From: Strigamia acuminata
Taxonomy: Eukaryota; Arthropoda; Chilopoda; Geophilomorpha; Linotaeniidae
Assembly: GCA_949358305.1 (NCBI GenBank)
Contig: OX442316.1
Location: 3,224,001 to 3,288,000, forward strand
Length of the DNA stretch: 64,000 nucleotides
Direction: 5' to 3'
A program made the translations under genes and the position numbers. Position 1 is the stretch's first letter; each line of letters begins with the position of its first letter. Of this stretch, positions 1-64,000 are shown piece after piece. A model generated the notes under the pieces. It saw nothing but the letters and a program-made list of their open reading frames with translations. It had not been told where the DNA came from and searched no databases.

Positions 1-3000
1 ATTTCGCATTGTTTTCGAACCATTTCTTGCACCAGTTGGTCCTTTTCGTCCACTTTTGCTCGCAATTGCTCCCGGAAGCGTTTCTCTTTGTTGTCTTCCT
101 GAAACGGTGCAAAACAGAGAGCTTAAAACGACGTTTAGACGAGGGTGTGAGACGAACTCACTTCCCGTTTTGCGTTTTCTTTGTCTGATTTCATTTGTAG
201 TTCCATTTCTTCGTAAAGGCGCTTCACCCGCTCTTCGTATGAACTCATTTTCCTGTTTGTATTTTGGATATTTTATTGTTTATTTTATTGTTAATTTTGA
301 ATTTTAATGGTTTCGAACGGACGTTTTGAGCATGGTTTGCAGGTTATTCGTCTCCACTTGGCTCCGTTTCATTTCGTTCGTCATTTTGGATAAGAAATCT
401 TCGAATTTAGTCACGACTACTTCGCCCTCTTCCTGCCGCAGGTGATTCCATAGTGCCCGTATAGTTTCCTCACTGAAATTCACAACACCCAAATTCATGT
501 CATGTTTATGTTTATGTCAGCACTTGGAAATTCTTAAAATGAAAATTGTGGAAGATATTTTCACAAGGTTTTAATGGTAAAATGTACATTTTTAAGCAAT
601 AAAGTGCATTTTTTTATATTAAAGTATTTTTTTTAAATAAAAAAGAGCATTTTTAGACAAGAAAAGTGCATTTTTAGACAAGAAAGTGCATTTTTAGACA
701 AGAAAAGTGCATTTTCAGACAAGAAAAGTGCATTTTTAGACAAGAAAAGTGCATTTTTAGACAAGAAAAGTGTATTTTTTCACAAAAAAGTGCATTTTTA
801 CACAAAAAAGTTCAATTATAGGCAAAGAGATGCATTTTTAGATGTAGAAAGTGAATTTTTAGATGCACATAGTGCATTTCTAGGCAAGAAAAGTGCATTT
901 CTAGTCAAGGAAAGTGCATTTCTAGGCAAGAAAAGTGCATTTCTAGGCAAGAAAAGTGCATTTCTAGGCAAGAAAAGTGCATTTCTAGGCAAGAAAAGTG
1001 CATTTCTAGGCAAGAAAAGTGCATTTCTAGGCAAGAAAAGTGCATTTCTAGGCAAGAAAAGTGCATTTCTAGGCAAGAAAAGTGCATTTCTAGGCAAGAA
1101 AAGTGCATTTCTAGGCAAGAAAAGTGCATTTCTAGGCAAGAAAAGTGCATTTCTAGGCAAGAAAAGTGCATTTCTAGGCAAGAAAAGTGCATTTCTAGGC
1201 AAGAAAAGTGCATTTCTAGGCAAGAAAAGTGCATTTCTAGGCAAGAAAAGTGCATTTCTAGGCAAGAAAAGTGCATTTCTAGGCAAGAAAAGTGCATTTC
1301 TAGGCAAGAAAAGTGCATTTCTAGGCAAGAAAAGTGCATTTCTAGGCAAGAAAAGTGCATTTCTAGGCAAGAAAAGTGCATTTCTAGGCAAGAAAAGTGC
1401 ATTTCTAGGCAAGAAAAGTGCATTTCTAGGCAAGAAAAGTGCATTTCTAGGCAAGAAAAGTGCATTTCTAGGCAAGAAAAGTGCATTTCTAGGCAAGAAA
1501 AGTGCATTTCTAGGCAAGAAAAGTGCATTTCTAGGCAAGAAAAGTGCATTTCTAGGCAAGAAAAGTGCATTTCTAGGCAAGAAAAGTGCATTTCTAGGCA
1601 AGAAAAGTGCATTTCTAGGCAAGAAAAGTGCATTTCTAGGCAAGAAAAGTGCATTTCTAGGCAAGAAAAGTGCATTTCTAGGCAAGAAAAGTGCATTTCT
1701 AGGCAAGAAAAGTGCATTTCTAGGCAAGAAAAGTGCATTTCTAGGCAAGAAAAGTGCATTTCTAGGCAAGAAAAGTGCATTTCTAGGCAAGAAAAGTGCA
1801 TTTCTAGGCAAGAAAAGTGCATTTCTAGGCAAGAAAAGTGCATTTCTAGGCAAGAAAAGTGCATTTCTAGGCAAGAAAAGTGCATTTCTAGGCAAGAAAA
1901 GTGCATTTCTAGGCAAGAAAAGTGCATTTCTAGGCAAGAAAAGTGCATTTCTAGGCAAGAAAAGTGCATTTCTAGGCAAGAAAAGTGCATTTCTAGGCAA
2001 GAAAAGTGCATTTCTAGGCAAGAAAAGTGCATTTCTAGGCAAGAAAAGTGCATTTCTAGGCAAGAAAAGTGCATTTCTAGGCAAGAAAAGTGCATTTCTA
2101 GGCAAGAAAAGTGCATTTCTAGGCAAGAAAAGTGCATTTCTAGGCAAGAAAAGTGCATTTCTAGGCAAGAAAAGTGCATTTCTAGGCAAGAAAAGTGCAT
2201 TTCTAGGCAAGAAAAGTGCATTTCTAGGCAAGAAAAGTGCATTTCTAGGCAAGAAAAGTGCATTTCTAGGCAAGAAAAGTGCATTTCTAGGCAAGAAAAG
2301 TGCATTTCTAGGCAAGAAAAGTGCATTTCTAGGCAAGAAAAGTGCATTTCTAGGCAAGAAAAGTGCATTTCTAGGCAAGAAAAGTGCATTTCTAGGCAAG
2401 AAAAGTGCATTTCTAGGCAAGAAAAGTGCATTTCTAGGCAAGAAAAGTGCATTTCTAGGCAAGAAAAGTGCATTTCTAGGCAAGAAAAGTGCATTTCTAG
2501 GCAAGAAAAGTGCATTTCTAGGCAAGAAAAGTGCATTTCTAGGCAAGAAAAGTGCATTTCTAGGCAAGAAAAGTGCATTTCTAGGCAAGAAAAGTGCATT
2601 TCTAGGCAAGAAAAGTGCATTTCTAGGCAAGAAAAGTGCATTTCTAGGCAAGAAAAGTGCATTTCTAGGCAAGAAAAGTGCATTTCTAGGCAAGAAAAGT
2701 GCATTTCTAGGCAAGAAAAGTGCATTTCTAGGCAAGAAAAGTGCATTTCTAGGCAAGAAAAGTGCATTTCTAGGCAAGAAAAGTGCATTTCTAGGCAAGA
2801 AAAGTGCATTTCTAGGCAAGAAAAGTGCATTTCTAGGCAAGAAAAGTGCATTTCTAGGCAAGAAAAGTGCATTTCTAGGCAAGAAAAGTGCATTTCTAGG
2901 CAAGAAAAGTGCATTTCTAGGCAAGAAAAGTGCATTTCTAGGCAAGAAAAGTGCATTTCTAGGCAAGAAAAGTGCATTTCTAGGCAAGAAAAGTGCATTT

Positions 3001-5586
3001 CTAGGCAAGAAAAGTGCATTTCTAGGCAAGAAAAGTGCATTTCTAGGCAAGAAAAGTGCATTTCTAGGCAAGAAAAGTGCATTTCTAGGCAAGAAAAGTG
3101 CATTTCTAGGCAAGAAAAGTGCATTTCTAGGCAAGAAAAGTGCATTTCTAGGCAAGAAAAGTGCATTTCTAGGCAAGAAAAGTGCATTTCTAGGCAAGAA
3201 AAGTGCATTTCTAGGCAAGAAAAGTGCATTTCTAGGCAAGAAAAGTGCATTTCTAGGCAAGAAAAGTGCATTTCTAGGCAAGAAAAGTGCATTTCTAGGC
3301 AAGAAAAGTGCATTTCTAGGCAAGAAAAGTGCATTTCTAGGCAAGAAAAGTGCATTTCTAGGCAAGAAAAGTGCATTTCTAGGCAAGAAAAGTGCATTTC
3401 TAGGCAAGAAAAGTGCATTTCTAGGCAAGAAAAGTGCATTTCTAGGCAAGAAAAGTGCATTTCTAGGCAAGAAAAGTGCATTTCTAGGCAAGAAAAGTGC
3501 ATTTCTAGGCAAGAAAAGTGCATTTCTAGGCAAGAAAAGTGCATTTCTAGGCAAGAAAAGTGCATTTCTAGGCAAGAAAAGTGCATTTCTAGGCAAGAAA
3601 AGTGCATTTCTAGGCAAGAAAAGTGCATTTCTAGGCAAGAAAAGTGCATTTCTAGGCAAGAAAAGTGCATTTCTAGGCAAGAAAAGTGCATTTCTAGGCA
3701 AGAAAAGTGCATTTCTAGGCAAGAAAAGTGCATTTCTAGGCAAGAAAAGTGCATTTCTAGGCAAGAAAAGTGCATTTCTAGGCAAGAAAAGTGCATTTCT
3801 AGGCAAGAAAAGTGCATTTCTAGGCAAGAAAAGTGCATTTCTAGGCAAGAAAAGTGCATTTCTAGGCAAGAAAAGTGCATTTCTAGGCAAGAAAAGTGCA
3901 TTTCTAGGCAAGAAAAGTGCATTTCTAGGCAAGAAAAGTGCATTTCTAGGCAAGAAAAGTGCATTTCTAGGCAAGAAAAGTGCATTTCTAGGCAAGAAAA
4001 GTGCATTTCTAGGCAAGAAAAGTGCATTTCTAGGCAAGAAAAGTGCATTTCTAGGCAAGAAAAGTGCATTTCTAGGCAAGAAAAGTGCATTTCTAGGCAA
4101 GAAAAGTGCATTTCTAGGCAAGAAAAGTGCATTTCTAGGCAAGAAAAGTGCATTTCTAGGCAAGAAAAGTGCATTTCTAGGCAAGAAAAGTGCATTTCTA
4201 GGCAAGAAAAGTGCATTTCTAGGCAAGAAAAGTGCATTTCTAGGCAAGAAAAGTGCATTTCTAGGCAAGAAAAGTGCATTTCTAGGCAAGAAAAGTGCAT
4301 TTCTAGGCAAGAAAAGTGCATTTCTAGGCAAGAAAAGTGCATTTCTAGGCAAGAAAAGTGCATTTCTAGGCAAGAAAAGTGCATTTCTAGGCAAGAAAAG
4401 TGCATTTCTAGGCAAGAAAAGTGCATTTCTAGGCAAGAAAAGTGCATTTCTAGGCAAGAAAAGTGCATTTCTAGGCAAGAAAAGTGCATTTCTAGGCAAG
4501 AAAAGTGCATTTCTAGGCAAGAAAAGTGCATTTCTAGGCAAGAAAAGTGCATTTCTAGGCAAGAAAAGTGCATTTCTAGGCAAGAAAAGTGCATTTCTAG
4601 GCAAGAAAAGTGCATTTCTAGGCAAGAAAAGTGCATTTCTAGGCAAGAAAAGTGCATTTCTAGGCAAGAAAAGTGCATTTCTAGGCAAGAAAAGTGCATT
4701 TCTAGGCAAGAAAAGTGCATTTCTAGGCAAGAAAAGTGCATTTCTAGGCAAGAAAAGTGCATTTCTAGGCAAGAAAAGTGCATTTCTAGGCAAGAAAAGT
4801 GCATTTCTAGGCAAGAAAAGTGCATTTCTAGGCAAGAAAAGTGCATTTCTAGGCAAGAAAAGTGCATTTCTAGGCAAGAAAAGTGCATTTCTAGGCAAGA
4901 AAAGTGCATTTCTAGGCAAGAAAAGTGCATTTCTAGGCAAGAAAAGTGCATTTCTAGGCAAGAAAAGTGCATTTCTAGGCAAGAAAAGTGCATTTCTAGG
5001 CAAGGTAAAGTTTATTCTTAAACAAAAGAAGTTACTTTACCATGCGAAATAATGAATATTTATTGATGAATAAATCTACCTTCTATAGGGGCAAACCCTG
5101 ACCCCAAAAAATCTAAAATTTCATAACTCCCACTCGCACTGCCCTCAAGCAGCCCCTGATGCACACACACCTTACACACCCTCTTCAAATCACCAACTAA
5201 ACAACTTACTCCTTAAACAAATGTTTAGCACCCAAATGATCCAAAAGAACATCAAACTGTCCATCATCGACATCATCGTCGTCATCGTCGTCATCAATAC
5301 AAATTTCTTCCGAACAAAAATTACCAGCTAAAAAAAAAAAAAAAAAAAAATAACTTAAATCGATGACGTCACACATCAACTTACCAAAACCGGAAATAAA
5401 TTCTTCCATAGTCAAGCGCCCGTCGCCATCTGCGTCCAGATGGTTAAACGCATCGTCCAATTGGCTCATCGACAGTTGTAATTCACGGCCAATTAGTTGC
5501 AAGTCGCATCTCGTCAGAAACCCTTTACTCTCCCTATCGCACAGCTGAAAAAGCTCTTTACCCTTCACAGCCGAGCCCCGTTCCAT
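1..5586 (-). CDS. CRACR2/EFCAB4-like EF-hand coiled-coil protein, 5' part (runs off the window)
   Basis: I assembled five in-phase exons on the minus strand: 5586-5385, 5327-5210, 472-323, 252-162 and 98-1. The gene continues beyond base 1. Most junctions have good donors (GTAAGT, GTAAGT, GTGAGT); the exon 3 donor is weaker (GTCCGT), but the phases agree throughout. The N terminus holds two EF-hands. The first is degenerate (around residues 15-28) and the second is canonical (DADGDGRLTMEE, residues 51-62). An Asp-rich linker and a charged coiled coil follow (RLYEEMELQMKSDKE). This order and these motifs match CRACR2A/CRACR2B (EFCAB4), Ca2+ sensors that regulate store-operated Orai channels; the long CRACR2A form adds a Rab-like GTPase, which would lie outside this window. 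Family assignment is from recognised motifs, not a search. Intron 2 (473-5209) contains the 21-bp satellite. It is divergent from FADD, about 600 bp apart. Confidence 0.8.
585..913. repeat. Degenerate left edge of the 21-bp satellite
   Basis: Units here resemble the array but drift, with AGTGCATTTTTAGACAAG variants, small indels and substitutions. They become less recognisable toward 585. The right edge of the main array, at 5004, is abrupt by contrast, with only one or two diverged units after it (GTAAAGTTTATTCTTAAAC). Confidence 0.85.
914..5004. repeat. Homogeneous 21-bp tandem satellite (about 195 units)
   Basis: The unit begins GTGCATTTCTAGGC and is 21 bp long. The array runs from 914 with unit 195 starting at 4988, that is 194 complete units plus 17 nt. 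I found no deviating unit; the printed lines repeat identically every 420 bases. It lies inside intron 2 of the CRACR2-like gene. Because 21 is divisible by three and some frames lack stops, very long artificial open frames appear on both strands; these are not proteins. Confidence 0.97.
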
Positions 5587-6184
5587 TATTATTTTTGTTC
5601 GAATAATTTATCCCGACGTTTGGCCTTGTTTGCTGCACAATATGTATTCGGGGTGCGCGCGCAACTTGAAAGTACCCCGATATAGCAACGTTCCGTGCGT
5701 GGTAGAATACAGCTGTGTGCAACTGTGGATGCGGAAAATAATGTTAAAAATAGTGAATAGAAACGAGGGCTCGATTTGATTGGTTGATAAGGAAAACAAA
5801 CATTGGAGAACATCCTCTTTTATGAACTCATAATAACGCACGAGTTAATAAATTTTACAAGTGGCGATAAGAGATGGGATTTGTGATCGCAAAAGAGAAT
5901 TTTATAATTTTGAAACGTCTAGTTTGTTTTAAATGTTTAAAAAATTAAAGATTTATTGTGTTTTATACGTTTTAGTTCGGTTTTTAAAAGATAAAATGAA
6001 ACTTAATGTTTGGTGATTTTAGCACCAGATGGAGGAGTTCATCGATGATGTAATGTGATCTAAGAACTAAACCTCGGTTAGGGATTTCCCGTCGGTGAGT
6101 TGGTGAGTTGGTAATTATATGGGTGTTTTGTTGCGTTTTTTAACGTTAAACTCGCGTTTTTTTCTAATTTTTAGGTAAAACAAG
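5587..6184. promoter_or_regulatory. Divergent promoter region between the CRACR2-like gene and FADD
   Basis: The start codons of the two genes face away from each other across about 600 bp. On the FADD side a 5' UTR intron is likely: donor GTGAGT at 6095 (or again at 6104) and acceptor TTTTTAG ending at 6174, ten bases before the ATG. I see no convincing TATA box at either end. Confidence 0.5.
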
Positions 6185-6938
6185 ATGGTCCGCAACACCA
6201 CCGATCCGGACGACGACTACATGAAGCTCAAACAACAATTCTGTGATTTATTTCGTAAATTTCGTACCGAGAGCGCCGTAGTGCAAGAAAGTTTACACAT
6301 TTTTACTCACATTATTGATTCACCACGTACCTTATCCAGAATTAACAACTTAGAAGACTTATTGGCAGTGCTCGAGCACCGGGATGAGTTATCTCACGAC
6401 AACGTGACGATCCTTAAAGAATGGGCAGTCGCCATGAAATGGCCCAACGTTCAACCACTCCTCGACCAATATGAAAAACTACAAGGCCTATACTCGAGCG
6501 AGCCGCGGTGCGACGTTTGCGACGTTATAATACAACGGAAATTGAATTTGCGAGCAGAAAAAGCGCCCGAAAGACCCGTAGCAAAGGAAATTATTAGTAA
6601 TAATGGTGGTAAAGTCGATAAAAATGTCAATTTGTTTGTAATAAGTGCTGGATATTAATTATTTTTGTTTTTTGTTCGTTTTAGTCGATCTTGACGATGC
6701 TTTTGATGCAATTTCACCGCATTTGGGGCGGGCGTGGAAGGATTTTGCTCGGAAATGCAAATTATCTGAATATGAGATTCAGGATATAGAAAAGGAGCCG
6801 CGATTGATCGATTGTGCGTATTGTGTGTTTACATGCTGGAAAGAGAAGGCTGGGAGCGAGGCGACGGTGTTGTCGTTGATTAGTTTGATGGAGAAATGTC
6901 GACGGAAGGATTTAGTCGATAAACTCACCAAGTTGTAA
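6185..6938 (+). CDS. Fadd: FADD-like death adaptor (DED plus death domain)
   Basis: Two exons, 6185-6608 and 6685-6938, are joined in phase 1 with donor GTAAAG and acceptor TTTTAG. The spliced product is 225 aa, close to Drosophila FADD. Residues about 10-90 look like a death-effector domain (helical, with LKQQFCDLFRKF near the start). The second exon is a death domain with GRAWKDFARKCKLS and the C-terminal helix LISLMEKCRRKDLVDKL. In insects FADD links IMD to the caspase Dredd in antibacterial signalling; that role is inferred from the family. The ATG follows a short leader after the 5' UTR intron. The last codons and 3' UTR of this gene recur at the junctions of the downstream tandem duplication. 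Confidence 0.85.
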
Positions 6939-7302
6939 TGTGAAGGATGATTTTTTTGTGTTTTTTGGATGAATTTATGCTAGGAATACTAATTGTGGTC
7001 GTAAATCCTTACGTAATTGTGTGTGTACTAAATCTGTAAAAAAAAATTATTTTAAATAAAATTAACATTTTTATACCTAAAATGGTAAAATTATAAAATT
7101 ACTCAAAATAAATTTTAAATTTCAGTTTTAAATTTTAAAAATAAAAATGAAACCATTTCGTAACTTCCTGATGATCGCTCCTAAAACTTGCCTGAAAGAC
7201 CTTCTGTGATTGGTGGGTTGTTTTCTCTCCGCCAATAGCAATCGAGGTTACAAAAATTGTTGGCAACCTGCAGCGGGAAGAACAAGTTGGTTTCTCGTCA
7301 CG

Positions 7303-8357
7303 ATGGTTCTTCAATTAACTCAAGGAGCTATCGGCGTAAGTTGTAAATTAGACCTATTCACAACAACTTTGTTTTAATTCGTGCTTTTCTTTTGCAGGAT
7401 TTGATGTCTGGCAGGAATGTGGACAAACCATTGCTGCAATTACTCGTGAATAATTTTTATTTTATAAAATTAACTACATGTTAATTAACTATTATTTTTG
7501 TGCAGGGAATTAAGAGATTGACTTCAGATGTTGAACGATACAGGCTGGTGGTGTCTGATGGAACACATTATTCCGGGTGTAATACAAATTGCCAATGTTT
7601 AAAATTTCCAACAAATTTAATATAATATTTTATATACATTTATATACATTTATTACTCAGTCTTTATGTTGTCAACTGCATTCAACGATAGAATCACGAA
7701 TGGCGAGCTCAGACCCTTGACGGTAATTCGCGTGGAGAAGTTTGCGTGCAATCGCATTGGACCAGAGTTCAAGTCACGATTTATTTGTCAATTTAAAATT
7801 GTTATTTTCAACTTCCGAACCTCATTTTCAGATGGGTGGCGATTATTTTGGAATTAAAAGTCGTAGCAAACGACCCCAAATTGGAAAAAATTGGATATCC
7901 GATTCCGATATCCGATATCCGAACGATTTTTCCCATTTCCTCTTTAAGGCTTCACCAGAATGAGTAATTAAACACAATTAAAAGTTGTTTTTTGAGGTTT
8001 ATTTAATTTTTTTTTTCCGTTTCAGATGGGCAATTTGTGCGCGTGTGATCAGCAAAACGTCGATCCGAACGTGGAATGTCACGTTAGGCGACCGGTACTT
8101 ATTTTCGGCGATATTTGTCGATGACAGCGGGGAAATCCGAGCACATTCGATCGATGCGGAGTGCGACAAATTTTTTGACGTGTTGCAAGAAGGAAAGGTT
8201 AATAAATTAACAAGTGGACGTTTTATTTGTATTTTAAACGAGGTTTTGCGGTTGATTTCAGATGTTCTACGTGTCAAATGCAGAGCTGAAAAGCAATAAC
8301 AATAATAATTGCGAAATAATGTTCCACAAGGACACTGTTGTGGAGTGCCGCGAGTGA
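7303..8357 (+). pseudogene. RPA70-like truncated copy A
   Basis: Exons can be traced with splice sites: ATG at 7303 (MVLQLTQGAIG), 7398-7445 (RNVDKPLLQLL), 7506 onward (RYRLVVSDG), 7661 onward (FMLSTAFND), then a piece with ILELKVVANDPKLEKIG. A further exon near 8026 carries WAICARVISKTSIRTW and DDSGEIRAHS, and the last is MFYVSNAEL. These match in order the N-terminal OB fold and the start of DNA-binding domain A of RPA70, the large subunit of replication protein A, which binds single-stranded DNA. A stop at 8355-8357 ends the frame in the middle of DBD-A; DBD-B, DBD-C and the zinc finger are absent. It may be a pseudogene or a short paralog. Confidence 0.7.
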
Positions 8358-8500
8358 AATTGTGCTCGAAATAATTATTTTCTGTTTTTTTTTTTTATTT
8401 ATTCGTTTATTTATTTATGCGTTCTGTTTTGGAGTTCAAAACAATATTTCTAATATTTGTAAAAAGTTGTGAGAAATTGTTATTTTTTGACATTTTTTAA

Positions 8501-9132
8501 CACTAGAACGGCCAGACCGGTCATTTTGACCGGAACAGCTGTTTAAACAGCTGCAGCAATAAACCCAATGGGTTTACGGTGCTGCTAATTTGTGACTTTA
8601 GCTGATTTATGATGCTTTATGTCATAAATCATCCAAAGTTGAATTTTTCTTAAGAAATAATAAAAAAAAAGTGAATTGACCTAGAACGGCCGAAACCGGT
8701 TAAAATGACCGGTTGAAATCACCTGAACAATACGTGCACCAAACTGCACTAAACGTGCACCAAACGTGCACCAAACGTGCACAATATGTGCATACAACGT
8801 TTTGGCTACAAACTGATTCAGTAACACGCGAAACTTGCGAAGAAAATACCAAAACAAAAATTGATGGCTTTTATAAAATCTGATAAAATTAAAAACGGAA
8901 ATTTAATTTTATCAGGTTTTATAATAACCATCAATTTTTGTTTTGGTATTTTCTTCGCATATTTTGCGTGTTATTGAATCAATTTGATGCCAAAACGTTG
9001 TTTACACGTATTGTGCACGTATTGTAAAAGTATTTTGCACATTTGGTGCACGTACTGTTCACGTTATTGCAACCGGTCATTTTAACCGGTTTCGGCCGTT
9101 CTAGGTAGGCCGAAATTCCGGCCGTTCTAGTG
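8501..9132. mobile_element. piggyBac-type MITE with TTAA target duplication
   Basis: TTAA at 8497-8500 and 9133-9136 flanks the inverted termini CACTAGAACGGCC and GGCCGTTCTAGTG. An internal inverted repeat is even longer: 8680 onward (CCTAGAACGGCCG) pairs with about 9070-9105, so 8680-9105 can fold into one long imperfect hairpin. There is no coding capacity. The sister copies of this duplicated segment lack it, which supports a later insertion. Short GTGCACCAAAC repeats lie in the left arm. Confidence 0.85.
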
Positions 9133-9360
9133 TTAAAAAATCAGATGTTGACTTGCAAGATTGTAAGAAAAGAAATCAAATGCGCGTTCATTATGGACCA
9201 TTTGGTTACATTTGTACTCACTAGGGTGGCGCAAGTGTGCTAACAGCAAAAATGATCAGTAGGAACGATCAGCATGGAGGTTAAATCCATTTTTTTTTGT
9301 GTTTATCGTATTAACATCGCAATTAAGACAATTGTTGTTTCTCCAACTAAAAAATCACTT

Positions 9361-9959
9361 TTATTTTGATAAATTTCTGGAATTAAAAATGTTTGACATT
9401 TCACAAGCCACAAGCCACAAACGTATTTTTTCCCCGCAATACATTTCCATAACATCTCTTAACTTCCAAAAAATCCTTATAATTTCAGAGATTTTACAAA
9501 ATCTAACTGCGACGTTTCTAATCGTGTCTTGCAGTCTCGGTAAAAGAATGAACGTTCTCACTATCCTGCTGGAAACAAAGCGACAGCGAAGACAAAATTT
9601 CATCCCGATCGGACCCAACCGCGTCACTAATCCCTTCGGATGCAGTGTCGGGAAGCCAACTTATCTGCATTATCGCTATTATCTGCATGTGAATTTTAAT
9701 TGTATTCGTTTTTCAATTTTTTTCAAGTTTATGAGATTATTGAAGGCAGTTGTTGAGCTGCAGTTGAGCTTTTCCCATCGATTCTCGTCGACAATTTCAC
9801 GGATATTTCGGTTGTATCCACGTTTATCGATGAATTCATAAGTCGGCTTCCTGACAATGCATCCGAAGGAATCAGTGACGGGATTTGTTGGAAGTTATTA
9901 CTCGAAGGAATGTTTTGCCGGACGACGAGATGGTCGTGTTCAAAGAGTTTTGATGTTGT
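9361..9959. pseudogene. Orphan-gene fragments in inverted arrangement (unit 1)
   Basis: About 9420-9660 is a minus-strand fragment similar to the 28055-28250 part of the intact orphan gene. About 9780-9958 is a plus-strand fragment of the neighbouring part (STFIDEFIS, then DNASEGISDG, then RRNV-like sequence). Both are frame-damaged. The plus fragment ends exactly where the FADD-derived junction sequence begins. Confidence 0.65.
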
Positions 9960-10328
9960 CTCACCAAGCCGTAATGGTTTTTTTGTGTTTTTTGGATGAT
10001 TTTATGCTAGAAATAATAACTGTGGTCGTAAATCCTTACGTGATTGTACATGTACTAAATATGTATTAAAAAAAATATTTTTCATAAAATGAACATTTTT
10101 ATACATAAAATGGTGAAATTATAAAATTCCTCCAAATAAATTTCAAATTTCAGTCTTAAAATTAAAAAATAAAAACGAAACATTATTTCGTAACTTGCCT
10201 TGAAAGACGTTGCGTGATTGGTGGGTTGTTTTCTCTCCGCCAATAGCAATCGAGGTTACAAAAATTGTTGGCAACCTGCAGCGGGAAGAACAAGTTGGGT
10301 TCTCGTCAAGGTTTGCACTTAACTCACG

Positions 10329-11580
10329 ATGGTTCTTCAACTAACACAAGGAGCTATCAGCGTAAGTTGTAAATTAGACCGATTCACAACTTTGTTTTAT
10401 TTCGGACTTTTCTTTTGCAGGATTTGGTGAAAGGCAGGAATGTAGACAAACCATTGCTGCAATTACTCGTGAATAAATTTTATTTTATAAAATTAACTAA
10501 ATGTTACTTAAATTTAATTTTTGTGCAGAAAATTAAGAGAATTCCAGATGTTGATCGATACAAGCTGATGATGTCTGATGGAAAACATTCTTGCTGGTGT
10601 AATACACATCATAGCCAATATTTAAAATCTCCAACAAATTTAATATTACTAATTTTATTTATATTTAATCTTATTACTCAGCATTTATGTTGGCAGCTTC
10701 ATTAAACGACAGAATCTCAAACGGCGAGCTCAAACCTGGAACGGTAATTCGCGCGGAGGAGTTTGCGTGCATTCGCATCCCACGGAATGGACCAGAGTTC
10801 AAGTAACGATTTATTTGTCAATTTAAACTTGTTATTTTCAACTTTCGAATCTCAATTTCAGACCGGTGGTGATTATATTGCAATTCAAAGTCGTAGCCAG
10901 CAATCCAAAATTGAAAAGAATTGGAAATCCGAATCAAATAATTGTTTCGCCGAATGTGTCCGCCCGGTGTACACTCACCATTTCTCAAATCGAGAAGATG
11001 ATTTTTCCCATTTCCACTTTAAGGCGTGACCAGATCGGGCAATTAAACACAATTAAAAGTTGTTTTCCGGGGTTTATTTAATTTTTTTTTCGTTTTAGAT
11101 GGGTAATTCGTGCGCGCATGATCAGCAAAACGTCGACCCGAACGTGGAATAACAAGACAGGCGACCGCTACTTATTTTCGGCAATATTTGTCGATGACAG
11201 CGGGGAAATTCAAGCAAACTCGTTCGATGCGGAGTACGACAAACTTTTTGACGGGTTGCAAGAAGGAGAAGTTAATAAATTAACAAATGGACGTTTTATT
11301 CCTATTTAAAACGAAGTTTTGCGGTTGATTTCAGATGTTTTACGTGACAAATGCAGACCTGAATCGCAATAAGAAGCCGCTGGGTTCGAACGTAAATCAC
11401 GATTGCGAAATAATGTTGCACAAGGACACTGTCGTGGTGAGGTGCAACGTCGACACGTTCGGAGTGACACGAGTGGAGTACCGCGAGTGGATTAATTTTT
11501 TTCTGTTTCATCCCTTAACTTATTTTTTCATTTTTTCATGCTTACTGCTGTTTTTGAACAATATTTCTAATATTTGTTAA
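10329..11580 (+). pseudogene. RPA70-like truncated copy B (reading frame largely intact)
   Basis: Starts at ATG 10329 with MVLQLTQGAIS and donor GTAAGT. Exons follow with RNVDKPLLQLL, DRYKLMMSDG, SFMLAASLND (phase-1 join), VVIILQFKVVASNPKL ending in IFPISTLRRDQ, then WVIRARMISKTSTRTWNN, and MFYVTNADLNRNKKPLG. The splice phases agree, so a spliced product of the N-terminal OB fold plus the first half of DBD-A could be read. The last exon then runs into hydrophobic non-homologous sequence and a stop at 11578-11580, so the rest of RPA70 is missing. It could be an expressed short paralog or a decaying copy; the sequence alone does not decide. Confidence 0.65.
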
Positions 11581-11920
11581 TTTAGGTGTAAGAAATTGTT
11601 ATTTTTTGGCATTTTTTGTTGACTTGCACGATTGTAAGAAATCAAATGCGCGTTTAATAGGGACCGTTTGGTTACATTTTTACTCCCCAGGGTCGCGCAA
11701 CTGTGTTTATCGTATAAGATAGCAAATAAGAGTATTGTTGTTTCTCCAACTAAAAAATTCGTTTTGTTTTGATAATTCTCTGGAATTAAAAATGTTTGAC
11801 ATTTCACATTTCCCCCCGCAATAAATTTCCATTATATCTCAATATACAGTAATTCTTGTCTGACCAACATCACTTTTATAACATTTTACATTTCACGTTT
11901 GGCCATCACAAATACATTTT

Positions 11921-12648
11921 TTAATCGCAGTAAATTGCCATTACGTCCGCCATTTCTTCTTGACTGTAACCGCACGACATCAACATCGTCATCAACTTGA
12001 GCGGGTCCCTCGCAGAACGGCCTTGGACCAAGTAATTAAACGGAAAACACCTGATGCAATAACTCACTTCGTGCGAATTGACAAAACAAAAATTAAGAAA
12101 CACCGCCAACATCGACTGGTGACTGCAAACGCTGAAATCCACGCACATTCTATACGCGAGACAACAGCAAAACTCCTTGAACGTCTGGTTGTCCGGCGAA
12201 TCATTCTTTCGAGCAATAACTTCGAAAAAAACCTTTTAATTTCAGAGATTTTACAAAATCTAACTGCGACCCTTCTAGTCGTGTCTTGCAAACTCGGTAA
12301 AAGAATCAATGTTCTCACTATCCTGCTGGAAACACAGCGACAGCTATACCATTTTTGAAGGCAGCTGTTGAGCTGCAGGTGAGCTCTTCCCATTATCGGG
12401 GGAAAAGTGTTTCACGGTCTAAAATTCTTGACAGCCGTAATCCAGTCCACAGAATGGCCAAAATATCGATTCTCGTCGACAATTTCACGGATATTTCGGT
12501 TGTATCGACGTTTATCGATGAATTCATGAGTTGGCTTTCCGACAATGCATCCGAAGGAACCAGTGACGGGATTTGTTGGAAGTTATTACTCGAAGGAATG
12601 TTTTGCCGGACGACGAGATGGTCGTGTTCAACGAGTTTTGATGTTGTC
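11921..12648. pseudogene. Orphan-gene fragments in inverted arrangement (unit 2)
   Basis: 11921 to about 12350 is a minus-strand copy of the C-terminal region of the intact orphan gene (NSHEVSYCIRCFPFNYLVQG and the IYCD terminus) with internal deletions. About 12470-12648 is a plus-strand fragment (VSTFIDEFMSWLSDNASEG). Frames are broken. Confidence 0.7.
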
Positions 12649-13014
12649 TCACCAAGTCGTAATGTAAACGATGATTTTTTTGTGTTTTTTGGATTATTTT
12701 ATGCTAGAAATAATAATTGTGGTCGTGGTTGTGTATGTACTAAATATGTATAAAAAACAATTTTTTTTAGTAAAATAAACCTTTTTATACCTAAAATGGT
12801 GAAATTATAAAATTCCTCCAAATAAATTTCAAATTTCAGTCTGAAAATTAAAAAATAAAAATGAAACATTATTTCGTAACTTGCTTTGAAAGACCTTCCG
12901 TGATTGGTGGGTTGTTTTCTCTCCGCCAATAGCAATCCAGGTTACAAAAATTGTTGGCAACCTGCGGCGGGAAGCACAAGTTGGGTTCTCGTCAATGTTT
13001 GCACTTAACTCACG

Positions 13015-13451
13015 ATGGTTCTTCAACTAACGCAAGAAGCTCTCATCGTAAGTTGTAAATTAGACCGATTCACAACAACTTTTGTTTTATTTCGTGCTGT
13101 TCTTTTGCAGGATTTGCTGTCAGGCAGGAATGTGTACAAACCATTGCTGCAATTACTCGTGAATAAATTTTATTTCATCAAATTAACCATATGTTAATTA
13201 AATATAATTTTTGTGCAGAAAATTAAGAAAATTCCAGATGTTGATCGATACAAGCTGCTGATGTCTGATGGAAAACATTCTTGCTGGTGTAATAAACATC
13301 GCCAATATTTAAAATCTTCAACAAATTTAATATAACTAATTTTATTTATATTTAATCTTACTACTCAGCATTTACGTTGGCAGCTTCATTAAACGACAGA
13401 ATCTCAGATGGCGAGCTCAAACCTCGAACGGTAATTCGCGCGGAGGAGTGT
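13015..13451 (+). pseudogene. RPA70-like truncated copy C, left part
   Basis: ATG at 13015 (MVLQLTQEALI), followed by exons homologous to copy B (RNVYKPLLQLL, DRYKLLMSDG). The next exon begins at the CATTTACGTTGGC segment and is cut at 13451 by insertion of element 1. The conserved Met of the FML motif is Thr here. Confidence 0.7.
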
Positions 13452-14683
13452 TGTGGTGGCCTGTGGTCACCAGGGTCAGGTGAAAACAGGAGTAACATTC
13501 ACAGAGTTGATCTGAAGTTAATATTATTTTAGCATTTTTATTATTTTAGAAGACTGAGACAATAAGTTCTTGTCTGGGGCTGGTTGCCAGGGCAACCAGA
13601 CAAACAGCTGAGGGGTTGGCAGGAAGTGCTTCCTGTCAACCAGGAAGAAAATACAGATTTCTTCAGTCTAATACAAAAACCTTTGCTGAACAACACTGAA
13701 AATAATTACTCCTGGATTTCTACTGTCAAAACCGGATTAATTTGTGCCTTCAACCGAGGATTGGACTCATTCTTGTGATACAACACATTGTGTCACGGGA
13801 ATTTCATCTTGCCGTCAAGACATTGACGGAGGGATTTCATGCAACAGTCGAGCCATTCAAACTACGTCGCGGACGCCATTTGAACCACTCGACGATCGTA
13901 ACCAAGCCATTCCAACTACGTCGCCGACGCCATTGGAACCACTTGGAAGAATAGAGCGAGCCATTCCAACTACGACAGAGTCGCCATTGGAACTACTCGT
14001 GAGGAGAGGGCCATTCGGACTACGATATCATCGCCATCCGAACTACCCGGAGAAGAAGTAAAGTTAATCCGAACTACGGTTCTACCGCCATTTGGGTTAA
14101 CACGGTGCCGAAGTAACGCTGCTCGAACTACGACTCGGTCGCCATTCGAGCAAGCGTGTAGAAGAAACCGAAATTGATCGGTCAGAGATTGAAGAAACTG
14201 CGATTGAGCAGCCACAACGAGAATCATCAGTTGTTGCTGCCGAGAATCGGGAAAACTGTAAGTGAAGAATACGTTATTCGGACGAAGCAGTACGGAAACG
14301 TCGCGTCGACGGGACGAACGGAGCCGGAGACGCCATTTTTATTCCTATTTTCCATTTTCATTAATAATTCGTTAATTTCTAGTCATTATGTATAATTTTA
14401 ATAGTTTAGTCATTGTAAATCGTTTTTATTAGAGAGATAACTTTATTCAAAGAGCCAGAATAAATGAGAGAGTGTGTTTTTAAGACAGAAGTTTGTTTAT
14501 TGAATCGGTTGATTTGTTCAATTGTAAAATTGGATAAATCAATTGTTGAGTTAGAATAGTTAGAAGCCTTAGTTATTTATTTGAGTTTAAAATATAAGAC
14601 CCGTCGGGGCATTAAGTAATTTCCACAGCTTATTTTTGATAATTTGAGTGAGGTTTTATTAAGAATAGGCCGGGATTACTACA
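13452..14683 (+). repeat. Element 1 left LTR
   Basis: 1,232 bp, TG...CA. It contains about ten degenerate copies of a GCCATTCCAACTACG-type motif between about 13850 and 14160. A polyadenylation signal AATAAA lies near 14460 (CAGAATAAATGAG). No clear TATA box. Confidence 0.95.
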
Positions 14684-14802
14684 CTTGGGGGCCTGGCCAT
14701 AGTATTTGAACCTAAACAGCTAGTCATTTAGTTGAGGGACATAACTTTGGGTTCTTGTTTAATAGTTAGGTCTGTTTCTTTCTACCTTGTCTTTTATTAA
14801 CC
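14684..14802 (+). promoter_or_regulatory. Element 1 leader with probable primer-binding site
   Basis: After a 2-nt gap (CT) the sequence TGGGGGCCTGGCC begins at 14686. Element 2 has TGGGGGTCTG in the same position, which looks like a tRNA-Pro site. Here the match to tRNA-Pro is poorer, but TTGAACC, the T-loop complement, follows at about the right distance. gag starts at 14803. Confidence 0.5.
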
Positions 14803-17800
14803 ATGCCTTGGCCACGAGAGCAACTGCGAGGACAGGGCGGCCCGCGACGTATTAAGACGCGAGGAGGACGTGATGACAGACGAGCGAGATCGTTGTCGCC
14901 TTCCGATCATGAAGAAGGCACCACGCGCCAATTTAGCCAAGACTTTTGGCTCAAGTCCGACAGTCCCACGTCGCAGAAATCTACGCCGGTACACAACGCC
15001 CCACCTAGTGTGAAGTCAACACCGCGCTCGAAAATTGACATTTCATTGCTACCTCGTGACAAGCTTATAGCCGTCGCTACACGTCAGGGTCGTCTATTAC
15101 GCGGTTACCAGGCGGCAGCAGCCCAGAAAGCGGCGGACAGCGCACAGTCATCGGGCGAGAATTCACCAATTCGACGTAAATTAAAAGAAGTTAGACAACA
15201 GATGCAAGACATTCTGCAAGAAGCTGAAGACAGCCTAGAACGGCAACGCATTCGATATCAACAAGGCGGTCCAATTTCCGACGATGAAGTCGACGCAATC
15301 GCCGCAGCATCGGCGGACCGAAGCCGACGGTTAGCAGAAGCCCAGGAAGAGGAATTCCAGTTAGTGAAGCGTCTTCGGTTGGAGGAACTTCAAGCCCAGC
15401 AAGCTAAACATGAGTACGAAATTCTCAAACAGACTTTGGATGAGGAACGACGACTCGAGAAAGAGCAAATTGCAGCAGCAGAGGCACACCTCCAATCGGA
15501 ACGGCAGGCGGAAAAAGAACATCTCGAAGCTACGAGAGTCCGCTTAGAGGCGGAACGCCTGGCGTTGGCATCGAAACTAACCGAAGTGGAAACGAATGCG
15601 AACCAAGAAAACGCACATCTTCGCCAGGAAGCGTTACGCGCGCAGGAAGAAGCTCATAGAGCAAAAATGGCGCTAGAAGACGCACAGTATTTGGCGCGAG
15701 TGCAATACCCGATTGCGCAGCCTGACGCAGCGAATCGGGACCCGCCAGAAGTAGTATTAGTTTCAGAGTCTGGAACGAACCCTCTGAAAAGGGGGAGAGA
15801 AGGTGGGGATGAGCGTGGCGACAGAAAACGATCGTCACCTCCCATGCAGAACAGAAAAGTATTTGACGTAATTGATCAACGCAATCAACAGCGTGGAGCT
15901 GCCAATCGATTTGATGAATCAAAAAGTAGTACTCTTGGACCAATGGACATTCCAAAATGGAAAAATTTGCCGAGAACAATAGATAAAGATGGCAAATCAC
16001 GCCCGACGGAACCATTGCATCCAAGTGAAACGTCCCAAACCGAGTGTGTCACAATTCCTGCGTCAAAACGAGAGGATAGACGTTCAGTTTATTCACCAAG
16101 TGAGCCAACTGATTATTATAATAAGTTGACAAAAGTTGCTGATTTCCAAGAACGTTGGATAAATGAAATCGAGAATTGGAAATCTGAAAGATATCAAGAC
16201 TCCTCAGCCAATAAAGATACTGGCAACAGCGACAGAGCTGAAAGAGAGAGGAGTGAACGTCACACATCTTGGCAAGATCAAGAAGTTCCAACGCATGAAT
16301 TCTCAAGAGATAATTCACGTTCTGCAAGACAAAACCCACAGTCAGGTAATCCTGCACAGCAAGCTGAATATGAACCAACGGGTCAGAAAAGCCTGGGCGC
16401 AGGAAGTGCTAGTTACGAGAATACTAGCCGAGGAAATGACAGTCAAGGACGCGGCCAAAGTCGCCCCGACGGAGAGCGCCAGCAAAGTAACGAAAACCGT
16501 TACGAATATCGCCCAGGCGACGGAGAACGTTACGGCGGCCAACAACGTCAACAAGACGAAGATCGCCGCAACGAAGAACAACGTCGCAGAGACGAACAAC
16601 ATCAACGAAACGAAGCTCGCCGTAGAGACGATGAACGTCGACAAGACGAAAATCGTCGAAATGAAGAGCAGCGTCAAAGAGAAGAGTATCGTCGAAATGA
16701 AGAGCAGCGCCGACGCGACGAATTTTACCGCGAAGAAGAGCGACGCCGAAGAAATGATGATGCTCGCCAGCAAGGCACTCACCGAGGTGACGACCGTTAC
16801 CAGAGAGACGATTCTCGTCAAAAAGATGAATATCGCCATGGTAACGACCCGCGTCACGAACAGGAGTATCGTCGCAATGACGAACAACGTCGTAGAGATG
16901 AAAACCGTCATGACGATTACTCACGATGGAGTGAAGACTATACTGGTCGACAAGAAAGGAAATACTCGCAGTCTGAACACTTCCGCCACAATGACGCAAG
17001 TTACGCGGGTCAAACCGGAAATAGACAGGGCAGACCTGATAATTCTCAATATAGAGAACCGCCACCTGCTGCCAATATGTACGGTCCAACAGACAACACC
17101 ATTAAATTGCAGGAGTACATTGAACAGCAGATAGATAAGCGCTTGGCAAAGATTCCATCCAGATCACAAGAGATGGAAGAGGTACTGCAAAAGCAAATCC
17201 GGAAATATTGCGTAGCAAATTGGACACATGTCTTTGTTAACGCATCCCAAATAAAATGGGACCGCATAACACCCGACACATTTGATGGTAGTTGGTCAGT
17301 AGGAACGAAATTCCTAGATGAAGTGATGCAGATAGTGAGATGCCATGAAGCGGACCCCTACGACACGCTTAAGAGAATAATTCCGAAGATGTTGACGGGG
17401 GGAGCCGCGAACTGGTTCTATGAACACGCGTTCACACAATGGGATGCGTTTGTTCACGAATTTATGAAAGAGTATGGTGAGTCACATGCGACTTTGGTGG
17501 ATCACTGGGACAATTTGCAACAGATGCTAGGTGAGGACCTCCGGTCGTACTTACGCAGGACGGAAGAACTGATAACTCACCTTCCAAACAAAGTTTGCAA
17601 CTTTGCCGCTGATCGTCAATTTCGCAGAGGCCTGACGGAATTTTCGGAGAAGGTGCTGACAATGGTGAACGCACCGATGGCCAGCTCGTTTGACAGGTTA
17701 GCGCAGTTTATGCGCGATAACCAAATGTATATCGAAGACAGATATATAAAATATTTGCCACCCGATGAGCAAAGAGCTCGGGATGAATTGCAACGGAAAC

Positions 17801-18423
17801 GATCCGATCAGGCAAGGAGCAATCCTAAAATGATGCAACCACCGCCATATATCTCGGCACAACGTAAAGAGAGTAACTTTAACCGGAATAGAGATACGGG
17901 TCAGACACCCTACCCACAGCCAAAAATTCCGATGCGTCCTTCGGCAAAGTTAGTGTCAGAAGTAGACGACAGGGGTGAATTCACGGGCAACCAAATGTTG
18001 TCAATGGACCTCACCGACCAACACATTGAGTCGATAGTGGAGGCAGTCGGCACCATGTACGCACGCAACAACCCAACAGTTGCAAAGTACAAACCGCCAA
18101 TGCAACCAAAGGCGACATCTAAGTCTGAAGCGACAGAAAGTTCGACGAAAGAGTTGAAAACGTGCTCAATTGAATTGACAAAAAAGACTCCGCTTGAGGA
18201 GATAGCGCAAGCCGGGCAAGCTTCGACTTCCACTGTAAAATTGGAAGGAAACATAGAAGCGTCAACTCAACCCAGGTTGACTCCGGAGACAGCCCCTTGT
18301 CACAATTGCGGCCAATTAGGCCATTGGTCCAGGAGCTGCCCCCAGCCCAAGAAACAAGCGTCAAAGCCAAGCTATCAGCGGCTAATTGACGCCATAACCG
18401 AAGCCGTTCAAAAAAACATGTGA
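14803..18423 (+). CDS. gag: Element 1 Gag polyprotein (1206 aa)
   Basis: ATG at 14803. The product is unusually long for gypsy Gag. A basic N terminus is followed by a long Glu/Gln-rich coiled coil (about residues 120-300). Next comes a low-complexity tract of RRNEEQRRRDE-type repeats (about 560-720). The capsid-like domain follows, with TFDGSWSVGTKFLDEVM, then ANWFYEHAFTQWDAF and DLRSYLRRTEEL. A C-terminal zinc knuckle CHNCGQLGHWSRSC (C-x2-C-x4-H-x4-C) sits about 40 residues before the end. Gag packages the element RNA into virus-like particles. It ends at TGA 18421-18423, just after the frameshift site. Confidence 0.92.
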   Translation: MPWPREQLRGQGGPRRIKTRGGRDDRRARSLSPSDHEEGTTRQFSQDFWLKSDSPTSQKSTPVHNAPPSVKSTPRSKIDISLLPRDKLIAVATRQGRLLRGYQAAAAQKAADSAQSSGENSPIRRKLKEVRQQMQDILQEAEDSLERQRIRYQQGGPISDDEVDAIAAASADRSRRLAEAQEEEFQLVKRLRLEELQAQQAKHEYEILKQTLDEERRLEKEQIAAAEAHLQSERQAEKEHLEATRVRLEAERLALASKLTEVETNANQENAHLRQEALRAQEEAHRAKMALEDAQYLARVQYPIAQPDAANRDPPEVVLVSESGTNPLKRGREGGDERGDRKRSSPPMQNRKVFDVIDQRNQQRGAANRFDESKSSTLGPMDIPKWKNLPRTIDKDGKSRPTEPLHPSETSQTECVTIPASKREDRRSVYSPSEPTDYYNKLTKVADFQERWINEIENWKSERYQDSSANKDTGNSDRAERERSERHTSWQDQEVPTHEFSRDNSRSARQNPQSGNPAQQAEYEPTGQKSLGAGSASYENTSRGNDSQGRGQSRPDGERQQSNENRYEYRPGDGERYGGQQRQQDEDRRNEEQRRRDEQHQRNEARRRDDERRQDENRRNEEQRQREEYRRNEEQRRRDEFYREEERRRRNDDARQQGTHRGDDRYQRDDSRQKDEYRHGNDPRHEQEYRRNDEQRRRDENRHDDYSRWSEDYTGRQERKYSQSEHFRHNDASYAGQTGNRQGRPDNSQYREPPPAANMYGPTDNTIKLQEYIEQQIDKRLAKIPSRSQEMEEVLQKQIRKYCVANWTHVFVNASQIKWDRITPDTFDGSWSVGTKFLDEVMQIVRCHEADPYDTLKRIIPKMLTGGAANWFYEHAFTQWDAFVHEFMKEYGESHATLVDHWDNLQQMLGEDLRSYLRRTEELITHLPNKVCNFAADRQFRRGLTEFSEKVLTMVNAPMASSFDRLAQFMRDNQMYIEDRYIKYLPPDEQRARDELQRKRSDQARSNPKMMQPPPYISAQRKESNFNRNRDTGQTPYPQPKIPMRPSAKLVSEVDDRGEFTGNQMLSMDLTDQHIESIVEAVGTMYARNNPTVAKYKPPMQPKATSKSEATESSTKELKTCSIELTKKTPLEEIAQAGQASTSTVKLEGNIEASTQPRLTPETAPCHNCGQLGHWSRSCPQPKKQASKPSYQRLIDAITEAVQKNM

Positions 18424-18456
18424 GCGCGGGTTCAGAAGATTCACTGAAACCCGCGC
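18411..18456 (+). promoter_or_regulatory. -1 ribosomal frameshift signal, element 1 gag/pol
   Basis: The slippery heptamer A AAA AAC occupies 18411-18417 in the correct gag phase (CAA AAA AAC). A 6-nt spacer follows. A stem then forms between GCGCGGGTTCAG (18424-18435) and CTGAAACCCGCGC (18444-18456), with an 8-nt loop and one bulged A. pol is in the -1 frame and open across the site. This is the standard architecture for programmed -1 frameshifting. Confidence 0.85.
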
Positions 18457-21400
18457 CAGCAAATGACTCGGAAATTGCGCGAAAAAGAGAACTGGAAAAA
18501 CCAACAGCTCCAGAACTTACTACAACAGTCCCAGAACCTACCCCAACTCCAGAACCAACAACGACTTCAGAAACAAAAACTGCTCCTCCGATAAGAAAAG
18601 GATCAGTAATTTACGAAATTAGTAAGGGACAGATTATTGGCATGAAATTCCCACCTGTAGAAATGGCAGCCTTAGCTAAAATAGAAGAAATCGTAGGAAT
18701 CTCAACAGCTGCGAAATCTATGGAAGCGGTCGAAGCTATAGAATCCACGGAGGCTACGGGAGCAGCAAACATTGCGGGAGCAGCAAATGCTGACGAAGTT
18801 CCATCAACATCGGAAGCTTGTGACGTAAAACCCCAAGCGCTATCACTTGATGAAATGGAACTAACGCCTCCAGAGGCAATAGGTACCATGCAAGGAAAAG
18901 CTGACATGGAATACGACGTTAAGAAGGATTCTGACGGTATGATTTTGTTTCCAACGACTGATTTGTCGGAAGTTCCCAAAACAGAGGAAATTACGCAAAT
19001 AGATGCGGCATATTTCACGGCAGAAATAGATCAAGCTCTCAAAAATGTGGGACTTGATGATGAGAATGAAGCCACGATTTTTTGGGCAAACGTGAGAAGC
19101 ACGTACGAGAATGAGCCGTCTGAAGCTGCATGGATGGTTGACACCCCGACGGAACCCGTAGAATGGGACCCATTCCTCAAGGAATTACCAATAATCGAAC
19201 CCGAAGAAAAACCAAGGATTAGAGTTTTCAGAGCTCTCATTCCGGATCAAGATATGTTAAGTGGAATGACCACAATGGAAATTTCCACGGAAAGTGGAAC
19301 AATAATGGGTACACTTGATTCCGGCGCAAACCGAAGTTGTATCGCCTTACCTTTGGTCCAAGACATGGAAATGGAAGACCAGATTTCCAGAGTGGGGCCA
19401 AACATGGCCATTAATACGGCCGACAAGAAGGTACAACCGATAGGGTCGCTACGATTGACCTTTCGCTGGTCACACGGCATAATGATACATAACTTCCTTG
19501 TCTTGCCACATGAAATGAGATTCATGCTAATGGGCAATGACATAATGAAGCGGATGCGGGTCCAACCTAACCCACTAAATGGTAAATGGAATTTTGTGCA
19601 AACACTTGAAGTTCCTGCGCCATATATCCATCAAGATGTACTAGACAGACTAGAAAAGAAGTTGGAGGAGCCTGAGTCCTCATGGAACACCTTTGCAAAG
19701 CGATCGAGCTTCTGTGCTTTTGAGGCCCGACTAAAAGTGGGTAATGGTGTCCATAATTTGGTCGAGGAGGCCAAGCTCCAACTAACGGAAGCCATGCAAC
19801 TCGAGCATGTTCTCAAAAAATATGAGCACATCTTAACAAAGACGCCTGGGAGAACGCACGTGTTGCACCACACAATAGATCTCGACACGGATAAGCCGAT
19901 AAGGGTCCCTTACAAAAGCTGGAACCCTCAAAAAAGAGAAATCCTCTCGAAACTATGCCAGGAAATGCTAGATAAAGGCTACGTGTCCCAAGCAGAAGGA
20001 GATTACGGTGCTCGCATTGTGCTAGTCATGAAGCCAGGGTCAGAACCAAGGCTTTGCATAGACTATAGACCAATCAACGAGCATACGTTATATGACCCTC
20101 CGCAGATGCCTACGATCGACGAGATCCTACGCGAATTAGGCGAGTTTAAGTGGGTCACGACAATTGACCTCACTAAAGGATATTGGCAGATCGAGCTGCG
20201 GCCCGAAGACCGACCAAAAACGGCCTTCTGGAGCCCGCTCGGTCGGCTGATGTTCAATGTAATGCCTTTTGGATTGGTGAACGCTCCAACAACCTTCCAA
20301 AGGCTAATCGAGAAAGTTCTTGGTGATGCCCACAGGAGATATGCCTGGGCGTACCTTGACGATATAGTTATCGTCTCGGCCACCTATGAAGAACATCTCC
20401 GGCACGTGGAGTCAGTTTTAGATAAACTCGACAAGGCGAACCTCCACATAAATCCAGAAAAGTCTAAATTTTGCCGGAAAGAGTTAAAATTCCTTGGCTA
20501 TACGCTAGGAATAAATGGACTTAGTGTGGACCCGAAAAAAGTGGCGGCCATCACACAGTTTCCAGCCCCAAAAGACCTGAAAGGCTTACAACGCTTTATG
20601 GGTATGGTAAATTTCTTCCATCGCTTATTGAAGGATTTATCTGCTGTTTCTGAGCCGTTACGTCCACTCTTAAAAAAGGGCATAGATTTCGTATGGACTG
20701 ACGACCATCAAGCGGCTTTTGAAAAAGTGAAAAGGTTATTGGCTGACGCTGTCACATTGAAGTTGCCCAACCTGAATAAGCCGTTCATAGTCCACACCGA
20801 TGCCAGTTATCAGGGGTTAGGAGCTGCCCTGATGCAGCAACACGAGATTGATGGTCAAACCGTTGAGGTTCCGTGCATGTATATTAGTCGTAGCTTGCAA
20901 CAAGCCGAGCTAAATTATAGTGCAACGGATTTAGAATGTCTCGCCGTGATCTGGGCCCTGCGCAAGTTTAGGCCGTACTTGGAATGCACCAAGTTTACGG
21001 TACAAACAGATCATCAGGCGTTGAAGTGGCTCATGGGACTCGACGAGCCAACGGGACGTTTAGCCCGTTGGCAGATGGAGCTCATGGGATATGACTTCAA
21101 AATTCATTACATCAAAGGCCCACTGAACGTATTGGCTGATGCGTTATCCAGAGATCCAGTCCAACTGATCTGTGATGAGGAAGATACCGGGGAAGCTGAC
21201 GGGTTTATGTCTTATTGCCCGACCAACCACCAGAAATGGACATTCAATAACTGGAACCAACTGCCAGTACCGGAAAGGCGACCAAATGAAGACGATAAGT
21301 TTGTGTCATATTGGTGCAATGCATACAATTTAACGACGAATGAGTCGGAAGAGACGCGAGACTGTCAAGGCGAAGAGCCATGGCCATATGAGCCAGTGTC

Positions 21401-23447
21401 AGAGAATGAAATGATCAAAACATTCATTGGCAAAGTCACGTCTCAGTTGGATTGCAAACCGCCAACGCGCCAGGAGTTCATAGATCACCAGCAGAAGGAT
21501 AAACATTGTTATGGTTTAAAAAATTACTTAGAAACCGAACAATTTCCGCCATGGGTGACTACGCGACTACAGAGGCGAAATTATAAGAAATTAGCATCGT
21601 GTCACCTTATCGAAAACGACCTACTGTTGAAATACAGCCCAACTATTTCAGACGAGTTCTCAGATGACAATCGCGCACTGAAAGTGGTGGTCCCGAAAAC
21701 ATTGCGATTTCGAATACTGTGGCTTAGCCATGGACACCCATTGGCCAGCCACTGCGGCATCAGTCGGACACTATACCGGATGCGACGCATCTACTCATGG
21801 GAGGGCATGAAACCAGACGTAACAAGGTTTATCAAGCACTGCACAAGGTGCCAAGCGTGCAAGCCCCGTCCAAAGACCCAAGTAGAAGCCGCCGAAATCG
21901 GACCATACGCTCCATTTCAGTGCCTGAGCGTCGATTTGGTTGGACCACTGCCAAGAACGATAGAGGGCAATAATTATATCCTAGTGGTGTTGGATATAGC
22001 CACAAGGTGGCCTAAACTATATCCATTAGAAGACCCTACTGCGCAAACGATAGCCGATTGCATCTACGACACCTCGATGGACTGGGGTTTTCCGGTTAAG
22101 ATAATATCGGACAATGGCCCACAGTTTAAGGCGCGGTTGTATCAGGAATTTTGCAAGAAGTTCAAGATTTTTCCAAAGTTCACCTCTCCATATCATCCGC
22201 AGGCCAACCCGGTCGAGAGGTTGAACCGGGATATCAAATATTCAATCGCCCTATACACTGCAATCCACTCCAGATGGGACGAATACCTCCGCGAGATCGC
22301 ATTTAGTGTACGAACAACCGACACTAGAGGACGGGGATATTCGCCAGCGTACCTTAACACAGGGAGAGAGTTCCGAATCCCATGGGATCCGCGAGTCCTC
22401 GATGGCATAATGAAGATTGACCCTCAGAAGCCGCACGAATATGTGCAAAGGCTAGAGAAAGTGATACGGGACACCTATCAACATATGATGGCCCATATTG
22501 TTGACTTGCGCGAACGGGTGCGAAATCACAAAGAAGACAAAAAGTTCGCTGATTTCAGAGTGAATGATTTGGTATGGCGAGAGAGCCACGTGTTGTCGCA
22601 AGCGGCGAAGGGAATTTCCGCCAAACTTGCAGACAAAAGGATGGGTCCTTACGTTATCACGCAGATCCACCAAGGTGGAGCCGCAAAACTGCGAAGACTG
22701 CGGGACAATAAGACATATAAGTCAATTCACATATCTGAACTATCACCATATTTCCCTGAACTCAATCAGGAGGTATGGGTGAAAGGCCAAACTCAAAGTG
22801 ACCCAAACGCTGAAGTGGTGAACACACTGCTCGATGATGAACCAGCACACGAGTCGGAAGTAGAAAAAATGTCGAAAAATACGACAAAAAAGCAAAACCG
22901 ATCGACTGTAAAAAAGGGGGGAAATTTGCCAATTTCCCAAGAACAAATATCATCAAAAGATTTACCACAACAGCAAGAAACGTCACATGACGTAGAAAAT
23001 TCACAAGAAATTCCACGCGACGCCGACGAAATTCAAACACCGTCGACGATGCGAGAAACGCCACAAGACGTCGAAGGCACGTTCGACACGTGGGAAACTC
23101 AAGTGCAAGACTTGGAAAATTACGATATCGATTTTCAGCGCAATCTACAAACTTCACCAGAAAATGAAGCAGCAGAATTGCGCGAAGAAAATTCGATTGC
23201 TAAAGAAATGGAAGCAACTCCATTATTTTTCCCGGATGAATTTATTTTGGAAACTGAAGAACAAATAAAATCATTTTCCAAAAAGGGGGGAAGAGTGGTG
23301 GAGAAGCCGAAAATCAAAAAGAAATATTCAAATGCAGTTGATAGACACCAACAAACATCAAAACAAACTTCGTTCGAGAAGAAAAATACATCAAAATATG
23401 TATTACGAGACAGAACGAAGATAAAGACTCCAAAACGGTTCGAATAA
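18420..23447 (+). CDS. pol: Element 1 Pol polyprotein: protease, RT, RNase H, integrase
   Basis: It is read in the -1 frame after gag; the GTG at 18420 is simply the first codon past the shift, not a real start. An acidic linker precedes an aspartic protease with TLDSGANRS (D near 300). Reverse transcriptase follows, with the catalytic YLDD near 645-648. RNase H (HTDAS, then ATDLECLAVIWA) comes next. The integrase zinc finger (HGHPLASHCG ... HCTRCQAC) precedes a core with D1172, D1231 and E1266 (SVDLVG, SDNGPQF, NPVERLN). Only 34 residues separate the last D and E because the loop is one residue short, as in other NPVER-type elements. A long charged C-terminal tail follows. No breaks were seen, so the protein could be active. 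Confidence 0.95.
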   Translation: MSAGSEDSLKPAPANDSEIARKRELEKPTAPELTTTVPEPTPTPEPTTTSETKTAPPIRKGSVIYEISKGQIIGMKFPPVEMAALAKIEEIVGISTAAKSMEAVEAIESTEATGAANIAGAANADEVPSTSEACDVKPQALSLDEMELTPPEAIGTMQGKADMEYDVKKDSDGMILFPTTDLSEVPKTEEITQIDAAYFTAEIDQALKNVGLDDENEATIFWANVRSTYENEPSEAAWMVDTPTEPVEWDPFLKELPIIEPEEKPRIRVFRALIPDQDMLSGMTTMEISTESGTIMGTLDSGANRSCIALPLVQDMEMEDQISRVGPNMAINTADKKVQPIGSLRLTFRWSHGIMIHNFLVLPHEMRFMLMGNDIMKRMRVQPNPLNGKWNFVQTLEVPAPYIHQDVLDRLEKKLEEPESSWNTFAKRSSFCAFEARLKVGNGVHNLVEEAKLQLTEAMQLEHVLKKYEHILTKTPGRTHVLHHTIDLDTDKPIRVPYKSWNPQKREILSKLCQEMLDKGYVSQAEGDYGARIVLVMKPGSEPRLCIDYRPINEHTLYDPPQMPTIDEILRELGEFKWVTTIDLTKGYWQIELRPEDRPKTAFWSPLGRLMFNVMPFGLVNAPTTFQRLIEKVLGDAHRRYAWAYLDDIVIVSATYEEHLRHVESVLDKLDKANLHINPEKSKFCRKELKFLGYTLGINGLSVDPKKVAAITQFPAPKDLKGLQRFMGMVNFFHRLLKDLSAVSEPLRPLLKKGIDFVWTDDHQAAFEKVKRLLADAVTLKLPNLNKPFIVHTDASYQGLGAALMQQHEIDGQTVEVPCMYISRSLQQAELNYSATDLECLAVIWALRKFRPYLECTKFTVQTDHQALKWLMGLDEPTGRLARWQMELMGYDFKIHYIKGPLNVLADALSRDPVQLICDEEDTGEADGFMSYCPTNHQKWTFNNWNQLPVPERRPNEDDKFVSYWCNAYNLTTNESEETRDCQGEEPWPYEPVSENEMIKTFIGKVTSQLDCKPPTRQEFIDHQQKDKHCYGLKNYLETEQFPPWVTTRLQRRNYKKLASCHLIENDLLLKYSPTISDEFSDDNRALKVVVPKTLRFRILWLSHGHPLASHCGISRTLYRMRRIYSWEGMKPDVTRFIKHCTRCQACKPRPKTQVEAAEIGPYAPFQCLSVDLVGPLPRTIEGNNYILVVLDIATRWPKLYPLEDPTAQTIADCIYDTSMDWGFPVKIISDNGPQFKARLYQEFCKKFKIFPKFTSPYHPQANPVERLNRDIKYSIALYTAIHSRWDEYLREIAFSVRTTDTRGRGYSPAYLNTGREFRIPWDPRVLDGIMKIDPQKPHEYVQRLEKVIRDTYQHMMAHIVDLRERVRNHKEDKKFADFRVNDLVWRESHVLSQAAKGISAKLADKRMGPYVITQIHQGGAAKLRRLRDNKTYKSIHISELSPYFPELNQEVWVKGQTQSDPNAEVVNTLLDDEPAHESEVEKMSKNTTKKQNRSTVKKGGNLPISQEQISSKDLPQQQETSHDVENSQEIPRDADEIQTPSTMRETPQDVEGTFDTWETQVQDLENYDIDFQRNLQTSPENEAAELREENSIAKEMEATPLFFPDEFILETEEQIKSFSKKGGRVVEKPKIKKKYSNAVDRHQQTSKQTSFEKKNTSKYVLRDRTKIKTPKRFE

Positions 23448-23684
23448 ATATCACCAGGTGGCGCCACTCGGAAGGCACAAACAAGCGCCCGACGTCACCA
23501 ACTCACGTGATTGGAGGAGCAAGATTCAACACCAACTTGTGAATCGCAACCAAAAGTCACGATCGATCGAAGTCAAAGAAAAGTTTGGAAAAACAACGAG
23601 AAAGCTGGTGAAAACTGTTGGATTTAAAGAAGAAAACGGCAAAAAACATCTCAACTTGTGATCAACGCAAGAAAAGCAGCCGAG

Positions 23685-25146
23685 ATGGCCTCAACACGCC
23701 GATCGAGGCGAGAACAAGAAGCAGAGATGGAGGAGGTATTTTTTGTATCAAATATAAGATAAAACCAATTAGATTCCTCTCTTAACGATGTGTGAACGAG
23801 ATTCCTGGATTGTTGGACTGAGAAAAGTAGTAATAAAGCGGAGAAAAGCTTTGAGAAATACATAAAGTAATTGAACGGAAACAGATCCGAAAAAATTCGA
23901 AAACATCGCTAAAAATAAATTAAAACAGCTAAAAAGGCTGTAGCAACATTTATTAAAACAATAAGAAATACTTTTTAGTGATAAAAGAAATAAAAAATTA
24001 GTAAAAAGCACGTTTTGCGAAACACGATAATTGAAACCAAGAGCGCCATCTTGGAACCGCTATCGGAAATAAAATAACGAACTCAGTTGAATAAAACAAG
24101 GAAAATATTACACATTCGTGAGAGAGAATCTTGATTGGAAACGTTGATAAAAATGATTTCTTTCGCTGACGTGTACCACGATTATTCGCTTGAGAATTCA
24201 GAAAATAATGGAGAAATTAGTCACGCCAGACTCGAAAAGTTAACGGATAACCAATACGGAAATTGAGCCGGAAAAATTAGTGCGACTGAGCATAATAAAA
24301 AGCCAACTAAGAGCTGTAATGATTATACACTCCATAGATGATTAATTTTAAGCGAAAGAAAAGTAAAAACTAAGTTCACGAAGCGTCTCAATCCAGCGCT
24401 GACCGAGAGCGCCATCTTGTAGCAATTAATGGCGCCAAGATGTACGCAATTAAGCAAAAGAGCTAAATAAATCGGGTCACACATGGAAGAAAGAATATCT
24501 GTCAACATAAAATTAAAAATTCGACGGAAAATTAATTTTTTTTGGTTTTTATTTATCGAATATTTAGCAAGAGTGGATGTCATCATGGGACGAGCTTCCA
24601 ACCACAGTTCGAGTACCATCTAACATCTTGCGAGGAAAAATCCCCGAGATAGTCCGACAAATCTTTGAAGCCCACGGCTACAGCGCTTGGAGAACACGCA
24701 AGTGGCTCTCCCAAGCTGCGACCCGAAGATGGGGCACATACAAAAAAGTGAAGCATGGATTCAAGGAGTGTTTGTGGGAGCTTGTAAAGGATTTTCTCGA
24801 AACCATTGATCCACCCGGGATGTTGTGGAGCCCACTGCTCGCGGAGGATTTCCCGCTCACTTTCGAGGAGGAAAAGGACTATGGCATTTATTTCAAGCCA
24901 GGAACAAATAAATTCCTGTTTCTGCAGGAAATACGGGAGAGATTAAAAAAGGACATGATGACGGTTGCGGCTAGATTCATGGAGGAACAACAAAAGTACG
25001 AAGAAGTACTTCCACTAACCACGGACATTGCACAGGTGTGGTTACACCTAAACGTTGGTATGGCGTCCGGCCCGACCCGGGGGCTCCCGAGGATTTCGGT
25101 TTCTGAACAGGAAGTCCCGGAACCCGGTGTCGACGAGAACAACTAG
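23685..25146 (+). CDS. Element 1 spliced ORF3 (about 209 aa, unknown function)
   Basis: Exon 1 is 23685-23735 (ATG; MASTRRSRREQEAEMEE) and exon 2 is 24568-25146. The intron has donor GTATTT and acceptor ATATTTAG and joins in phase 0. The product resembles the N-terminal region of ORF3 in element 2: SWDELPTT, then N-I-x-RG, then SAW, a Pro-containing segment, and TDIAQVWLHLNVG near the end. This position normally holds env, but I see no signal peptide, membrane segment or furin site. I do not recognise the family. The supporting evidence is homology between two independent elements and equivalent splice sites; exact upstream splicing is inferred. Confidence 0.65.
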
Positions 25147-25203
25147 AGGAAGACCAAGACGGCCTGTACTTGGGGTGTATGGGTCAGTCTTATGAAGACC
25201 TCC

Positions 25204-25219
25204 CCAAAAAGAGGGGAAG
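25204..25219 (+). promoter_or_regulatory. Element 1 polypurine tract
   Basis: The purine run AAAAAAGAGGGGAAG directly abuts the right LTR; it primes plus-strand DNA synthesis. Confidence 0.85.
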
Positions 25220-26451
25220 TGTGGTGGCCTGTGGTCACCAGGGTCAGGTGAAAACAGGAGTAACATTCACAGAGTTGATCTGAAGTTAATATTATTTTAG
25301 CATTTTTATTATTTTAGAAGACTGAGACAATAAGTTCTTGTCTGGGGCTGGTTGCCAGGGCAACCAGACAAACAGCTGAGGGGTTGGCAGGAAGTGCTTC
25401 CTGTCAACCAGGAAGAAAATACAGATTTCTTCAGTCTAATACAAAAACCTTTGCTGAACAACACTGAAAATAATTACTCCTGGATTTCTACTGTCAAAAC
25501 CGGATTAATTTGTGCCTTCAACCGAGGATTGGACTCATTCTTGTGATACAACACATTGTGTCACGGGAATTTCATCTTGCCGTCAAGACATTGACGGAGG
25601 GATTTCATGCAACAGTCGAGCCATTCAAACTACGTCGCGGACGCCATTTGAACCACTCGACGATCGTAACCAAGCCATTCCAACTACGTCGCCGACGCCA
25701 TTGGAACCACTTGGAAGAATAGAGCGAGCCATTCCAACTACGACAGAGTCGCCATTGGAACTACTCGTGAGGAGAGGGCCATTCGGACTACGATATCATC
25801 GCCATCCGAACTACCCGGAGAAGAAGTAAAGTTAATCCGAACTACGGTTCTACCGCCATTTGGGTTAACACGGTGCCGAAGTAACGCTGCTCGAACTACG
25901 ACTCGGTCGCCATTCGAGCAAGCGTGTAGAAGAAACCGAAATTGATCGGTCAGAGATTGAAGAAACTGCGATTGAGCAGCCACAACGAGAATCATCAGTT
26001 GTTGCTGCCGAGAATCGGGAAAACTGTAAGTGAAGAATACGTTATTCGGACGAAGCAGTACGGAAACGTCGCGTCGACGGGACGAACGGAGCCGGAGACG
26101 CCATTTTTATTCCTATTTTCCATTTTCATTAATAATTCGTTAATTTCTAGTCATTATGTATAATTTTAATAGTTTAGTCATTGTAAATCGTTTTTATTAG
26201 AGAGATAACTTTATTCAAAGAGCCAGAATAAATGAGAGAGTGTGTTTTTAAGACAGAAGTTTGTTTATTGAATCGGTTGATTTGTTCAATTGTAAAATTG
26301 GATAAATCAATTGTTGAGTTAGAATAGTTAGAAGCCTTAGTTATTTATTTGAGTTTAAAATATAAGACCCGTCGGGGCATTAAGTAATTTCCACAGCTTA
26401 TTTTTGATAATTTGAGTGAGGTTTTATTAAGAATAGGCCGGGATTACTACA
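25220..26451 (+). repeat. Element 1 right LTR
   Basis: 1,232 bp, the same length as the left LTR with no differences noticed. It ends ATTACTACA, followed by the GTGT duplication. Confidence 0.95.
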
Positions 26452-27271
26452 GTGTGTGTGCATTCGCATCCCACGGAATGGACCAGAGTTCAAGTAACGA
26501 TTTATTTGTCAATTTAAACTTGTTATTTTCAACTTTCGAATCTCAATTTCAGACCGGTGGTGATTATATTGCAATTCAAAGTCGTAGCCAGCGATCCAAA
26601 ATTGAAAAGAATTGGAAATCCGAATCAAATAATTGTTTCGCCGAATGTGTCCGCCCGGTGTACACTCACCATTTCTCAAATCGAGAAGATGATTTTTCCC
26701 ATTTCCACTTTAAGGCGTGACCAGATCGGGCAATTAAACACAATTAAAAGTTGTTTTCCGGGGTTTATTTAATTTTTTTTTCGTTTTAGATGGGTAATTC
26801 GTGCGCGCATGATCAGCAAAACGTCGACCCGAACGTGGAATAACAAGACAGGCGACCGCTACTTATTTTCGGCAATATTTGTCGATGACAGCGGGGAAAT
26901 TCAAGCAAACTCGTTCGATGCGGAGTACGACAAACTTTTTGACGGGTTGCAAGAAGGAGAAGTTAATAAATTAACAAATGGACGTTTTATTCCTATTTAA
27001 AACGAAGTTTTGCGGTTGATTTCAGATGTTTTACGTGACAAATGCAGACCTGAATCGCAATAAGAAGCCGCTGGGTTCGAACGTAAATCACGATTGCGAA
27101 ATAATGTTGCACAAGGACACTGTCGTGGTGAGGTGCAACGTCGACACGTTCGGAGTGACACGAGTGGAGTACCGCGAGTGGATTAATTTTTTTCTGTTCC
27201 ATCCCTTAACTTATTTTTTCATTTTTTTATGCTTAATGCTGTTTTTGAACAATATTTCTAATATTTGTTAA
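26452..27271 (+). pseudogene. RPA70-like truncated copy C, right part
   Basis: Resumes the exon split at 13451. It continues like copy B: a VVIILQFKVVASDPKL exon, an exon near 26790 with WVIRARMISKTSTRTWNN, and an exon at 27026 with MFYVTNADLNRNKKPLG. It ends at the same truncated position, with a TAA at 27269-27271. Near-identity to copy B suggests the duplication is recent. Confidence 0.7.
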
Positions 27272-27525
27272 TTAAGGTGTAAGAAATTGTTAATTTTTGG
27301 CATTTTTTGTTGACTTGCACGATTGTAAGAAATCAAATGCGCGTTTAATGGGGACCGTTTGGTTACATTTTTACTCACCAGGGTGGCGCAACTGTGTTTA
27401 TCATATAACCTTAGATAGCAAATAAGAGTATTGTTGTTTCTCCAACTAAAAAATTCGTTTTGTTTTGATAATTTTCTGGAATTAAAAATGTTTGACATTG
27501 CACATTTTCCCCGCAATAAATTTCC

Positions 27526-27626
27526 ATTATTTGTCTCATTATTTCTCGACTATAACTGCACGGCCTGAACATCGTCGACATCGTCTGGGACAGGAATAAA
27601 TAATTAAAACCATTTTGTAAAATCAA
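27526..27626 (-). pseudogene. Orphan-gene C-terminal fragment
   Basis: A minus-strand frame with FNYLFLSQTMSTMF and IMEIYCG resembles the C terminus of the intact gene just downstream (FNYLVQG ... MAIYCD). It is a separate partial copy. Confidence 0.5.
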
Positions 27627-27701
27627 TACAATTATTGTCTGACCAACATCACTTTTATAAAATTTTACATTTCACGTTTGGCCATCACAAATATACATTT
27701 T

Positions 27702-29735
27702 TTAATCGCAATAAATTGCCATTACGTCCGCCATTTCTTCTTGACTGTAACCGCACGACATCAACATCGTCATCAACTTGAGCGGGTCCGGCGCAGAACG
27801 GCCTTGCACCAAGTAATTAAACGGAAAACACCTGATACAATAACTCACTTCGTGCGAATTGACGAAACAAAAATTAAGAAACACCGCCAACATCGACTGG
27901 TGACTGCAAACGCTAAAATCCACGCACATTCTATAAGCGAGACAACAACAAAACTCCTTAAACACGACCATCTCGTCGTCCGGCGACACATTCCGCCGAG
28001 TAATAACTTCCAACAAATCCCTATCGAGCTTCCCGGCTTCGCGAGCGTCAATAATTTCAGAGATTTTACAAAATCTAACGGCGACGCTTCTAATCGTGTC
28101 TTGCAGATTCGGACTCCTCTCTGGGAAAAAATCAACGTTATCACTGTCCTGCTGGAAACACAGCGACAGCGAAGACAAACTCTCCTCCAAATCGGACGCA
28201 ACCGCGTCGCTGATCCCCTCGGATGCACTGTCGGGAAGCCAACTTATGAATTCATCGATAAACGTGGATGAAGCCGAAACATCCGTGAAATGGTCGACGA
28301 GAATCGATTTTTTAAGCCTGCTCGTTTCGTTCGCGTTCGGAAAAGCAAAAGCCAAATATCTGTCGAGTCTCGCCCATTTGTTCTTGTCGGTTCCGTCGGA
28401 AAGCAACGTGCGAGCGATGTAGTACGCGAAGCACGAACAGTGCGTTTGAAAAGTTGTCATTTCGTCGGCGCTCGTTATGTATTTCTTCGCGATCGACTCC
28501 AGAAAATCCCAATGGAACTCCGGCGAAGAAACCTTGTTGATAAGCAGCTCCGCGACGCACTTGGACAGAATCTGTCTCCGCTTTTTGACGCTCGCGTCGT
28601 TGAGCAACACGTGGAGGTTGCCGGAGTCGCGCGCCTTGCACAGATTGAGGTAAATAAACGAATATTTGTGCTCGTTGCATTTCGACATCCCGGCGTGAGA
28701 GTTTTTCCACAAACGGACCAAACATTCCTCGATTCTGGACAAATCGCCGCGTTTGGACAGAGGATAGTCAACAGTCCTGCACAGCAATTCGTAAAAATCG
28801 TCGCCCGATGAAAATAAATCCAAAATGAGCGCCGATGTGGGCGCGAACGATTCCACGTCGAAAAACTGCATGAGTAGAGGCACGAAGGGATTCAAGGCGC
28901 AATCCGACGATAAAACGGTCGTTAGTTGTAGGTCGTCCATTTCTGAGATTAGAAAAGCTAAGATGGCGGTCTCGACGGTGCAGAAACAGTCGTCGCAGTC
29001 GTTGGTGTTGACGTGTTCGATTAATTCCTCCAGAGCGTTGTGTTTGCGGACGAGCAGCTTGAACATGAGGTTTCGTTCGTTCGGGTTGAAGAGCGACCAG
29101 AAGTACTCGACGCCGCATTGGTTTCTGCCGGTCATCGACGAGTCGAACATTTCAACTTTCGTGTGGAAACTCACGCTCGATGGGTCGGTTTTGATGGTCA
29201 GTCCTCGCCAGTATTTGAACAGGGAATATTTCAAGTTGGATGCGTCGCGTCGGTCGAAGCGCTTTTTCAAAATGATGGGAAACTCGTTGGAGATGTCTTC
29301 GACGACGTCCGCGATGCAACAGACGACGGCGACGTCGAATTTGGACTTGATGGTCCAGTCTTGCAGTTGAGAGAGAACTCGTGCTGTTTCCTTCGCGTCT
29401 AGTTGGCCGTGGACTGTCCATTCTGTGGAATGAATTATGGACGTCAGGAATTTTAGGTCGAGGAAGTTGAGAGCGCTGAACACGCGGAATTCGAGGAATT
29501 GGAAGAAATCCCATATTTGCTTTCCGATGTGCTTGATTACGGAGTTGAGCATCGGTTTCAACTGGTTGGGAATGAGAAGAGAGCGGGCTCGGTTACAGAC
29601 TGCTTGTTGCACGACTAACCATTGTACGATTTCCGCGCGATCAATTTGGAGGATCGAGTGGGATTTCCATAGCAAAACCGAAGTTTGAGCTAGCGAAATG
29701 TGTTCCAGACTCGGTAAGTCCAGGATTGTCTTCAT
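27702..29735 (-). CDS. Intronless orphan protein, 677 aa (unknown function)
   Basis: A single open frame from ATG 29735 to the stop at 27702-27704. I do not recognise the family. It is mostly helical in character, Leu-, Asp- and Cys-containing, with no signal peptide or clear membrane segment. Charged clusters occur (KRFDRRDASN near the middle) and there is a Cys-rich patch DCDDCFC. At least seven partial copies lie elsewhere in this window, on both strands, and all are frame-damaged. This is the only intact one, which argues that it is or was a real gene. It lies head-to-head with LRR gene L1, 544 bp away. Confidence 0.65.
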   Translation of the reverse strand: MKTILDLPSLEHISLAQTSVLLWKSHSILQIDRAEIVQWLVVQQAVCNRARSLLIPNQLKPMLNSVIKHIGKQIWDFFQFLEFRVFSALNFLDLKFLTSIIHSTEWTVHGQLDAKETARVLSQLQDWTIKSKFDVAVVCCIADVVEDISNEFPIILKKRFDRRDASNLKYSLFKYWRGLTIKTDPSSVSFHTKVEMFDSSMTGRNQCGVEYFWSLFNPNERNLMFKLLVRKHNALEELIEHVNTNDCDDCFCTVETAILAFLISEMDDLQLTTVLSSDCALNPFVPLLMQFFDVESFAPTSALILDLFSSGDDFYELLCRTVDYPLSKRGDLSRIEECLVRLWKNSHAGMSKCNEHKYSFIYLNLCKARDSGNLHVLLNDASVKKRRQILSKCVAELLINKVSSPEFHWDFLESIAKKYITSADEMTTFQTHCSCFAYYIARTLLSDGTDKNKWARLDRYLAFAFPNANETSRLKKSILVDHFTDVSASSTFIDEFISWLPDSASEGISDAVASDLEESLSSLSLCFQQDSDNVDFFPERSPNLQDTIRSVAVRFCKISEIIDAREAGKLDRDLLEVITRRNVSPDDEMVVFKEFCCCLAYRMCVDFSVCSHQSMLAVFLNFCFVNSHEVSYCIRCFPFNYLVQGRSAPDPLKLMTMLMSCGYSQEEMADVMAIYCD

Positions 29736-30279
29736 GTTACGAAGAATTTAGTTGCGTTGGAACTCGGGAACGGGCGAATTATTGCCATGCAAGCCAGGCG
29801 AGAGCAGTTTACCTGAGCATTATATTTATTGCTAATGACATCTGTTCTAGCCTCGGCTAGTCCAAAATGGTCCTCATACTTTGTAATTTTAAAATTTTAA
29901 GTTGAATCCAGACGTCAGATATGTGTAAAATGTAAGTTAGGGTTAAACTCACGTTCGCGTAAATTGTTGCAACTACAGCCAGGCGGAAGTACTGCACTAC
30001 TTATCCATATTTCCATGTAACCAATTTAAACTTTAGAGATTTTAGAGATTTTTTGGCTTCAATTGTCAATTAAATCTTTAATTGAATGATTTTGTTAGTC
30101 CCGAGTGCCACAAAAAGGACCAATAGTGACCTAGGTGTGACGAATAACGTCCATCGTGCGATTTGTCCTGTCCCGAGACGTTCGGCTCGTCCAAGAGTCG
30201 TTTGCATGCCGTATGTTTTGTCTATATAAAGAATTTGTTGGAGATTTGCATTATTCGCACTTGGATCCATACGGTCGAC
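29736..30279. promoter_or_regulatory. Divergent region between the orphan gene and LRR gene L1
   Basis: Holds no coding sequence. Upstream of L1 there is a TATA-like TATATAAAG at about 30223-30231, and the ATG lies about 50 bp downstream. The corresponding TATA positions are TATACAAAG before L2 and TGTATAAAG before L3. Confidence 0.6.
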
Positions 30280-32386
30280 ATGCCACGCATGAAACCGGTT
30301 TCGAGTCTGGAAGAATTGTGCTTAGACGTGGTAGTCGCTCGATTTGAAGAGATGAAAGATCAACTGGCAAAACAACCTCGAAGAGTTATTCACAACGTAT
30401 TTGAAAGACTGTGTCTGCCATTGAAAAGTGCGAATACCGCACGTTTACCATCAAACATTTTCGTTAATTCCGGCACCGTGTCACTACACCATTTGGAAAA
30501 GTTTGATCTGGCCATAATTCCGCTTTGCGATAAAATAAGTGAGGTTTGCAAAAACCTTGTGCAATTAAAGATGGACGTTGGTTTCATAATTTCTTCCGCA
30601 GTCAAACTTCTTCAAAGTTTGCCAAAGCTTCAATATTTATACCTTGGGAGTTCATCATACAGGGTGGTCAGAAAGTCTGGTTCTATGTAAATAATTCCCA
30701 AACTGTTCTAGATGTTGATTCAGCAAAATGATTGTAAGGGTAGTATTGTGGGGGAAATCCAATTTGACCTCTGAGGTCATCTTTAAGGTCATCCATATTG
30801 TAACTCGAGAACCGTGACAGATAGAGCAAAAAGGTGAATTAGAAAGTTGTAGACCATCATCCAATTAGTCTAGAACCGTTCTTAAAAAAATTATTTCTTA
30901 CTGAAAAGTTTTGAGAAAAAAGGTCTGAAACATTAGTCTACTCAGCATTGTAACTCAGCTTTGTAGCCTAAAACTATTGAGGCAACCAAGCTAATCCTCA
31001 ATTAGAACACTTTATTTGGTCATACTTGTAAGTGGAAGAGAGGAAACACAAAAGAAAAGAAATAATTTATTTTGGAAATACATTCCAACATGATTGTTTT
31101 ATGTTACAAAGCTGAGTAGACTAACATTTCAAACCTTTTTTTCTCAAAACTTTTCGGTAAGAGATAATTTTTTTAAGAACAGTTCTAGACTAATTAGATG
31201 GTCCTCTACAACTTTCTAATTCACTTTTTCTCTCTATCTGTCACGGTTCTCGAGTTACAATATGGATGACCTTGAAGATGACCTCTGAGGTCAAGTTGGA
31301 CGTCATAATTGGATTTCCCCCGTCATACTACCCTTACAATAATTTTGCTGAATCAACATCTAGAACAGTTTGGGAATTATTTACATAGAACCAGACTTTT
31401 TGACCACCCTGTATAGTGAGGATGAAGTTGCTGCTGCAATCGGAAAGAATTGTCCGCTGCTGAGACATCTCGAAATTCGTGATAGTGGTTTAACTGACGT
31501 CGGGCTCCATTCACTAACCCGTTGTGTCCAACTGGAGTTTTTGATTCTTGGATCAACTCGTGCTACGGCTGAAGGACATTTGTTTCTTCTCAACAACCTG
31601 CCTCTTTTAAAAGTGTTTGAACATTACAGATGGAACAAATTATTTATTGAGTTAGCAGAACAGTCGAATAGATACAAAATTTCGCGCACATACTCCATCG
31701 AACATGTTCGAGTGCGTCGTAGCTCGGATCTTCCCTTGGTGAAGATCGTTTTTCCCAATTTAAAAAGCTTACAGTTGGTCGGTCACGAAACTCAGCTGGA
31801 TTTTAATATTATTTTCATGTGGCCGCAACGATTGACTAATCTCCTTCTGATGAGATTTGAACAGGTCAATATTAGACTTATAGATCGCACTTGGCCAATG
31901 TTACAAAAATTAGCATTAATTAATTGTTCAATTTCGAATGAAAGTGATGATATTACGAATGCTTCATTGAGAAGCCTGAGTCAACTGTATTTACTATGTA
32001 ACGAATCACAAATGAGTGAAAAACAAATGAAAACATTATTGGTACAATGTAAAAGTTTGGAAAATGTGTGCATTGGGAACAGGCAAATAATTTCTGACGA
32101 TTTTTTTTCGCAACTAATTGAATCGAATGCGCTGCAATGTGTAAAGATTTTAGCATTTTCGTATTGCTTCATCCTTTCTTTCGCTTCAATCCACAAATTG
32201 CTGAGAGTGCAGAATTCAATGAATACGTTATACATCTGGGGTTGTAATCAGAATGGCAATTCCATTGTCGATTTAATTGAAAGTTATATTAAAAGTGCAA
32301 ACTTGAATGTACAGTTTAAACAGTTTTGTGTTTCCTCACATAATGTAATGAGTGATTTGATCGTTCCAAAGGAACGATCAAAATAA
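30280..32386 (+). pseudogene. LRR gene copy L1, split by a hairpin MITE
   Basis: The frame starts at ATG 30280 (MPRMKPVSSLEELCLDVVV), breaks at the MITE (30660-31411) and continues from about 31414 to 32386. Removing the MITE and one TA restores an uninterrupted frame (SSSY joined to SEDEVAAAIG). The product aligns throughout with L2, then diverges at its last 20-25 residues, where a perfect short palindrome creates a new end (PKERSK). The N terminus carries the BC-box-like SLEELCLDVV and the rest consists of leucine-rich repeats. As it stands the transcript would be interrupted. Confidence 0.75.
30660..31411. mobile_element. Mariner-like foldback MITE, near-complete palindrome (752 bp)
   Basis: Flanked by TA (30658-30659 and 31412-31413). 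The termini are CAGGGTGGTCAGAAAGTCT and its inverted counterpart ending CCACCCTG. The two halves are inverted copies of each other along almost their full length, so the whole element can fold as one hairpin with arms of about 330-350 bp. The CAGGGTG end and TA target suggest Tc1/mariner mobilisation. No ORF of its own. Confidence 0.85.
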
Positions 32387-32770
32387 TCTACACGCATACA
32401 TATGGATTACAAAATTCGAAGTTGTTTCTTTACTCGGTTGCTAACAGCAACCGAGCAGAAACAATGCTTTCATTTATTCCCGGCATTCAATGCATACAAA
32501 ATCACTGTTGAAACACAACACTTTTTCAAGACATTTTTAGCATTTTAGCATTTACGTATTGTCCTTCTATTACTTCCATTTTGATCATCAAATTGCTGGG
32601 AGTGCGCAATTCAATGAATACGTTATACATCTACAGTTGTAGTAACATAGCTATCGGTAGAATTAAAACTTATATTAAAAGCAAAAACTTGGATGTTCAG
32701 CTGAAAACGGATGATACCTTTGTAATGACCTTTTTAGCCCTCCCCACCCAAACCCAATTTTTTTATTAAA
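32387..32770 (+). pseudogene. Spacer plus detached 3' tail of an LRR gene copy
   Basis: 32400-32525 shows nothing recognisable. 32530-32770 encodes the LRR C-terminal tail (LLGVRNSMNTLYIYSC, then IKSKNLDVQLK), which aligns with the end of L2. It is probably the original 3' end of L1, displaced by an insertion or rearrangement. Confidence 0.6.
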
Positions 32771-32904
32771 AAATTCAAACATGAACAAATGGGAACTAAT
32801 ATGTTAAATTGTATTTATTCTAGCAAAAAATATCAGTCTAACTTATTAAGTGCTTACTTTCTAACTCGATTTAAAAATACATTATGACGCGGTTATGTCT
32901 GATT

Positions 32905-33620
32905 TAGATGAGATTTTTTAGGACAGTGAGAACATTGATTTTTCTACCAAAAGGAGTCCGAGTCTGCAAGACACAATTACTAGAAGCGTCGCTGTTAGAT
33001 TCGATAAAATCTCTGAAAATATTGTTGCTCGCGAAGCCGGAAAGCTGGATAGGAATTTGTTGGAAATTATTACTAGATGGTCGTGTTCAAGGAGTTTTGC
33101 TGATGTTTCGCCTACAGAATGTACGTCAATTTTAGCGTTTGCAGGCACCAGTCGATGTTGGCATTGTTTCTTAATTTTTGGTTTGTCAATTCACACGAAG
33201 TGAGTTATTGCATCAGGTGTTTTCCGTTTAATTGCAGATGTAATAGAAATTTATTGCGATTAAAAAATATGCCAAACGAACAATGCGTTTTAAAAGTTGT
33301 CATTTCGTCGTCGCTCGCAATTGACTCCAGAAAATCCCAATTGAAATCCCTCGAAGAACTCTTCTTAATAAGCAGCTCTGCAACACACTTTGACAGAATC
33401 TGTCTCCGCTATTTCATAATCGCATCGTTGAGTAATTCGTGGAGCCTTTTGGAATCGTGCGCCTTGCGTAGATTGGGGTAAATAAGTGAATATTTGTGCT
33501 CCTTGCATTTCTTCAACTCGGCAGGAAAGTTTTTCCACAAACGGACCAAACATTCCTCGATTCTGGACAAATCGCCGCGTTTGGACAGAGGATAGTCAAC
33601 AGTCCTGCGTAACAAGTCGT
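32905..33620. pseudogene. Orphan-gene fragments, plus then minus orientation
   Basis: 32922 to about 33240 is a plus-strand fragment (SLQDTITRSVAVRFDKISE, then EAGKLDRNLLE). About 33270-33620 is a minus-strand fragment (RTVDYPLSKRGDLSRIEECL). They match separate parts of the 677-aa gene and are joined in inverted orientation with deletions. Confidence 0.7.
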
Positions 33621-33726
33621 AGAAATATATTGTATATATTGTGTATATTGTTGAAACTGTAACACAGTCAGCAAGCGATGCAACTCTGTGGTGGTGGATG
33701 TGGTAGAGAGTTACAAGTATTTGTTA

Positions 33727-34645
33727 TTATAATTGATGGTAAATTTCGTACAGGAGACACATGTACTGGGTGCTCATGCAAAACAACGCCTGTTGATGGC
33801 GAGACATTTATAAGAAATTGTTAATTAAAAGCTTTCTAAGTAAAAAAATAAATACAATTCTTGTTTCTGGAATTATCAACGTTTGACATATCACTTTTAT
33901 TAAATTTAACATTATGCATTTGGCCACAATAAGCATCTTTTTTAATCGCAATAAATTTCTATTTCATATGCAATTTCTTCTTGACTATAACCGCACGACT
34001 TTGACAAAACAGATATTAAAAAACTGATGCCTGCAAACGCTAAAATCCACGCACATTCTATAAGCGAGAGAGACAACAGCAAAACTTGTTGAACACGACC
34101 ATCTGGTTATCTGGCAAAACATTCCTTCGAGTAATAACTTCTAATCGTGTCTTAGTCAATCGTCCTAGGTAAAGAGAAGACAAAATTTCACCTACACTCT
34201 TGAAATTGTTTACCCCGTACAAACTGCTTGTTGCGCGACTAACCATCGATCCATTTCCATGCAGCCAATTTGAAGGATGAAATGCCATGTCCATAGAAAA
34301 ACTCAAATAGTCTAAAATATCCTTATGGTTTTTTCGAAACTTTTTCATTCTGGTTTTTTATTTCTGTTTCTCCAAAAGTCGAAAATAATCCTACCTTCGT
34401 ATGTGGAGATGATGGATGTTCTGTCTTATGTCCATTTAGAGATTTTTTGCCTTCAATTATCAAATAAATCTTTATCTGAATGATTTTGTTAATCCCGAAA
34501 GCCACTAAACGGAAAAATAGTGATCTAGGTGTGACGAATAACGTCCATCGTGCGTTTTGCCCAAGACTCGTTCAAGTGTCGTTTTGCCTATACAAAGAAT
34601 TTGTTGCAGATATCCATTAGTCGCACCTGAAGCCACACAGTCGAC
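33727..34645. repeat. Upstream block of L2 (tandem with the upstream block of L3)
   Basis: 33727 to about 34630 is repeated at about 36845-37735 with high similarity. It contains a strongly deleted minus-strand orphan-gene relic (about 33960-34350, WLHGNGSMVSRATSSLY) and the L2 promoter region. The spacing of the two LRR start codons is 3,092 bp, the size of the tandem unit. Confidence 0.7.
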
Positions 34646-36049
34646 ATGCCACGCACGAAACCGGTTTCGAGTCTGAAAGAATTGTGCTTAGATGTGGTAG
34701 TCGCTCGATTTGAAGAGATGAAAGATAAACTTGCAAGTCAACTGGCACGTCAACCTCCAAGATTTATTCACAACGTATTTGAAAGACTGTGTCTGCCGGA
34801 AACCGAATACCGACAAAAATATTTACCTTCAAACATTTTCGTTAATTCCGGCACCGTGTCACTACACCATTTGGAAATGTTTGATCTGCGTAATGGAATA
34901 GACATAACTCCTCTTTACGATAAAATAAGCGAGGTTTGCGAAAACCTTGTGCAATTAAAGATGAACGGTGGTTGCACGCTTGCGTCTACGGTTAAACTTT
35001 TTCAAAGTTTGCCAAAACTTCAATATTTATTCCTTGGGAAATATACGCTCGTACCATCATGTTATACGGACGAAGTTGCCGCTGCAATCGGACAGAATTG
35101 TCCGCTGATGACACATCTCGAAATTCTGGATAGCGGTTTTACTGACGTCGGGCTTCGTTCACTAAGCCGTTGTGTCAAACTGGAGTTTTTGATGCTTAGA
35201 TCAGAGACAACTCCTCGTGCTACAGCTGAAGGGTTTTTGTTCCTTCTCAACCACCTGCCCATGTTAAAAGTGTTTAAACATGCCCTGTGGAACGAATTAT
35301 TTATTGAGTTAGCAGAACAGTCGAATAGACACAAAATATCGCGCACGTATTCCATCGAACATTTTCGACTGACGCGTAGCTCGGATCTTCCCTTGGTGAG
35401 GACCATTTTTCCCAATTTAAAAAGCCTACAGTTCTGCAGTGACGAAACTCATCTGGATTTTAATAGTTTCATGTGGCCGCGACGATTGACGAATCTCCGA
35501 CTGACTGGATTTGAACAGGTCAATATTAGACTTATAGATCGCGCTTGGCCAATGTTAGAGAAATTAGCATTAATTAATTGTTCAATTTCGAATGAAAGTG
35601 ATGATATTACGAATGCTCCATTGAGAAGCCTTCGTCAACTATATTTAAGATGTAACGAATTACAAATGACTGATCAACAAATGAAAACATTATTGGTACA
35701 ATGTAAACGTTTAGAAAATTTGTGCATTGCGGATAGACAAATACTTTCTGACGATTTTCTTTCGCAACTAATTGAATCGAATGCGCTGCAATGTCTAAAG
35801 ATTTTAGCATTTTTGGTTTGTCCCAACATTACTTTCGCTTCAATCCACAAATTGTTGAGCGTGCGGAATCCAATGAATATGTTATACATTTTTCGTTGTA
35901 ATAACGTTGACGTCCCAGTTATCGAAACTTATATTAAAAGCAAAAACCTGAATGTGCAGGCAGTGCAACTCGATGTGCAGTTTAAACAGGATATGACCTT
36001 TTTTAGGACCTTTTTAATCCACCCCACCCAAACCTCATTGGCTGATTAA
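34646..36049 (+). CDS. LRR protein L2 with BC-box-like N terminus (467 aa, intact)
   Basis: Intronless frame from ATG 34646. Residues about 7-20 read SSLEELCLDVVVARF, which fits the elongin BC-box pattern (S/T)LxxxCxxx-hydrophobic, as in substrate receptors of cullin-2/5 ubiquitin ligases such as the ZYG11/ZER1 group. About 300 residues of irregular leucine-rich repeats follow (LEILDSGFTDVGLRSLSRC, LTNLRLTGFEQVNI, MLEKLALINCSI, LENLCIADRQILSDDFL). A substrate-receptor role is inferred from this layout only. It is the only uninterrupted member of three tandem copies here. A TATA-like TATACAAAG lies upstream. Confidence 0.7.
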   Translation: MPRTKPVSSLKELCLDVVVARFEEMKDKLASQLARQPPRFIHNVFERLCLPETEYRQKYLPSNIFVNSGTVSLHHLEMFDLRNGIDITPLYDKISEVCENLVQLKMNGGCTLASTVKLFQSLPKLQYLFLGKYTLVPSCYTDEVAAAIGQNCPLMTHLEILDSGFTDVGLRSLSRCVKLEFLMLRSETTPRATAEGFLFLLNHLPMLKVFKHALWNELFIELAEQSNRHKISRTYSIEHFRLTRSSDLPLVRTIFPNLKSLQFCSDETHLDFNSFMWPRRLTNLRLTGFEQVNIRLIDRAWPMLEKLALINCSISNESDDITNAPLRSLRQLYLRCNELQMTDQQMKTLLVQCKRLENLCIADRQILSDDFLSQLIESNALQCLKILAFLVCPNITFASIHKLLSVRNPMNMLYIFRCNNVDVPVIETYIKSKNLNVQAVQLDVQFKQDMTFFRTFLIHPTQTSLAD

Positions 36050-37040
36050 AAAAACTCAAACTCGAACAAATGGGAACTATTGTTCAATAATGTATTCAAA
36101 ATTCTAGCAACAAATTTCAATCTTTTAAGTTAAAGAGAGAATTCTATTTATTTCTTACTTTCTATTTGAAAATGCACCATAACGTCATAAAACGTTACAC
36201 AGAACAACAGCACTGACTGGTGACATAATAATAATTTAATTTAATCCTCAGACGTCCATTTTTTCACACAGTACATAAAATTAATTAATTTCAATCAGTT
36301 GCTGCATAATTCTCTGCAAGGTGTCCAAAATGCCAAAAGTGTAGAAAAACTGTTGTAAACAGCAGTCTAAACAAAATTAATATTAATAAATAATAAATTA
36401 AGTGTATCTAATCAATTCCTAACATGTATAGGTACTCGCAAATATAATGAAAAACAAATAATGTAGATATGCAATATCTAATGACCAGATGCATCGCTCG
36501 CTCAAATCGCTTAAATCGCTTAAATCCCTCAGTTAAAAATACATTTTTTTTAACCATGGGGACTATTTGAGTAGCAAAAACCTCGGTTTTGCCATGGAAA
36601 GCAGTTTGTACCGAGAGGACGATTTCCTCGTCCCCTACATGCTAAAACCAATGCTCAACTCACTAAACAAACACATCGGAAGGCAATTTATCAACTGTTG
36701 TGGATGTTGAGTCTTAACCCAGTCCTGCCAGAAATGGCTGTCTTCCTGATATTTGTTGGTTGGCATATCCCACTGCAAAATAAAATGTCCTTACTTGCTA
36801 GATTTCACATGTCGATTATTTTTATTGGGAACAAGAATACCTAATTGATGGTAAATTTTGTACAGAAAACACATGTACTGGGTGCTCTTGCAAAACAACG
36901 CCTGTTAGTAGCGAGACATTTATAACAAATTGTTAATTAAAAGCTTTCTTACCAAAAAATAAATACAATTCTTGTTTCTGGAGTTATCAATGTTTGGCAT
37001 ATCACTTTTATTAATTCTTACATTTTACATTTGGCGACAA
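36050..37040. other. AT-rich spacer with a small orphan-gene relic
   Basis: Mostly noncoding. The 3' flank just after L2 resembles the flanks of L1 (near 32795) and L3 (near 62750). A plus-strand relic of the orphan gene lies at about 36597-36700 (YMLKPMLNSLNKHIGRQ, like LKPMLNSVIKHIGKQ in the intact protein). From 36845 the L3 upstream block begins. Confidence 0.55.
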
Positions 37041-37440
37041 TAAGCATCTTTTTTAATCGCAATAAATTTCTATTTCATCTGCAATTTCTTCTTGACTATA
37101 ACCGCACGACTTTGACAAAACAGAAATTAAAAAACTGATGCCTGCAAACGCTAAAATCCACGCACATTCTACAAGCGAGACAACAGCAAAACTTGTTGAA
37201 CACGACCATCTGGTTACCTTGCAAAACATTCCTTCGAGTAATAACTTCTAATCGTGTCTTAGTCAATCGTCCTAGGTAAAGCGAAGACAAAATTTCATCT
37301 ACACTATTGAAATGGTTTACCCAGTACAAACTGCTTGTTGCGCGACTAACCATCGATCCATTTCCGTGCAGCCAATTTGAAGGATGAAATGCCATGTCCA
37401 TAGCAAAACTCAAATAGTCTAAAATATACCATGGTTTTTT
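37040..37440 (-). pseudogene. Orphan-gene relic upstream of L3
   Basis: Minus-strand relic nearly identical to the one upstream of L2: a fused N-terminal piece (WLHGNGSMVSRATSSLY) and C-terminal piece (CCLACRMCVDFSVC) with the middle of the gene deleted. Confidence 0.65.
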
Positions 37441-37737
37441 CGAAACTTTTTCATTCTGGTTTTTTATTTCTGTTTCTCCAAAAATCGAAAATAATCATCC
37501 CTTCATATGTGGAGATGATGGATATTCTGTCTTATGTCCGTTTAGAGATTTTTTGCCTTCAATTATCAAATAAATCTTTATTTGAATGATGTTGTTAATC
37601 CCGAGTGCCACAAAACGAACAATAGTGATCTAGGTGTGACGAATAACGTCCATCGTGCGTTTTGGCCACGTGTCGTGACCATGCCGTATGTTTTGCCTGT
37701 ATAAAGAATTTGTTGCACCTGGATCCATACAATCGAC

Positions 37738-38132
37738 ATGCCACGCACGAAACCGGTTTCGAGTCTGGAAGAATTGTGCTTAGATGTGGTAGTCGCTCGA
37801 TTTGAAGAGATGAAAGATCAACTGGCACGTCAACCTCGACGATTTATTCACAACGTGTTTGAAAGACTGTGTCTGCTATTGAAAGGTGCGAATACCGTAC
37901 GTTTACCATCAAACATTTTCGTTAATTCCGGCACCGTGTCACTACACCATTTGGAAAAGTTTGATCTGGCCATAATTCCGCTTTGCGATAAAATAAGCGA
38001 GGTTTGTGAAAACCTTGTGCATTTAAACATAGTCGGTGATTGCACAATTGCGTCTACGGTCAAACTTTTTCAAAGTTTGCCGAAACTTCAACGTTTATTC
38101 CTTAGAAATACCCGTGTACCGTCAATTCATAC
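37738..38132 (+). pseudogene. LRR gene copy L3, left part
   Basis: Starts at ATG 37738 with the same BC-box-like N terminus as L2. Element 3 interrupts it at codon 132 after ATAC. Joining to 60107 restores the frame (IHT-DEVAAAIG), so the host gene was open when the element inserted. A TGTATAAAG motif lies about 50 bp upstream. Confidence 0.8.
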
Positions 38133-38625
38133 TGTCACGCGGTTGAGTTGCGTCGTCTGCCGACCAGCTCAAACCAGCGATAGAATTAAAGAAGTTGTCA
38201 AAATCTATCACTAGCCAGCGTACGTGATGGTGACATCACGGGCTGGTCAATCTGGATTAACTCAGGGGGTGACTCTAGTATAAAAGAGCCACTTTGGCTC
38301 TTAGAGCTCAGTCCATCCCGGGCTTCTAAACAGTTAGCACCAGCCAGCAAATGGCGTGGTGTGATTGTTTCCCTCCAAATTGAATCAAGGTGTTAATCAT
38401 ATCTTAGAGTATTTATTAGGTTTAAGTTTAGATTTAGTTTACATTTTGTATTTATGATTTAAGTGTTTTGATTTGAAGAATAAAGACACTGTATTGTTTT
38501 CAATCTTAAACTCTGGCTCTATTTCATTTACCTCACTCTTAGTAACTGAGCTTAACTCAGTTTAGTAAACAGTTAAAATAAGTAATAAGTTACGTGGTCA
38601 CTATTGGCCATTTGGCCACGTAACA
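38133..38625 (+). repeat. Element 3 left LTR
   Basis: 493 bp. A TATA box TATAAAAG at 38278-38285 and AATAAA near 38480 (GAAGAATAAAGACAC) give a normal U3-R-U5 layout. Confidence 0.95.
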
Positions 38626-39162
38626 AAGTGGTGGAGATTGCGGTTTTCTTTTTAGACCCATTAATTGGTTTGATAAAAGTAGTGAAAAGTGAAAATTTAC
38701 AGTAAAAATCAGCCAGTTTTGTGTAAAAATTGAATAATTAGAGCTAAAACCCCGTAAAAACTCAGTTAAAAATAAGAAATTCTTATAAAATTTAGGAATA
38801 GTGCAGATTAATTTGCATATTAGATAGAAATAAGAGTGAATCATAGAGTGACTCAGAGTTTGAAGACAGTATAGTGATTGAATATTTAATTGAGTTGCAT
38901 TGAATTAAATAATATTTTGGATTTAATTATTAAAGTTGTTTAATATTGTTGAATATTGAATTTTGCAGGAAAATTTATTTTGATAATAATATACTTAATA
39001 AAGTTTAATAAATTTAATTTTTTTTTACAGGAAATTGATAAATTAGTGATAATTTATATAGATTCTGTTGTTGACTAATAATAATAATTGTTTATTTTCC
39101 AGAATTTGGATAATTGTGAAACATAAAAATGAGAATATTTTTCAGGATAAGGATTGTGAATG
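38626..39162 (+). other. Element 3 leader, first part
   Basis: AT-rich noncoding leader beginning AAGTGGTGGAGATTGCGG, which should contain the primer-binding site; I could not match it to a specific tRNA. It is cut at 39162 by element 2 and resumes at 52034. Confidence 0.6.
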
Positions 39163-39982
39163 TGTGGTGACCCAGTTGGATAAGTGTCCCCCCAGGGCGG
39201 AAGCTTGTCCTCTGAGTCACTGTGATTGAAGAGTCGTTCCCCCCCGAGTTGGCTCCACCTCCCCATGGCAGGTGTGTGCCCCGAGGGGGAGGAAGCGGCT
39301 GATGGTCAGCCCCCATTGGTTGATCGCCGGCCCTTCACCCCACTGCATAAAAGGCTGTGTTTCCCGCCTAAAGTCAGAACTTACACAAACGACACCAAGA
39401 ACACAGCAACTACCTCACCGTCAGGCCAACTTCAACTACAAGTTAGGATTGATCGAGGATCGCTGAGTAAAGTGCAAACTGTAACTCTCACGAAGTCACT
39501 TGCGAGCTATTCCTGCGAAAGCACGAGAATAGCCCTTGTGAAATCACCCAGAATAATCGCCCAGACGATTATTCGCCGAAGTAAGTGTCCGAGTGCTTTG
39601 TAGGGAACCCCAAAGTTCCTAGACGAGGCCTCTGCGACGCTAAACAAACCCTAGACAACAGGCACGGATAGAAGACTCGAAAGAGCATTCCACCGCGTCC
39701 GTGAAGACGAATCCGTGACGAATTGACGACAACTCGAGACGCCGCCTTTGTTCCGCCGACCACGCGGAATCGACGACGCCATCTTGAGAAATCCTTTGTT
39801 CGACGCTGACCACGTCGACTCTAGAATTATTACTGAGTGTATTTTAAAGGCATAAAGCCTGGTGAATAAATTACCTGTTTATTTACATACATTTGGTATT
39901 CATTTGGGTATTTACATAATTGATCACAGGTAAAGTATTACACGTTAGCGCTATTTAAACCTATACCAAGTAGGACGCGACA
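39163..39982 (+). repeat. Element 2 left LTR
   Basis: 820 bp. A weak TATA-like GCATAAAAGG lies near 39345, and an AATAAA (GTGAATAAATTACC) near 39864. Confidence 0.95.
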
Positions 39983-40076
39983 CGTGGGGGTCTGTCCGGG
40001 ATTTAGAAATAAATCTCAAATCTGAACTTGTGATCTCTCAATAAGATAACCCAAATCGTAGAATTACCGAAAGAAA
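39983..40076 (+). promoter_or_regulatory. Element 2 leader with tRNA-Pro-like primer-binding site
   Basis: After a 2-nt gap, TGGGGGTCTGTCCGGGAT begins at 39985. It matches the tRNA-Pro-type site (TGGGGGCTCGTCCGGGAT, recalled from retrovirus literature) except for three adjacent bases. gag starts at 40077. Confidence 0.65.
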
Positions 40077-43000
40077 ATGTCAGACAAAGACGAGCAATCC
40101 ACGTCTGAAACCGAGCAGAGAATGCCCGAGAAGGGAAAAAGGACCTCCGACTACCACCTGAGATCGGATGGTCCCGTCCCTGAAATGTCCGCAAAGGCGA
40201 AAGCCCGAGCGAATAAAAGGAGAGCGAAGGCGCAGAAAGAGGAGCAAGCTGCATCGCTCGCGGCCCTAGACGGGCCAGAGCGAGAGCGGGTTCCCTTGAA
40301 TATGCAACCCTTCGAGGATACCGATCCGGAAGCCATAGAAAATCGAGAAGAAATTCGCGACGTATCGCCAGGACGAGTATCGATATTGATGACCGAGGAG
40401 ACGAATGAAGCTCCGAAAATAACGGTCACGGTCGGCACGAACCCATCGCCACCCACGGCTCAGACGTCCGTGGAGCAAACCCCACGAAAAAACGACGGCG
40501 GGACCCCGATAACCCCCCGAGTTACGGCGAGTCCTGCGGTTGTTTCCTTCGAGGTATCTCACCTAATTCGGTTGACACGGCAAGCTGCCCAACTGAAAGC
40601 GATGATAGACATTCCAGTAGGAACGTCAGTCTGGGAATCGATTACTCTACTCACTGACGCTATCTGCGCGGCACAAGCCCCGACGCCGGTCGCAAGACCA
40701 GCAGCGGAGACGCCCATGCCCCAGGTAACGCCCAGTGACACCGGAGGTTTCGCGCCAGACCCCAACCGGGCACTTCACCAATCCAGAGAGAAGGCCCGCG
40801 AAGAAGCCAGACAAGAAGCGACTAATCGCCAACGAAGACTGAGCGCAGAGCGGCGAGAACTCTGGAAGGAAGAGGAAGAAAGGGAGCAACGCGAAAGAAG
40901 AACCACCGAGAGAACAGAAAAACTGGTCCAAAAAATGAGGGAGGAACGAGAAGCTAAAATTCGAAAAGAATGGAACGCCACGGTGGAAGGGCGACATCGA
41001 GAAGCTCAAGAGTACGAGGACCAATTTCAAGCGCTCGTAGCTCAAAGAAAAGCAGAAAAGCTACAAATGTTGCGAGAAGAAGCCATTTTACAACACCAAA
41101 AATGGGAAGAACAACATCGCGAGAGGTTGAGAGAAGAGGAAGCCAGAAAAGAAAAGGAACAGTTCCTGAAAGAGAAAGAGGAATGGGACCGAGTCAGATG
41201 GACCGAAGAGTACAAAGCAAAGAAACAAGCCATAATAGATGAGCAAAAAAGATGGGAAGCCGAAAACTGGGAGAAAGAAACAGAAAAGTTCCAAAAAGAG
41301 TACGAACAAGGTGTCTCGGGCAGGAAGAAAAGGGAAGAAAACCCGAAACGGAAGTCAGAACCCCCAAGCGGCTCTGATACCGACACAGGAGAAGATGCAG
41401 CAAAGCCGGCAAAAACGGCAAAAAGGGGGAAATCTCAAAAGAGAGACGGATCGGTCCCAAAAACAAAGGACCGTCACCCCTCAAAAAGATCCGAGACGGG
41501 AGCAGCCATCGACGCGTTACTCGAAAAGAAAAACGCAAATAAAAATCGGGAACGCCCCGAGAGCGAGGAAAACAGATGGCATTCTTTTTGCGAGAACAAC
41601 GACGGAGGGGAGCCGCCGCCATCCGAAGGCTCGAAACAGAAGAAGGCTGGCGGAGAGACCCCACCGAGAGGGCCGAGGTTTCACCCCCAAGGAGATCCCT
41701 CCGAGCCCTCCGATTCGTCGGACGACGACCATCCGAGTCGACCGTCTACAGGAAGGAGTCAAGAAGGCAGCGATGGGCACCGGTCGAACCGGCCGAATGC
41801 TTCAGACCGCTCTTCCCGGAGCTCCAACCCTCGTTCAGAGGAAGGGAACTTTCAGGACTCATCTGGCCGACATTACACGATGTCTGAGCTAGGCCGAGCC
41901 CTGCTGAACTCTTTCAGAAGAGAAGGAATCGATCTAGGCCATCCAGGCGACGAACATAATCGCGCTGGAGAGAGGGTTAAGCGCAAATATGGCGTACGAA
42001 ACGAACCAAGCAGTGAAGCCACGGGTAACATCCGCTGGCAACACTATATTCAAACGCGATTTGACGGTTCGTGGAAGGCCGGAGACCGCTTCCTGGACGA
42101 AGTAATGCGTATCAAGAAAGCGACAAAAGCCACCGTCGCCGACATGCTAACCCACGGGCTAGTGGAGCTAACTACGGGGTCAGCTCGAGAATGGTACCAG
42201 GGACTGAAAAACCCAACCTGGGACGATTTTCTCGTCCGTTTCGATCTCCGATACGGCGAGACTCCAGACGAGATCAGTAACAAATTACGGGGTCTACGAC
42301 AAGCCCCAGGAGAAACATTAGCCGACTACGACGCCCGAGCGAAACTCCTGTTTGCAAGAGCGCCGTACGAAATAAACCCCGCTGGTTTTACGATGATCTT
42401 TTACGGAGGATTATCGGCCCACTCGCAAAGAATTCTGCTAGACATGCGTGCACCCCGCACTGGCGATTACCAAGATGTCAGTAACTATCTTCTAACAAAC
42501 ACGTTAGAAATAGAACAGCGGTATTACGCCACTCTGCCCCCGGAAGAAGCTGACGCGCACGAGAAGCGGTTGCAGACGAGCGCCGAACGCCACAAGACCT
42601 CAGAAAAATTAATGAGGCCAAGTGAATATTTGAGCGGCATAATGAGTCTCACCGAAGCATCCTTCGGACGAATGCTGACGCCTAAAGCAGGCAGTATTCT
42701 TCCAGCCAACCCGATAGCTGCCCCAAAGAAAGCACCGGCAGCGACGGCGATGCAGGTGACCTCGACGGACTCCACCCAGATGGAGAAAGTCGAAGAGACA
42801 ACACCTCTCGCCACGGCTAAAGAAGAGGAGCCAGCATCGAGCGACGAGGAAGCCCTAAATGAGCACCTCGAAAACTTATCGACGGGATGCGACGATCAAG
42901 GTCCCTATTTGCACCATGCACACCGGGCCTTGGCAATCACACAATTCAGAGCACACGTGCAAGCAACAAAAGCGAGAGGAGCATTGGGAGGAAAAAGACG

Positions 43001-43217
43001 ATTCCCGACGCCCTTCGTCCCGAAAAAACCGGGATTCACTCCCACAGGGGATAAAAGTAACATCAAATGTTACAGCTGTGGAGAATACGGCCACTACTCA
43101 GATAAATGTGAGAAAACCGTCAAAGAAAAGGACATCATGCAAACCATGATGAAAATGATGATGGAGTTAAGAACTGATCTGGCAAAAAACTTCCAAGCGC
43201 AGGCGTCGCCGAAATAA
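40077..43217 (+). CDS. gag: Element 2 Gag polyprotein (1046 aa)
   Basis: ATG at 40077. Same organisation as in element 1: a basic N terminus, a long Glu/Arg-rich coiled coil (about residues 230-420), and a low-complexity Ser/Pro/Asp region. The capsid-like domain has TRFDGSWKAGDRFLDEVM and AREWYQGLKNPTWDDF. A zinc knuckle CYSCGEYGHYSDKC lies near the C terminus. FDGSW-x2-G-x2-FLDEVM is shared with element 1 Gag, which confirms close relationship. It ends at TAA 43215-43217 downstream of the slippery site. Confidence 0.92.
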   Translation: MSDKDEQSTSETEQRMPEKGKRTSDYHLRSDGPVPEMSAKAKARANKRRAKAQKEEQAASLAALDGPERERVPLNMQPFEDTDPEAIENREEIRDVSPGRVSILMTEETNEAPKITVTVGTNPSPPTAQTSVEQTPRKNDGGTPITPRVTASPAVVSFEVSHLIRLTRQAAQLKAMIDIPVGTSVWESITLLTDAICAAQAPTPVARPAAETPMPQVTPSDTGGFAPDPNRALHQSREKAREEARQEATNRQRRLSAERRELWKEEEEREQRERRTTERTEKLVQKMREEREAKIRKEWNATVEGRHREAQEYEDQFQALVAQRKAEKLQMLREEAILQHQKWEEQHRERLREEEARKEKEQFLKEKEEWDRVRWTEEYKAKKQAIIDEQKRWEAENWEKETEKFQKEYEQGVSGRKKREENPKRKSEPPSGSDTDTGEDAAKPAKTAKRGKSQKRDGSVPKTKDRHPSKRSETGAAIDALLEKKNANKNRERPESEENRWHSFCENNDGGEPPPSEGSKQKKAGGETPPRGPRFHPQGDPSEPSDSSDDDHPSRPSTGRSQEGSDGHRSNRPNASDRSSRSSNPRSEEGNFQDSSGRHYTMSELGRALLNSFRREGIDLGHPGDEHNRAGERVKRKYGVRNEPSSEATGNIRWQHYIQTRFDGSWKAGDRFLDEVMRIKKATKATVADMLTHGLVELTTGSAREWYQGLKNPTWDDFLVRFDLRYGETPDEISNKLRGLRQAPGETLADYDARAKLLFARAPYEINPAGFTMIFYGGLSAHSQRILLDMRAPRTGDYQDVSNYLLTNTLEIEQRYYATLPPEEADAHEKRLQTSAERHKTSEKLMRPSEYLSGIMSLTEASFGRMLTPKAGSILPANPIAAPKKAPAATAMQVTSTDSTQMEKVEETTPLATAKEEEPASSDEEALNEHLENLSTGCDDQGPYLHHAHRALAITQFRAHVQATKARGALGGKRRFPTPFVPKKPGFTPTGDKSNIKCYSCGEYGHYSDKCEKTVKEKDIMQTMMKMMMELRTDLAKNFQAQASPK

Positions 43218-43235
43218 ATTCAGCTTCGTCTGCGC
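43184..43235 (+). promoter_or_regulatory. -1 ribosomal frameshift signal, element 2 gag/pol
   Basis: A AAA AAC at 43184-43190 in gag phase (GCA AAA AAC), then a 6-nt spacer. A 9-bp stem pairs GCGCAGGCG (43197-43205) with CGTCTGCGC (43227-43235), including one G-U pair. The -1 frame is open from here through pol. Slippery site and spacer match element 1 exactly while stem sequences differ. Confidence 0.8.
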
Positions 43236-46200
43236 CAGCCGCGGAAATTAAAAAGAAGAAATATCACACTGGACCCGCAGGTCATGCCTTGGCAGAGGCA
43301 CAGATCAAAGACCGCATACAGATCGTTCCGAAGAAGGAGGAAAAAGTGACGTTAACGAGTATGCAAGTGAGAACGAAACCGGAGGTCGACATGGATTGGA
43401 CGGACCTTCCGTTCAATCTGGAGGTTGAGCCCCAGACATTACGCGTATTTCACTGCAATGTCACGAAAGCACATTGCGAAACTCTGTGTATGCTGCCAGT
43501 GGAGATAGAAAACCAAAAATTGTTCGGTCTACTGGATTCAGGAGCGGATCGTTCATTCATATCCGAAGATATAGTAAAAGACTTGGATATTGGAAAGAAG
43601 GTGGCACAAGTGAACGCGAACGTAGAATTGCTCACCGCCAACGGCTACGTCAAGCCGAAGGGCGTAGTTCGCATCATGATCGACTGGACGGGGGGGAACC
43701 TGTCCCACCCCTTCATAGTCTTGCCATCCCACGACAAAGTATTCCTCCTAGGGATGGACATCATGGCGAAACTGAAAATTCAGCCAAACCCGATAACCCG
43801 TTCATGGAACTGGATAAGTCCCGAGGGAGAACGGTCAGTCCCCGTAGTTCCCCAAAAATTACTGGACGAAGCCAAGGACAAAGAGGAATACGGAAGAGGA
43901 TTGCGAAAATTCGTCCAAGATTACGATTTCGCAGCCTTCACTCTGGAATTACAGAGGAGTAACGTCGTGGACACCCTGGTCGGGGAGGCAGCACTGCGTG
44001 TTAACGAGGCATCGCTACTAAGGCGAGTGCTTCGAAAGCATGAAAGAATTCTGACCAAGACACCTGGTCGAACGACGGAAGCAACACACGAAATAGTCTT
44101 AACCACAGACAAGCCGATTCGAGTGCCTTACAAGGGGATGAACCCCCAGAAAAGAGACATCGTGACGCAAATGTGCCAAGACATGCTCGACAAGGGCATA
44201 GTAACGCAAGCCCTGGGCGAATACGCCATGCGGATCGTCCTGGTGATGCGTCCAGGCTCGGAACCTCGACTATGCATTGATTATCGCCCCCTGAACGCGA
44301 TAACGGTTATAGACCCGATTCAGATGCCGTCTATAGACTCGATCCTCCGGGAACTGAGCCCGTTCAAGTGGGTAACCACCATGGACCTGTCAAAGGGGTA
44401 TTGGCAAGTGGAGCTAAAACCCGAAGACAAACTGAAAACGGCTTTCTACTCCCCGATAGGAAGACTAATGTTCAACGTGATGCCGTTCGGGCTTGTAAAC
44501 GCCCCGAGCACGTTCCAGAAACTGATCGAAAGCGTGTTGGGAGATATGCTGCACGACTTCGTGTGGGCGTATCTCGACGACATCATAATAACGTCGGACA
44601 CATTCGAAGAACATATAGACCACATCGATAGAGTGGTCTCTCGCCTAGCCAAGGCAGGACTCCACATCCATCCAGGGAAGAGCAAGTTTTGCAGGAAAGA
44701 GCTTGCCTTCCTAGGATATCGAATAGGAGTCGAGGGAATCGCGATTGACCCCGAAAAAGTCAAAGCAATAAACGGATTCCCCGCCCCCGAAGATATAAAA
44801 GGTGTCCAGAGATTCATGGGCATGGTCAATTTCTTCGGCCGACTACTCTCTGGTCTGGCTGAAGTGGCCGCGCCTATAACGGATCTCTTACGAACGGATA
44901 AAGAGTTTGAGTGGACGGTCCAGTGCGAGGCCGCATTTAGCACTATCAAGCAAATGCTGGCTGACGTCGAAAAGATGCCATTGCCGGACCTAAACCGACC
45001 GTTCGTGTTGCACACCGACGCGAGTAAAATCGGACTGGGTGCAGCCCTTCTGCAGACCCACGTGTACAACGGAATCTCGCAAGAAGTACCCTGTATGTTT
45101 ATAAGCAGAAAAATACAGGGCGCGGAGAAAAATTATACGGCAACGGAACTAGAATGCCTAGCCGTAATTTGGGCAGTTCGGAAATTTCGCGACTATCTGG
45201 AGTACACGAACTTCGAGGTTCAGACAGATCACCAGGCACTAAGCTGGTTGATGAAGCTCAAGGAACCCTCCGGCCGACTCGCACGATGGCAACTGGAGTT
45301 AATGGCGTGCGATATAACAATTACGTACCGCCCCGGGAAGTACAATCATGTGGCCGACGCCCTCTCGAGAGCCCCAGCCTCTGACCCCCAGGGACCAGAC
45401 GACGACGGCGAGGACGACACCCACCTCTTGTACTGCCCGACTCCACGGAGAATATGGCGTTTGCGAAAGGCGAACGAGCTACCAGTGATGGAGCCTGAAG
45501 ATAGAACGTTTTGTGGTTTTTGGACTCGAACATACCAGCCAGCTGGGACAAACAATTCAACATCCGAAATTCAATCTCCGCCCCCCGGAGAAACCCACAA
45601 AACACTACTACGCGCCTTCACAGCAAAAATTGAAGAAAAAACACAATACGCTCCACCCACGAGACGTGAGTTCGTCGAACACCAGGCAGCAGACACAAAA
45701 TGTCAAATTATAACGCAATATTTGCTGAACGGCGAATTTCCGGAAGGGATGACAAACCCACACCGCCGGAAACAGTTCGTCAAAGAAGCAACAAGCTACC
45801 TCATAGATGATGAACTCCTGGTAAAATACCACCCGACGTTTCAAGATGACCTCAGCGGAGCGGGAAACTCGGTTAAAGTGGTCGTGCCGGCATCGCTGCA
45901 CACCCGACTGTTGTGGCTGATGCACGGACACCCGCTCGCCAGCCATTCTGGCGTGGCGAGGACCCTTTATCGAGTAAAACAACTTTTCTTCTGGCCGGGC
46001 GCGCGGCAAAAGATAACGAAATTTATCCGACACTGCCCCCGGTGCCAAGCGTGCAGACCGCGAGATAAAGTGGCCAGAAACGCCATGTCTCTCGGACCCT
46101 ACGCACCGTTTGACTGCTTAAGCATAGACTTGATGGGCCCCAAGCCCACAACGGGAAACAAGAACATGTATATTCTCGTAATTATGGACGTGGCCACCCG

Positions 46201-47320
46201 ATGGCCGGAGCTGTACGCCCTCGCGAAGCCCTCGGCTGAAAACATAGTCGAGTGCCTTTACGACGTGGCAATGCGATTTGGGTTTCCCAGAAAACTCATT
46301 TCGGATAACGGCCCCCAATTCCGATCGAGAATATATAAGGACTTCTGTAGAAAATTTAAAATGGATGCATCAAACACCTCCACGTATAATCCTCAGACAA
46401 ACCCAGTCGAGAGATTAAATAAAGACATAAAATATGCGCTGACAGTATTCACCGATATTCACAATCGATGGGACGAATACCTGCGAGAAATCGCTTTCAG
46501 CATTCGCTCAACCGTGTCAAGAACACGCGAATTCTCACCGGCGTACCTCAACTTCGCCCGCGAATTAAGGATGCCATGGGACCCACGCGTTGCCGAAGCT
46601 GTTAACGTATTAGACCCATCGAGCCCACACGAGTACGTGTGCCGGTTGGAACAGACTATATCCGACACATACCAGCATATGATGGCGCATATTTTCAACA
46701 TGAGAGAAAGAATCGCAGATAAAGAAGGCGATCTCGCTTTCGCGAACTTTAAAGTGAATGATCTAGTGTGGAAGGAGGCACACACGTTGTCCAATGCAGC
46801 GAGGGGCATCGCCGCAGGTTTAGCCGACAAGAGGGACGGTCCCTATGTAATTGTGGCCGAACACGGCGGCAACGCATACCAACTACGCCGCTTAGAGGAC
46901 AACAAAAATTTTCAGTCGATACATGGCCGAGATTTAAGGCCATATCTGCCAGAGTTTCCCCAAGAAATCTGGCTGGAAGGTCAGACACACAGCGGCCAAG
47001 GGGGCACCGTGGTCGACACGTTCCAAAAAACAAATGAAGCTGAAAATATAGCGGAGGACGAGGATGAATTCTTCGACGCCGAATCTCCGGCCGACGAGGC
47101 TCCAGCACAGCCGGAGCAAGCAATTTCGGAGAGGGAGGAAGCAGAAGAAAGTACTTCTGAAATGGAAAATAAAAAAATTAGTAATGAGAAAAATGCCAAC
47201 ACATCGGAGATGAACGAGCAAGTAGAGTCACGATCTACGAGCACGTCGAAAATCAACCTTCGACCACGACGAAGCAATAATCCGTTCATTCGGGACGGCA
47301 AAGTCGTGGGGAAGAACTAA
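43191..47320 (+). CDS. pol: Element 2 Pol polyprotein: protease, RT, RNase H, integrase
   Basis: Reached by -1 shift; the first ATG in the frame is at 43289. Protease LLDSGADRS (D about residue 83 from that Met), RT with YLDD near 428-431, RNase H (HTDASKIGLG, ATELECLAVIWA), and integrase zinc finger HGHPLASHSG ... HCPRCQAC. The core motifs are SIDLMGP, SDNGPQF and NPVERLN, with 34 residues between the last D and E as in element 1. The acidic tail ends at TAA 47318-47320. The frame is complete and the catalytic motifs are intact. Confidence 0.95.
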
Positions 47321-47700
47321 AAATAAAAGAAAATGTGATAACATGGAGCGGAGGCCTTGTAAAATAAAAAGATTTACTTACGAGAGCTGCTGCACATGTT
47401 GAGACGCGAAAAATTAGCTAAATCCAAACTTCGCAACGAATTGTCGCAGTCACCACTAACAGACGAGAAGTTATGACGTAGCGGGCGACCACGTGACAAC
47501 GAAACCACGCGGTCGACCCCGTAGCGTCATTGCCAGCACGGCGGATCTCGCAAAATACGAGACGCGTTCGAGACCCACAATTCTCAGCGTCGATAGGCCC
47601 AGTTTCCGACTGTTTTTAACACGACGAGACGTGTTTTTGCTTCTCCCCCAAAGAGAAAGACAAAGACCTCTCAAACAAAACTTCATTTTCCTAAATTGAA

Positions 47701-50700
47701 ATGGCCGATCGACGCAACCCACGATTAGAGCCGAGCGCATCGTCGAGAGACGAGAGCGACGGCCTAATCGTAAATGCAGAAGAAGATGAGAATTGGGACG
47801 AACAACCGCCGTTGCAGGTAAATTAGTGTGATTTCCCCAGAGAAATCACATAATTCTTTGAATCTGTTGCATCCAACCCAGATTGGAGCGTGACTTGTGA
47901 CTGATATATTTCTTTCTGTTTTATTGTTGATTTAAGGCTGGCTAAAAACCCGAGAGTGGACCCAGATTCACCTCGGAGTCAAGGCCGCCAAAAAACTAGA
48001 ACAAAGGAAGTGTTCGCGGAATGGCGTCGTGGCAAACCAAAACCAAAACTAAAGGTTTTCCTTCTTTTAAATTTAAACATCGTAATAAATTAAAATACGA
48101 TTAGAGTTAAAATAAAAAAGTTTAACGTAAGAAATTAAAATTTAACGATCGGTTTTGCCTGCGACCCCTTCCAAAAAAGCGGATCACCTGAGTTCAAAAG
48201 TAGTGTTGGATCAGCGCTACGACGGCGGAGATCATCGCAGAACTGCGAAACAAGAAAATAAGACCGACGGCCGCAACAAAAGAAAGGAGTTGCTGCCACC
48301 GTCGATCTTGAGCATATTTCTGATCCCCATCGTTAACTGGGATTTATTATATTAATCTTGTGATCTAAAATTATTCAGGTCGACCCGCTAGAATCGTGGG
48401 ACGCCCTGCCTCCGACGGCGTCAACCGCCAACAACATCTTTCGCGGAGCCCTGCCGATTTACCTGCGGCAGGCCTATCCTGCAGAGACCAGCGCCTGGAA
48501 AATCCGATTGATGTATTCCAGGACCCTCGAGGAAAAATTCGAGCGATCAAAAACGCTGGTCGAGTGCATGACGAAGGAGATGAGGGAGCGAGTGGGGCCG
48601 CGGATCCCACCCGATGCGGATCCGCCGAGCCCCGTTTACTCCGGGTACCTGGAAGAGGCTTACCCAGGCACGGTGGCCGAGCTGCACACCTCCCATAGGT
48701 GGAGCGAGGCCCCGACCTTGGCAGCCCGCCAGAGAATAGTGGACGACGAGATCAAACGCTTAAAGCGCACCGAGACTCACGGAGTAACCCGAGTTCTCGA
48801 GAGAAACGGTTTCTCCCCCGAAGAAATCCGTAGATGGCTTCGCGACATCGAAGAAGATCATCTGACACCCAGATGGATACCGCCGGCGAATTTTACGGCC
48901 ACGCAGTCTGAGATGTGGCAGTTATACCACGCTGGTATCCTGGGAAGTCGCCGCCATCACAGAAGATCGAAGCGTCCGGCGGAGTCCGCCCCACGCGGAC
49001 CCGCACGAAGAAGACAGGCCGTCTCCCCAATAGAGGCCGGCCCGTCAACGAGCCGCGACTACCGCAGCCGCTCGAGCAGCTCCAGTTCCCGAACTCGAGT
49101 TGTCGTGCGCTCGGAGTGTCGCCGAGTAGTAACGCTCGAGCCTGCCTCGCCAGACGACGCGCGGGCTGAGCGAACAGTCGAATCTTCCGCCCACTGGGCT
49201 GCGAGGACCGAGACACACCAAGATCGAGGAAAGAAAAGATCCTCGTTGTTCATGGCGATTACCACACAGTCGTCAGATCAATCCTCGTCGCGACGAACCG
49301 TCTCATCACACCAGAGACCGAATTCTCCGACGGACGTCCCCCAGAGGACGGCCCAACGAAGATCCGTCGCAGCCAGCACCCGGAGGAATCGAAAGCGCAA
49401 AGTACGTCAGAAGTTGCGAGCACAATCCCTGATAGCTAAGGGATTAGAGAAGGAGCGAGAGATGGCCGCCGCGAAACGGTCCGAACCCCAGAGTCTCGGA
49501 CCCACGGCTGGACCGTCCAGGCGCCAAGCAGAGATTGATTTGGGAGAGTTGACGGAAGAGCAAATGTCCCCAGATGAGTCGGACAAAGATGGGCCGGTTA
49601 CAAAACAGGATCTGGCCGTAGCATTGAAGAACGCCTTCCGAGGATACGCGGCCAACCGGCCGTCGGGCTCAACACCGGCTGTGCCCACCGCGCTTGTGCC
49701 CCCACAAGTGCAATCGCGATGGCCGCCACTCCTCGAGGGTACAAACCCAGCCGTGACCGCTTGGACCCCTCCCCGGATGATTCCGGTGGGGGATCCAGCT
49801 CCGAAGCGGGTCAGATACGATAATCTACCCGGGCTGGGCCGTCCACCGTCACCCCCAACGCCACGAGTGTGTCGACCTTATCGCAACGCCGAATGGTACG
49901 CCCAGCGAGAGATGGACGCTCGATGCCGGCGTGAAGCGGCCTATCCCCCACTCAGCGAGCTACAAGAATATCTGGCCGAATACGAGAACCCCGCGATTGC
50001 CGAGTTGGCCATACGACAGGCCGACGCCGCCCAAACCCACCACATCAATTGGGCGATCGAACAGATGCGGACGCTGTCACAACAATTCAGTGGCAATCCG
50101 GACCGCGCTCACCCCTGCCATCGGAGCGGTTTGAATTTGGCAGTGACGAACGTCATGGCCCAGCTGCTGTCCCTGGGCGTCTTCTTGGACAGTCGGCAGG
50201 CTATGGCGGCCTGGACAATCGTCGACCGTGAGGGAGTTCACCTTCCTCGGGCGTTGTACCAGGTATGGGCCGGATGGACTCCTGAGCCCGCCTCGCTGCG
50301 CTTCGACCTGGCCAGGAATACGGAGAACCCAGGCCTGCAGTTTTCGAAGATGCGTTCGTTGGCATTCCGCTACCGGAACCCCGGAGTCCACCCTTCCTTG
50401 TTGCGAACAATTCGGGAGGCTCCGGAGATACCGGGAACGACAGCGAGCCTCCCACAGGCCATCGTGACCGCCCCCCCAGAGGCGGCGGTCCAACCATACA
50501 TACCGACCCCAAAGCCGGTATTCCCAAAGGAGAAGCGGTATGCGAATCGACCCAAATTGATTCCGAAGCGCTCCAACCGAGGACCGCGAACTCCTCCGCT
50601 GCCCTCTCCTTCGCCACCAGCGGCAGAGCTGGCCGCTCTTACAACAGAGCCGGCTACGCCACCGTTGGAGAGTCCAATGGAGATTCCACTTCCTCCATCG

Positions 50701-51165
50701 CCTCCGCCGCCCCCAGCAGCGCAGCTTTATTTGAGGCTGGGAGTGGAATACCCCTTCCTTCAGATGTCGGAGTTCACGCGACAACGCATCATTGACTCCG
50801 ATGATCACGGCGAGTCGGTCCTCAAATGGCTGAACAGAGAGGCCCGATCTACCATGGACGCCGTCTTCCATCGCCGAATCTTGCGAGCCCACCGGAAACC
50901 CGGATCGAGCGCCGAGTCGCGAAGGATCCGGCTCGTTCCCGACCGATTCCCGGCATCCACCCGGATTTGGATCCACGAACGTACGGGACTGATTGGCGAG
51001 CCGGTCGGCGGTCACCCGCAGTACTTCATCAGCGAGCGACAGAATCCTGCGGATCTGACAACCTCTCTGCCCCCGGATTTACCACCGCCGCCCCCGGCAG
51101 TGCCACCAGTGATCCTCCGCCCATGCAGAGGAGTGCTGCCGGCTCTTCGCAGAGGAGAGCGATAA
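47701..51165 (+). CDS. Element 2 spliced ORF3 (about 967 aa, unknown function)
   Basis: Exon 1 is 47701-47817 (MADRRNPRLEPSASSRDES...) with donor CAG/GTAAAT. Exon 2 is 48379-51165 after acceptor TTATTCAG; the join is in phase 0. The first about 230 residues resemble element 1 ORF3: SWDALPPT, NNIFRG, SAW, and TQSEMWQLYHAGIL against TDIAQVWLHLNVG. Arg/Ser-rich and Pro-rich regions follow, then a second globular-looking segment (QLLSLGVFLDSRQAMAAWTI) and a Pro-rich end. There is no membrane segment or signal peptide, so it is not a typical envelope. I do not recognise any enzyme motif. Confidence 0.65.
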
Positions 51166-51196
51166 AATTGAGATCGCTCCGATCCGAGATCGAAGC

Positions 51197-51209
51197 TGGG
51201 GGAGGGACG
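51197..51209 (+). promoter_or_regulatory. Element 2 polypurine tract
   Basis: GGGGGAGGGA followed by CG just before the right LTR. Confidence 0.7.
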
Positions 51210-52029
51210 TGTGGTGACCCAGTTGGATAAGTGTCCCCCCAGGGCGGATGCTTGTCCTCTGAGTCACTGTGATTGAAGAGTCGTTCCCCCCCGAGTTGGC
51301 TCCACCTCCCCATGGCAGGTGTGTGCCCCGAGGGGGAGGAAGCGGCTGATGGTCAGCCCCCATTGGTTGATCGCCGGCCCTTCACCCCACTGCATAAAAG
51401 GCTGTGTTTCCCGCCTAAAGTCAGAACTTACACAAACGACACCAAGAACACAGCAACTACCTCACCGTCAGGCCAACTTCAACTACAAGTTAGGATTGAT
51501 CGAGGATCGCTGAGTAAAGTGCAAACTGTAACTCTCACGAAGTCACTTGCGAGCTATTCCTGCGAAAGCACGAGAATAGCCCTTGTGAAATCACCCAGAA
51601 TAATCGCCCAGACGATTATTCGCCGAAGTAAGTGTCCGAGTGCTTTGTAGGGAACCCCAAAGTTCCTAGACGAGGCCTCTGCGACGCTAAACAAACCCTA
51701 GACAACAGGCACGGATAGAAGACTCGAAAGAGCATTCCACCGCGTCCGTGAAGACGAATCCGTGACGAATTGACGACAACTCGAGACGCCGCCTTTGTTC
51801 CGCCGACCACGCGGAATCGACGACGCCATCTTGAGAAATCCTTTGTTCGACGCTGACCACGTCGACTCTAGAATTATTACTGAGTGTATTTTAAAGGCAT
51901 AAAGCCTGGTGAATAAATTACCTGTTTATTTACATACATTTGGTATTCATTTGGGTATTTACATAATTGATCACAGGTAAAGTATTACACGTTAGCGCTA
52001 TTTAAACCTATACCAAGTAGGACGCGACA
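51210..52029 (+). repeat. Element 2 right LTR
   Basis: 820 bp, same ends as the left LTR, followed by the AATG duplication. Confidence 0.95.
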
Positions 52030-52033
52030 AATG

Positions 52034-52607
52034 TTGAGTGTTTATTTAATGATAAAACATTGATTGATAACGATTCCATTAGAGGCAATGTGTTTTTTCT
52101 GGTTTATGTTGAGGTTTATGTTAATTTTGATGATTAATAGTATAAAGATTTATTTCAGAATAAGTGATTGGTGAAGTTTGGTTATAGTGAATGTGTGGAA
52201 GTGCATTATAGAGTAGTGGAAATAAAAATTATAGTGCATTTCAAGGCTTAATAGTGGATAAACCAGTGAAGCTTACACAGACACAAACGGACGGTTTACT
52301 AGATTTACAGAACCAAGAATTACAAAGATTAGTGGATAACCCTAATATAACCAAAACTAGGAAGAAATCAAAATCACATTCGGGATCGGAAGTAAAGGAG
52401 GAAGATCCAGTTGTTGAAATAAAGGAGGAAGATCAATTTCAAGATTCATTATCGCAACAAGAACTTGATTTGTCCTCACCTTTGAAATTAATAAAACCAA
52501 AAGAGTTGAAATCGATTTTTGAGTTACTAACACCAATAAAGACTATACAAACACCTTTATTAAAAACTAATACACAAGGATCCACATCAAAAGGAATAGT
52601 ATCCAAG
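52034..52607 (+). other. Element 3 leader, second part, with open frame upstream of gag ATG
   Basis: Resumes the element 3 leader. The gag frame is already open from 52212 but lacks an ATG until 52608. The intervening translation (VKLTQTQTDGLLDLQNQ) looks protein-like, so a spliced or non-AUG start is possible. Confidence 0.5.
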
Positions 52608-53612
52608 ATGGCGGACCCAACGGCAGTACTAACTGATTTATTTAAGAGTTTGATGATACAAAAGCGACCTGTCGTTTGTTTTGATACGGAAAAAGGGAAT
52701 ATTGATCAGTGGCTCGTGGCTTACGAAGCAACAATAGGCACAGATGATGAGAGAGTTAAACAATTGCCATTAGCGTTAAAAACTGATGGTCTGGCGTGGT
52801 ATGTGGAATTGCTCAAGAAAAATCCAACATGGACTTGGACAGAGTGGAAACCACAACTAGAAGATAAATTTCGTAGAGGCCAGGAAAATGTTTTAAATAC
52901 TCTTCATTTTATGTCGCATACAGAAGGAACAGCAGATGCCTATATGAAAAAAGTTTTGGCTGAGTGTGCTTTTGTAAGGCCGGAGCTCACTGAACATCAA
53001 AAGATTAATTATGTTTATCAAGGTATGAAACCCGATATGAAGAAGATGATAATTACAGTATTCCCATCCACACTGGCAGAGATGGAACAGAGGGTGAAGT
53101 TGTACGAGACCCACAAGGTTAAGGATCCAGCGGATTTACTGCTCTCACTTTTCAAAAAGGTGGTGGATGAAAAGGTAACTCCAGCGACATCAGGTAAACT
53201 GAGTGGAACTGTGGAAACCTCATTAACCCACGCCGAGCTTTTAGCTGAAAATGCAATGTTAAGGCAACGGTTATTAGCTCTTGAGACGGTGGAACCGACG
53301 TCAGAAGAACCCATCTTGATAGGAAGCCAGTGGTATACACCAATGAAGCGAGGAGGTCAGAATTTTCAGTATAAGAATTTTCAGAGAGGTGGTAATAGAG
53401 GTGGTAGTCAAAATTATAATACTAACAATAATAACAATAATAGTAATAATAGTAATACTCGATCTTGTGGATGCTATCATCACTTTACTTGCGAGTTTTA
53501 TAATCCACCAAGGTACCAACAGGATAGAGGTGGTACTGCTGGAAGACCTAGAAGACGTAGAAGAGAAGGTCCTAGCACTACAGTCAACACCCAACAACAG
53601 ACGGAAAACTGA
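52608..53612 (+). CDS. gag: Element 3 Gag (334 aa from the first ATG)
   Basis: ATG at 52608 in good context (AAGATGGCG). It begins MADPTAVLTDLFKSLMIQKR and has a compact gypsy-type capsid (FDTEKGNIDQWLVAYE, FRRGQENVLNTL, VYQGMKPDMKK). The C-terminal nucleocapsid part has no CCHC knuckle. Instead it has Arg/Gly-rich and poly-Asn tracts and an Arg run, which may do the RNA binding. It differs in length and sequence from the Gags of elements 1 and 2, so element 3 belongs to another lineage. Confidence 0.85.
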   Translation: MADPTAVLTDLFKSLMIQKRPVVCFDTEKGNIDQWLVAYEATIGTDDERVKQLPLALKTDGLAWYVELLKKNPTWTWTEWKPQLEDKFRRGQENVLNTLHFMSHTEGTADAYMKKVLAECAFVRPELTEHQKINYVYQGMKPDMKKMIITVFPSTLAEMEQRVKLYETHKVKDPADLLLSLFKKVVDEKVTPATSGKLSGTVETSLTHAELLAENAMLRQRLLALETVEPTSEEPILIGSQWYTPMKRGGQNFQYKNFQRGGNRGGSQNYNTNNNNNNSNNSNTRSCGCYHHFTCEFYNPPRYQQDRGGTAGRPRRRRREGPSTTVNTQQQTEN

Positions 53613-53698
53613 GAAGTCGGCCACAGAGAGATTGTCACCATCCGAATAGAAGTAAGAAGAAAAAGAAGAAAAGATGGAAAAAGGACAACATTACAATA

Positions 53699-56600
53699 AT
53701 GGATATAAAAATTTCGGAATCATTGTTGGAAATCCCGGTAATTGTAAAGAATTTGGAAATAAAGGCAGTCATGGACACTGGAGCTAAGAAGAACATTTTG
53801 AGTGAAGAGTTAGCAGAAATATTACAGTTGGATTATCAACCTACACCTAACGTTAGATTACGAGGAATAGGAACTGATTTAATAACTCCAGTGGGTAAAA
53901 CAAATTTGAACATTCAAATAGGACAATTGCAGTATTCAGTAGAAGTATTGATAGTTAGAAGTTTCAATTACCAACTTTTATTGGGGGATCCATTTATGAC
54001 TTTTGCGAGGTGTGTTGTTGATTACGATTTACAAAAAATCTTTGTGGGCCGAAAAAGTGGATTAGAAGCAGTTTTCCCGATGAATAAGACGTATGTGGAC
54101 CAGAATTACGTAGCAAGAGTGACAAAAGGCATAGCAATTCCACCAATGCATGAATGTGCAGTTCCAGTTAACCTAAGCACAGCTTTAACGAAAGAAATGT
54201 TTTTGGAACCTTTAGGAAATGTAATTGATAGGTTTGGTATTATGTGTTGTAAGACGTTAACAAAGTTTGAGAACGGCAAAGGCGTAATACGAGTGGCGAA
54301 TCCATCTAAGTCCATTTTTCTGCAAGAGAAGTCTGCGATTGGTAAGGCACATTATATTATTGATATTGGGTTGATGGATGAAAAACAAGCAAATTGTTTT
54401 GACTCTAACTCCTCAAGTTCTAAGGTTGTTGAGTTGTCGAATGAAAAACAAGCAAATTGCTTTGATTTTGACTCCGCAATAGCCGAAGGTAAGATGACCA
54501 AGAACCAACAGCAACAAATGAAGCAGTTACTTCAGAAAAATCAGGACAGATTTGCCATGACAGATAAAGATTTAGGAAGAGTAACCAACTTTAGTCATAA
54601 AATTGATACAGGTGATCATGAACCTATTCACTTGCAGCCGTACAGACGTTCAATTGCAGAAAAAGAAGTAGAAGCTGAGGAAACCAGAAAATTGTTAGAA
54701 CAAGGAGTCATAAGGGAATCAGAAAGTCCCTGGAGCGCGCCAGTTTTACTCATCAAGAAAAGAGACGGTAAATGGAGGTTTTGTGTTGATTGGAGAAGGT
54801 TGAACGCAATTACAAAGAAAATGGTGTACCCACTGCCAAGAATAGATGACACGTTAGATCAACTAGCAGGGGCCCAGTTTTTCTCGATGATGGATTTAAT
54901 CCAAGGATACCATCAAGTTGAAATAAATGAACAAGACCGAGAGAAGACAGCGTTCACCACTTCAACCGGACACTATGAATTTAATGTCCTTGGAATGGGG
55001 TTATGTAACAGCCCAGCAGCGTTTCAAAAATTGATGAATAAAGTATTGGGCAACCTCCTTGGAAAAGTCTGTATAGCCTATCTTGACGACCTTATAATTT
55101 TTTCTAAAACATTTGAACAACATTTACAAGATCTGGACTCAGTCTTTGAAAAACTGCGAATTGCGAATTTAAAGGTAAAGCTAAGTAAATGCACGTTCGG
55201 GACGGATACCATCCGGTATCTCGGACATGTGATTGATTCAGAAGGCATTTCACCAGATCCACGAAATCTCGAGTCTGTAGCAAAGTTTCCAATTCCATTA
55301 AATGTGAAGCAGTTAAGGGGATTTTTGGGTTTGTGCTCATATTATAGAAAATTCATTTTAGGATTTGCTGATATTTCCAAACCCTTGGTCAACCTTACGA
55401 AGAAAGACGAGAAATTCGACTGGGGACCGCCTCATGAAGAAGCATTTAAACAACTAAGAACAGCTTTGGTAACAGTGCCAGTTTTGGCTCATCCTAATTT
55501 CGCACAGCCTTTCATCATATCGACGGATGCAAGCGCTTACGGTTTGGGAGCCATTTTGAAGCAAAAGCTTAACAACCAAGAGCATGTGATTTGTTATGCT
55601 AGTAGGTTATTGAGCAATGCCGAACAGAACTATAACGCGACAGAAAGAGAATGTCTGGCCATATTGTTTGGCATACAGAAATTTCGCCCTTATTTGTATG
55701 GAAAGAAGTTTACCATCATCACGGACCACTCAGCACTTCAATGGCTGAAAAGCGTCAAAAATCCAAATGGTAGGTTAGCACGATGGAGTCTGCAGTTGGT
55801 TGACTATGATTATGAAGTACAGCATAAGTCAGGCAAGAAACATACAGATGCCGATGCGTTAAGTAGGATTCCTGAGGACATTAGTGAAGAAGAAGTAATT
55901 ATTCCTTCATTATTGCTCGAAAATCTCGATTTACCTGCAGAGCAGCGTAAAGATCAGAAGATTATGGAACTCATCACATCACTGCAGACAATAGAGCAAC
56001 TTCCGCGCAAAAGAAGACGTCCGCTACAGCAGTACGTACTTCAAGGCGATATTTTGTTTAAGAAGAAAATTAATTCCTTGAACACGGAAGAATTACTGTA
56101 TATTCCACAGCATTTGAGAAAAGATGTTTTAGTAGAAATGCATGATGGTCTTACAGGCGCTCATTTAGGCCTGAGTAGAACTTGGAAGAAAATTAGAACA
56201 CGTTTCTTCTGGCCAAGGATTTATAGGGACGTAAGGAATTACGTACTCTCATGTCCGAAGTGTGCAAGTGCAAAAACCATGACAACACCGCCAAAAGGAT
56301 TGATGCAGCCGTGGTCGACAGTGTCTCGACCATTCGAACGAGTAGCCATAGACACGTTAGGCAGTTTTCCAACATCTGACACAGGAAACAAGTACGTTTT
56401 CATTATTACGGATTATTTATCACGCACTGCAATAGCTAGAGCAGCACCAGCTTGCACAGCTATTGAAGCAGCGAATGCCCTTGTTTATGAAGTCATGCTG
56501 AAAGAAGGAAGCCCACGAGAGATTCTGAGTGATAAGGGAACAGAATATAGAAATGAAATGATTAAGGAAATATCTGCATTGTTTAGGTCCCTTCACAAAT

Positions 56601-57514
56601 CTACTTCCGGATACCATCCAAGAACAAACGGTCTTACGGAAAGATTTAATGCAACAATAGCTAAGATGTTGCAGAGCTATGTAAATAAAGATCATACCGA
56701 TTGGGACGCATTTTTGCCATTTCTTCTCTTCTCTTATAACACTGGAGTCCATGAAACAACAGGTTACACTCCGTATTATTTATTACGAGGTTATGAAGCA
56801 GATCTCAACGTGGATGTCAACTTAAATCTTCCTCGTAAGGAATTCACTTTGCGTACTTCCAGATTTATCAGGGAGGCAAGGAGAATTGCCAATGAAAGAA
56901 TACAAGAACAAGGTTTGAAAAGCAAGAAAAGGTTTGATTTGGACAGAGTACATGTGGAATTCGATCCAGGAGAGCTAGTTTATTTGAAAACACCAAATAG
57001 AAAGGTTGGTTTGAGTGAAAAGCTCTTGCCACAATTCTCTGGGCCATATGAGATCGTACGACGAACAGCGCCGAATGACTACGAAATTCGAAGTTCATCA
57101 GGCAAAAAGATGGACATTGTGAACATAGAGCGACTGAAACCGTACAAAATGAGAGAAGAACTTTCAGAAGATATTATGAGGCCTTTAACAGCTAAAAAGG
57201 TTACATTTGCTGAGGATTTGAAGGAAATAGACAGCGGAAAGGAAATTATCGCGAAAAACAACGTAAATTCGTCAAACAAACCTATTTCTGCAGCTACGGA
57301 ACGTTTCATTGACGATGACGATCAAATATCGTTGCGAGGCTTATTCGAGGATGAACTTCCGGCGAAAAATGAGGAAAATCAACTTCCGAAACCGTCACCA
57401 GGCGTCGCAAGTGCGGTCGACAACGACGCGCATGCGCGACCACCTGAGGTTGGCAGTTTCTGGTCACGCCGCCTACGTAAACAGGCACGGCGCGATTACA
57501 CTGCATTCTACTGA
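53699..57514 (+). CDS. pol: Element 3 Pol polyprotein: protease, RT, RNase H, integrase (1271 aa)
   Basis: ATG at 53699, in the -1 frame relative to gag. The frame is open from 53576, overlapping the gag end by 37 nt. There is no canonical slippery heptamer in the overlap. Protease MDTGAKKNI (D26), RT with YLDD at 461-464, RNase H STDASAYGLG and TERECLAI, integrase zinc finger HDGLTGAHLG ... CPKC. The core has D885, D945 and E981 (AIDTLG, SDKGTEY, LTERFN), a normal DD35E. All catalytic residues are present. Confidence 0.95.
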   Translation: MDIKISESLLEIPVIVKNLEIKAVMDTGAKKNILSEELAEILQLDYQPTPNVRLRGIGTDLITPVGKTNLNIQIGQLQYSVEVLIVRSFNYQLLLGDPFMTFARCVVDYDLQKIFVGRKSGLEAVFPMNKTYVDQNYVARVTKGIAIPPMHECAVPVNLSTALTKEMFLEPLGNVIDRFGIMCCKTLTKFENGKGVIRVANPSKSIFLQEKSAIGKAHYIIDIGLMDEKQANCFDSNSSSSKVVELSNEKQANCFDFDSAIAEGKMTKNQQQQMKQLLQKNQDRFAMTDKDLGRVTNFSHKIDTGDHEPIHLQPYRRSIAEKEVEAEETRKLLEQGVIRESESPWSAPVLLIKKRDGKWRFCVDWRRLNAITKKMVYPLPRIDDTLDQLAGAQFFSMMDLIQGYHQVEINEQDREKTAFTTSTGHYEFNVLGMGLCNSPAAFQKLMNKVLGNLLGKVCIAYLDDLIIFSKTFEQHLQDLDSVFEKLRIANLKVKLSKCTFGTDTIRYLGHVIDSEGISPDPRNLESVAKFPIPLNVKQLRGFLGLCSYYRKFILGFADISKPLVNLTKKDEKFDWGPPHEEAFKQLRTALVTVPVLAHPNFAQPFIISTDASAYGLGAILKQKLNNQEHVICYASRLLSNAEQNYNATERECLAILFGIQKFRPYLYGKKFTIITDHSALQWLKSVKNPNGRLARWSLQLVDYDYEVQHKSGKKHTDADALSRIPEDISEEEVIIPSLLLENLDLPAEQRKDQKIMELITSLQTIEQLPRKRRRPLQQYVLQGDILFKKKINSLNTEELLYIPQHLRKDVLVEMHDGLTGAHLGLSRTWKKIRTRFFWPRIYRDVRNYVLSCPKCASAKTMTTPPKGLMQPWSTVSRPFERVAIDTLGSFPTSDTGNKYVFIITDYLSRTAIARAAPACTAIEAANALVYEVMLKEGSPREILSDKGTEYRNEMIKEISALFRSLHKSTSGYHPRTNGLTERFNATIAKMLQSYVNKDHTDWDAFLPFLLFSYNTGVHETTGYTPYYLLRGYEADLNVDVNLNLPRKEFTLRTSRFIREARRIANERIQEQGLKSKKRFDLDRVHVEFDPGELVYLKTPNRKVGLSEKLLPQFSGPYEIVRRTAPNDYEIRSSSGKKMDIVNIERLKPYKMREELSEDIMRPLTAKKVTFAEDLKEIDSGKEIIAKNNVNSSNKPISAATERFIDDDDQISLRGLFEDELPAKNEENQLPKPSPGVASAVDNDAHARPPEVGSFWSRRLRKQARRDYTAFY

Positions 57515-57894
57515 ACTTCTTCAAAGGGAACACAAGCATATTGTTGTGACCGGAGAAAATTTTCAATTGAACTTAACAACGTGATATTTAGAAAGCTCGT
57601 GTGTGACAGTACGTATTATTAAACAATTGAAATTGAAGATTAAATAGAGCGGAAATCTGGAGAGTTTGAAAACGAAATTAATGCGAATGATTTTCAAGAA
57701 GCTGCATTGAAATTATTAACTTGGACATTTTTCACATTGAATAATTAATTAGTTCATAGAGAATAATTTGAATTTTACATAGTAAATTGGAAGGATAGTT
57801 GCAATAGACGAATTTGATAGGAATTAAATTGGATTATGTTTGATTTTGGTCAACCGTATATTAATTTATTTTGTTTTTTTTTTATGAAGCACGA
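57515..57894 (+). other. Spacer between pol and ORF3 in element 3
   Basis: AT-rich, no coding capacity. It ends with a pyrimidine-rich tract and ATGAAG at 57884-57889, a plausible splice acceptor just before the ORF3 ATG. Confidence 0.5.
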
Positions 57895-59265
57895 ATGGAG
57901 GAGATGACTAACAAATTTAAGCACGTGAGGATCCACGAGTCGGAGGACGAAGATGAAGTAATGTCGACATGTTCGGGAGCGTCAACTCGACTCGCTGATT
58001 TATTCACCTGTACGTCTCGCCTGGAGCAGATTGAAGAGGGAGCGACGGCGTCATGCTCAAAGGAAACTCCTAAACTGACGGACTTTGTCAAGTTTGAACG
58101 ACCATTTTCGGATGGTAAGGAACAAAGACAGGCACCGAAGGTTCACGAGCGCCCTTTGACGCCAGCGGAAAAGCATAAGATTGAGAAGCGAAAGGCGAGT
58201 GAGAAGGTGAAGAGACAGAAGATGAAGGAGGAGAAACAGGAATTTTCGGAACAGGGAATTAAGGAAATGAAGAAGCAGAACGCCAAAACCATCAAGCGAA
58301 ATGAAAAGCGTCTACGCGAACTTAGGCTAGAGCAAAGGAACATGGCGATTGCAGTGGACAAGCTGAACTTGAAAGGGACAGATGGCAAGGTGATATATGA
58401 AGCTTGGTTTCAAGCGGCAGACAGGCTGCTGTTACACGAAGCTGTCATCCGTAAGAACATACAAAAGGCGAAAGCCTTAGCCAACAGGACATCATATGGA
58501 GATCCTTATTTTGACTTGCCGCCTGTTTTGTACTCATATAAAGTTCAGTTGGACGCCGACAAACAACTAGTGGCATTGCAACTCGCGCGTGACTACGCTT
58601 GGAAACCGATCAATGACGCAGCGGTCACTATGGACGGGACACCACCGATGATTATTAAAAATCATGAGATGGCAGCTCTCGGTAGCTTAGAGCCGGGGAA
58701 AGGCTCTTGGGTTCATGCGAGTGTTATTAACTCGTATTTGGAATTACTTGCAGGATATTATAAACACGTGTGTTATTTTACTGTAGAGCTTGTTGCCTTG
58801 ATGTTGGCCCGCGAGTCATTTCTTGAGGCCATAAATTTGATTAAACAGGATCGGCCGGGTAATGCGAGGCCTATTTGGCTGCTTCCAATTCCGATGGAGG
58901 AGCATTGGCAGTTTCTGATAGTTGACTGGACCAAATTCCCAACGGACATTGTTTTGTACGACCCATCGGGTCCATTGGACACTAAAAGCATTCAATGGCA
59001 GACCATCCACAACTGCTTTACAGGTGCGGGGATTTATTTCCCGCACAGACTGAGGCAGTGGGACCCGCCGCGAGTTCAGCAGCTTGACCCAGATTCGTGT
59101 GGGCCAGCGGTGCTGTACTTTGCACGGCGCTATCTGGTGGACCGGGACTACATGCGCCATGCGCATCCGATTCATCTACGCCACCGGATTCTTTACGAGT
59201 TACATCAGAAGACTTTGGAGCCATTCGAAGAAGAAAAAGAGAAGCTAAAAGCTCCTCTTCCATGA
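57895..59265 (+). CDS. Element 3 ORF3: Ulp1/SENP-like (C48) cysteine protease, 456 aa
   Basis: ATG at 57895; the frame continues upstream to 57871 without another ATG. The N-terminal half is charged, with a coiled-coil region rich in Lys, Glu and Arg (about residues 85-160). The C-terminal half carries the C48 signature. His337 lies in EEHWQFLIVDW, Asp356 in VLYDPSG, and Gln396 and Cys402 in QLDPDSCGPAVL. Spacings (H to D 19, D to C 46, Q to C 6) fit Ulp1/SENP and related proteases. Known family members cleave SUMO or related modifiers; adenovirus-type proteases share the fold. It lies between pol and the 3' LTR, in the env position, and is fully open, so it is part of the element. Substrate and role are unknown. 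Confidence 0.85.
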   Translation: MEEMTNKFKHVRIHESEDEDEVMSTCSGASTRLADLFTCTSRLEQIEEGATASCSKETPKLTDFVKFERPFSDGKEQRQAPKVHERPLTPAEKHKIEKRKASEKVKRQKMKEEKQEFSEQGIKEMKKQNAKTIKRNEKRLRELRLEQRNMAIAVDKLNLKGTDGKVIYEAWFQAADRLLLHEAVIRKNIQKAKALANRTSYGDPYFDLPPVLYSYKVQLDADKQLVALQLARDYAWKPINDAAVTMDGTPPMIIKNHEMAALGSLEPGKGSWVHASVINSYLELLAGYYKHVCYFTVELVALMLARESFLEAINLIKQDRPGNARPIWLLPIPMEEHWQFLIVDWTKFPTDIVLYDPSGPLDTKSIQWQTIHNCFTGAGIYFPHRLRQWDPPRVQQLDPDSCGPAVLYFARRYLVDRDYMRHAHPIHLRHRILYELHQKTLEPFEEEKEKLKAPLP

Positions 59266-59609
59266 ACTTTTGATTTTAAATACTTTGTTTTTTTTTTTAT
59301 TTTAATTGAGATATAAATCTCACAATTTTTTTTTGATATAGAAAATGTTAGAAAACCCGAAGAAAAAAAAGTAATATAAAAATGTAGAAAAATCCAAAAA
59401 GTGTTATTTTGAATAGTAAAGTGTTGAATTTCATTGTAATTTTTTTTAGTGAAATGTGGAATTTTGTTTTACTTTGTAAAAGATATGATTAACACTGGGG
59501 TGGGACTCATATATTTGATTATTTTTAAGGTATGATTGGCATATAAAATAATTGGCTTGAATTCTAAAGTACTGTGGTTTTTGGAGACCAAAAAATTTAA
59601 AGAGGGGGC
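59266..59609 (+). promoter_or_regulatory. Element 3 3' untranslated region and polypurine tract
   Basis: AT-rich and noncoding. It ends with TTTAAAGAGGGGGC at the border of the right LTR, the purine tract AAAGAGGGGG. Confidence 0.75.
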
Positions 59610-60102
59610 TGTCACGCGGTTGAGTTGCGTCGTCTGCCGACCAGCTCAAACCAGCGATAGAATTAAAGAAGTTGTCAAAATCTATCACTAGCCAGCGTAC
59701 GTGATGGTGACATCACGGGCTGGTCAATCTGGATTAACTCAGGGGGTGACTCTAGTATAAAAGAGCCACTTTGGCTCTTAGAGCTCAGTCCATCCCGGGC
59801 TTCTAAACAGTTAGCACCAGCCAGCAAATGGCGTGGTGTGATTGTTTCCCTCCAAATTGAATCAAGGTGTTAATCATATCTTAGAGTATTTATTAGGTTT
59901 AAGTTTAGATTTAGTTTACATTTTGTATTTATGATTTAAGTGTTTTGATTTGAAGAATAAAGACACTGTATTGTTTTCAATCTTAAACTCTGGCTCTATT
60001 TCATTTACCTCACTCTTAGTAACTGAGCTTAACTCAGTTTAGTAAACAGTTAAAATAAGTAATAAGTTACGTGGTCACTATTGGCCATTTGGCCACGTAA
60101 CA
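59610..60102 (+). repeat. Element 3 right LTR
   Basis: 493 bp, same as the left LTR, followed by the ATAC duplication at 60103-60106. Confidence 0.95.
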
Positions 60103-61055
60103 ATACGGATGAAGTTGCTGCGGCAATCGGAGAAAATTGTCCGCTGATGACACATCTCGAAATTCTTGTTAGTAATTTTACTGACGTCGGGCTCCATTCA
60201 CTAAGCCGTTGTATCAAATTGGAGTTTTTGATTCTTGAATTAACTCGTGCTACGGCTAAAGGACATTTGTTCCTTCTCAACAACCTACCACTTTTAAAAG
60301 TGTTTAAACATCGCAGATGGAACAAGTTATTGATTGAGTTAGCAGAACAGTCGAATAGATCCAAAATATCGCGCACATATTCCATCGAACATATCCGAGT
60401 GAGGCGTAGCTCGGAGCTTCCGTTGGTGAGGACCTTTTTTCCCAATTTAACAAGCTTAGAGTTCTACAGTGACGAAACTTTCAATTTTAATATTTTCATG
60501 TGGCCGCAACGATTGACGAATCTCCTTCTGATGGGATTTGGACTGGTCAATATTAGACTTATAGATCGCGCTTGTCCAATGTTAGAGAAATTAGCATTAA
60601 TTGATTGTTCAATTTCGACTGAAAGTGATGATATTGTTACGAGTGCTCCATTGAGAAACCTTCGTCAAATATTTTTAAGCTGTAACGAATTACAAATGAG
60701 TGAACAACAAATGAAAACATTATTGGTACAATCTAAATGTTTAGAAAATTTGTGCATTGCGTTAAGGCCAATACTTTCTGACGATTTTCTTTCGCAACTA
60801 ATTGAGTCGAATGCGCTGCAATGTCTAAAAATGTTAGCATTTTCGAATTGCCCCAATATTACTTTCGCTTCAATCGACAAATTGCTGAGAATGCGGAATC
60901 CAATGAATACGTTATACATCTATGATTGTGGCAATTCCATTGTCGATTTAATTGCAAGGTCTATTAAAAGCAGAAACTTGGAAGTGCAGCTTAAAAGGAA
61001 TAGGACCTTTGTTACGGCCTTTTTAGGCCCCTCCACTCAAATCCAATTTTTTTAA
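60103..61055 (+). pseudogene. LRR gene copy L3, right part
   Basis: Continues the frame broken at 38132 (DEVAAAIGENCPLMTHLEIL) through the leucine-rich repeats to LKRNRTFVTAFLGPSTQIQFF and a stop. It aligns with L2 throughout. The host gene was intact before insertion. Confidence 0.8.
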
Positions 61056-61570
61056 AATGCTCAAACTCGAACTAATATGTTAACACTGGAAAAAAAAGCA
61101 TATTTCCAAACATTTCCAAGTTGAAAATTTATATGGAAAAGTTGAATTTACTATGATGCGAAAATTTGTTGGAAATATGTTGGAAATATTTATATATTTC
61201 CAAACTTCTGAAAATGTGTAGTAAATCCTAGAGATGAAAAGTCATATTTTCAATTAGTTGTAAATCTGTTGTTTGAAATGTTGTTTCCAATCAATTTTCT
61301 TTTGGATGGAAATGTATTGTAAACTTCATTTCACAATGATTGTAAAAATAATGTAAAAGCAAGAAAATACCTAAAATTTAAATGTAACATTTAAATATCT
61401 GAAATGTAACAAAAACAAGGGAAAATACAGTCAGGAACAATAAAATTGTATCAAATTTGAAATCAGAAGAGAAAATAATGTATAAAACGGTCCAATTTCG
61501 AACCGACATGGACAATTTGAAATCGGGCCAATCAGGGCGCAGGTACGGAAAAATTCGTGTCGATGAAACG

Positions 61571-61623
61571 TACCGTCGATGAAACAATCCGTATCCAAGA
61601 GTCGGATTGTTTCATCGACGGTA
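61571..61623. repeat. Perfect 21-bp stem hairpin
   Basis: 61571-61591 (starts TACCGTCGATG) is the exact reverse complement of 61603-61623, with an 11-nt loop. Confidence 0.85.
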
Positions 61624-61734
61624 ATCAATGTGAGATTGATTGTATTTTTAATACAATGAATCTCAAATAGATTATTTAACAAAGAAGTTACTATTTATAG
61701 GAAGTTATGCATAAAACTATTACAACCCATACTA

Positions 61735-61797
61735 GCCTCGTGGATAGGGCAGTGGTCTTTAGAACAAAGGGTCCCAGGTTCAATTCTGGCAGAGGTC
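61735..61797 (+). other. tRNA-like sequence (tRNA pseudogene or SINE head)
   Basis: An A-box-like TGGATAGGGCAGTGG and a B-box GGTTCAATTCT are correctly spaced. The ends GCCTC and GAGGT can pair. The acceptor stem has mismatches and the anticodon arm is weak, so a functional tRNA is unlikely. Confidence 0.5.
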
Positions 61798-61880
61798 AAG
61801 GTAAGAAAAAAGAAAACTATAAGATTAAAATAAATTTAAATAAAACTGCTAATAAAACATGAAAATTGTGATCAAATCAA

Positions 61881-62365
61881 TAGGTGCGTTCAATCTGTGT
61901 TAGAAGAAGTGACTTTCACTTTCCTTACTTTCCTCAAAGTCACTTTTCATTGAATGCACTTACTTACCACCACTTCCATTTCCATTTACCGTGTGCCACA
62001 CGTGAATTTACCGTGTGACACGTGAATCTACCGTGTGCCACACGTGAATCTACCGTGTGCCACACGTGAAGCCACGCGTGAATCTACCGTATGCCACACG
62101 TGGATTTACCGTATGCCACACGTGAATTTACCGTGTTCATCGAGAACAAAATGGCTGCCACTGTAGTTTGTTAAATGTGCAATGCGCATGCGCACGCACA
62201 TAAGTGACTTTTAAAAGGCAGAAAAGGAACTTTCCAGTTACTTTCCTGAAAGTCACTTAAGTGACTTTACTTGGGCAAAATGTGACGTAATTATCGTCAC
62301 TTCCGCCCTCTAAAAGTCAGTTAAGTCAGTTAAGTGACTTTCGTCTCGCAGATTGAACGCACCTA
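61881..62365. mobile_element. Nested MITE with TAGGTGCGTTCAATCTG termini
   Basis: Perfect 17-bp terminal inverted repeats at 61881-61897 and 62349-62365. The outer TA of each end may be the target duplication. Subterminal AAGTGACTTT motifs occur in both halves. It contains a short minisatellite. Confidence 0.8.
61985..62135. repeat. Minisatellite of GTGCCACACGTGAAT-type units
   Basis: Six to seven imperfect units of about 22 bp (TACCGTGTGCCACACGTGAA), each with a CACGTG core, lie inside the nested MITE. Confidence 0.8.
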
Positions 62366-62884
62366 AAGAAAACTAATTGTTGAATGGTGTTTGAAAAAAA
62401 AAATCAAACAGCTTTAAAAAAAAAAAAAATTGAGTTTGTGTATTTAAATTTTTCAAAATGGAGGGTAGTAGATTTTTTTATTGGAAATAAATTGAAAATA
62501 TATTGGAAATATATTGGAAATACATTGGAAATATATTGTGAAATTTTAGAATTACACAATTGAAAATGTTGGTAAAAAGTCACGGAAATGGTCTCTTTCC
62601 GGATTGTAAATATGTTTGGAAAAGACTTATTTTCAATTGTTTGTAAATCTAATTTACAAACTTGTAAAATCCATCTAACTATAAATTTACAATTCTTTAC
62701 AAATGAGTAAATCTGATTTTTTTTCCAGTGTAAATTGTGTTTATTTCGTGTATGGAATACAAAATTCAAAATTCTAGCAATAAATATCAATCTTTTAAGT
62801 TCTTACTTTCAAACTTTCTATATAAAAATGCGCCAAAATACATCATGACGTCAGAAAATGTTACAAAGAACAAAAGCTGGTACA

Positions 62885-63138
62885 ATAAATATTTCGAATT
62901 TATCCACATTTATCGATAAATTTATAAGTTGGCTTCTCGACATTGCGTCCGATTTAGATAAATTTTTTTTAAAATTTTTTTTCAAGGAGTTTTGCTGTTG
63001 TCTCGCTTACAAAATGTGCGTGGATTTCAGCATTTGGAGTCATCAGTTGATGTTTGCGATGTTTCTTAATTTTTATTTTGTCAATCCACACGAAGTGAGT
63101 TATTGTATCATGTGTTTTCCGTTTAATTAGTTGGTGCA
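62885..63138 (+). pseudogene. Orphan-gene fragment downstream of L3
   Basis: Plus-strand relic with LSTFIDKFISWLLDIAS, then FKEFCCCLAYKMCVDFS and VNPHEVSYCIMCFPFN, matching the C-terminal half of the 677-aa protein. An in-frame TAG replaces a Tyr codon and internal sequence is deleted. Confidence 0.75.
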
Positions 63139-64000
63139 ATGCAAAGTGGAGTGTCTCGCACTCCATTGGTCATCCTTGGCCATTGTTTTATATTGTGACG
63201 CTGTTGCTACAGCGCCACCTATCTTGTAATAAAATCATTCTTGTCACCCATCACCAACAATGAAGGTCGCACATTAATTCAATCCAACACCATCACAAAA
63301 CCATCAGCAGAAAACACTACATTGGCGACGAGGATTTGATCATTATGTACCCACGTACGATACAGTAATGTCTACAAACTTTTTTTTGAGTGTTTTTGCG
63401 TGCCTGATGTTGTTCCTTACCACCGCCCGATCCTTGACCGCGTGGTCCCGAATATAGGCCCGAGTGCCTCTCGTGAATTTTTGCTGTTTTATTGCGTTCG
63501 TTTGGCTTCCATATGGCCGCGCCTATTGGATTCATCATCAACCAAATCTACAAAGCAGCAACATCATCCATTTTTGGTGAACTTTGTGTCTTCGTTCGCA
63601 AGTCTCCCTGAGAAATGGATCTGCAAGTAACCGTAACCCAGCTTTACAACCGTTACTTTTTCCAGAATTTATGTGTGCTCAAATTAACCCTTTTTTCGAA
63701 CATGTTCGGACTGTCCACTATTCGGCCCACGCATTAGTCCTAAGGGTACAGTGCGTTTTGTGTGCTTTGTGTATTTTCTTGTGCGTCGACTCCACCATAG
63801 CAGACATAATCGGTTTGTTACAGCCTTTCTGCCAGGAGCACGACTGGTCACGTTCTTGCTGGCCAATTGCAAAATTTTTATTTTGTGTGTTTAAAAGAAA
63901 ATTTGATGCGCACAAAAGTTGTGACGTCCATCTCCAGTGTTGGGCCACAACTGGCTTATCGAGCTCGATCTGCAACCCCGTGGGAGCGGCGGTCCACTCC
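63139..64000 (+). mobile_element. Left end of a fourth LTR retrotransposon (partial)
   Basis: The orphan fragment stops near 63138. An LTR-like stretch of about 180 bp with AATAAA (TTGTAATAAAATC) ends ACTACA at 63321. After 1 nt comes TGGCGACGAGGATTTGAT, a typical gypsy-type primer-binding site. The remaining sequence to 64000 looks like a leader, with only short frames. The exact left border is not defined because the right LTR is outside the window. Confidence 0.55.

What the first reader, a model, noticed from the sequence alone, without database searches (positions are those of the whole stretch)
57895..59265. A gypsy retrotransposon carrying a Ulp1/SENP-like protease in the env position
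The ORF is fully open, lies inside two near-identical LTRs with a target duplication, and keeps the H-D-Q-C catalytic set with family-typical spacing. Ulp-like genes are known as cargo of some plant DNA transposons, and polintons carry a related cysteine protease, but I do not know of one as a standard third ORF of a Ty3/gypsy element. It could remove SUMO-like modifiers from Gag or integrase, or counter SUMO-dependent piRNA silencing. Those roles are speculation.
Basis: partly seen in the sequence, partly recalled or inferred. Interest (0 to 1): 0.88.

Follow-up and report, generated by a model that had tools for sequence, protein, structure and literature searches.

The report
Gypsy retrotransposon with SUMO-protease-like third ORF
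A jumping element in an arthropod-like genome carries, where its virus-like cousins carry an envelope gene, a conserved gene for an enzyme resembling those that strip the small protein tag SUMO from other proteins, which suggests the element edits protein tags in its host cell.

Summary

It is not a one-off capture: at least 127 loci in this 237.5-Mb genome carry ORF3 sequence, in four deep clades; 32 of 40 ORF3 loci read have pol upstream; dN/dS is 0.05-0.15 in 13 of 14 computable pairs.

Against a strict 'standard ORF': of the 37 closest pol copies only 8 have a listed ORF3. Of the other 29, 13 were read, and 11 keep its last 20-48 codons. So it was lost secondarily and repeatedly, much as insect endogenous retroviruses lose env.

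Most likely it is a SUMO-type Gly-Gly protease supplied in trans; target unknown. Activity is inferred. Ulp1 domains are printed for Ginger1, Mutator and NeSL/Utopia elements; I found none for Ty3/gypsy, but seven later literature searches failed.

The parts
38133..60102 (+). Element A, Ty3/gypsy LTR retrotransposon (about 9.1 kb without the nested element B)
   Evidence: identical LTRs, 4-bp TSD, PPT, gag, pol, ORF3; inserted into an LRR-type gene whose reading frame is continuous when the flanks are joined
38129..38132 (.). target site duplication ATAC, 5' copy
38133..38625 (+). 5' LTR of A, TGTCAC...AACA, 493 bp
   Evidence: 493 of 493 identical to the 3' LTR
38626..38645 (+). probable primer-binding region just after the 5' LTR
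   Evidence: read from sequence; not matched to a tRNA
39163..52029 (+). Element B, a different gypsy element nested in A's leader (LTRs 39163-39982 and 51210-52029, TSD AATG)
   Evidence: LTRs 99.9% identical, boundaries and TSD
52254..53612 (+). gag-like ORF of A (frame open from 52212; first ATG in frame is codon 119)
   Evidence: Ty3_capsid Pfam E=0.0024, 17.8 bits, below cut-off 29.1; frame and ATG
53699..57514 (+). pol of A: aspartic protease, RT, RNase H, integrase; frame open from 53576, 37-nt overlap with the end of gag in the -1 frame
   Evidence: Pfam; frames
57870..57889 (+). T-rich stretch ending in AG, 5 nt before the ORF3 ATG: candidate splice acceptor
   Evidence: 15 of 20 pyrimidines, highest of the 18 AGs listed between 57600 and 57900; no donor-like site scoring 7 of 9 was found in the leader stretches scanned
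57895..59265 (+). ORF3: 456-aa SENP/Ulp1-like (C48-type) cysteine protease; residues 1-60 acidic and low-confidence, 61-200 basic helical, about 215-442 protease domain
59599..59609 (+). polypurine tract AAAGAGGGGGC
   Evidence: same layout in clades II-IV
59610..60102 (+). 3' LTR of A
60103..60106 (.). target site duplication ATAC, 3' copy

Best explanation
ORF3 is an ancestral, selectively maintained accessory gene of a gypsy lineage. It encodes a cysteine protease of SENP/Ulp1 type with a basic helical N-terminal region. It is probably translated from a separate spliced mRNA, as env is in other gypsy elements. Its most likely activity is cleaving the Gly-Gly end of SUMO (or a SUMO-like modifier) from conjugates. 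The enzyme works in trans, either on the element's own Gag or integrase or on host SUMO conjugates needed for silencing. Because the benefit can be shared, copies that lose ORF3 can still spread. SHOWN: anatomy, homology, fold match, invariant catalytic residues, purifying selection, secondary loss. INFERRED: activity, SUMO preference, splicing, trans action, target. My odds: SENP-like C48 homologue kept as part of the element 0.95; active deSUMOylase 0.6.
Against: No activity, expression or substrate data. Pfam C48 score of the window protein is 13.2, cut-off 20.7. Most nearest pol copies lack ORF3 (29 of 37), so it is not needed in cis for spread. No splice donor found. SENP-fold enzymes also act on NEDD8 or ubiquitin, or mature viral proteins. 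N-terminal residues 1-56 are modelled with pLDDT under 50.
Confidence: 0.6

Rival explanations
1. ORF3 is a maturation protease that cuts Gag or other element proteins, as adenain and the ASFV and pox core proteases do, rather than a deconjugase.
Confidence: 0.2
2. ORF3 is a deubiquitinase or deneddylase, protecting element proteins from proteasomal turnover.
Against: SENP1/2/3/5 and Ulp1 rank above the NEDD8 protease by structure; SENP8 was not among the 17 profile hits.
Confidence: 0.15
3. ORF3 is a passenger host gene with no role, as in plant transduplication.
For: ORF3-less copies spread well; pol and ORF3 blocks recombine.
Against: Purifying selection across four clades; catalytic residues kept in pol-linked loci while the four rows of the pol-less repeats L065, L067, L070 and L071 have lost the His.
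Confidence: 0.05

Closest known systems
Insect endogenous retroviruses / errantiviruses (gypsy/gypsy clade) with env-F
   Same: Ty3/gypsy; third ORF between pol and 3' LTR; repeated secondary loss leaving fragments (PMC12992720, passages)
   Different: ORF3 here is an intracellular-type protease without membrane anchor; the paper argues against env exchange by recombination, whereas here pol and ORF3 blocks show discordant divergence
Bdelloid LTR retrotransposons with enzymatic ORF3 (GDSL esterase, DEDDy exonuclease)
   Same: captured enzyme in env position, family-specific (PMC5408684, abstract and passages)
   Different: different enzymes; 'Ulp' and 'SUMO' do not occur in that text
NeSL and Utopia non-LTR retrotransposons of nematodes
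   Same: retroelement with Ulp1-like cysteine protease (PMC4640811, passages)
   Different: non-LTR; protease is an N-terminal domain of the RT protein, not a separate ORF3
Ginger1 and Mutator-like DNA transposons with Ulp1 domains (e.g. KIU in plants)
   Same: mobile element with Ulp1 domain (PMC2836005 and PMC13317346, passages); MULE-type Ulp1 plus PHD elements also occur in this genome
   Different: DNA transposons; the ORF3 profile matches the other C48 loci held from this genome only weakly (20 of 29 held; best 1.8e-6, L032, in a set of 120 sequences)
Cellular SENP1/SENP2/Ulp1 SUMO proteases
   Same: fold and catalytic layout
   Different: 12-20% identity in the SENP1/2/5 and Ulp1 rows; unrelated N-terminal region; encoded by a retrotransposon

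Membership tests
Ty3/gypsy LTR retrotransposon | paired LTRs with TG..CA ends and target duplication | tested here: met
Ty3/gypsy LTR retrotransposon | pol order protease - RT - RNase H - integrase | tested here: met
   Pfam positions 12-100, 352-512, 601-703, 802-966
Ty3/gypsy LTR retrotransposon | polypurine tract before the 3' LTR | tested here: met
Ty3/gypsy LTR retrotransposon | Ty3-type capsid in gag | tested here: inconclusive
   E=0.0024, 17.8 bits, under the cut-off 29.1
Ty3/gypsy LTR retrotransposon | primer-binding site complementary to a host tRNA | not tested
   sequence read, no tRNA set compared
C48 (SENP/Ulp1) cysteine peptidase | His-Asp-Cys triad with oxyanion Gln six residues before Cys | tested here: met
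   17 of 17; alignment with SENP1
C48 (SENP/Ulp1) cysteine peptidase | sequence relationship to known members | tested here: met
   profile to SENP1 E=2.4e-11; 15 of 17 members match PF02902 at E up to 1, best 1.2e-4; the window protein alone is under Pfam's cut-off
C48 (SENP/Ulp1) cysteine peptidase | SENP fold | tested here: met
   on a predicted model
C48 (SENP/Ulp1) cysteine peptidase | cleaves SUMO or a related modifier | not testable with these tools
   needs an assay
Errantivirus (env-carrying insect endogenous retrovirus) | third ORF is a fusion glycoprotein with transmembrane anchor | tested here: not met
   highest 19-residue hydropathy 0.69-1.43 in 13 ORF3s; SENP fold instead
Errantivirus (env-carrying insect endogenous retrovirus) | third ORF expressed from a spliced mRNA | tested here: inconclusive
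   AG within 8 nt of the ATG in 23 of 28 loci; T-rich acceptor-like site but no donor found
NeSL/Utopia | non-LTR element with protease fused to RT | tested here: not met
   LTRs and separate ORF
Polinton | DNA element with DNA polymerase B and packaging ATPase | tested here: not met
   Pfam found only retroelement domains in A's gag and pol and a weak C48 match in ORF3

The most novel reading that the evidence does not exclude
A Ty3/gypsy lineage evolved a retrotransposon-encoded deSUMOylase that suppresses SUMO-dependent transcriptional silencing of transposons in the host germline. It acts as a public good, so ORF3-deleted 'cheater' copies amplify on the activity of intact relatives, and ORF3 is exchanged between pol backgrounds as a module.
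Probability: 0.25. Interest if true: 0.88.

Novelty: new variant of a known kind. Interest (0 to 1): 0.66.

Why it matters
It would extend Ulp1/SENP domains, printed for DNA transposons and nematode non-LTR elements, to Ty3/gypsy elements as a separate gene in the env position, kept across four deep clades and repeatedly lost. Independent uptake of the same enzyme type by unrelated elements points to SUMO as a shared point of conflict or dependence for transposons. The natural set of intact and ORF3-deleted copies with nearly identical pol makes that testable by comparing their expression, silencing marks and spread.

Tried and rejected
Rejected: (1) 'no LTRs near the ORF' - an artefact of searching 48000-64000 only, resolved by the nested element. 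(2) One-off capture: rejected by copies and clades. (3) 'Standard ORF in every copy': rejected. (4) Envelope glycoprotein. (5) Origin from the genome's other Ulp1 transposons: not supported, but only 20 of 29 C48 matches were held. (6) '35% clade copies carry an internal TAA': the TAA is their terminal stop.

Led nowhere: the search for homologous proteins with P0001 and with A1 (no hit at E<=0.001 among about 8000 scored candidates each); viral contigs with P0001, pol and A1; genome contigs with A1; phages; Rfam and tRNA scans of the window; SL1 RNA (which also rang in none of the controls). Relatives in other arthropods could not be searched: no such collection. The element B ORF3 search did not complete.

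Literature: answered searches are. Of the 17 papers I read passages in 3. Seven searches timed out, and two look-ups of one DOI (112, 122). That SUMO is needed for piRNA-guided silencing in flies, and which residues are catalytic in SENP1, is recalled.

Full report
ANATOMY. One of seven contig ends read is a (TTAGG)n array, an arthropod-type telomere as I recall; the species is unknown. Element A spans 38133-60102. Its LTRs (493 bp) are identical, with ATAC duplications, so the insertion is young. It split an LRR-type gene: with one ATAC copy kept, the joined flanks read as one frame that aligns with the paralogue at 34646-36049. A's gag-like frame, pol (PR, RT, RNase H, IN) and ORF3 follow. 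Pol's open frame overlaps the end of gag by 37 nt in the -1 frame.

HOW COMMON IT IS. Searches with the window ORF3 and with a distant one gave 95 and 90 matches. The first scored only 93 of 681 candidates and the second 89 of 391, so counts are lower bounds. Merged, they are 127 loci on 17 contigs; 88 span at least 1300 bp, of which 78 showed no internal stop in the listings. A tree of 30 rows shows four deep clades: I (L001-L010), II (L014-L027), III (L051-L052), IV (L053-L056, with L065 and L067) (it warns of long branches). Contig C13, 10.3 Mb, holds 39 of the 127.

IS IT PART OF THE ELEMENT? Of 40 distinct ORF3-bearing loci read, 32 have pol upstream (26 of 29 among L001-L030, where L011 and L030 are one locus; 6 of 6 among L051-L056, L053 with most of pol missing and gag just before). 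The eight without: L010, L013, L029 (only 1.5 kb read), L066 (about 2 kb), L065 and L067 (about 6.8 kb), L070 and L071. L065, L070 and L071 are copies of one larger repeat that has lost the catalytic His (Arg instead), as has L067 (Ser). In the other 37 rows the His is present in 35 and deleted in 2 (L026, L029). A polypurine tract with a TGT LTR start follows ORF3 in 9 of 10 loci checked (not found in L016). In clade III eleven LTR pairs, ten about 9.0 kb and one 10.8 kb apart end to end, enclose an ORF3 match.

SELECTION AND EXCHANGE. Of 22 ORF3 pairs, 14 gave a dS; in 13 dN/dS is 0.05-0.15, and the one exception (0.55) rests on almost identical copies. Eight pairs were saturated. Identity of pol C-terminus and ORF3 correlates (r=0.80, 54 of 55 pairs), but ORF3 is usually much more diverged. 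L007 and L009 are 95% identical in pol (91% at fourfold sites) and 69% in ORF3 (42% at fourfold sites). The break lies near the end of pol, which points to recombination between backgrounds. ORF3 has GC3 of 0.46-0.54 against 0.26-0.38 in pol in the 12 loci where pol was compared (the thirteenth, L053, has gag there, 0.34).

LOSS. The pol search finally answered: 37 matches, all at least 88% identical, a capped list out of 6493 candidates. Eight have a listed ORF3 within 6 kb. I read 13 of the other 29. Eleven keep the end of ORF3: seven start at residue 409, three near 412, one near 437; two (L081, L084) show none. The LTR is seen in 12 of 13. L072 and L073 share the same junction in DNA (window 57703 to 59129). 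In clade III, L064 keeps only residues 439-455 and its pol is in two frames. So ORF3 is ancestral here and was deleted several times, and the deleted forms spread. That resembles env-F loss in fly endogenous retroviruses (PMC12992720, passages). The 3' end of ORF3 and the stretch to the LTR being kept so often may mark a cis-acting region (inference).

EXPRESSION. In 23 of 28 loci an AG lies within 8 nt before the ORF3 ATG. In the window the AG at 57889 follows 15 pyrimidines in 20 bases, the best of 18 AGs listed. The clade IV loci have their T-rich AG further upstream. No donor scoring at least 7 of 9 was found in the leader stretches scanned, which speaks against simple splicing there. Splicing is therefore only likely.

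MECHANISM. SENP-type enzymes cut after Gly-Gly of SUMO; the invariant W272 and W338 align with what I recall as the tryptophan clamp. Pol has its own protease, so a deconjugase is likelier than a maturation enzyme. No membrane-like segment was found, so it is not an envelope. ORF3 is kept by selection where present, yet copies without it thrive, which fits an enzyme acting in trans. Targets may be Gag or integrase, or host silencing factors; this is inference.

NOVELTY. Passages read: Ulp1 in Ginger1 and Mutator (PMC2836005, PMC13317346), in NeSL and Utopia (PMC4640811), other enzymes in rotifer ORF3 (PMC5408684), no Ulp1, OTU or SUMO in a review of accessory domains (PMC6338049), no Ulp in PMC5718144. 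Searches listed no paper on a Ulp1 ORF in Ty3/gypsy that I recognised, but I read passages in only a few of the papers listed and seven more searches failed, and Repbase is not held. I therefore call it a new variant of a known kind.

Noticed in passing
39163-52029; ORF 48508-51165: Nested gypsy element B has its own long ORF (885 aa) in env position with no Pfam match; the genome search for it did not complete.
   Followed up: partly
13452-26451: A third LTR element, C, with 1232-bp repeats 100% identical, a 1206-aa gag-like ORF and a 1675-aa pol.
   Followed up: no
about 36842-38132 and 60103-61055; paralogues 31370-32386, 34646-36049: LRR-type gene family; element A interrupts one member.
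   Followed up: partly
579-5011: Long tandem array with a 21-bp offset.
   Followed up: no
L036-L041: Six copies of a Mutator-like transposase ORF with Ulp1 (C48) domain and PHD finger (L036 scanned).
   Followed up: partly
L065, L070, L071 (and C91:9221): A repeat of at least 8 kb, 98-99% alike, holds an open 409-codon ORF3 relative without pol and with Arg in place of the catalytic His; C91 was not read.
   Followed up: partly
C1:47990092-48098935 (L066 is one): Six ORF3 fragments in about 109 kb, three of them with the same score and about 31-32 kb apart.
   Followed up: partly
contig C13 of G000: 39 of 127 ORF3 loci lie on this 10.3-Mb contig, about 4% of the genome.
   Followed up: no
52212-53612: The gag-like frame has no ATG before codon 119 of the listed ORF; the leader holds several T-rich CAG sites, so gag may start on an upstream exon or at a non-ATG codon.
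   Followed up: no
L072-L080, L082, L083, L064: ORF3-deleted copies keep the last 17-48 codons of ORF3; a cis-acting function of that stretch is possible.
   Followed up: partly
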